Below are positions 1-30,176 of a stretch of 30,176 bases of DNA, in pieces. The DNA is from a virus. Both the position numbers and the translations under genes were made by a program. A model generated the notes under the pieces. It was given only the letters and a program-made list of their open reading frames with translations, was not told where the DNA came from and did no database searches. Within the stretch, counting starts at the first letter, position 1, and every line of letters begins with the position of its first letter. The stretch is taken from the IMG/VR virus record IMGVR_UViG_3300010392_003462, positions 1 to 30,176 of that record; one strand, given 5' to 3'.

Positions 1-66
1 AAGCAAGCAACAAAGAATTATTAAAAAACAGATTTTAATTACAACTTATCGCTACAAGGAAAAATT

Positions 67-267
67 ATGGCAAAAAACTATTTAAAACCTGGCGACCATG
101 TAAGCGTTACTAATGTTGATTTTGTTGTTGACGATAACGGAAGTGATTTAATAGAACCCAACCTCAACAAACGAAACATAGAATATTACAATTCAGATAC
201 CAGTGAATATTACCCTGTTTTATGGGACCAATCTTTTAAACCAGCTCGCATGTATTGGGAGGACTAA
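67..267 (+). CDS. Hypothetical small protein (66 aa)
   Basis: This 66-residue protein is not recognised. The start follows AAGGA at a good distance (AAGGAAAAATT before ATG). The N-terminal GDHVSV stretch resembles the opening of a small beta-barrel and recalls the GD-containing stretches of the products at 1694 and 5076, but this is only a visual likeness. The stop lies just before the next gene, whose ribosome site GGGAGGA overlaps the end of this frame, so the two are probably co-transcribed. Any promoter lies before the window or in the first 60 bases, where no sigma28-like site is visible. Confidence 0.6.
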   Translation: MAKNYLKPGDHVSVTNVDFVVDDNGSDLIEPNLNKRNIEYYNSDTSEYYPVLWDQSFKPARMYWED

Positions 268-271
268 AACC

Positions 272-454
272 ATGAGACAACTATCACCAGAAGAAAAAGC
301 CAAAATCGGCAAAGAATGGGCGGAAATTTTGCAACTCAAAGAAATTAAGCATTCTAATGGTATTAGTTATAGAACATCATATGGTGATAAAAGCGCTTTA
401 GGTGTTTATGAAACATTGAATAATTTAGTTTATTCTAGACATAACAAGGATTAA
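272..454 (+). CDS. Hypothetical small protein (60 aa)
   Basis: An unrecognised, soluble, charged protein beginning MRQLSPEEKAKIG. The ATG at 272 is chosen over an upstream in-frame ATG at 203 because GGGAGGA lies about 10 bases before it and the longer form would run deep into the preceding gene. It is followed at once by the first sigma28-type promoter at 458, so it is the last gene of its transcript unit. Confidence 0.6.
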   Translation: MRQLSPEEKAKIGKEWAEILQLKEIKHSNGISYRTSYGDKSALGVYETLNNLVYSRHNKD

Positions 455-457
455 TCC

Positions 458-484
458 TAAAGTTTTCGTTCCAGGGGCCGATAA
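458..484 (+). promoter_or_regulatory. Sigma28 (FliA)-type promoter, copy 1
   Basis: TAAAGTTT, 11 bases, GCCGATAA: a 16/16 match to the enterobacterial flagellar sigma factor consensus. An AGTA follows five bases beyond the -10 element at the expected transcription start. The upstream flank ATCC is shared with copies 7, 9 and 10. It drives the RadC-like gene at 520. Confidence 0.85.
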
Positions 485-519
485 TATAAGTAAGAAGACA
501 ACAAACCTGGAGCGAACAC

Positions 520-1023
520 ATGTTAAACACAGTCAGTACAAACAATTTTGTAAAGGATCATAACGGAAATTACAGCGTAACGAATGCCACACCTGAAGAA
601 CTGGTTTATCTAGCGTCTGAGATACTGTTAGAACGAATTAATAACAATGATGCAATGACAAGCCCTGATCTGGTTAGATCGTTCCTTAAAAAGCGCTTGG
701 CATTGCTTGGGCGTGAAGTATTCGCGGTTATGTTTCTTGATAACAAAAACCGCTTAATTTCGTTTGAGACACTGTTTGCGGGTACTTTTAACGCGGCAAG
801 CGTTCACCCAAGGGAAGTGGTTAAACGTGCGTTAGACCTAAATGCTGCGGCTGTGATCTTTGCTCACAATCACCCAACAGGGAATCCTGAGCCGAGTAGT
901 GCTGACAAAGCAATTACAAAGCGATTAACAGAAGTTTTAGACACAATCGACGTAAGAACATTGGATCATATTATTGCTGGCAAAGAAGGTACTTTTTCTT
1001 TTGCTGAAAAAGGATTAATTTAA
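520..1023 (+). CDS. radC: RadC-like JAB/MPN-domain protein
   Basis: This is a 167-residue member of the RadC-like JAB1/MPN metalloprotease-fold family. The metal-binding signature is present: Glu83 in the strand FETLF, His116 and His118 in HNHPTG (116-121), and Asp129 in SSADK. The N-terminal helix-hairpin-helix part of chromosomal RadC is absent, as is usual for the short forms on plasmids, phages and ICEs. The biochemical role of RadC is unsettled; mobile-element copies are often placed with anti-restriction genes. The start ATG has TGGAG 9 bases upstream. Sigma28 copy 1 lies 36 bases before the start and copy 2 begins one base after the stop, so this is a single-gene unit. Confidence 0.9.
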
Positions 1024-1024
1024 T

Positions 1025-1051
1025 TAAAGTTTTTGTAATCCAGGCCGATAA
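1025..1051 (+). promoter_or_regulatory. Sigma28 (FliA)-type promoter, copy 2
   Basis: TAAAGTTT, 11 bases, GCCGATAA: a 16/16 consensus match beginning two bases after the radC stop codon. GGTATAA follows at the expected start point. It drives the gene at 1087. Confidence 0.85.
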
Positions 1052-1086
1052 CATAGGTATAAATACTTACAAAGGGAATATAAAAA

Positions 1087-1371
1087 ATGGCTGAATATGA
1101 AATCAATGAAAGTTTGCTTCGACGATCAATAAAGGAAAACAAAGGAACAGTAAAATTTCCTTATACAGTCGCTAAAAAATTTATCTACAAAAATTCGTTT
1201 GGCTGTGATTATTTTAAATTTATTATTGTTTACGGCAAAAAAACCTTAACAATTGCTGAATCATGGAATGAAGGTTACAAGCGACGTTGCAATATACTTG
1301 GAAAAGTTCAAGTAACTGATAATGCGGAGGCATATATAAAAATCGCTGAATTAATCGAAAATATTGCCTAA
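1087..1371 (+). CDS. Hypothetical protein (94 aa)
   Basis: An unrecognised basic, soluble protein beginning MAEYEINESLLRRS, without membrane segments or obvious motifs. The start follows AAGGGA. Its stop codon TAA (1369-1371) is also the first three bases of the -35 element of the next sigma28-type promoter, so gene end and next promoter are fused. Confidence 0.65.
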   Translation: MAEYEINESLLRRSIKENKGTVKFPYTVAKKFIYKNSFGCDYFKFIIVYGKKTLTIAESWNEGYKRRCNILGKVQVTDNAEAYIKIAELIENIA

Positions 1372-1395
1372 AGTTTTCTGAAAAACCGCCGATAT
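1369..1395 (+). promoter_or_regulatory. Sigma28 (FliA)-type promoter, copy 3
   Basis: TAAAGTTT, 11 bases, GCCGATAT: 15/16 matches. The TAA of the -35 element is the stop codon of the preceding gene. It shares the spacer GAAAAACC with copy 4. AGTA follows at the start region. It drives the gene at 1425. Confidence 0.8.
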
Positions 1396-1424
1396 AGTTA
1401 GTAACAAACAACGGAGAAAATTAA

Positions 1425-1631
1425 ATGATTTTTGGTAAAACATGGGAAGAAATAAAAGATATTCAAAATAAAAATTATAAAGCAAAAACAGTTGATATGT
1501 CCACTGACGGAAGATCGCCAGCAAACCAAAAAGATATAGATTTATACAATATGCATGGTCTTGATGGATTAAAAAATCTCAAATTTTTTGGAGTTATTGA
1601 CAGGCTTGAATATTCAGGAATAACCAAATAA
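1425..1631 (+). CDS. Hypothetical small protein (68 aa)
   Basis: An unrecognised soluble protein beginning MIFGKTWEEIKD. CGGAG lies 9-10 bases before the ATG. It stands alone between sigma28 copies 3 and 4. Confidence 0.6.
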   Translation: MIFGKTWEEIKDIQNKNYKAKTVDMSTDGRSPANQKDIDLYNMHGLDGLKNLKFFGVIDRLEYSGITK

Positions 1632-1635
1632 ATAT

Positions 1636-1662
1636 TAAAGTTTCATGAAAAACCGCCGATAT
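1636..1662 (+). promoter_or_regulatory. Sigma28 (FliA)-type promoter, copy 4
   Basis: TAAAGTTT, 11 bases, GCCGATAT: 15/16 matches, followed by AGTATAC. It drives the pair at 1694 and 1971. Confidence 0.8.
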
Positions 1663-1693
1663 AAATAGTATACAAACTAGCTGGAGAAAAAAC

Positions 1694-1969
1694 ATGTCAA
1701 GCCATTGGGAATGGGAAAAAGAAACAATTATCGAACACAATGAAAATAAGCCCTTCGCGCCAGAAAACGGTGAGCCATTAAAATTTAATATTGGTGATAA
1801 CGTTATCTGTACAAATGATTATGGTGTTGAGTTCTCGTTAAAAGTAACAGGTTATTACAAACCTGAAAAAATTGATTCTTTATACGCGGTAGGATACCGA
1901 TATTTACTCGATTGGGATTGCTACTGGATGCCTGCGAGTGAAAAATCACTAAGATTGGATACAAAATAA
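1694..1969 (+). CDS. Hypothetical protein (91 aa), possible small beta-barrel
   Basis: An unrecognised acidic protein. Residues about 34-85 (FNIGDNVICTNDYG onward) look like a small SH3-like beta-barrel, judged only from alternating hydrophobic residues and the GDxV turn. A CTGGAG sits upstream of the ATG. The next gene begins one base after its stop, implying translational coupling. Confidence 0.6.
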   Translation: MSSHWEWEKETIIEHNENKPFAPENGEPLKFNIGDNVICTNDYGVEFSLKVTGYYKPEKIDSLYAVGYRYLLDWDCYWMPASEKSLRLDTK

Positions 1970-1970
1970 G

Positions 1971-2210
1971 ATGGGATATAAAACAGAAAAATACGCAATT
2001 GGTAAATTCGATGTAATTTCTACAGGTGCATATCCTAGCAGAATTGGCCACATATGCGGAGCCAAAACGACATGGCACGCCGAAAGTGGACATGTAGACC
2101 TTGGCTACCATAAAACCAAAAAGAAAGCGCTGGAGGCCATTGTCGCTGAATATGAGCGGCCACAGGCTGAAGCAAAAGAGATACCGCTAGCCAGTTTAAA
2201 ATTCAAATAA
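1971..2210 (+). CDS. Hypothetical small protein (79 aa)
   Basis: An unrecognised protein, with aromatic residues in the first half (MGYKTEKYAIGKFDV) and a charged helix after residue 50. It begins one base after the preceding stop and has no strong ribosome site of its own, so it probably depends on coupling. It ends shortly before sigma28 copy 5. Confidence 0.6.
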   Translation: MGYKTEKYAIGKFDVISTGAYPSRIGHICGAKTTWHAESGHVDLGYHKTKKKALEAIVAEYERPQAEAKEIPLASLKFK

Positions 2211-2214
2211 AAAT

Positions 2215-2241
2215 TAAAGTTTTCCTGAATTGGGACGATAT
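2215..2241 (+). promoter_or_regulatory. Sigma28 (FliA)-type promoter, copy 5
   Basis: TAAAGTTT, 11 bases, GACGATAT: 14/16 matches, with C to A at the second -10 position as in copy 12. AGTAT follows. It drives the PAPS-reductase-like gene at 2279. Confidence 0.75.
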
Positions 2242-2278
2242 ATTAAGTATCAATGAAACAAAAAAGGAATAATTAAAT

Positions 2279-3274
2279 ATGACAGCTAAGCCAAATTTAA
2301 CTACGGAACAGCAAGAACTCATAAAACTTGATTATGATAAATATCTGGTTATGTTTTCAGGTGGAAAGGATAGCCTTGCGTGCTTACTTCATTTAATCGA
2401 ATGCGGTGTTGATACAGATAAAATCGAATTATGGCACCATGATGTCGATGGCCGGGAAGGGTCCAACATGATGGATTGGCCAGTTACCAAAGCGTATTGC
2501 CAGGCAGTTGCTAAGGCGTTTAATGTGCCTATTTATTTCAGTTGGAAAAGCGGTGGTTTTGAAGGTGAGATGCTACGCGAAAATACCGCTACAGCGGTCA
2601 CCTATTTTGAAACACCAGACGGAATTGGGCAAAGTGGTGGTAAGGGTCCATTGAATACCCGGTTAAAATTTCCTCAAGTTTCAGCGGATTTGAAGGTGCG
2701 GTGGTGTTCTGCATACCTAAAGATTAGCGTTGCTAGTGCTGCCATATGTAACCAGGATCGATTAAACAATACCAGGACGCTTGTCGTCACAGGTGAGCGT
2801 GCTCAAGAGTCAACCGCTCGCAGTAAATACAGTGAATTTGAGCCACACAAGACAGACAGAAGATCCGGAAAATTAGCGCGACACGTTGACCAATGGCGCC
2901 CGGTTCATAAATGGCCAGAGGAAAAAGTTTGGGAAATTATAGAAAATCATAACGTAAACCCGCACCCAGCTTATAAATTGGGTTGGGGTAGATTGTCTTG
3001 TATGGCGTGCATATTTGGTTCTAAAAACCAATGGGCAAGCGTGAAAGCAATAGCGCCGAGTATCTTTAATACCATATCAGAATACGAGGAATTATTTGAC
3101 GTAACCATACAGCGCAAACATTCCATTAAGGAATTAGCAAACAATGGCACGGCTTATGATATGTGTAGCAATGAGTCAAGCCTGGCTATGTCAAAAACTT
3201 ATGATGATGCAATCATAACGGATAGCTGGACGTTGCCTAGCGGCGCATACGGTGAGTCTAACGGGCCACTTTAA
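2279..3274 (+). CDS. PAPS-reductase-family PP-loop enzyme
   Basis: This 331-residue protein belongs to the phosphoadenosine-phosphosulfate reductase/ATP-pyrophosphatase superfamily. The PP-loop SGGKDS is at residues 27-32 and a second conserved block TGERAQES at 171-178. Cys143 (RWCSAYLK) and Cys241/Cys244 (SCMAC) are placed as in members that hold an iron-sulfur cluster, such as DndC-like proteins and assimilatory APS reductases. Phage-borne homologues are common and of uncertain function. A role in sulfur-containing DNA or nucleotide modification is a possibility, but no DndD- or DndE-like partner is visible. A methyltransferase lies at 7913 in a different operon. AAGGA precedes the ATG. 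It is a single-gene unit with its own sigma28-type promoter. Confidence 0.85.
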   Translation: MTAKPNLTTEQQELIKLDYDKYLVMFSGGKDSLACLLHLIECGVDTDKIELWHHDVDGREGSNMMDWPVTKAYCQAVAKAFNVPIYFSWKSGGFEGEMLRENTATAVTYFETPDGIGQSGGKGPLNTRLKFPQVSADLKVRWCSAYLKISVASAAICNQDRLNNTRTLVVTGERAQESTARSKYSEFEPHKTDRRSGKLARHVDQWRPVHKWPEEKVWEIIENHNVNPHPAYKLGWGRLSCMACIFGSKNQWASVKAIAPSIFNTISEYEELFDVTIQRKHSIKELANNGTAYDMCSNESSLAMSKTYDDAIITDSWTLPSGAYGESNGPL

Positions 3275-3288
3275 TATTTAAATGAAAT

Positions 3289-3315
3289 TAAAGTATTAAA
3301 TTATTAGGCCGATAA
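3289..3315 (+). promoter_or_regulatory. Sigma28 (FliA)-type promoter, copy 6
   Basis: TAAAGTAT, 11 bases, GCCGATAA: 15/16 matches, followed by AGTATAC. It drives the gene at 3346. Confidence 0.8.
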
Positions 3316-3345
3316 CCTTAGTATACAAAAGAACTGGAGTAAATA

Positions 3346-3636
3346 ATGAATTTTGAAATAATCAAAAACAGCGATGATGTAAAAGATTTAAACGCCGAGC
3401 AATATGCAATGCTTGAATTGTTTATGGATATGAATCATTTTGATTTATGCGACAAGGTTTTCTTGTTTGAAACTATACATGGCCATATTGCTGAAATTGA
3501 AAAAAAGTCATTCAATAAATTATTGGCACATAAAACTGCTAGATTGGATCAAAACGATTTAAGGGTATTAGCCGCAATTTCTCAATTTACGCGGTGGATT
3601 GAAGTCACTCAAGGATCAATTATGATAGCATTTTAA
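3346..3636 (+). CDS. Hypothetical protein (96 aa)
   Basis: An unrecognised, mostly helical, acidic soluble protein beginning MNFEIIKNSDDVKDLN. CTGGAG stands before the ATG. Single-gene unit between sigma28 copies 6 and 7. Confidence 0.6.
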   Translation: MNFEIIKNSDDVKDLNAEQYAMLELFMDMNHFDLCDKVFLFETIHGHIAEIEKKSFNKLLAHKTARLDQNDLRVLAAISQFTRWIEVTQGSIMIAF

Positions 3637-3639
3637 TCC

Positions 3640-3666
3640 TAAAGTTTTTGGTTGGTAGGCCGATAT
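3640..3666 (+). promoter_or_regulatory. Sigma28 (FliA)-type promoter, copy 7
   Basis: TAAAGTTT, 11 bases, GCCGATAT: 15/16 matches, then GAGTATAAG. The whole element including the spacer is identical to copy 8 and differs from copy 10 only within the spacer, which points to recent duplication or gene conversion. It drives 3704 and 3907. Confidence 0.85.
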
Positions 3667-3703
3667 ATAGAGTATAAGACATTAATGTAGAGGGTTTAAA
3701 ACC

Positions 3704-3904
3704 ATGAAAAAATCCATAAAAGCAATATTAATTGACAGTATAATGTCAAAACTTAATGAAGTCTTGAGAGAGAGAAATAAAAAACTTTGTGCAAATAATT
3801 TGCATAGCGAACAAATACCGCTACACGGTAGTGATATGTTTTTTAAACTTGCTTTTTTGTCAGAAACAAAATTACATGAAATTGCAAAAGCGGCTGGATT
3901 ATAA
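3704..3904 (+). CDS. Hypothetical small protein (66 aa)
   Basis: An unrecognised basic helical protein beginning MKKSIKAILIDS. GAGGG lies upstream of the ATG. A second small gene begins two bases after its stop. Confidence 0.55.
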   Translation: MKKSIKAILIDSIMSKLNEVLRERNKKLCANNLHSEQIPLHGSDMFFKLAFLSETKLHEIAKAAGL

Positions 3905-3906
3905 TA

Positions 3907-4056
3907 ATGACAAATAATGAAAAACTGTTTTACATAGAACTAAAACGTCAATTTGGTAAAAAAGATGCGAGTATGTTTCTGTTATCACCAGAAAAGTATA
4001 AACACCATTTTGATGGTGAAACATTAAAAGCCTATGAAAATTTCTTAGCTAAATAA
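3907..4056 (+). CDS. Hypothetical small protein (49 aa)
   Basis: A 49-codon frame beginning MTNNEKLFYIELKRQFG and ending FLAK. It sits exactly between the stop of the 3704 gene (two-base gap) and sigma28 copy 8 (three-base gap). That fit and its sensible composition support it as a real coupled gene, despite its length and weak ribosome site. Confidence 0.5.
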   Translation: MTNNEKLFYIELKRQFGKKDASMFLLSPEKYKHHFDGETLKAYENFLAK

Positions 4057-4059
4057 AAT

Positions 4060-4086
4060 TAAAGTTTTTGGTTGGTAGGCCGATAT
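4060..4086 (+). promoter_or_regulatory. Sigma28 (FliA)-type promoter, copy 8
   Basis: TAAAGTTT, 11 bases, GCCGATAT: 15/16 matches, with AAGTATAAG at the start region. Core and spacer are the same as in copy 7. It drives 4124 and 4278. Confidence 0.85.
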
Positions 4087-4123
4087 TATAAGTATAAGAG
4101 AAAACAATTTGGAGTTAAATAAA

Positions 4124-4261
4124 ATGAAGCGTTTCAAAATAACATCTAATGGTTTTATTAAAGTAACAAGCGATGGTAAAACAATTAATACTTACTTTTA
4201 CCATAAAGGTGATGAATTGCATTTTATTAAGGCTGGATATACTGAAGTTTTCGATAACTAA
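4124..4261 (+). CDS. Hypothetical small protein (45 aa)
   Basis: A 45-codon frame beginning MKRFKITSNGFIKV and ending EVFDN. GGAG lies 9 bases before the ATG and the frame directly follows sigma28 copy 8. The next gene starts 16 bases after its stop. Function unknown; alternating polar and hydrophobic residues suggest beta strands. Confidence 0.5.
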   Translation: MKRFKITSNGFIKVTSDGKTINTYFYHKGDELHFIKAGYTEVFDN

Positions 4262-4277
4262 GTGGGAGTATTTAAAA

Positions 4278-4508
4278 ATGGCTATATATGCAATAAAAAG
4301 ATCAATCAATATTCACGGTGAATTCGATTTACTACAAGCATGGGACGAAAAATGGGGTACTAGTTGCGGTGGAGTTGATAAAAATAAAGCCTTGCACTTT
4401 TCAGAAAGCGAGATAGATGAAGCTGTAGAGCGCGCGAATACTGTTTGTGTCGGAATTAATGGATCATTAAAACCAGAGTGGATGAATTTCTCAAAAGTTG
4501 AAATTTAA
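4278..4508 (+). CDS. Hypothetical protein (76 aa)
   Basis: An unrecognised protein beginning MAIYAIKRSINIHG. The ATG at 4278 is chosen over an in-frame start at 4173, which would overlap the preceding small gene; GGGAG lies about 10 bases upstream. Second gene of the copy 8 unit. Confidence 0.6.
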   Translation: MAIYAIKRSINIHGEFDLLQAWDEKWGTSCGGVDKNKALHFSESEIDEAVERANTVCVGINGSLKPEWMNFSKVEI

Positions 4509-4520
4509 GTTGAATTATCC

Positions 4521-4547
4521 TAAAGTTTTTGGCCGGGAGGCCGATAA
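4521..4547 (+). promoter_or_regulatory. Sigma28 (FliA)-type promoter, copy 9
   Basis: TAAAGTTT, 11 bases, GCCGATAA: 16/16 matches. The downstream GGTGTAA differs from the usual AGTATAA. It drives the gene at 4582. Confidence 0.85.
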
Positions 4548-4581
4548 CTATGGTGTAAGTTAAATAATTTCGGAGATTAAA

Positions 4582-4761
4582 ATGGTTACTTTAAAAAAAG
4601 AAAATTGGGTAGTGGATAATAAAACTGGATTAATTGGCAAAGTTAGCAATGTTAGTAGTGATGGTTTTGATTGTGTTGTTGAATGGAATGACGGCAATAT
4701 ATCAAGCCGCAGCCTGGATGAAGTTGAATTGGCTTTATTGGAAGAAATTGTTAATAAATAA
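4582..4761 (+). CDS. Hypothetical small protein (59 aa), SH3/KOW-like
   Basis: A 59-codon frame beginning MVTLKKENWVVDN. CGGAG lies 8 bases before the ATG. The pattern of glycines and strands (TGLIGKVSNVSSDGF, then VVEWNDG) resembles a single small KOW/SH3-like barrel, which is inference from pattern only. Single-gene unit between sigma28 copies 9 and 10. Confidence 0.55.
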   Translation: MVTLKKENWVVDNKTGLIGKVSNVSSDGFDCVVEWNDGNISSRSLDEVELALLEEIVNK

Positions 4762-4765
4762 ATCC

Positions 4766-4792
4766 TAAAGTTTTTGGTTAAGAGGCCGATAT
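4766..4792 (+). promoter_or_regulatory. Sigma28 (FliA)-type promoter, copy 10
   Basis: TAAAGTTT, 11 bases, GCCGATAT: 15/16 matches, followed by GAGTATAAG exactly as in copy 7. It drives the gene at 4828. Confidence 0.85.
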
Positions 4793-4827
4793 ATAGAGTA
4801 TAAGCAAACACAAACGGAGAACATAAC

Positions 4828-5013
4828 ATGAAAAAAGCATTTGTTCATTGGTCACCTACATTGACATTTTACGTTGAACAATTGCCCGGTGAAGGTGGTG
4901 TTGACTGGGGTTATACGACTGATTTAAATAAAGCTAGGGATTTAAATCCATACTGGCAAAAAAGATTTAATTCTGACTGCAAATTTTGCGGAAGAAAAGC
5001 TAATTTTTACTAA
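4828..5013 (+). CDS. Hypothetical small protein (61 aa) with CxxC
   Basis: An unrecognised protein beginning MKKAFVHWSPTLTF, rich in aromatics, with a C-terminal CKFCGRK that could be half of a metal site. CGGAG precedes the ATG. Its stop codon (5011-5013) is the TAA of the -35 element of sigma28 copy 11, as in the gene at 1087. Confidence 0.6.
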   Translation: MKKAFVHWSPTLTFYVEQLPGEGGVDWGYTTDLNKARDLNPYWQKRFNSDCKFCGRKANFY

Positions 5014-5037
5014 AGTTTTTGGCTGAAAGGCCGATAA
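5011..5037 (+). promoter_or_regulatory. Sigma28 (FliA)-type promoter, copy 11
   Basis: TAAAGTTT, 11 bases, GCCGATAA: 16/16 matches, followed by AGTATAC. The -35 TAA doubles as the previous stop codon. It is the only visible promoter ahead of seven closely packed genes, 5076-7072. Confidence 0.85.
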
Positions 5038-5075
5038 CTATAGTATACAAGGAAACAAACTGGAGCAAAAGCAAA

Positions 5076-5345
5076 ATGAGAATTGAAACATCAAAAATCA
5101 AAAGATCAAATAACACCTACCTGCAAGGCATAGCCGCGTACGTTACAGGCACGCCAGCAAGCGAATTAAAAGCCGGTGACCATGTTGTGTGGAATGGTGG
5201 AACGTTGAATGAAGTTACAGCGGTTCATGATGTTTCAAAATGCTACGTTGTTATTGATGAAATTGAAAACGGCAAACAGTACTACGGTAGAAAGATCAAA
5301 AAAACCAGAATCATAGCGAGGCCCATTGAAGAAATACGAAAATGA
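5076..5345 (+). CDS. Hypothetical phage-type protein (89 aa)
   Basis: This protein begins MRIETSKIKRSNNTYLQG. The ATG at 5076 has CTGGAG upstream and lies after the promoter; the in-frame ATG at 5019 would lie inside the sigma28 site and is rejected. Residues about 30-85 (LKAGDHVVWNGGT onward, then rich in Lys/Arg) look like a small all-beta domain, similar in style to short phage proteins of unknown function. The stop overlaps the next start as ATGA. Confidence 0.6.
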   Translation: MRIETSKIKRSNNTYLQGIAAYVTGTPASELKAGDHVVWNGGTLNEVTAVHDVSKCYVVIDEIENGKQYYGRKIKKTRIIARPIEEIRK

Positions 5346-5638
5346 AGCGAATTAAAGTAACCACCACAAAAGAAAACGAGTACACAATATATTCGTTTTC
5401 TCTGAACAACATTAAGCACGATCTAATGACAACGGATTTCAATGAATACACCTTATGGCATTTTCCACATGAGAATAAAAAAGCCGGTGAGCGTGAAGTC
5501 TTCGACAGTTTAACGGATTTGAGTGATAAGTATAAAGCGCTGTACAAATTGACGGCTAAACTATCAACAGAAATTGAGGACATACCTGTGTTATCACGCA
5601 TGGTTAAACCCGCTTTTAAATTGGAGCATTCATCATGA
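5342..5638 (+). CDS. Hypothetical protein (98 aa)
   Basis: Unrecognised; begins MKRIKVTTTKENEYT. It overlaps both neighbours by ATGA (5342-5345 and 5635-5638), a sign of coupled translation in one operon. The first half looks beta-rich and the second helical. Confidence 0.6.
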   Translation: MKRIKVTTTKENEYTIYSFSLNNIKHDLMTTDFNEYTLWHFPHENKKAGEREVFDSLTDLSDKYKALYKLTAKLSTEIEDIPVLSRMVKPAFKLEHSS

Positions 5639-5934
5639 TTGAATTGTTTAAAAAATTAGAGAAAGTGAAAACATATACTGGACTAACTAAGGTTTTAAAA
5701 GAATCGGAAGTATTGGATAACAGTGTATGCAAGCGGAATTCACTCTATCACATAACGCTAGGGACGCACGATAGAAATATTTTTGTACAGTTATCTTTCG
5801 GTGAATTCCAGATGATTGAAATAACCTACAGGGTTTTTAATGGTAAAAATTACGATTTGTACAATAGTTGTCGGATCATTCTTAAGCGGAATGGTGAAAT
5901 AAAATTGTGGGATTATTTGAATAACCCAAATTAA
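5635..5934 (+). CDS. Hypothetical protein (99 aa)
   Basis: Unrecognised; begins MIELFKKLEKVKTY. It is translationally coupled to the gene before it through an ATGA overlap. TGGAG of the upstream gene end may serve as ribosome site. Mixed alpha/beta composition, no membrane segment. Confidence 0.6.
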   Translation: MIELFKKLEKVKTYTGLTKVLKESEVLDNSVCKRNSLYHITLGTHDRNIFVQLSFGEFQMIEITYRVFNGKNYDLYNSCRIILKRNGEIKLWDYLNNPN

Positions 5935-5949
5935 ACTGGAGTGCTAACA

Positions 5950-6210
5950 ATGTTAACAAAAGAAAAAATTAAGTTTATACATAAATGTTCAGGACATCAC
6001 GGCAAAATATTAGACCATACTGATAATTTAATGTTGTTTGCCATGATAGAAGACAGTGAAATTTATTCTATCTCCATTTACGAAGCGACAAAAAGCACGG
6101 GTGTCGTTCATGGATTTCTAGGAAAGGAATTGGTAGTTATGAATAAGCGCGACCTAAACACTAAAACCTTTGTAGAGTTCGCAAAAAAATCATTCAAAAT
6201 TTTTAAGTGA
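5950..6210 (+). CDS. Hypothetical protein (86 aa)
   Basis: Unrecognised; begins MLTKEKIKFIHKCSG. The ATG at 5950 is preferred to an in-frame GTG at 5941 because TGGAG abuts the GTG and is 9 bases before the ATG. The stop overlaps a GTG start of the next frame as GTGA. Confidence 0.6.
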   Translation: MLTKEKIKFIHKCSGHHGKILDHTDNLMLFAMIEDSEIYSISIYEATKSTGVVHGFLGKELVVMNKRDLNTKTFVEFAKKSFKIFK

Positions 6211-6440
6211 AATTCAACGGATTTAAGATTATGTTAAAAACAATTTACGGCAACCCAATACCATACCTTATACAATCCAGGCTTATGTATGGCGGTAATG
6301 GGTACTACCCTGGAGTCTACAAGTATAAACTGTTAAATGACCTTAAGATTGACTCAGGATTAACTATTGCATTAACAGCGCATGAAGCGGTTAAGTTTGC
6401 CGCCATAAACAAACTTACAATCATTAAACATCGAGACTAA
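6207..6440 (+). CDS. Hypothetical protein (77 aa)
   Basis: Unrecognised. The frame opens with GTG in a GTGA overlap with the preceding stop and gives an N-terminus FNGFKI. An in-frame ATG at 6231 is an alternative start and gives 69 residues. The GTG form is favoured slightly because the same GTGAAAT and FNGF(R)I pattern recurs at 7069. The leader holds an ACGGATTT repeat. Confidence 0.5.
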   Translation: MKFNGFKIMLKTIYGNPIPYLIQSRLMYGGNGYYPGVYKYKLLNDLKIDSGLTIALTAHEAVKFAAINKLTIIKHRD

Positions 6441-6457
6441 TTGACGGATTTGAAGAC

Positions 6458-6715
6458 ATGACAAACACAGTAGAAATATTAGACATACACAAAAAGAATT
6501 TTGATCGAGTAGCACCACCAGGCGATTGGCGCGGACCTATTAATACATTAGTTACAGTAGGCAGAAAAGATATTGCCGGGGAATTAAATGCGATACTAGA
6601 CTCTATTACCCACTATACAGGCATAAGCGCACGATACATTGATGTTGAGAATGTAAACAAAACAACATTTAGGATACGTTGCGCGGGTTATCGTAACGGT
6701 CCTTGTGGACCTTAA
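6458..6715 (+). CDS. Hypothetical protein (85 aa)
   Basis: Unrecognised; begins MTNTVEILDIHKKN and ends in a Cys/Gly/Pro-rich tail (GYRNGPCGP). Its leader is GACGGATTTGAAGAC directly before the ATG, another copy of the ACGGATTT repeat and without a strong Shine-Dalgarno sequence. Confidence 0.55.
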   Translation: MTNTVEILDIHKKNFDRVAPPGDWRGPINTLVTVGRKDIAGELNAILDSITHYTGISARYIDVENVNKTTFRIRCAGYRNGPCGP

Positions 6716-6742
6716 TAAATATAATTAATTGGAGTGTAGATT

Positions 6743-7072
6743 ATGGCAGATTTGGTAGAACAAATTGAAAAAGATTATCCTGGTTTGCTAGATCAAATAT
6801 TCGAGCAAGCGGTGGGAGATGGTGACCATGGTTTCTATATATCAATAGAAACAACAGACATCCATGGTCAAATATTGGAAGCTGTTTATATTGGTGAAGA
6901 TGGCTGTGAAATTATATTTGAAAGCAATAACTATGTAGGCTCAAGAGTGAACGAATATGAACCTGGAGATTTAGCGGTAACAAGTCAAAAAGAAACTAAA
7001 GAACCGGAGTTCGATATTGCAAAAGGCAAGTTGGATTTCTCAAAATTAGTCAGAAAACCTAAGCTATGGTGA
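6743..7072 (+). CDS. Hypothetical acidic protein (109 aa)
   Basis: A strongly acidic protein beginning MADLVEQIEKDYPG, with a lysine-rich C-terminus. TTGGAG lies upstream of the ATG. It is unrecognised; an acidic early protein of this size could be a DNA mimic or inhibitor, but nothing in the sequence proves it. Last intact gene of the plus-strand block; its stop overlaps a short GTG frame. Confidence 0.6.
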   Translation: MADLVEQIEKDYPGLLDQIFEQAVGDGDHGFYISIETTDIHGQILEAVYIGEDGCEIIFESNNYVGSRVNEYEPGDLAVTSQKETKEPEFDIAKGKLDFSKLVRKPKLW

Positions 7073-7122
7073 AATCAACGGATTTCAACGGATTTAGAAT
7101 TGGTGAGCGTTCACGGATTTGA
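7069..7122 (+). pseudogene. 17-codon ORF, possible gene remnant at module junction
   Basis: A GTG frame overlapping the previous stop as GTGA, encoding MKSTDFNGFRIGERSRI and then stop. Its FNGFRI resembles the FNGFKI start of the 6207 gene. It ends three bases before the end of the opposing minus-strand operon. It could be a gene cut short where two modules were joined, or a chance reading of the ACGGATTT repeats. Confidence 0.3.
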
Positions 7123-7124
7123 GG

Positions 7125-7454
7125 TCATAGGTAGTATAAAATATATTCTAAACCACGGCACCTTTGTTCCTTACTATTTTTTGTAACGAATATAATCTTA
7201 GAATATTTAACAACTATTTCTTTGGCGTTGTAGTTGAACTTGATAGGTTCCAATTGATGTTGGTTTAATATATTTTCGAACATGGTATATAAATAATGCA
7301 GTTCATCGAGATGTTTAATTACAACAATTATGTTTGGGTGGTTAATATCAACAAACCCAGCTATTTGGTGGATAGAAGAAAACGTTTTACCGCATTGGCG
7401 CCCTGTTATTCTACCTTCAATAACGCCGTGTAAATGATCAATGTCTGTGTTCAT
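7125..7454 (-). CDS. Short P-loop protein, possible truncated terminase large subunit
   Basis: This 109-residue protein has a Walker A-like GRQCGKT at residues 18-24, followed by alternating strands and helices (PNIIVVIKHLDEL, then YSKIIFVTKN) and ends at RCRGLEYILYYL. In terminase large subunits an RG motif precedes the Walker B Asp-Glu, which is lacking here. It begins three bases after the stop of a terminase-small-subunit-like gene, the usual place of a large subunit. It may be a truncated packaging ATPase ending at the 7115-7125 junction, or a compact phage P-loop protein complete as it is. The start ATG follows the previous stop without a clear ribosome site. Confidence 0.55.
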   Translation of the reverse strand: MNTDIDHLHGVIEGRITGRQCGKTFSSIHQIAGFVDINHPNIIVVIKHLDELHYLYTMFENILNQHQLEPIKFNYNAKEIVVKYSKIIFVTKNSKEQRCRGLEYILYYL

Positions 7455-7457
7455 ATA

Positions 7458-7898
7458 CTATTCTGTTTCCTCAGATTTCTTACTTGGGTGAACGTTTATA
7501 ATTAACGGATTTGGTAAGGTGTCACCATCATAAAGCTCTGGAGATTCAAGTTGACCAAGCAATTGTTTGCCTAGCCAAATGAGCATACCAGGGTGACCAC
7601 CATTAGCCACATCAAACTGTTTACGTCGTACGCTAACTTTACCTAATGCCATACCTTTCTTATATACTTCACCAAATTCTTTGTTACGTTGCAGCGTATC
7701 AACACTGCAACCAATAAAGTATGCAATTTCTTCCTGAGTGCAATGTAGCATTGATAGTTTTTCAACCGCGTTCATATCCAATACAATTTTAGGTCTCCCC
7801 ATCTTTTTCTTTTTTGGAGCGGATTTAGACTTAGCAACTTTTTTCTTAATTACTGGTGTGCGGCGTTTTCTTTTTGGTGCGGATTTTTTAGCTACCAT
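7458..7898 (-). CDS. Terminase small subunit-like DNA-binding protein
   Basis: This 146-residue protein has about 35 N-terminal residues rich in Lys, Arg and Pro, then MGRPKIVLD and a helix-turn-helix (TQEEIAYFIGCSVDTL, about residues 54-69), then an Arg/Gln helix and LIWLGKQLLGQ. This layout is typical of small phage proteins annotated as terminase small subunit or DNA-packaging HTH protein. AAAGGA lies 7 bases before the ATG. It follows the methyltransferase gene and precedes the short P-loop gene. No capsid, portal or tail gene lies in the window, so it may be a relic or a reused DNA-binding protein. Confidence 0.65.
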   Translation of the reverse strand: MVAKKSAPKRKRRTPVIKKKVAKSKSAPKKKKMGRPKIVLDMNAVEKLSMLHCTQEEIAYFIGCSVDTLQRNKEFGEVYKKGMALGKVSVRRKQFDVANGGHPGMLIWLGKQLLGQLESPELYDGDTLPNPLIINVHPSKKSEETE

Positions 7899-7912
7899 AA
7901 TAATTCCTTTAC

Positions 7913-9151
7913 CTAAGCGTTTAAATTTATCGCTTTTTTACCAGTGAACATTTCCCATCGTTTAACGCATAGGTCAACATAAAATGGGTCGATTTCGATA
8001 GCATAACAATTTCTATCTGTTTTCTCGCACGCGATTAAAGTGGAGCCGCTACCAAGGAAGCCATCAAAGATAAGTTTACCTGCAAAGTCCTTGAAGATAT
8101 CAACGAACAAGCCTACAGGTTTTTGGGTGGGATGCATACGCTTTAAACCTTCTGTTTTACGGTCACCTTTCCGCGATAAACCGTTCCACAACCATTTGTA
8201 TAGTCTGGCACTTGTTTTGTAATTAGTCCATGCCATTTCAAAATCAGCGAAGTCTCCGGTGTTTTCTTTATCCCAGACAATCCAACAGCGCGAAGGTGGT
8301 AGAAAGTCAGTGAAATAATTGCCGCCCCATATAACAAAATTGGTTAGTTTGCATGCTTGGCACGCATCAAAAAAGGCTTTGGTGGTATCGGTTGAATAAT
8401 CGCCAGCGACATCTTTATAAGTGTTCGTTTTTATAATTTTATTGGTGGTATATTTCTTTAGTTTACTGTTTCCAAATTTAGCAGTTGCACCGCCACCAAT
8501 TTCTTTAGTGGGTTTAACGGCGCTAATACCATACGGTGGATCTGTAAAAACAAGGTCAGGAATTACGCCGTTAAACAGTAGTTTTAACTGTTCTGGATCG
8601 GTGGAGTCACCACATAGAATACGGTGATTATCAAGCTGCCAAATATCACCAACTTTTGTTATTGCTTTTACAGTATTGGGGATTTCATCGTCATCAACCA
8701 AGCCAGGCTTAATGGTATCAGCAAATAACTTGTCAAGCTCTTTGTCATTAAACCCTATTAAATCCAGGTTGTAATCCATTTCTTTCAATTCTGTAAGCTC
8801 AAGCGTTAATAGCTCAACATCCCACCCAGCATTCAAAGCTAATTTATTATCAGCAATAATGTATGCTTTGCGCTGTGTTGGTGTTAAACCTTTTAGGGTG
8901 ATGGTTGGCACGGAAGTTAAGTTAAGTCTCATAGCGGCCATTAGGCGCCCATGCCCGGCAATAATTACGTTAGTTTCATCAATTAAAACGGGATTGGTAA
9001 AACCAAATTCTTTTATGCTACTCATTATTTCTGTTACTTGATGATCGCTGTGTGTCCGTGCGTTATTGATGTAAGGCACCAGCTTTGTAACGGCTACATA
9101 ACGAACAGTGAGCTTTGTTATTTTTTCTTTTTTTGGTTGAATATTAGCCAT
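7913..9151 (-). CDS. ParB-domain DNA methyltransferase
   Basis: A 412-residue fusion. Residues about 15-105 form a ParB/Srx-like N-terminal domain with AGHGRLMAA (65-73). Residues about 165-400 are an adenine/cytosine-N4 methyltransferase: DPPY (motif IV) at 204-207, HPTQKP at 340-345 and the SAM-binding FLGSGS at 365-370. DPPY before FxGxGS fits the beta class. This architecture is common in phages and ICEs, where it modifies element DNA, plausibly against restriction. The start at 9151 has AAGG 8 bases upstream; an in-frame start at 9211 is rejected for lack of a ribosome site. It belongs to the minus-strand early operon. Confidence 0.92.
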   Translation of the reverse strand: MANIQPKKEKITKLTVRYVAVTKLVPYINNARTHSDHQVTEIMSSIKEFGFTNPVLIDETNVIIAGHGRLMAAMRLNLTSVPTITLKGLTPTQRKAYIIADNKLALNAGWDVELLTLELTELKEMDYNLDLIGFNDKELDKLFADTIKPGLVDDDEIPNTVKAITKVGDIWQLDNHRILCGDSTDPEQLKLLFNGVIPDLVFTDPPYGISAVKPTKEIGGGATAKFGNSKLKKYTTNKIIKTNTYKDVAGDYSTDTTKAFFDACQACKLTNFVIWGGNYFTDFLPPSRCWIVWDKENTGDFADFEMAWTNYKTSARLYKWLWNGLSRKGDRKTEGLKRMHPTQKPVGLFVDIFKDFAGKLIFDGFLGSGSTLIACEKTDRNCYAIEIDPFYVDLCVKRWEMFTGKKAINLNA

Positions 9152-9357
9152 AATAACCTTATTAATACTACTGGGATAATGATTAAAATATAGAGGAAAA
9201 CGACTAGACAATGCAAAATTAATAGACTATCACGCGCACGAGGGGATGATCGATTTGTGTACAAATTGACCAATCCAGGGGTTTTATTACCAGCGCGAGA
9301 CCGCCTCAGATCGTTTTTAAGCGATTTAGAGGCGGTACCAGGTATCATGATGGTCAT
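9118..9357 (-). CDS. Possible small membrane protein (79 aa), doubtful
   Basis: An open frame filling the gap between the methyltransferase and the GapR-like gene. It has a basic N-terminus, one strongly hydrophobic segment (about residues 45-72) and a KKKK tail, and overlaps the methyltransferase start by 34 bases. It lacks a clear ribosome site and contains the 9300 hairpin in its coding part, so it may be fortuitous. Confidence 0.25.
   Translation of the reverse strand: MTIMIPGTASKSLKNDLRRSRAGNKTPGLVNLYTNRSSPRARDSLLILHCLVVFLYILIIIPVVLIRLLWLIFNQKKKK
9300..9336. terminator. Inverted repeat, possible terminator or structured site
   Basis: ACCGCCTC and GAGGCGGT form an 8-bp stem that extends imperfectly through AGATCG/CGATTT around a TTTTTAAG loop. 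It lies in the 223-base gap between two minus-strand genes. No T-run follows the stem on either strand, so an intrinsic terminator is uncertain; an mRNA-processing or protein-binding site is equally possible. Confidence 0.45.
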
Positions 9358-9374
9358 TTTTCAGAGAAAGTTGC

Positions 9375-9995
9375 TTAGAAATTATCTGAAGCCTGTGCGT
9401 TCTCAAATTGGGCGGGTTCCGATGGTAGAGTTTCTTCAGAAACACTCTCAGATCGGTTCTCAGTTGGTCCTGGCATGCCCTCAAACAAATCCGACTGCAA
9501 TGGTCGGTTAAGTACCTCACGTAAGATTTTAAACGCGGTATCGAATCCATCCATCTGCGCTTCGGTCATTTTTGAAACCTGGATGGCCATGGCCAATGCT
9601 TTTTTTGAAATTCCGTAAGTCACAAGCGTTTCACGTATCGCTTGAATCTCGGCGTTGATTTCATTTCGTTCTTCTTCGAAACCATTTATCGTTTGAATTG
9701 CGTCGGCGCATTTCATTTTTAAATCTTGAAGGTCGGCTTTTTGCAATTTGGTTTGCATGGGTCGTTCAATCTGAGCTTCGTTTTGTTCTTCGGCCACGGT
9801 CTTGCTGACGAAATCTCTCGGTGTTCCATCGATAGCATCAGGAAACGAACGTTCAGAATTTGCAAAGTCTGGATTTAAATTATCAGTGTCGAAAGACGTT
9901 TGTTGGTTTTCACGTTTAGCGTCGATATTTTCAACGTTTGATTTTGGTGGCTCATCAAGATCAATCAAGTCTTCAGAGAATTCTTGTGGTTCCAT
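9375..9995 (-). CDS. GapR-like (DUF2312-type) protein with disordered flanks
   Basis: A 206-residue protein. Residues about 80-170 form charged helices (FEEERNEINAEIQ, then YGISKKALAMAIQVSKM) with spacing resembling the GapR/DUF2312 domain, which binds overtwisted DNA ahead of replication or transcription. The first 80 and last 40 residues are acidic, Ser/Glu/Pro-rich and probably disordered, unlike compact GapR proteins. TTGGAG lies 9 bases before the ATG. The next gene upstream ends 4 bases away. The assignment is from pattern and remains tentative. Confidence 0.5.
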   Translation of the reverse strand: MEPQEFSEDLIDLDEPPKSNVENIDAKRENQQTSFDTDNLNPDFANSERSFPDAIDGTPRDFVSKTVAEEQNEAQIERPMQTKLQKADLQDLKMKCADAIQTINGFEEERNEINAEIQAIRETLVTYGISKKALAMAIQVSKMTEAQMDGFDTAFKILREVLNRPLQSDLFEGMPGPTENRSESVSEETLPSEPAQFENAQASDNF

Positions 9996-9999
9996 AATT

Positions 10000-10446
10000 T
10001 TAACTCCAATCGGTTAACGTAATTTCGATTTGTTCAAACGCACGCATCAATCGTTGCTTAAGTTTGAACTCCGGTGTTAAGTGTTTCTTACTGCCCTTTA
10101 CGTCCTCGACTATTTTCAAACCGTTTTTAAAATAAACAAAATCGGCAATGTACTTGGTAATGAGTTGTCCATTTTTTATAAATTCAAATGGTACTTGTGT
10201 TTTTAAATCAGTAATGTTTCCTGTGCGTTCAAGTAATCGTAATTCACAATAGCGTCGATGTTCTTTGCGACTATCGAATTTATGAAAGTAACGCGGCGCC
10301 TTGCAATACATACAATTCGACGGTTTTCCAGTTAACCCTAACGCCTCCTTGTCGTGTGGTGTCTCGCATGTTTTACAGACCCAAACGATTTTACGTCGGG
10401 ACATTCCATCGTATTTATTTTTGAACCCCATACTTGAACGGGCCAT
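10000..10446 (-). CDS. DUF1064-family PD-(D/E)XK nuclease-like protein with zinc ribbon
   Basis: A 148-residue protein. An N-terminal zinc ribbon (Cys24, Cys27, Cys45, Cys48) precedes a DUF1064 core: FDSRKE (57-62), ADF at 101-103 and VEDVKG (113-118). Asp102, Asp115 and Lys117 would be the restriction-endonuclease-fold catalytic set. DUF1064 genes sit in phage replication regions, often where a Holliday-junction resolvase would be expected, so branch processing is a reasonable inferred role. The start overlaps the previous stop by one base (TAATG). Fusion to a zinc ribbon is less usual for the family. Confidence 0.8.
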   Translation of the reverse strand: MARSSMGFKNKYDGMSRRKIVWVCKTCETPHDKEALGLTGKPSNCMYCKAPRYFHKFDSRKEHRRYCELRLLERTGNITDLKTQVPFEFIKNGQLITKYIADFVYFKNGLKIVEDVKGSKKHLTPEFKLKQRLMRAFEQIEITLTDWS

Positions 10447-10670
10447 TAGTATTTCCCCTCGCTTTTCATTTTCTCTATCAACAAAAGTCTTTTCGCTTTT
10501 TCTAAACTACCTGCGCGATTAATCCACGTATTTATAATATCGCGTATCCACTCTTTAAATTCCGGTGGTGTGTTATCCAATGCTTCAAGCATTTGGCTAC
10601 GCGATTCGAGACACATAATTTTATACGCTTCAATTCGTGGCCAGAAATTATTCTCCGTCTGATGATTCAT
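10446..10670 (-). CDS. Hypothetical small protein (74 aa)
   Basis: Unrecognised; begins MNHQTENNFWPRIEAY and is helical and basic at its end. It overlaps the P-like gene by 23 bases and the DUF1064 gene by one base, placing it firmly in the operon at a position corresponding to the lambda nin region. Confidence 0.6.
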   Translation of the reverse strand: MNHQTENNFWPRIEAYKIMCLESRSQMLEALDNTPPEFKEWIRDIINTWINRAGSLEKAKRLLLIEKMKSEGKY

Positions 10671-11187
10671 TGATTGCTTGCTCGGTATCGTATTCTAAAA
10701 TCTTCGTTTCTGTTTCGTCGTCGTATACCTCCCAATCAATACCTGTTATTTTTTTAATTTTTCTCATATTAGATTTAGCTGCAATCGAATTCACATCAAA
10801 ATCAACAATTGCCCTGTAGGGTGGATGTTCCAAAATTCTGTACGCTTGAGGATTAATTAAGTTTTCTTCCTGTCTGCACAGTTTCATGAATTCTCCAATC
10901 GATGGTGGCCAATCAAGCCGGGCCGCTTTTTTTAATCCTATTTTAATTTCGTCAGAACCAAAACCGTCAAGCAATTCTGACCAAACTCTGACGTATTCAT
11001 CTTCACCCTCCGCTGCAGCGCTAAGCCACTTCGAACCATAAAAAACCTCAAACCTTTTGAATATGGCTACTGTCCAATGAATCGGAAAATCCGTTTTCTT
11101 CGATATCGAGTCGGGCAATTTCGTTGAGCCTGCTTCGATGACGTTCTGCGCGAGTTGAATTGCTGTTTTTGGTTCCTGATCCGCCAT
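10648..11187 (-). CDS. Phage replication protein P-like (helicase loader)
   Basis: This 179-residue protein resembles the lambda P family. A conserved helical core (AIFKRFEVFYGSKW, then VWSELLDGF, then WPPSIGEFMKLC) spans residues about 37-115. Lambda P brings the host DnaB helicase to the O-bound origin, and the gene's place directly after an O-like gene supports the same role. Its first 140 bases overlap the end of the O-like gene in another frame, and both frames look like genuine protein. The acidic C-terminus is not conserved in pattern. Confidence 0.75.
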   Translation of the reverse strand: MADQEPKTAIQLAQNVIEAGSTKLPDSISKKTDFPIHWTVAIFKRFEVFYGSKWLSAAAEGEDEYVRVWSELLDGFGSDEIKIGLKKAARLDWPPSIGEFMKLCRQEENLINPQAYRILEHPPYRAIVDFDVNSIAAKSNMRKIKKITGIDWEVYDDETETKILEYDTEQAINESSDGE

Positions 11188-11935
11188 TGTTTTTGTCCTG
11201 AGAATAAGTGTTAGCGTTTTTAATCCAAGTTTGCACGCATGCTTTCCAATTTTTGACAGGCTTATTTTTGCCTTGCACCCAGCCGTTGGATTCGTAGTGA
11301 TAAAAAAACTTTTCCGGGTCTACCGGGTAATCATTCTCCAAAATATAATCCCGTACTTCCTGTAAGGTTGGTTTAATGAATTTTTGTTTCGGGGATTTTT
11401 CTGGTTTTGGTTTTGGTTTTGGTTTTGGTTCAAACTCGATTTCCGGTTCTGATTTTTCAGGGGTCACTAACTTAGAAGGGTTAAGGGTTAAGGGTAAAGG
11501 GTTAAAGGTTAAAGGCGGGTCAATGTGCGGGTGGTTGGGCTGAACTTGATCCGACGTTAAATCAAGGTCGGATTGAGTATACATAGCTATTTGTTCTTGT
11601 TGGTAATTCTCTGGCAATTCTGGAATCTCACTTGGGATTTCTTTGTAATGTGGACGCTGATGTTTGCGCCAATTTGCGATTTGTAAAAATGGTCGATTAT
11701 TGACCACATATCTGTGGATAAATCCTTTGATTTGAAGTTGACTCAAACATGAATCAACGTTGACTTGATCATAAGGTAAGCATGAAGCCTGTATTCTTCG
11801 GGGGGAATCTTTGAGTCTACCGGCACTATCTGCGATGGTCCAAAGGGCAATAAAAAGCAGTCTGATGATGGGTTCCATGTCGGCCAAATCTTCGTTTAAA
11901 AAAAAGCCTGGCTTGATTAATCGGGTCCGCGCCAT
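11048..11935 (-). CDS. Phage replication initiator O-like protein
   Basis: A 295-residue protein. Residues 1-115 are a winged-helix DNA-binding domain of the type seen in phage replication proteins: ARTRLIKPGFF at the start, RLLFIALWTIAD, then IANWRKHQRPHYKE. A Lys-Pro repeat linker (about 168-180) is followed by a C-terminal domain (EVRDYILENDYPVD, then WVQGKNKPVKNWKACVQTW) that would contact the P-like loader. The gene contains two tandem DNA repeat tracts that could be the origin, as lambda's origin lies within O. The C-terminal 46 codons overlap the P-like gene. Confidence 0.82.
   Translation of the reverse strand: MARTRLIKPGFFLNEDLADMEPIIRLLFIALWTIADSAGRLKDSPRRIQASCLPYDQVNVDSCLSQLQIKGFIHRYVVNNRPFLQIANWRKHQRPHYKEIPSEIPELPENYQQEQIAMYTQSDLDLTSDQVQPNHPHIDPPLTFNPLPLTLNPSKLVTPEKSEPEIEFEPKPKPKPKPEKSPKQKFIKPTLQEVRDYILENDYPVDPEKFFYHYESNGWVQGKNKPVKNWKACVQTWIKNANTYSQDKNNGGSGTKNSNSTRAERHRSRLNEIARLDIEENGFSDSLDSSHIQKV
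11403..11430. repeat. GGTTTT tandem repeat in the O-like gene
   Basis: About 4.7 units of GGTTTT on the plus strand, encoding the Lys-Pro linker on the minus strand. It lies about 50 bases from the GGGTTAA tract and may be part of the same origin or simply a repeat-expanded linker. Confidence 0.6.
11478..11515. repeat. GGGTTAA tandem repeats in the O-like gene, candidate origin iterons
   Basis: Five head-to-tail units of 7-8 bases: GGGTTAA, GGGTTAA, GGGTAAA, GGGTTAAA, GGTTAAA. Lambdoid origins lie inside the initiator gene as tandem iterons, so these are origin candidates. The units are shorter than lambda's 18-bp iterons, and the tract also encodes an acceptable linker. Confidence 0.5.
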
Positions 11936-11962
11936 GGTAATTAATCACCTTTTGTTTGTTGT

Positions 11963-12151
11963 TTAATAATCATTGTTTTGATCAATTGGTTTAATGCGAC
12001 ACGAACAACCAAAGTGGATGCAACATTTTTTGCATATTCCGTCGAACAATTCCAAAACCGTATCACCGCATGTCTCACATTCCTTATGGGTGAAAACGTT
12101 AGCTAGATTTTTAAAATCTAAATTGATAACATCTTTTAAATCATCAGCCAT
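11963..12151 (-). CDS. Small cysteine-rich protein (62 aa), zinc-finger-like
   Basis: Begins MADDLKDVINLDF. CETC (25-28) and CKKCC (40-44), followed by CSC (49-51), offer one or two zinc sites. It stands between the Cro-like and O-like genes, the place of cII in lambda, but shows no CII-like helix-turn-helix. Function unknown. Confidence 0.6.
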   Translation of the reverse strand: MADDLKDVINLDFKNLANVFTHKECETCGDTVLELFDGICKKCCIHFGCSCRIKPIDQNNDY

Positions 12152-12213
12152 AACCTGTCTCTGAATGTTACAGTCAATAAAGCCTTAGCGAGAATTAAAC
12201 GCTAAAAAATAGG

Positions 12214-12489
12214 CTACGTGGGAAGTTTGCCAGTTAACTTACTTTTTTTATTATTATGATTAGGATTGGTTAATTCTGAAGTTTCATAGAAGTGTTTGTA
12301 CAGCTCGTTATGAGTTAATTGGCCATCGGACGCACGCACTAACCCATTTAATAATCGCGGGGTAATGGTTCTTGTGGGTGGGACTCGTATTAAATGCCGC
12401 TGAATATAACCGGTAGTTGTTCCAGCCCGCTGTGCAAAACGTTTCCTTCCGTCGTCGTCTAACTCTCGCCATATGTCTGGTAATCGCAT
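12214..12489 (-). CDS. Cro-like helix-turn-helix regulator
   Basis: A 91-residue protein beginning MRLPDIWRELDDDG. Residues about 15-35 (RKRFAQRAGTTTGYIQRHL) form a helix-turn-helix of the Cro/YdaS type, with a basic C-terminal tail. A longer reading would need a TTG at 12525 lying inside the -35 hexamer, so ATG 12489 is the start. The gene heads the minus-strand replication operon and diverges from a CI-like gene, as cro does in lambda. The predicted transcript begins at the A of the ATG and no ribosome site precedes it, so translation may be leaderless. Confidence 0.7.
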   Translation of the reverse strand: MRLPDIWRELDDDGRKRFAQRAGTTTGYIQRHLIRVPPTRTITPRLLNGLVRASDGQLTHNELYKHFYETSELTNPNHNNKKSKLTGKLPT

Positions 12490-12495
12490 TGAGTG

Positions 12496-12525
12496 AGTGT
12501 AGTAACGCCAAGTATGACCTGTCAA
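12496..12525 (-). promoter_or_regulatory. Sigma70 promoter of the replication operon (PR-like)
   Basis: On the minus strand a perfect -35 TTGACA (12520-12525), an 18-base spacer and a -10 TACACT (12496-12501). Six bases separate the -10 from the ATG of the Cro-like gene, putting the start of transcription at or next to the A of that ATG. Confidence 0.65.
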
Positions 12526-12552
12526 GTCACATTAAACGCGCAATAATTGTAT

Positions 12553-12567
12553 GTTTGTTAAACAAAC
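12553..12567. promoter_or_regulatory. 15-bp palindrome, candidate operator
   Basis: GTTTGTT-A-AACAAAC is a perfect inverted repeat with a one-base centre. It lies between the divergent Cro-like and CI-like genes, the expected place for phage repressor binding. A weaker interrupted repeat, GACC-TACAT-GGTC, is at 12581-12593. Confidence 0.55.
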
Positions 12568-12591
12568 GACAATAAATAAAGACCTACATGG

Positions 12592-12620
12592 TCTACATTC
12601 ATTTAAAAACATGGTAGTAT
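12592..12620 (+). promoter_or_regulatory. Candidate promoter of the CI-like gene
   Basis: TCTACA (4/6 to the -35 consensus), 17 bases, TAGTAT (4/6 to the -10 consensus). Two ACATGGT direct repeats (12586 and 12609) cover it and may be regulator sites. Confidence 0.4.
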
Positions 12621-12658
12621 GAGTTACCGTCAAATACTCAACATATTAGGAATTACTT

Positions 12659-13222
12659 ATGGATATTATTATCATACGCTGGTTGAACGCACGGCTATTG
12701 TTCAAATTTAATAACGAAAATATTAAGAAATGCGCAACAATAATGGACCGAGACAGAGTGTTAATCTCTAAATGGTGCAATGCAAAAGAATTAAAAAAAC
12801 CAATAGGACCAAACATTGCTAGGCGTATGGAAGAAAAATTCGCGTCAACCATTTTAATCCAGGCGAACGCCAACAAATCATCCTACTGGATGGATGAGCC
12901 ACACTATGATTTGTGGCGTAACATCATTGGAGAAACATTACATGGTAAAGATGATCACGCGGTACATTACCCGGCACAAGCGATATACGAAGCCATTACA
13001 TTTGTTATGGAACAATGTCTTGAACAAGATTTAGAGATAACAGATCCTCACCTATTTGCTGAAAGATGTTTGCAAGCCACTGCATTATATAGTGAAAACC
13101 AAGAACAACAGATTGAAGCGTTAGATGGAATAACCGACGAGATTAATGCAAAAACAAAAAACGTAAAACATAAAGCATTGAAAAATAAAGATGAAAATAA
13201 ATTTACTCGAGTAATTCAATAA
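12659..13222 (+). CDS. CI-like phage repressor without a peptidase domain
   Basis: A 187-residue protein. The N-terminal 75 residues contain an HTH-like stretch (ENIKKCATIMDRDRVLISKW, then KPIGPNIARRMEEKF) and a YWMDEP turn typical of phage repressor or antirepressor DNA-binding domains. The rest is helical and charged; no Ser-Lys LexA/CI peptidase motif is seen, so it would not self-cleave in an SOS response. TTAGGA lies 8 bases before the ATG. It points in the same direction as the recombination operon, as cI does relative to the lambda PL operon. Its 3' end overlaps a convergent small gene by 7 bases. Confidence 0.65.
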   Translation: MDIIIIRWLNARLLFKFNNENIKKCATIMDRDRVLISKWCNAKELKKPIGPNIARRMEEKFASTILIQANANKSSYWMDEPHYDLWRNIIGETLHGKDDHAVHYPAQAIYEAITFVMEQCLEQDLEITDPHLFAERCLQATALYSENQEQQIEALDGITDEINAKTKNVKHKALKNKDENKFTRVIQ

Positions 13223-13392
13223 CGTTTGGCAATATCACAAAACGCACCGCTACACAAAAAACACTGAGTTTGATCCTGGCGGGTTTTCTTTGGGAAATCC
13301 GCCGCTAATAACTCTCCAATCAGATGTTTACCTTTCAATTTATCAGCCCATTGATCCCTAACTTGTACAAATGCATTGTTATTTGAACTCAT
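13216..13392 (-). CDS. Hypothetical small protein (58 aa)
   Basis: Begins MSSNNNAFVQVRDQWADKL and ends with CFLCSGAFCDIAKRY, a Cys cluster that may bind metal. The ATG at 13392 has AAGGA 8-9 bases upstream, better than the longer in-frame start at 13467. It is the only minus-strand gene between the regulator and the recombination operon. Function unknown. Confidence 0.5.
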   Translation of the reverse strand: MSSNNNAFVQVRDQWADKLKGKHLIGELLAADFPKKTRQDQTQCFLCSGAFCDIAKRY

Positions 13393-13630
13393 AGCAGGCT
13401 TCCTTTTTTGTTTAGTGAAACTCTGAGTTAAAAATCTTACAGGGGGAATCAAATTTACTCCTGACAAATCCTTTTGTCCACAAATTTATATCACTTATTT
13501 ATCTATATAAGTCTTTGTTTATATGCAAAACGATAAAATAATTGCTTAAAGATTAATTAATAGCTTGCTGGGGATTGATTAAATAGCTATACTCTTTGCA
13601 ACTTAGTGAAATTACTGGGGTTTATTAAAT

Positions 13631-13657
13631 TAAAGGTTTTTTGGAAATGGACGATAT
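13631..13657 (+). promoter_or_regulatory. Sigma28 (FliA)-type promoter, copy 12
   Basis: TAAAGGTT, 11 bases, GACGATAT: 13/16 matches with the fixed spacing, and AGTAAG at the start region as in copies 1 and 13. It lies 88 bases before the first gene of the recombination operon and just upstream of a sigma70 promoter. Confidence 0.65.
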
Positions 13658-13670
13658 AGTAAGTAAGACC

Positions 13671-13698
13671 TTGCAGGTCACACAAAGGTCACTATAAT
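13671..13698 (+). promoter_or_regulatory. Sigma70 promoter with tandem AGGTCAC repeats
   Basis: TTGCAG, 16 bases, and a perfect TATAAT (13693-13698). Two AGGTCAC direct repeats (13675-13681 and 13686-13692) fill the spacer and are offset by 11 bp, one helical turn, so a dimeric regulator could bind one face. The predicted leader before the GGAG of the first gene is very short. Confidence 0.65.
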
Positions 13699-13718
13699 GT
13701 AAATCTGGAGCAGGCAAA

Positions 13719-14105
13719 ATGAAAGACGCAAATGAATACTATTTAAGACAGTTTGAGCGGGAACAAGATGAAATCTGCAAACACGAAGAAAGGATAGAAG
13801 AAATAAAAGTGGAGTGTGAAGACACAGCCACCGGACGATTAATGGCAATTACGCCTGATGATATGCACGATATGTTTAATGAGTTGTACAGCGATGCCGA
13901 CAAGTTAAGCCATGGCGACAAATTATTAAATTCACTTGCTAAAAAATTAGCCGGGCATGCTAAAAATCAAAACACTTTTTCAGCGCGGGATCTTGGTTTG
14001 GCTTTTTACGACTACATAAAATATAACACAGTGCGTGATGAATTCAGCGATGTGGCAAGGGATAACCCATTTTTCGATTCATACGCCGATTTTGAGGATT
14101 TATAA
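13719..14105 (+). CDS. Hypothetical protein (128 aa), first gene of recombination operon
   Basis: Unrecognised acidic protein. Residues 1-35 form a charged helix that could be a short coiled coil; the rest is mixed helix. CTGGAG lies 9-10 bases before the ATG. The YqaJ-like gene begins two bases after its stop. By position it could be a recombination accessory or an inhibitor of host nucleases, but no motif supports either. Confidence 0.6.
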   Translation: MKDANEYYLRQFEREQDEICKHEERIEEIKVECEDTATGRLMAITPDDMHDMFNELYSDADKLSHGDKLLNSLAKKLAGHAKNQNTFSARDLGLAFYDYIKYNTVRDEFSDVARDNPFFDSYADFEDL

Positions 14106-14107
14106 CC

Positions 14108-15019
14108 ATGGCTTTAACTGCAGAACAATTAGAAGAACGGATGGGTGGTTTGGGTGGGAGTGATGCTGCCATTGCCGTTGGCTTATCGTCTTACAGTACT
14201 CCGCTACAGCTTTATATGGAAAAAACACGAATTATCGTACCGGATGATATAGGTGATGTAGACGCCATCTATTGGGGTAATCGCCTTGAAGATATCATAA
14301 TTGAAGAATATTCGCGGCGCACCGAAAATGTTGTAATGCGACCTAAAGATATGCTGCGTCATCCCAAGCACAATTTTATGACGGCCAATCTTGACGGATT
14401 TGTAGAGCTTTTAAAGCGTGTAGTTGAGGCAAAAACTGCCAATCTTTTTATGGCTAAAGAATGGGGCGAGTTGGGTACTGATGAAATCCCAATTACTTAC
14501 CTGGTACAAACGCAACATTATTTGTCTGTTACCGGATCTGAGATTGCTGATGTTGCGGTTTTGATTGGCGGGCAAGATTACCGGATATACGAAATACCGC
14601 GTGATGACGATTTAATTACAAATTTAATCGAAGCTGAGCGTGCATTTTGGCAACGGGTTTTAGATAAAAACCCACCGGCACCAACAAATAATGACGATTT
14701 AAAATTGATTTACAGTAAAGACAATGGTCTAGCCAAGGAAACCACGGAAGAAATATTGGATGTTTGGGGAACACTGAAAGAAGTTAAAACAGAAATAAAA
14801 CAGATGTTAGAGCAACAAGAAGACTTGGAATTTAAATTAAAAAAGTATATGGCTGAAAGCACTACACTCACTTACCAAGGAAGCGTTAAACCAATGGCAA
14901 CATGGAAAACGCAAGACAATAACAGATTTCAAGGAGAAGACTTCAAGCAAGACTACCCGGATTTACACGCTAAATATACGAAAAATTCACCATCGCGAGT
15001 TTTGCGATTAAAGAAGTAA
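14108..15019 (+). CDS. YqaJ-family viral exonuclease
   Basis: A 303-residue lambda-exonuclease-like PD-(D/E)XK protein of the YqaJ family. It shows GLGGSDAA (14-21), Glu61 in WGNRLE, Asp96 in NLDG, Glu107 and Lys109 in VEAK, and Gln136-His137-Tyr138 in QTQHYL. These make a complete catalytic set. Such enzymes resect double-stranded ends 5' to 3' and give single strands to a RecT-type annealase, encoded by the next gene. Residues 230-265 form a helical region. It is separated from RecT by 27 bases with an AAGGAG ribosome site. Confidence 0.92.
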   Translation: MALTAEQLEERMGGLGGSDAAIAVGLSSYSTPLQLYMEKTRIIVPDDIGDVDAIYWGNRLEDIIIEEYSRRTENVVMRPKDMLRHPKHNFMTANLDGFVELLKRVVEAKTANLFMAKEWGELGTDEIPITYLVQTQHYLSVTGSEIADVAVLIGGQDYRIYEIPRDDDLITNLIEAERAFWQRVLDKNPPAPTNNDDLKLIYSKDNGLAKETTEEILDVWGTLKEVKTEIKQMLEQQEDLEFKLKKYMAESTTLTYQGSVKPMATWKTQDNNRFQGEDFKQDYPDLHAKYTKNSPSRVLRLKK

Positions 15020-15046
15020 TTACTATAAATAATAAGGAGACATAAC

Positions 15047-15955
15047 ATGTCAGCGAACGAAAAAGAAGTAGAAAATGAAATTCAATTAGTTGATCAACCG
15101 CCATCATCAAAAGGTATGGTTCCCGCTTTCGATAACATGGCAGCGTTTGAGAACGCACAACGTATGGCAAAAGCATTAGCTGCATCCGATTATGTTCCAA
15201 AAGCCTATCACAACAATGTGCCAAATATCTTAGTCGCGATGGATATGGCTTCGCGCACCGGGGCTGGCGTTTTAACAGTTATGCAAAATTTGGATGTGAT
15301 ACAAGGCAAACCAAGTTGGTCATCAAAATTTATTGCCGCAATCATAAATAATTGCGGACGTTATGACGGCGAGCTTCAATACGAGTGTGTATATGACGAT
15401 AAATTAGGTCATATGTCCTCTTGCTTGGCTTGGGCGATAAGTAAAGAAACAGGAAACCGTGTTGAGGGAGTAAAAATAACATGGGAAATGGCTGTAGCTG
15501 AAGGTTGGGTATCAAAATCTGGGTCAAAATGGAAAACCATGCCTGATTTGATGTTCAAGTATCGAGCCGCTTCATTTTTCGGAAAAATACACGTTTCTGA
15601 TAAGCTGCTGGGTATGCAAAGCCAAGAAGAAGCGTTTGAAATAATCGACGTAACACCAAACAAAGACGGTGATTTTGAAAAGCCAGTTAAAGGCGTTCAA
15701 GGAGTTAAGGATAAACTAAAACAGAACCTAACTGATAATAATGAAAGTAATCTTACTCACGAAAACATGACCGTTCAAGTGAATGGCGATCAAGTAAACG
15801 CTGAAACCGGAGAAATTATTGAACAAAATGTTCAAAGTAACCCTAAAGAAAAACAAAAAGGGGCCGATACAGTAAGTAAGAATACAAAAACACAAGCTCG
15901 ACAGGCTAAACGACCATTAAACCAACAGCAAAACGGACATCCTGACGAGTTTTAA
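15047..15955 (+). CDS. recT: RecT-family single-strand annealing protein
   Basis: A 302-residue RecT-family protein. The core (residues about 40-205) contains GAGVLTVMQNLDVIQGKPSWS, shown here by VMQNL and GKPSWSS, then GSKWKTMPDLMFKYRAASFF at about 157-176 and LLGMQS. It anneals complementary strands, pairing with the YqaJ exonuclease in Red-type recombination. The C-terminal 90 residues are polar and probably disordered (Lys/Gln/Asn-rich). A sigma28-like sequence (15844-15870) is embedded in that tail's coding sequence. AAGGAG precedes the ATG. Confidence 0.92.
   Translation: MSANEKEVENEIQLVDQPPSSKGMVPAFDNMAAFENAQRMAKALAASDYVPKAYHNNVPNILVAMDMASRTGAGVLTVMQNLDVIQGKPSWSSKFIAAIINNCGRYDGELQYECVYDDKLGHMSSCLAWAISKETGNRVEGVKITWEMAVAEGWVSKSGSKWKTMPDLMFKYRAASFFGKIHVSDKLLGMQSQEEAFEIIDVTPNKDGDFEKPVKGVQGVKDKLKQNLTDNNESNLTHENMTVQVNGDQVNAETGEIIEQNVQSNPKEKQKGADTVSKNTKTQARQAKRPLNQQQNGHPDEF
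15844..15870 (+). promoter_or_regulatory. Sigma28-like site inside recT, copy 13
   Basis: TAAAGAAA, 11 bases, GCCGATAC: 12/16 matches with correct spacing. The bases after it, AGTAAGTAAGA, are the same as those after copy 12 over the full stretch. It lies 157 bases before the next gene (16027) and could be an internal promoter for the ATPase part of the operon. Confidence 0.45.
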
Positions 15956-15966
15956 ATAAACCAACC

Positions 15967-16000
15967 ATCTAATTGGGGTGCAAACACACTCCAATTAGAT
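15967..16000 (+). terminator. 14-bp inverted repeat after recT
   Basis: ATCTAATTGGGGTG and CACTCCAATTAGAT pair over 14 bases with one mismatch around a six-base loop (CAAACA). No T-run follows, so it is a poor intrinsic terminator and more probably an mRNA-stabilising or processing structure that separates expression of recT from the downstream genes. Confidence 0.5.
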
Positions 16001-16026
16001 ATTCACCAACAAGCTGGAGCATTGTT

Positions 16027-16254
16027 ATGGGATTTTTTAGAAAATTATACGTAGTAACCGAAGTATGCAAAAAACATGGTTTGATCACTACAGAGAAGTT
16101 TAAAAGTTATTTTTCTGCACTTAAAGCGCTTCGAAAAATCGTTAATAAGTATATTGCACACACATTAAAAGGGTCTGATCACTTTAGTCGATTGGAATTT
16201 AACGCTTTCATAACAAAAGGCGATCACGTTTTAGAAAAAGCAATTGCGAGGTAA
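16027..16254 (+). CDS. Hypothetical basic protein (75 aa)
   Basis: Begins MGFFRKLYVVTEVC. The ATG at 16027 follows CTGGAG, and the longer in-frame start at 15973 would lie in the hairpin. It is basic and helical; it may bind nucleic acid, but no family is recognised. It ends four bases before the ATPase gene. Confidence 0.6.
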   Translation: MGFFRKLYVVTEVCKKHGLITTEKFKSYFSALKALRKIVNKYIAHTLKGSDHFSRLEFNAFITKGDHVLEKAIAR

Positions 16255-16258
16255 TAAA

Positions 16259-17506
16259 ATGCGAATAATAACATTAGAGATGGAAAATTTTCAACGGATT
16301 AAAACGTTGGATATCACCCCAAGTAAACATATTGTTAAGATAGAAGGACAGAACGAGCAAGGAAAATCATCAGCAATAAACAGTATAGCCGCCGCAATTG
16401 GTGGGCCTAAACTGACGCCAAAAAAACCTTTGCGTGATGGTGAGAAAAAAGGTTTTGTGAAAATGGATTTGGGTGAGTTAACCATTGAGCGCCGTTATAC
16501 AGCAAGTGGCAGTAAATTGATTGTCACCAATGAAGTGGGGGATAAAGTAACAAAATCACCACAAGCATTATTAACGGATTTGTATAATTCATTAACACTT
16601 GATCCGCTTGAATTCCAGCTAATGGATGACAAGAAAAAAATCGCCACACTAAAAGATTTGCTTGGGCTGGATTTCACTGATTTAGACGACAAGCGCGCCG
16701 ACGTGTTTGAACGTAGAACAAATGCCAAACGAAAATTAGGTGACTTGGAATCTCGATATAAAGCGATAACTGTTAACGAGGAAACACCAGACGATGAAAT
16801 AATCGTAAGTGATTTAATGGTTCAGCTTAACGACAGTATGAGAATCAATTCAAAATTTACCACTATGGAAACTAATAAAACAGAAGTTAGCGGAAAACTG
16901 AATCTTGTTACCAGTAAGATTGAGGGATTATTGCAAGAAAAAACAGAATTGGAGGGCAAATTAACAGAGATTAATAATTATTTTGCTGAAGCAAAACAGG
17001 TTGACGTTAAGCCAATCCAAGAGAAGATTTCAAATGCTGAGCGCTTAAATGGGTATTTGAAAGATAAGCAAGCTAAGGAAGAATTAAAATTACGCGTTCA
17101 AAAAGGTCAATTAATCGTTGATGGTATGACAGCAGGATTGGTTAGTATTGACGATGAAAAGAAAAAACAATTGTCCGAAGCAAACTTTCCATTCCCTGGC
17201 TTAACGTTTGATGAAGATGGAATTATGGTTAACAATATTCCGTTCTCACAATTGAGCCACGCGGAAGGGTTAAAGGTCAGTGTATCCATGGCAATGGCGT
17301 TGAACCCCGCCCTACGTGTTATATTAATTAAGGATGGCTCACTTCTTGACGACAACAGTATGAAAATAATATCGGATCTCGCTGAAGAAAACGATTTTCA
17401 GGTATGGATTGAAATCGTAGCCAACAAATTCGAGCCAGGCTCTAGTGGAATTTACATTGAAGATGGCGCGGAAGTAACAGATATCAAGCAGGAAAATGTC
17501 GCATGA
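16259..17506 (+). CDS. RecF/Rad50-like AAA ATPase (AAA_23 type)
   Basis: A 415-residue SMC-like ATPase. Walker A is GQNEQGKS (30-37), followed by a Rad50/RecF-type strand pattern. Central helices (about 130-290) could form a short coiled coil. The C-terminal lobe has the ABC-signature-like LSHAEG (about 331) and the Walker B region ILIKDGSLLD (about 355). The Walker B Glu is Gly or Ser here, so hydrolysis may be slow or atypical. Similar ATPases sit beside YqaJ and RecT in many phages and probably handle DNA ends. The ATG at 16259 has GAGG 8 bases upstream; a TTG at 16244 is rejected. Confidence 0.85.
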   Translation: MRIITLEMENFQRIKTLDITPSKHIVKIEGQNEQGKSSAINSIAAAIGGPKLTPKKPLRDGEKKGFVKMDLGELTIERRYTASGSKLIVTNEVGDKVTKSPQALLTDLYNSLTLDPLEFQLMDDKKKIATLKDLLGLDFTDLDDKRADVFERRTNAKRKLGDLESRYKAITVNEETPDDEIIVSDLMVQLNDSMRINSKFTTMETNKTEVSGKLNLVTSKIEGLLQEKTELEGKLTEINNYFAEAKQVDVKPIQEKISNAERLNGYLKDKQAKEELKLRVQKGQLIVDGMTAGLVSIDDEKKKQLSEANFPFPGLTFDEDGIMVNNIPFSQLSHAEGLKVSVSMAMALNPALRVILIKDGSLLDDNSMKIISDLAEENDFQVWIEIVANKFEPGSSGIYIEDGAEVTDIKQENVA

Positions 17507-17967
17507 GCAGTCAATTAGAGCAAGGGAATAACTACATTATATCAAGTGAGTATGATGGTCCCGATCCGTTATATAGCGATGGACCGCTTTATTGGGAAGT
17601 AATCGGAAATCAAGATAAGTGGGACGCAGTTCAGCGCGGAGATAGATTTGGGGATCGTTACGGTAAAATAGTGATATGTCAATTAATACCCATTGGAACG
17701 CCCGATGAAGTTCGCGATAAATTACGTGCTGAATCAATAAAATTTGTAGACAGTTATGTGCCTGTTTTTGAGCGTGACACTATCTATTCATTCGATGCTA
17801 CCGGGTGTTTTATGCCAGAAATGTATAAAAGGAATACTGCTTTGTATGATTTATTGGAATTCGTTAAAAACTATAAAGATAATTTTGGAAAATGTTTAAT
17901 CTGTGAAATTAAACCCATTGGTACGGTTAGTGAATGTAAAGAATTAATGGAAAAAGAACCATTTTAA
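17503..17967 (+). CDS. Hypothetical protein with internal duplication (154 aa)
   Basis: Coupled to the ATPase gene by an ATGA overlap. Two related blocks are visible: GKIVICQLIPIGTPDEV (about 54-70) and GKCLICEIKPIGTVSEC (about 126-142), which suggests two copies of one small alpha/beta domain. No family recognised; coupling suggests a partner of the ATPase. Confidence 0.6.
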   Translation: MSSQLEQGNNYIISSEYDGPDPLYSDGPLYWEVIGNQDKWDAVQRGDRFGDRYGKIVICQLIPIGTPDEVRDKLRAESIKFVDSYVPVFERDTIYSFDATGCFMPEMYKRNTALYDLLEFVKNYKDNFGKCLICEIKPIGTVSECKELMEKEPF

Positions 17968-17977
17968 GGAAATAGCA

Positions 17978-18211
17978 ATGCACATAATAGTCGAAAGTGA
18001 AGAAGAAGCGAAAGAAAAAGTTCTTGAACTTACGAAAGAAGTTTCGACAGAGTTTTGCCCTTTAATATTTACGACGTGTAGAAAAGATTGTGTTTGTTAT
18101 ATCCCAGCAACCTACGGAAAAACAAGAATAAACACCAAAGATATTTATAAGGTATATCAAGGAGGATGCGGGAACGGGATGTTCGAAGAACGACCTCAAC
18201 TAGAATGCTAA
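17978..18211 (+). CDS. Small cysteine-rich phage-type protein (77 aa)
   Basis: Begins MHIIVESEEEAKEKV. The block CPLIFTTCRKDCVCY (residues 27-41) and a later GGCGN and final Cys form a putative zinc site. Short proteins with this C-x6-C-x3-C-x-C arrangement occur next to recombination genes in temperate phages and have no assigned function. AAGGA precedes the ATG. Confidence 0.6.
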   Translation: MHIIVESEEEAKEKVLELTKEVSTEFCPLIFTTCRKDCVCYIPATYGKTRINTKDIYKVYQGGCGNGMFEERPQLEC

Positions 18212-18231
18212 CAATAATCTTGGAGTAATTT

Positions 18232-18600
18232 ATGACTGAAACCAAAGAAACCAATAAGCGTGTTAAGTTATTCCCTCCAAAACATACACCCTACCCATGG
18301 TCTTACATCAAACACAAAGATGGACGATTTGTTATCGGTACCGGGTTAAGCGCCGATCCATTGGATCAGTCGGTACCAATTGCGCTTGCAGTAATACCAG
18401 CTGAAATTGGTGGTGACGACGCAGAGCGCAAAGCAAATGCACGGTTAATGGCTGCAGCGCCAGAACTGTATCATATGTTGAGTAGTGTTATAGAAGACAT
18501 CCAATACGCTACCGCGAAGAAAGACGGCGCCAAAAACGCGTGTCAACCACTTACTTACTTACAAGCATTAACACTGCTTAATAAGTTGGATGGGACATAA
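18232..18600 (+). CDS. Phage-type hypothetical protein (122 aa)
   Basis: Contains ANARLMAAAPELYHML (about 68-83), a motif of small phage proteins of unknown function encoded in early operons. The first half has a strand-rich region (FVIGTGL, IALAVIP). CTTGGAG lies upstream of the ATG. Confidence 0.65.
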   Translation: MTETKETNKRVKLFPPKHTPYPWSYIKHKDGRFVIGTGLSADPLDQSVPIALAVIPAEIGGDDAERKANARLMAAAPELYHMLSSVIEDIQYATAKKDGAKNACQPLTYLQALTLLNKLDGT

Positions 18601-18601
18601 A

Positions 18602-18856
18602 ATGTCAGGTCATTTTGTGCCACACTATGTTTTAATTCCTTTATTAATCTGTTTTTTATATACAATTATTAGTCTTGGTATAAAAATAGTGGTTGTAGTT
18701 AATGCGCTTATGAATCACGTTGATAATAAACGGTTGGCAGACAAATATCGAGAACAAGAGAAGAAACAATCCGCATATCAACCAATTGAGGTAAGACCGC
18801 CCGCGCCACCGAAACCACCTGAAACGAGAAATATAAACTGGAGCAAACATGGCTGA
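18602..18856 (+). CDS. Small membrane protein (84 aa)
   Basis: Begins MSGHFVPHYVLIPLLI. One or two hydrophobic stretches (about 8-37) are followed by a charged helix and a proline-rich tail (RPPAPPKPPE), presumably cytoplasmic. The ATG at 18602 has GGGA six bases upstream; it begins just after the previous stop and overlaps the next gene by 8 bases. Function unknown. Confidence 0.55.
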   Translation: MSGHFVPHYVLIPLLICFLYTIISLGIKIVVVVNALMNHVDNKRLADKYREQEKKQSAYQPIEVRPPAPPKPPETRNINWSKHG

Positions 18857-19247
18857 AAAATTAAACCCCCATGGGGTAAAAATCACCTTTGGTAAACATA
18901 ATGGAGAATTAATCACAAGAATACCGGTAGGTTATCTCCGTTTTATGATCAACAACGACACCAAGCAATCAGACTATGCGCGAGCGGAATTCGAGAGGCG
19001 CGGCGATACGTTGCCAACAGCTGAACTATCCGGGCATGCTATTGATAATGCCAGCTTAAGGGTCCGTAAAATTTGGCACGAAGATCGTGGAGATGACGAA
19101 GGGTTATATACATGGCTTATGAGAATCACGATTGAGGCCTTGGAAGATGGCGTTGTGCTTGATTCGGGGAAGATTAAATATAAAGGAATGAAATTGGTGA
19201 TAGAGCATGGTGAAGAATACCCGGTTTTAAAGACGGTAATGAGGTAA
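18849..19247 (+). CDS. DUF3820-like small protein (132 aa)
   Basis: The N-terminal half (ITFGKHNGELITRIPVGYLRFM, of which FGKHNGE and PVGYLRF are diagnostic, then YARAEFERRG) matches the DUF3820-type pattern seen in exonuclease-associated and phage proteins. CTGGAG precedes the ATG. It is the last gene of the plus-strand operon and overlaps the last gene of the opposing T4SS operon by 21 bases. Confidence 0.65.
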   Translation: MAEKLNPHGVKITFGKHNGELITRIPVGYLRFMINNDTKQSDYARAEFERRGDTLPTAELSGHAIDNASLRVRKIWHEDRGDDEGLYTWLMRITIEALEDGVVLDSGKIKYKGMKLVIEHGEEYPVLKTVMR

Positions 19248-19445
19248 TTTATTTGGAAGTGTAAGCGAACATTTTTTGTGATGCTTTATCCATTTCGCCA
19301 CTCTCTTACGAGATTTAGGTTTGTATAAAAAAATAACTTGCTGGGTTTCAGTGTTATCAAAACAACCGCTACAAACCCAACAAATTAAATTACCGTCTAC
19401 CTGATAAATCCATGGTGTTATAATCTCGAACTTGGTTTTGAACAT
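19227..19445 (-). CDS. Hypothetical cysteine-containing small protein (72 aa)
   Basis: Begins MFKTKFEIITPWIY. CWVCSGC (22-28) and a later HHKKC could bind zinc. It starts four bases after the previous stop with no clear ribosome site. It is the last gene of the minus-strand operon and converges with 18849-19247, with overlapping 3' ends. Unrecognised. Confidence 0.45.
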   Translation of the reverse strand: MFKTKFEIITPWIYQVDGNLICWVCSGCFDNTETQQVIFLYKPKSRKRVAKWIKHHKKCSLTLPNKLPHYRL

Positions 19446-19449
19446 TTAT

Positions 19450-19704
19450 TTATTTCGAAACTAAAAATTCATTTCCTTTATTTTGGCTAATAGCCCTATT
19501 GATATAATATTTTTGAAACTGGTCGTGTAATTCAGGGTTTCGGTCAAGTGTAACTTTTATAAACATAACAGGGCTGGTTTGAAGTAAAACATATAGACAA
19601 ACCACCCCAATAAAAAACCCTGAAAGAAAAGTAACTAAAGACGAAAATACTGGGTGTTTATTTTTGTGAACCAAGTGTTCACTAAACATTATTTTATCAT
19701 TCAC
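19450..19704 (-). CDS. Small single-pass membrane protein (84 aa)
   Basis: The GTG start at 19704 is chosen because a perfect AGGAGG (19711-19716) stands six bases upstream; the longer ATG reading at 19731 would translate that ribosome site as Arg-Arg. One transmembrane segment (VFSSLVTFLSGFFIGVVCLY region, about residues 20-42) is followed by a soluble tail. Located downstream of the T4SS genes; role unknown. Confidence 0.6.
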   Translation of the reverse strand: MNDKIMFSEHLVHKNKHPVFSSLVTFLSGFFIGVVCLYVLLQTSPVMFIKVTLDRNPELHDQFQKYYINRAISQNKGNEFLVSK

Positions 19705-19727
19705 AGCTCGCCTCCTATATATAATAA

Positions 19728-20489
19728 TCACAAGTTTAAATCATTCTCTATATCAGTCGATTTTGTTTTTCTACTGCGTTTTGGTAATTGAAAATTATTT
19801 TCTTTTTCATTTTTAATTTCGGTTAAAAACTCAAACTTATTCAAAAACGAGTGGTTGTATGCAATAACATCTTCTTTGTCAAGGAAAGGACTGCTTTTTG
19901 TATATTCAGGATTGAAAAAATTGAATTCCGCATCAACGGATGCAACGCTTTCAACATCTTTTTCTTGAATTAGTATGTTGCGATAATCGTTATAAGTATT
20001 AAAATCATGAGGGTTATCGGAGATTTGATAATTATTAATTACCTGTTCTTTTGTTCTACCATAATTCAGGTCTTCTCTGGTCGATACATTGAGTTGTTCT
20101 TTTGTATTTTTTAAGGAAATAGAATAAGCAGAAAAAATTTCTGGTACATTAATACTGTCAGGTCGATCAAGATCAAATAAATAATCTAACTCAGGTTTGT
20201 TATGGAAAAAATTAGCGTCCATATCACCAAGCACAATAGCAGAGTGAAGTGAATTGGCTTCAAGTAATGGTTTTCGAGACTCAAGATACTGCCCCAGCTC
20301 ATTTAAAGGCAGGCTTTCAATATTATTGCTTTCTATAACCTCAATCCACTCATTATCAGAATTTTGTTCAACCTCAACTAAGGAGGGAACTTGGTTTAAA
20401 TCTATATCACCATCAGGATCATGAAATTTAATAGCCCAATTTTCCTGGGTGTCTATAGTTCCGCTTTGAATGTTTTTGTAATGCTTCAT
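19728..20489 (-). CDS. Hypothetical acidic protein (253 aa)
   Basis: Begins MKHYKNIQSGTIDTQ. The ATG at 20489 has GGAGG five bases upstream; the longer in-frame start at 20516 is rejected. The protein is acidic, rich in Asn/Asp/Ser, with no signal peptide or membrane segment, and ends in a basic stretch (PKRSRKTKS). It is 50 bases downstream of the large lipoprotein gene. Intracellular, possibly disordered in part; a translocated effector or a regulator are both open possibilities without proof. Confidence 0.6.
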   Translation of the reverse strand: MKHYKNIQSGTIDTQENWAIKFHDPDGDIDLNQVPSLVEVEQNSDNEWIEVIESNNIESLPLNELGQYLESRKPLLEANSLHSAIVLGDMDANFFHNKPELDYLFDLDRPDSINVPEIFSAYSISLKNTKEQLNVSTREDLNYGRTKEQVINNYQISDNPHDFNTYNDYRNILIQEKDVESVASVDAEFNFFNPEYTKSSPFLDKEDVIAYNHSFLNKFEFLTEIKNEKENNFQLPKRSRKTKSTDIENDLNL

Positions 20490-20539
20490 ACGTCCTCCAA
20501 AAGTGACCCTAATCAAAGGGCCACAAATTCATGGTTTAT

Positions 20540-23500
20540 TTAATTAGCGTTAACACCGCCGCGTGTAGGATGAATTGCACCAATATGTGAACTTAAAATA
20601 GCATCAGCGTCACCAAACGTTACACCTTCAACTTGATTTTGAAACGAAAACAACCCTGATGGACCGTTTATGAACAGAACATCACCACCGGCACCAAATT
20701 CAATATGCTCTATACCAAATGCATTTACTCCACTAGCACCATTAACACCGTTAATCGTGTAAGGAGAGCCAGGCTTTTCGATTAGATTGCCGTTGCTTGG
20801 ATTGATATCGTAAACAGAAACAGAACGACCAATCTTATTCAGAACGTAAAAATATTTTTCATCATGGTCAACAGTTATTGAAACCGGGCGATTGCCTGGC
20901 GTTACAGTATCCTCAAGCAATAAGCTGCCATCACCATTGATTTTATATTTAATCAACGTGTTATCAACGGAGTACAAAACAAAAAGCGCTGTTCCTGCTT
21001 TATTAATATATAAATCTGTTGGTTGCCAACCGGTTACTTGAAAGCCAGGCATATATGTCAAACTACCATCAGGGTTTATTTTGATAACTGACACACGATC
21101 CCTTTCTGTTTCAGCAAAATATAAAAATGGGGAAACTGGATTTTGAGCCAACATACCAAATTTGCCATCAGGTATCACCGCCACCCCACCAACTTGCGTT
21201 AATGTTTTATCAGGATTGATAATGTAACTTCGTACTTCGGCTTGATCCGTGCCAATTTGCGCTCTGAATTTTGAGGTAAAAAGATAATTACCGTCATAGC
21301 TCATTAAATGATTGTGGTTAACGTTAGAATAAGACTCGTACGCAACATTATCAAAAGTAGTCATAGAACCATTGAATGGATGTAGGTCATAGCGTTTTTG
21401 ATTTGATGTGTATAGATAACTACCAGAGGTATGTATTGCTGCAATTTGGTCCGGGTTATTTTCAATAAACGTTATTGAGCCAGGGATATTTGGGTTATAC
21501 GATATAACGCCTGTGCCAGAAATATCACCTTTCAAATAGAGAAATCGTTTATTATCTATCTGTACATTTATTACTTGAGTTGAAACGGTACCTTTATAAT
21601 TGATTGCGCTGATCGTAAACGGGCAATTGCAATCCTCATACATTGTTGAATCAACAGAAAAGGAAGGGTTTGATAGGTCTGTGGCGGTAGCATAAACGGC
21701 ACCATTGATTAATAAATCAATATTGGTAACACCAATTATGTCTGTTACGTTCGCTGTAACATTAAACGTTCCATTATGGAAGGTTCCAGCGCCAGCAGAA
21801 AAGTTACTTATAATCGCCCCACCCTCATCAATAGGAATGATTGGTTCGTTACCAAACAAGTAATTAGTGGAGTTATTGAGCGTATCCGCCAGAGACAAAA
21901 CATTAACGGTTTTGAATGGTGTTTGGTTTCTTGGGCTTTCGGAAAATTGAATATAACCCAACGCACCAAGATGACGGTATGTGTTTGCTGTAATATCCGT
22001 ATTACCAAGAGTCAACCTTATTGAAGCGTCACCCACTCCATCCAGTAACCCATCAGTTTGGATATCTTGCACTGCTATTGACTTCAATGACAACGAATTA
22101 ACGCTTGTGTGTGGTATTTGTTCAAAGGCCACGCTAAGGTTATAACTAAGCTGAGAAAAAGAAGCCAATAAAAAACCATACCGGGTAGGCGCATCAAGCG
22201 TAAGGCCACCGCTAACAATTGTAATATCATTTGGTATCGTGGCCAAAATGTCAAAATTAAACAGAGTACCAATATCAAAATTCGCTATATTGATAGCGCT
22301 ACCAGGTTCCATTCCATTTTTAATATTAAAGTCAGTCAATCCTTTCGCTATACTAGTAACAGTATTTATATTGACGTACTTATTAAGGCCTGGCGAATGA
22401 TTAAGAACAGTATGAAATACATCAGCACTATTTAAAGCAAGATCAACTCCAGAAGCCCACTCGATAAAACGGCCACCGGTTAATTCAAATACAACAGGAC
22501 CGGAATGCTCAAACAAATCAATACTAAAAAAACCTTTTATATCGGTAGTGGTTCTCAATAATTCAGCACCATTAACACCTGCAGCGTAATCATAAATAAC
22601 AACATCGCCACCAGAGACAAAGGTATTACCTTGATATAATGTTGATGGGGTGTTGAATATCTCAACAGTTTGAGAGAACGTTTGATTAGTGTTTTCAAAA
22701 ATATCTGTTGCAGTGGCCGTAATAGTGTAGAAGTCGTCAGCAAACATCGTTGAAGAAAGTGTTACGCGATAAACGCCGTCTTCTGTGATTATGTAATCTA
22801 AAATAGTGCCGTCGATATCAAACACAATATCTTGCAGTCCATAATTAAATGTTAAATGAAAATCAATAAAGCCAGCACCAGTAATTCTAGCGTCGAAATC
22901 ATAATCACTGGTTACTGTGGGGATCTCATTAAAAATATTATCAACAACTCCAACAAACATGGGATCTACGGATTCTATGATAGATAACGCAACAGCCTTT
23001 AAGTCAATACCGGTTAACCCACTTTGATTTAAATCACTATTAATTACATCAAATAACGTTTGCGCGAATTCACCGCGATAAAAGAGCGAAGACATAACTT
23101 GCGCTCCAAAATAAATTTGCCCTTCATTTGAATCACCATTAAAAATACCTTCTTCTAAGTCAGCTTGTATTGTTTGAGAAAAAGACAACGTGTTATAAAC
23201 ATTATTATGCCCTGGTACACCGTTGTTGACCGCGATGGTATCCGTCATTTTTGATATAGCCGCAATTAAAAAACTAAAGGTATGCCCTTCTGTCAAAATT
23301 GCAGTTTTTAAATCAATATCGGTAATATCCAGTTCGGTGGTAAAAGGAATCGGAATAGTTAGCCAGGTAGAAACCCGCGCATTAGCAAGATGCACAGCGT
23401 CTAAAGGTGTTACCCCTTCATTGTTTATAAGATGTTTAGATAAGGCGTAAGCTAGATGAGAAAATACGCTTATGGAAAAACTTTGATCTTTCCCAGATAG

Positions 23501-23851
23501 GTAGCTACTAACAGCGCATAATGTGAACCCATTGTTTGCAGGAACAATGCTGTTGGTTGCAATTTCTGTGTAGGTTGCGTTATCCGTACAAACCAAAATA
23601 GGCGTGTCAGGGTTTTTGATAGATAGTTTCAACATTCCTTCTGGTTTATCTCCTTGAGCCAATAATTCACCTTTCAAACCACTAAACTCATAGACGGTTG
23701 TGGTGCCTGTAACCCTACCATGTATTGTTATTTCAGCTGTTGGTCTCACTTCAGGTATGGGTTGGTCATCAGTTGTTGTTGTATTTCCACCTTCATCGCC
23801 ACACCCTACTAAAATCAGGGTGAATAAACTCGCTATTAAATATTTATACAT
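20540..23851 (-). CDS. Large surface lipoprotein with C-terminal beta-propeller (1103 aa)
   Basis: A signal peptide ends in lipobox LVGC (Cys17); the +2 residue is Gly, consistent with outer-membrane sorting. Two related modules follow (about 36-300 and 403-660), each with a strand-rich start and a helical part with FLIAAISKM or FLLASFSQL. Each is followed by an Ig-like stretch (about 305-400 and 680-768). Residues about 770-1100 form a YVTN/lactonase-like beta-propeller: DHDEKYFYVLN, SVSVYDINPSNG and GSLTYMPG recur. AGAGGG precedes the ATG. Encoded next to an outer-membrane barrel at the end of a T4SS operon, it may act in mating-pair adhesion or surface recognition; that is inference. Confidence 0.75.
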   Translation of the reverse strand: MYKYLIASLFTLILVGCGDEGGNTTTTDDQPIPEVRPTAEITIHGRVTGTTTVYEFSGLKGELLAQGDKPEGMLKLSIKNPDTPILVCTDNATYTEIATNSIVPANNGFTLCAVSSYLSGKDQSFSISVFSHLAYALSKHLINNEGVTPLDAVHLANARVSTWLTIPIPFTTELDITDIDLKTAILTEGHTFSFLIAAISKMTDTIAVNNGVPGHNNVYNTLSFSQTIQADLEEGIFNGDSNEGQIYFGAQVMSSLFYRGEFAQTLFDVINSDLNQSGLTGIDLKAVALSIIESVDPMFVGVVDNIFNEIPTVTSDYDFDARITGAGFIDFHLTFNYGLQDIVFDIDGTILDYIITEDGVYRVTLSSTMFADDFYTITATATDIFENTNQTFSQTVEIFNTPSTLYQGNTFVSGGDVVIYDYAAGVNGAELLRTTTDIKGFFSIDLFEHSGPVVFELTGGRFIEWASGVDLALNSADVFHTVLNHSPGLNKYVNINTVTSIAKGLTDFNIKNGMEPGSAINIANFDIGTLFNFDILATIPNDITIVSGGLTLDAPTRYGFLLASFSQLSYNLSVAFEQIPHTSVNSLSLKSIAVQDIQTDGLLDGVGDASIRLTLGNTDITANTYRHLGALGYIQFSESPRNQTPFKTVNVLSLADTLNNSTNYLFGNEPIIPIDEGGAIISNFSAGAGTFHNGTFNVTANVTDIIGVTNIDLLINGAVYATATDLSNPSFSVDSTMYEDCNCPFTISAINYKGTVSTQVINVQIDNKRFLYLKGDISGTGVISYNPNIPGSITFIENNPDQIAAIHTSGSYLYTSNQKRYDLHPFNGSMTTFDNVAYESYSNVNHNHLMSYDGNYLFTSKFRAQIGTDQAEVRSYIINPDKTLTQVGGVAVIPDGKFGMLAQNPVSPFLYFAETERDRVSVIKINPDGSLTYMPGFQVTGWQPTDLYINKAGTALFVLYSVDNTLIKYKINGDGSLLLEDTVTPGNRPVSITVDHDEKYFYVLNKIGRSVSVYDINPSNGNLIEKPGSPYTINGVNGASGVNAFGIEHIEFGAGGDVLFINGPSGLFSFQNQVEGVTFGDADAILSSHIGAIHPTRGGVNAN

Positions 23852-23868
23852 AACTTACCCTCTTTAAA

Positions 23869-24444
23869 TTAAAATAATAATCCAGCGTTTAAAAACAAAC
23901 CTTGAACGCCGTCATTTATCGGAAAATCATAATTCAACCCAACCGTCCATTTAAACGACCTTTTACTACCGGCAACCAAAGTTGTGGATAGTCGAGCCAT
24001 ATAATCGTTGCGTTTTTCATCCTCATATTTTGCACCTAAATAATTTTCAGATTCATAGGTAAAACGATCAGAATATTTTAGGGAGTTAAAGCCAAAACCA
24101 CCACCGAACCAAAGTTTGTAATTTATAGCAAGCGGGTACTTATATATGTATTCAGCAAAAATACCGAAGCCCTTAACTTCTTGCCCGATGTTTTCTGTCG
24201 ATGCTTCATAAGAATCAGCATGATAATATGCATCAAAATTAATCGATGTTTTGCGCTGCAAGAAATAGTTAAACTTAAAGCCAGCTCTTGATAGGGATGT
24301 TGCGTTGTCAACGCTTCCATCAGGGTCTTTAAGGGTTGTGTTAGAAACCGCAAGATATGGACCCCATAAAAAATTAAACTCTCTTGCATGGGCATTTGTG
24401 GTCACCAAGAGACCCGTTAATAGTAAAAAAAATAATCTCGCCAT
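23869..24444 (-). CDS. Outer-membrane beta-barrel protein (191 aa)
   Basis: A signal peptide (MARLFFLLLTGLLVTTNAHA, cleavage after AHA) is followed by alternating strands rich in aromatics and a terminal Phe (GLLF), typical of small outer-membrane barrels. AAGGG lies 8 bases before the ATG. It ends 17 bases before the lipoprotein gene, so the two probably form a surface pair. A 90-base gap upstream separates it from the nuclease gene and may hold its own promoter. Confidence 0.75.
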   Translation of the reverse strand: MARLFFLLLTGLLVTTNAHAREFNFLWGPYLAVSNTTLKDPDGSVDNATSLSRAGFKFNYFLQRKTSINFDAYYHADSYEASTENIGQEVKGFGIFAEYIYKYPLAINYKLWFGGGFGFNSLKYSDRFTYESENYLGAKYEDEKRNDYMARLSTTLVAGSKRSFKWTVGLNYDFPINDGVQGLFLNAGLLF

Positions 24445-24534
24445 AGTTAAACCCTTTTAGTATTGTTTAAAAAAATCAATTAAGCATTCTAATGTATCCC
24501 AGTATGCGTACAACTGAACAATAAAGCAAGAGTT

Positions 24535-25050
24535 TTATCGGCATCCGTTACGTAACGAACAGGTATTGCATTTGCGTCTGTCTACAGGAAATATAGGTTT
24601 TATCAACTGTTTTGAGTTGCGAGCGCTTTCAATCTCATGGCTCACTTGATTGTATAAAATTCGATTATCTTTAGGAAGGGGAATTTCTTTGAATTGACCA
24701 CTGCGGTTATATACGAATAAAGTATTAATGCCAGGGTATTTATCACGCGCTGCTAAGGCGCCAACCTTACCTTGAACAATGTCAGATTGCTTAATACCTT
24801 TAACTCGACCTTTAAACTCAACTATAGCTAACCCGTTTAAATAAGTGAAAATAAAATCAGGCTTGGCGCTCACTCTATATTGTTTGTTTTTTAATAGCGG
24901 TGAACTACCATCATCAGAATAGATAATCAATTCATTTTTAAGTTTTTTAATTCTTATCTTTGAGGTGCTTGCACGCTTACTCCACGTATTAAGCGCGATA
25001 AAACATAATATTATTATAATAAAAAATATTAACTGACCAAAATCACTCAC
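24535..25050 (-). CDS. C-terminal half of a split Cas4-like nuclease, membrane-anchored
   Basis: A 171-residue protein starting with GTG in a GTGA overlap with the previous gene. An N-terminal transmembrane segment (about 6-22) is followed by a RecB/Cas4-like core: Asp65 (KPDFIF), Glu78 and Lys80 (VEFKGR), and a Q-rich helix (QSDIVQGKVGALAA, 88-101) corresponding to motif QxxxY. It ends with Cys161-x2-Cys164-x5-Cys170, the spacing of the C-terminal three cysteines of the Cas4 iron-sulfur cluster. The first cluster cysteine and the motif histidine are missing here and are found in the preceding gene. The active nuclease would need both proteins. Confidence 0.75.
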   Translation of the reverse strand: MSDFGQLIFFIIIILCFIALNTWSKRASTSKIRIKKLKNELIIYSDDGSSPLLKNKQYRVSAKPDFIFTYLNGLAIVEFKGRVKGIKQSDIVQGKVGALAARDKYPGINTLFVYNRSGQFKEIPLPKDNRILYNQVSHEIESARNSKQLIKPIFPVDRRKCNTCSLRNGCR

Positions 25051-25295
25051 TTGAAACCACCTAACAAAATAAAAGCAAAAATAGTGACTCCCAATACAGT
25101 CGCTACAATAGCTATTAAGAGCAAAGCATTTGGTTTTCCGTTTGTTTGCGCCTCATGGTGTAATGTTCCAACAGCCATATTTTTTTGTGACGCCGCGCTA
25201 TGCTTTACGCCTATCGCTCTTAAATAAACAGTGTTTGGACAAAAACTAACCTGCCCGGCTTCACTGGCATTTACCCATGGTTCGTTATTTTTCAT
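25047..25295 (-). CDS. N-terminal half of a split Cas4-like nuclease, membrane-anchored
   Basis: An 82-residue protein beginning MKNNEPWVNASEAGQ. Residues 8-48 resemble the N-terminus of Cas4/Dna2 nucleases: SEAGQVSFCPNTVYLRAIGV with Cys19, then GTLHHE (43-48) carrying the motif-I histidine. A transmembrane segment (57-80) ends the protein. Its stop overlaps the GTG of the next gene. Together the two supply four cysteines and the H-D-E-K set, with the two membrane helices adjacent where the chain is broken. It overlaps the previous gene by 11 bases. Confidence 0.7.
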   Translation of the reverse strand: MKNNEPWVNASEAGQVSFCPNTVYLRAIGVKHSAASQKNMAVGTLHHEAQTNGKPNALLLIAIVATVLGVTIFAFILLGGFK

Positions 25296-25650
25296 TTAAA
25301 TATGCCCTGAAAGACTCTTGAGAAACAGAACCACCAGTTGCAGAGGTACCGGCATAGCGCAACAACCTACGATAATAAGGGCGCCCTATTATTTTACCAC
25401 TAGCAAACGTAAACGCCGGGTTGTCGTCAGGAAAACTGTCTATTGCTTCATCTCGCGAAACACTGATTTCGTTCTGCATTGGTATTTCTTTTAATTCCTT
25501 AATGGTCATTTCAATAAGGTCGGTAATAGAATACCCAGCTGCAAGAAGGTACAAGATAACTCGCTGCCTGGATTCTTTTCGATGAAAGAATGGTTGTAAT
25601 CTTTCCCATGTCTTCTGGTCCAACGCATATTTTTGAATTTTGGTAGTCAA
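25285..25650 (-). CDS. Hypothetical protein (121 aa), possibly degenerate tyrosine-recombinase-like
   Basis: The stretch RQRVILYLLAAGYSITDLIE (about 28-47) resembles the helix of tyrosine recombinases that holds the first catalytic Arg (usual form GLRxSE), but here Arg is replaced (GYS). The end (GRPYYRRLLRYAG, then ESFRAYL) loosely recalls the recombinase C-terminus without the His and Tyr. It could be a DNA-binding remnant or be unrelated. It overlaps the VirB10-like gene by ATGA and the Cas4-like gene by 11 bases, so it is a fixed part of this operon. Confidence 0.45.
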   Translation of the reverse strand: MTTKIQKYALDQKTWERLQPFFHRKESRQRVILYLLAAGYSITDLIEMTIKELKEIPMQNEISVSRDEAIDSFPDDNPAFTFASGKIIGRPYYRRLLRYAGTSATGGSVSQESFRAYLNEK

Positions 25651-26555
25651 AATGTTTTTCCTATAATTATGGTGACTGGTTGAGGGTTCGCATAAATAAT
25701 AATGTTCGTATTATTCGCACGATCCAAGTGACTTTGTTTATCAGACAGCATGGCATTAGTGCTTTCGGATAATGCGGCACCAGCGATAGGATTTGAAACA
25801 ACCGCTTGTATCCCGACTCTACCCGCTGCAATCAACCCTTTATTTACCCCCCCTTGCAAAATTTCTTGATTCTTTTCTTTTACAATCCCCGTAACTCCAG
25901 CGACATTAGATTCATCCCGAATGTACCCGAATACTTCAAATTCAATTGATTCAGGTTTAGGTGTAATTCCATGAGAAACCTGTATTTCTATCCGTTTTGT
26001 GGCTCCATTTACCGCTTTATTTCCATAAACTAAAGTGCCTACAGGAAAAGACTTGTATTTACCTGTGATTGATTTGGTGATTTTAATCTCAACCTGGCCT
26101 GTTTCAGCAGATGAAAACGCTCTTGTTATCTCACCTTCAATTCGCGTACCAAGCGTTATACCAAATCGATTACGTTTCTTGCTGACTTGCTGATAAATCA
26201 CGTTTCCACCAATAGCGGCATTGTTATTTACCTTCTGTCTATAATCCGATGAAGTATTAAAATATTGCGTATTGGTTGTTTCTTTTGCTGGTGCAGAATA
26301 CTTATTGCTGTTAAAAGGTTTTTTGTCGATAACTGAAGGATCGTTAACCGGCGCAACAATTTTTGATTGTATTGGTTTAATCTTTTCTTTTTTCGGGTCT
26401 TTAAACCCATTCAGCTTATCACTATTAAGACGCTGTTGTTTGGCACGATCAGAATCATATATCGAATTTTGCATGTCAATAATTTCCTGAAGGGTAACGC
26501 TGAGCGCGTTACCTGAAAAGGTAACCAAACAAAAAAGACTGAAAAACTTTACCAT
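25647..26555 (-). CDS. virB10: VirB10-like T4SS protein
   Basis: A 302-residue protein. A signal-like hydrophobic start (MVKFFSLFCLVTFSG) is followed by a polar linker (about 30-130) and a VirB10/TrbI-type C-terminal domain: GTRIEGEITRAF, then YKSFPVGTLVYGNK, then RIEIQV (about 135-215). VirB10 spans the envelope as part of the outer-membrane core complex. Unlike classical VirB10, no cytoplasmic N-terminal tail precedes the hydrophobic segment, and it resembles a cleavable signal peptide. It overlaps the VirB9-like gene by 7 bases. Confidence 0.75.
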   Translation of the reverse strand: MVKFFSLFCLVTFSGNALSVTLQEIIDMQNSIYDSDRAKQQRLNSDKLNGFKDPKKEKIKPIQSKIVAPVNDPSVIDKKPFNSNKYSAPAKETTNTQYFNTSSDYRQKVNNNAAIGGNVIYQQVSKKRNRFGITLGTRIEGEITRAFSSAETGQVEIKITKSITGKYKSFPVGTLVYGNKAVNGATKRIEIQVSHGITPKPESIEFEVFGYIRDESNVAGVTGIVKEKNQEILQGGVNKGLIAAGRVGIQAVVSNPIAGAALSESTNAMLSDKQSHLDRANNTNIIIYANPQPVTIIIGKTF

Positions 26556-27475
26556 GTCAATTCCAGGTTTTTTGTATCAACTAATAAATTAAAATTATAT
26601 TCCGTATAACGTTTGCCAGAATAAACAAACAAACCTTTCACCGGTTTGCCAGGCTCAATACGACGAGCATAAGAAAATACACCTTCAATTTCGAAGGGCG
26701 ATATGCTTTCATCGTCAGGAGTGAATACTCGGGCTGAGTTGATTGTTACCCCTGTTTTGGCTCTATCATCAACAAAAACCATAAATGGGATGGCGGTGTA
26801 CTTTCCAGAAGAAATTAAATCTTCGACCAGTACCGTAACTTTATCGCCATTAGTCAACACAGCTGAAGTTTTCTCATTAACAGCGGAATACGTCAAACCG
26901 TTATTCATAATTTCAGATAATCTAACCAATGCCGCCTTATCAATGAACTTCTCGTTCTTTTTGATTTTTTCCAGGTAATCATCCTCAAGTTGCTTGGTGC
27001 GCTGCCTAACCAAATTTTGAATGATCTTTTCTTTTGATTCTTTACTGAGCGTAAAATTAAAATCTGAGTAGTGTTTATTACTTGATTTCACACCAATTAG
27101 TTCAATCGTAATTTCATGTCCTGCAATATTTAAAAACAAATTACCAATCTTTGGTGATAAAGATTCAAATGAACTTACCTTTTCAGGGTCAACAAAAACC
27201 ACAAAATGGTTGACGGAACCAAGACCCTCTTGCCCCATATCTGGGGCCGCTTTAAATAATGGGTTGGTGATTAATAATGAAAACGGAATATCATAATCGT
27301 TGTCATTTAAAATGTAAGGGAACGTGAACTTAACACCCATTCCAATTGGCACGTATACAGTTTTTTGCGTGAAAGTCTCAAGCGGAATATCATCAACTCT
27401 CGGTTTAGCAAAAACGCCAGGTGAAACAAAAACAAATAAAACCAATGCAATAAGTAATTTTTTAATTGTAATCAT
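26549..27475 (-). CDS. virB9: VirB9-like T4SS protein
   Basis: A 308-residue protein with a signal peptide (cleavage after VFA, about residue 23). Strand-rich N-terminal part (about 30-130), a charged helix (about 142-175) and a beta-rich C-terminal domain (about 200-308). By order between VirB8- and VirB10-like genes and by size it fits VirB9/TrbG, the periplasmic ring subunit. The similarity is by layout more than by motif. It overlaps the VirB8-like gene by 14 bases. Confidence 0.6.
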   Translation of the reverse strand: MITIKKLLIALVLFVFVSPGVFAKPRVDDIPLETFTQKTVYVPIGMGVKFTFPYILNDNDYDIPFSLLITNPLFKAAPDMGQEGLGSVNHFVVFVDPEKVSSFESLSPKIGNLFLNIAGHEITIELIGVKSSNKHYSDFNFTLSKESKEKIIQNLVRQRTKQLEDDYLEKIKKNEKFIDKAALVRLSEIMNNGLTYSAVNEKTSAVLTNGDKVTVLVEDLISSGKYTAIPFMVFVDDRAKTGVTINSARVFTPDDESISPFEIEGVFSYARRIEPGKPVKGLFVYSGKRYTEYNFNLLVDTKNLELTW

Positions 27476-28115
27476 AATAACGAACCTCTACTCCGTAAGT
27501 GTTAGAAACTGATCTTGGCGCCGTTACCAAACCAAGTGTTACATCAAAATTAATACGTTGTTCTGTGGCGCCGTTGACAATAAGAGTCCCTCTAACGTGA
27601 ACCCAGACGACACCATTATTATCAAGCGGTGTAGAGATATAAGGTTTGTCGTCGCCCTTCTTTAACTTAATTCGCGACCTCATACCGGCTTCCTCAAGTT
27701 CTTTGTACTCCGGTGTGGTTGCTACCCGCTCTAATTCAGCTTTGTATAACTCACTCCCTTCGTCGATCATAGAAAGCGCGCAATGCACGTCGCGCATAAT
27801 AGTGGCGCTGTTTCTGGACAACCGACAATCCAAAAAATGCAATCCGCCATGAATGTATTGCTTATCTGTTCGTTGTAGGTCATTAACAAAATCGATCTGA
27901 CCAACAATCTGGCCTTGTTCGTTCATAATCAAAACAGGTTGTAATGTACCTGTCTTCACTAAATGTACTGCGAATAAATAAACTAATAAAACGGAAAAAA
28001 AGACCCACCCCATCATACGAAGTCGATACAATTGCGCAAATACCCACCCCCTTGGCCCTTGTTTTTGCATAATCTGTTTTGCGTCAGCTTTCGTGTTTGC
28101 GTTAATAGTTTGCAT
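27462..28115 (-). CDS. virB8: VirB8-like T4SS inner-membrane protein
   Basis: A 217-residue protein. A cytoplasmic N-terminus of about 30 residues (MQTINANTKADAKQ) is followed by one transmembrane helix (about 35-52, WVFFSVLLVYLFAVHLV) and a periplasmic domain (about 55-217), the VirB8/TrbF/DotI layout. VirB8 assembles the inner-membrane part of the channel. It lies between the VirB6-like and VirB9-like genes in the classical order. Confidence 0.65.
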   Translation of the reverse strand: MQTINANTKADAKQIMQKQGPRGWVFAQLYRLRMMGWVFFSVLLVYLFAVHLVKTGTLQPVLIMNEQGQIVGQIDFVNDLQRTDKQYIHGGLHFLDCRLSRNSATIMRDVHCALSMIDEGSELYKAELERVATTPEYKELEEAGMRSRIKLKKGDDKPYISTPLDNNGVVWVHVRGTLIVNGATEQRINFDVTLGLVTAPRSVSNTYGVEVRYYDYN

Positions 28116-28139
28116 ATGCTCTCGCTTTAGTTAGTTAAT

Positions 28140-28403
28140 TTATAAAACATTAGTTTTTGTTAAATTCTTTTTGGTGATCTTTTTAAACAACAAGACAATC
28201 CCTGTAATTAACAAAATACCAATCGCAAGCAAACCAAAAAGAGCAATAAGCTGAGTGTTATTTATGGGAGGAAAGTTAGGGCCAGGAAGATCCTTGGATA
28301 CAATCGCCCCAAAAGAAACAGCGTAAAACAATTTACTTCTGAGTAACTTAAATACAATAAAAGAAAAGATTATCGCTAAAAATGCTTTTATATTAATTGT
28401 CAT
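28140..28403 (-). CDS. Small two-helix membrane protein (87 aa)
   Basis: Hydrophobic stretches at about 5-35 and 50-74 predict two membrane helices, with a basic C-terminus (KKITKKNLTKTN). It occupies the place of virB7 in classical operons but is not a lipoprotein. AAAAGG lies upstream of the ATG, in the end of the VirB6-like gene. Possible roles are an inner-membrane assembly factor or an entry-exclusion protein. Confidence 0.55.
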   Translation of the reverse strand: MTINIKAFLAIIFSFIVFKLLRSKLFYAVSFGAIVSKDLPGPNFPPINNTQLIALFGLLAIGILLITGIVLLFKKITKKNLTKTNVL

Positions 28404-28405
28404 TA

Positions 28406-29299
28406 TTATTTGCCTTTTGGAAACCTGAATCTAATTGATTTTTGAACCATATTAATAGTTGGTTGCACGAATCCTTGATTATTCGCTGACGCTGATGCAA
28501 ATAGATAAGAGAGGATTGGAGCAACAATTAACAAACCCAAACTTATAATATTTATAATAGTAAAAGAGGATGCCACCGCCGCCGCGTCAAATGTCGCGCT
28601 GTGATTGGTTCCCGCTTGAGCTTTACGCAACGCAGTCACAATGGACCCGGAATACATTCCCAGTACAATACCCTCCATAACAGGCCACAAAAATATAAAA
28701 AATACTAACCCTTTCCATGCTGGTGTAATTTTTAACGACTTTGAAACAGCAAGTGGAATAATTATGTAACCCATAATGTAAGCGATACTAAAAAGTATGG
28801 CTTGCACATATTTAAGAAACCCAGCCAATGCAATCAACAGATATAAACTTATTTTGTATAACAATAAAGAGACAGCCGCAGGAACAGCCATTCCAAGGGT
28901 AGATCCTAAGTTCAACCAAAATTCAGAGGAAAATACAGATGGTGGGTTTGCTTCCGCTTTACTTTTAGCATCAATATGCTCATAGAATTGATCGAACTGA
29001 TAAAGCAATAATTTCACCGACCCCATGTTGGATGACAAATTCATTAAGTCATTTAAAAACCCAATAAAAAATGGGGTTATCAAAGCGTAAGCACCAAGAA
29101 CAAAAGACCATATCGCAATACTTCCTACTGTGCCGCCCCAACTATTAAGCCCTCCACCTTGAGAAATTTGAGTTTCAATAACCCGAACATAGCACGCGGA
29201 AACCAATAGCAACCCGGAAATAACCGCAACATATGGAGCAAACGAATAAGCGTGGGAATAAATTTGCGAGACATCAAATATAGCTGCAAGGACTTCCAT
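28406..29299 (-). CDS. virB6: VirB6/TrbL-like T4SS membrane protein
   Basis: A 297-residue polytopic protein with about six or seven hydrophobic segments (near 22-42, 58-82, 132-165, 170-190, 195-215 and 238-265), a polar periplasmic loop at about 90-130, and a basic C-terminus (RFRFPKGK). This fits VirB6/TrbL, which forms part of the inner-membrane translocation channel. It starts four bases from the VirB5-like stop. Confidence 0.72.
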   Translation of the reverse strand: MEVLAAIFDVSQIYSHAYSFAPYVAVISGLLLVSACYVRVIETQISQGGGLNSWGGTVGSIAIWSFVLGAYALITPFFIGFLNDLMNLSSNMGSVKLLLYQFDQFYEHIDAKSKAEANPPSVFSSEFWLNLGSTLGMAVPAAVSLLLYKISLYLLIALAGFLKYVQAILFSIAYIMGYIIIPLAVSKSLKITPAWKGLVFFIFLWPVMEGIVLGMYSGSIVTALRKAQAGTNHSATFDAAAVASSFTIINIISLGLLIVAPILSYLFASASANNQGFVQPTINMVQKSIRFRFPKGK

Positions 29300-29303
29300 C
29301 TAT

Positions 29304-29951
29304 TTACTCCTGTTCAAACACTTTATATAGATTTCGATCAAAATTCTCTTGATTTTTATTAAACGTATTCATCTTTTTTTGACCTGCTTTATCTATCAAT
29401 TCTTGTTCTTTGCGTGCCGCCGCTTCATCAACCGCCAGAATCGTGGTGATTGACGTATTCTGAGAAGTGATGACGCTGGCCTGACCGGGATTAGCAGAAC
29501 CGGATTTATCAGCATTACTTTTAGCGGCTTTATCTAAATTCAAAAGCGACCTAAGATCATCAATATAGGTTTTCTGATAATTAATATTGTCATAATCATT
29601 TACTAAATTATCCTTAGTTCCACTCAAACCGTATCGGGCGTTGCTAATTTTACCCCCAATACTGCCGTCGCTATTACTAAAACCATTACGGTACTTTAAT
29701 GTGTACTCTTTTAAATTAAAATTACGGGCATCTTCGTAAGCGCCATAAGCCCGGTTGATTGAATCATTTATTTCTGACGCTTTATCTAAAAACTCGATAG
29801 TAGATTCGTATGTGTCTACGGCAATCTTGCCAGCCGCCATTAACTCGGCGTGTACAGCAGGGTCATAACTTAAATCACCAACACCAGCCACACCAAACAC
29901 TGTGGATGGTGAAAAGATCAGTATTCCACAAATAATTAAAATATTACGCAT
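29304..29951 (-). CDS. virB5: VirB5/TrbJ-like T4SS periplasmic protein
   Basis: A 215-residue protein with a signal peptide (cleavage near residue 20, VFG) and long alpha helices with a conserved-looking end (KKMNTFNKNQENFDRNLYKVF). This layout fits VirB5/TrbJ, the minor pilus-tip protein, and the gene stands directly ahead of a VirB6-like gene as in many conjugative operons. Sequence motifs alone would not prove it. Confidence 0.62.
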   Translation of the reverse strand: MRNILIICGILIFSPSTVFGVAGVGDLSYDPAVHAELMAAGKIAVDTYESTIEFLDKASEINDSINRAYGAYEDARNFNLKEYTLKYRNGFSNSDGSIGGKISNARYGLSGTKDNLVNDYDNINYQKTYIDDLRSLLNLDKAAKSNADKSGSANPGQASVITSQNTSITTILAVDEAAARKEQELIDKAGQKKMNTFNKNQENFDRNLYKVFEQE

Positions 29952-30176
29952 GCAACCGCCCTCCTAATTTTTTCTCAAGTAATTCCATACGCTCAAAAGG
30001 GTCAGGAAATTCATCAGCAATCCCTTCCTTTAAGGTCAAGATATCCGGTGAGGTATTAGCCAAATTAAGCATAAATGGTGGTAGCGACAAATGTTGATGG
30101 TAGTATATATCCGCGTGCTTCATCATTTTTTCACGGTAAGGCAATTCAGCAGGATAAGGGAATATTTTCCATCGCT
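29944..30176 (-). CDS. Partial T4SS-operon protein (C-terminal 76 residues)
   Basis: The reading frame is open to the window edge (RWKIFPYPAELPYREKMM at the cut end), so the true start lies beyond 30176. It ends with a charged helix (PFERMELLEKKLGGR). The stop overlaps the VirB5-like gene by 8 bases. Unrecognised; it belongs to the same operon. Confidence 0.6.
   Translation of the reverse strand, partial: RWKIFPYPAELPYREKMMKHADIYYHQHLSLPPFMLNLANTSPDILTLKEGIADEFPDPFERMELLEKKLGGRLHA

Follow-up and report, generated by a model that had tools for sequence, protein, structure and literature searches.

Promoters of the sigma28/FliA type, with the consensus TAAAGTTT-N11-GCCGATAA, precede the late flagellar and chemotaxis genes of bacteria, and the usual view of mobile elements is that they rely on sigma70-type promoters or bring their own factors. 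What purpose, then, would be served by a row of sigma28-type sites in a block of small genes of a mobile element, and which sigma factor would read them? The sites in question are located in the IMG/VR virus record IMGVR_UViG_3300010392_003462, which is classed as linear and was analysed over its complete length of 30,176 bases (here referred to as the window); the window represents a fragment of the element. A first-pass annotation had described eleven intergenic sites of this kind with invariant spacing and had assigned them to the FliA promoter class.

Sequence and spacing of the sites

A pattern scan of the window identified eleven sites on the plus strand between positions 458 and 5037 that fit TAAAGTTT-N11-GCCGATAW. 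Compared with the GCCGATAA form, four of them are exact (458, 1025, 4521 and 5011), six contain one mismatch (1369, 1636, 3289, 3640, 4060 and 4766) and the site at 2215 contains two, so that all coordinates and mismatch counts of the first-pass annotation were reproduced. With up to three mismatches allowed, 14 matches were obtained in the window compared with a mean of 0.73 and a maximum of 3 in dinucleotide shuffles, and the reversed control pattern gave no match in the window. Since both the shuffles and the reversed pattern remained far below the observed count, a chance origin of the array was rejected; the eleven-site array is real and far above chance. The invariance of the spacing was likewise borne out by a spacing scan of the window, in which TAAAG-N16-CGATA occurred 13 times on the plus strand and never on the minus strand, with 0-1 occurrences at any other spacing.

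Two of these 13 matches lie outside the array, one in front of the YqaJ/RecT genes at 13631 and one, intragenic, at 15844. The former is a probable outlier member of the array:

13631..13657, plus strand: weaker sigma28-like site, three mismatches to the GCCGATAA form, followed by AGTAAGTAAG; the YqaJ/RecT block begins with its first gene about 61 bp further on

The match at 15844-15870 is located inside the 3′ end of recT, has AGTAAGTAAG downstream as at 13631, and is possibly an intragenic promoter or a chance occurrence.

Placement of the sites and predicted transcription units

Intergenic DNA makes up 14% of the region 67-5345 and contains all eleven sites. Exactly one site was found in each of the 11 gaps longer than 16 bp between positions 268 and 5075, and none in the four shorter gaps. 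In all eleven cases the site is co-directional with the following gene and ends 29-38 bp 5′ of an ATG with a Shine-Dalgarno sequence. The intergenic position noted earlier thus applies to 11 of 11 sites, two of which share the TAA stop codon of the preceding gene (3-base overlap). From this placement and orientation we infer that the sites are used as promoters, and the presence of one site per gap longer than 16 bp would give eleven transcription units in the block, each with one or two genes. The candidate promoters and the two array genes with family assignments are:

458..484, plus strand: candidate promoter 1, sigma28-type, 16/16, before radC
520..1023, plus strand: RadC-like JAB-domain protein, 167 aa (PF04002, E 9.7e-45)
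1025..1051, plus strand: candidate promoter 2, sigma28-type, 16/16, before the 94-aa orphan gene 1087-1371
1369..1395, plus strand: candidate promoter 3, sigma28-type, 15/16, before the 68-aa orphan gene 1425-1631; overlaps the upstream stop codon
1636..1662, plus strand: candidate promoter 4, sigma28-type, 15/16, before the orphan genes 1694-1969 and 1971-2210
2215..2241, plus strand: candidate promoter 5, sigma28-type, 14/16, before the PAPS-reductase-like gene
2279..3274, plus strand: PAPS-reductase-like protein, 331 aa (PF01507, E 4.5e-10; phage family phrog_424, E 8.7e-36)
3289..3315, plus strand: candidate promoter 6, sigma28-type, 15/16, before the 96-aa orphan gene 3346-3636
3640..3666, plus strand: candidate promoter 7, sigma28-type, 15/16, before the orphan genes 3704-3904 and 3907-4056
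4060..4086, plus strand: candidate promoter 8, sigma28-type, 15/16, before the orphan genes 4124-4261 and 4278-4508
4521..4547, plus strand: candidate promoter 9, sigma28-type, 16/16, before the 59-aa orphan gene 4582-4761
4766..4792, plus strand: candidate promoter 10, sigma28-type, 15/16, before the 61-aa orphan gene 4828-5013
5011..5037, plus strand: candidate promoter 11, sigma28-type, 16/16, before the gene 5076-5345; overlaps the upstream stop codon

The unit of candidate promoter 11 possibly extends through closely spaced genes to about position 7072. Gene layout together with Pfam and phage-family matches agreed with the earlier description of the genes behind the sites as small and phage- or plasmid-type, including radC and the PAPS-reductase-like gene. 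The product of the latter has 53% identity to a PAPS-reductase-like protein of Pseudoalteromonas phage KB12-38, and family searches with the small array proteins returned no convincing family.

Conservation within and around the sites

Mean pairwise identity among the eleven sites was 0.94 over the 16 sigma28 bases and 0.75 over bases 32-38 (AGTATAA), the predicted transcription start, in which G33 and T34 are invariant. Elsewhere it was 0.40 in the spacer, 0.36 upstream, 0.34 over bases 28-31 and 0.38 beyond base 38, compared with 0.27 expected from composition alone. The AGTATAA-like heptamer extends the motif beyond its earlier description. Some spacers are common to several sites, those at 3640 and 4060 being identical, and the eleven sites are therefore not all independent.

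Comparison of the array proteins with each other revealed no similarity. Duplication of whole gene-plus-promoter units was rejected, since the genes are non-homologous and the promoter bases alone were kept. That one conserved element separates each of these non-homologous genes would also be expected if the repeats marked the ends of exchangeable cassettes of genes or bound proteins for recombination or packaging. However, the conserved bases are those of the FliA consensus at FliA spacing, they all point the same way and lie as far from start codons as promoters do, and conservation does not extend to the remainder of the intergenic regions, which makes a role as borders or binding sites very improbable.

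Comparison with known FliA promoters

In enterobacterial class 3 promoters, FliA recognizes a -35 element TAAAGTTT and a -10 element GCCGATAA separated by 11 bases, and the window sites match 14-16 of these 16 bases. When Escherichia coli K-12 loci were subjected to the same scan and promoters were assigned to genes by position, tar scored 16/16, flgM 15/16, motA, fliC and fliD 14/16 and flgK 13/16. The window sites are thus about as good as E. coli flagellar promoters or better. Together with the fixed spacing and the promoter distance to the ATG, this is consistent with the first-pass assignment to the sigma28/FliA promoter type. Two differences were observed. Enterobacterial FliA promoters head flagellar genes, whereas the window sites form a dense array, one per unit, in front of accessory genes that belong to a mobile element; and the AGTATAA box at the predicted start, common to the window sites, has no counterpart in the FliA promoters of E. 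coli.

The mobile element

The other genes of the window encode a ParB-methyltransferase, a small-terminase-like protein, a replication initiator, a repressor, a YqaJ nuclease, RecT and an SbcC-like ATPase. At 20540-30174, seven genes are collinear with a module of the Candidatus Tenderia electrophaga plasmid CP013100, in which the seven homologues occur in the same order. One homologue in this plasmid resembles TrbI/VirB10 below the curated cut-off, and a Pfam search of the window for VirB/Trb-type transfer genes gave no direct match. The structure of the VirB8-like protein, predicted from a single sequence, reached a pLDDT of 44, too low for use; comparison of the VirB8- and VirB10-like proteins with solved structures returned nothing meaningful, and no relatives of the VirB10-like protein were found among viral contigs. 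The combination of phage-type replication and recombination genes with a plasmid-type, secretion-like module supported the mobile-element context proposed earlier and makes the element look like a phage/plasmid hybrid, which may be conjugative. A second metagenomic fragment was nearly identical to the window across the region that it covers.

Two further genes of this part were recorded. A Cas4-like RecB-family nuclease gene (24535-25050, below the curated cut-off) lies inside the secretion-like module, and the product of the gene at 20540-23851 is a predicted lipoprotein of 1103 aa that contains an Ig-like stretch, matches a beta-propeller at its C terminus and has a relative in the Tenderia plasmid.

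Occurrence of the sites in relatives and in other viral contigs

Relatives of RecT and RadC (92 loci, 1.3 Mb) and of the PAPS reductase (7 loci) contained no site at up to two mismatches, and neither did phage KB12-38; the array is therefore special to this element. The Tenderia plasmid, unlike the window with its array, contains no sigma28-type site at up to two mismatches in 106.9 kb. Searches of genome contigs with the strict array motif gave no match, and with RecT only two metagenome-assembled matches (Geobacter and Verrucomicrobia), neither with a good site. The promoter sequence gave one meaningless match among named phages.

Many other viral contigs, by contrast, carried clusters. Exact matches to the plain consensus were present in at least 119 viral stretches, compared with 31 for the reversed pattern. 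Two or more sites were present in 40 of the 116 loci analysed and the control pattern yielded no such locus; the 31 loci selected with the control pattern had a single weak forward match. Whole viral records confirmed the clusters, with up to 26 sites in a 153 kb record (G004) and few or no control matches. Sigma28-type sites are thus not unique to the window and are often clustered in other viral contigs, which were selected for carrying a site; among the cases surveyed here, the window is the densest.

The genes behind these viral sites encode proteins with a median length of 92 aa, and inspection of the 40 longest by eye recognised no flagellin. In five contigs (L130, L139, L154, L186 and L189) exact sites precede rIIA-like genes of large phages. 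No good sigma28 site was found in the whole genome of phage Paride, the rIIA of which is related to that of L154, and rIIA therefore does not bring the promoter along. In seven contigs (L118, L142, L145, L181, L191, L192 and L219) composite promoters were seen, in which the sigma28 spacer contains TTGACA and a TATAAT-like hexamer follows 17-18 bases later, so that the site fits sigma28 as well as sigma70; L011 and L012, read by eye, are also of this form.

Candidate sigma factors

A search for sigma70-family genes in the window gave no match. Since no sigma factor is encoded in the window, FliA of the host is the likeliest supplier. Including the window, 23 virus records were tested; a FliA-family match was obtained in one, G004, and was sub-threshold. 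In view of this result and of the clusters of sites before phage genes, supply of sigma28 by the host is the simplest general reading for the viral contigs, which were chosen because they carry a site.

The element could also carry a gene for a sigma28-like factor of its own beyond the window, in which case the array would form a private regulon independent of host motility. Such a factor would fit with the AGTATAA box as an additional constraint that the flagellar promoters of E. coli do not show, with the incompleteness of the window, and with a 365-aa protein encoded by the array-bearing G004 (L110:1273-2370) that has a sub-threshold match to sigma70 region 2. Against this, the window contains no sigma-family match, and none of the 21 other site-bearing virus records tested, which may be fragments, has a FliA-family match; we therefore regard an element-borne factor as unlikely. 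Supply by host FliA is in turn weakened by two observations, namely that the AGTATAA box is not explained by FliA alone and that the Tenderia plasmid is free of sites despite the common secretion module.

Plain sigma70 promoters were rejected, since the first 14.5 kb contained 34 sigma70-like matches compared with 50.5 in shuffles and no sigma70 -35/-10 pair in register was found at the eleven sites. The promoters might instead be dual, either with sigma28 superimposed on a sigma70 promoter that uses TATAA at bases 34-39 as its -10 element, or as sigma70-type promoters with an element-borne activator bound to TAAAGTTT/GCCGATAW. Several other viral contigs have TTGACA in the spacer, with a TATAAT-like hexamer following after 17 bases (at about 34-39), and the conserved TATAA of the window lies in register with that hexamer. 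However, a -35 element in register is present at 0 of the 11 window sites, the -10-like hexamer never ends in T there, and the sigma70-like matches of the region stay below the shuffled level, so that dual promoters appear less probable still than an element-borne factor.

Proposed mode of expression

We consider it probable, with considerable reserve, that the eleven transcription units are read by a sigma28-type holoenzyme, likely with host FliA, as a motility-linked regulon. The hybrid element would carry a block of accessory genes in which nearly every unit would be preceded by a strong sigma28-type promoter of its own. RNA polymerase with a sigma28-family factor, most likely host FliA, would bind TAAAGTTT and GCCGATAW and start transcription about 5-7 bases past GCCGATAW at the conserved AGTATAA box, where the start is predicted because this box sits at the expected distance from the -10 element. 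The resulting leaders would be about 25-32 bases long and contain a Shine-Dalgarno sequence. FliA becomes free when the flagellar hook is finished and FlgM is exported. The block may therefore be expressed as one regulon in hosts with free FliA, that is, in the flagellated, dispersing state, and the repressor and replication genes would stand outside sigma28 control.

Several described systems share individual traits with the window. The gene flxA in the Qin prophage of E. coli K-12 has a binding site for the FliA holoenzyme and is a known RpoF target (PMC5493296). It resembles the present case as a mobile-element gene with a FliA site and is a published precedent for a FliA-bound prophage gene, but it is a single gene in a defunct prophage, compared with eleven units here. 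In attack-phase Bdellovibrio bacteriovorus, FliA is a wide regulator with TTAAG-N16-CCGATA before many non-flagellar genes (PMC3627812); the spacing is that of the window sites, but the regulon is chromosomal and not located on a mobile element. Leading-region anti-defence islands consist of small accessory genes in one orientation with repeated Frpo single-strand promoters (PMC11541004) and in this respect resemble the window, although Frpo promoters are sigma70-like and lie in large DNA hairpins, and the window sites have no sigma70 pair in register. In the open literature, covered incompletely and mainly by titles and abstracts, we found no account of phages or plasmids with arrays of sigma28 promoters, and due to this coverage the novelty is provisional. 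The array is best filed as a known promoter type in a new setting.

Beyond this element, it is conceivable, and put forward tentatively, that so far undescribed phages and phage-plasmid hybrids have adopted the motility sigma factor of their hosts for whole accessory or early regulons, the genes of which would then be expressed in flagellated, dispersing cells. If true, some viruses and plasmids would sense the swimming state of the host and time their accessory genes by it. Sigma28 sites may moreover provide a clue to the hosts of uncultured viruses, and the array gives grounds for adding such sites to viral annotation.
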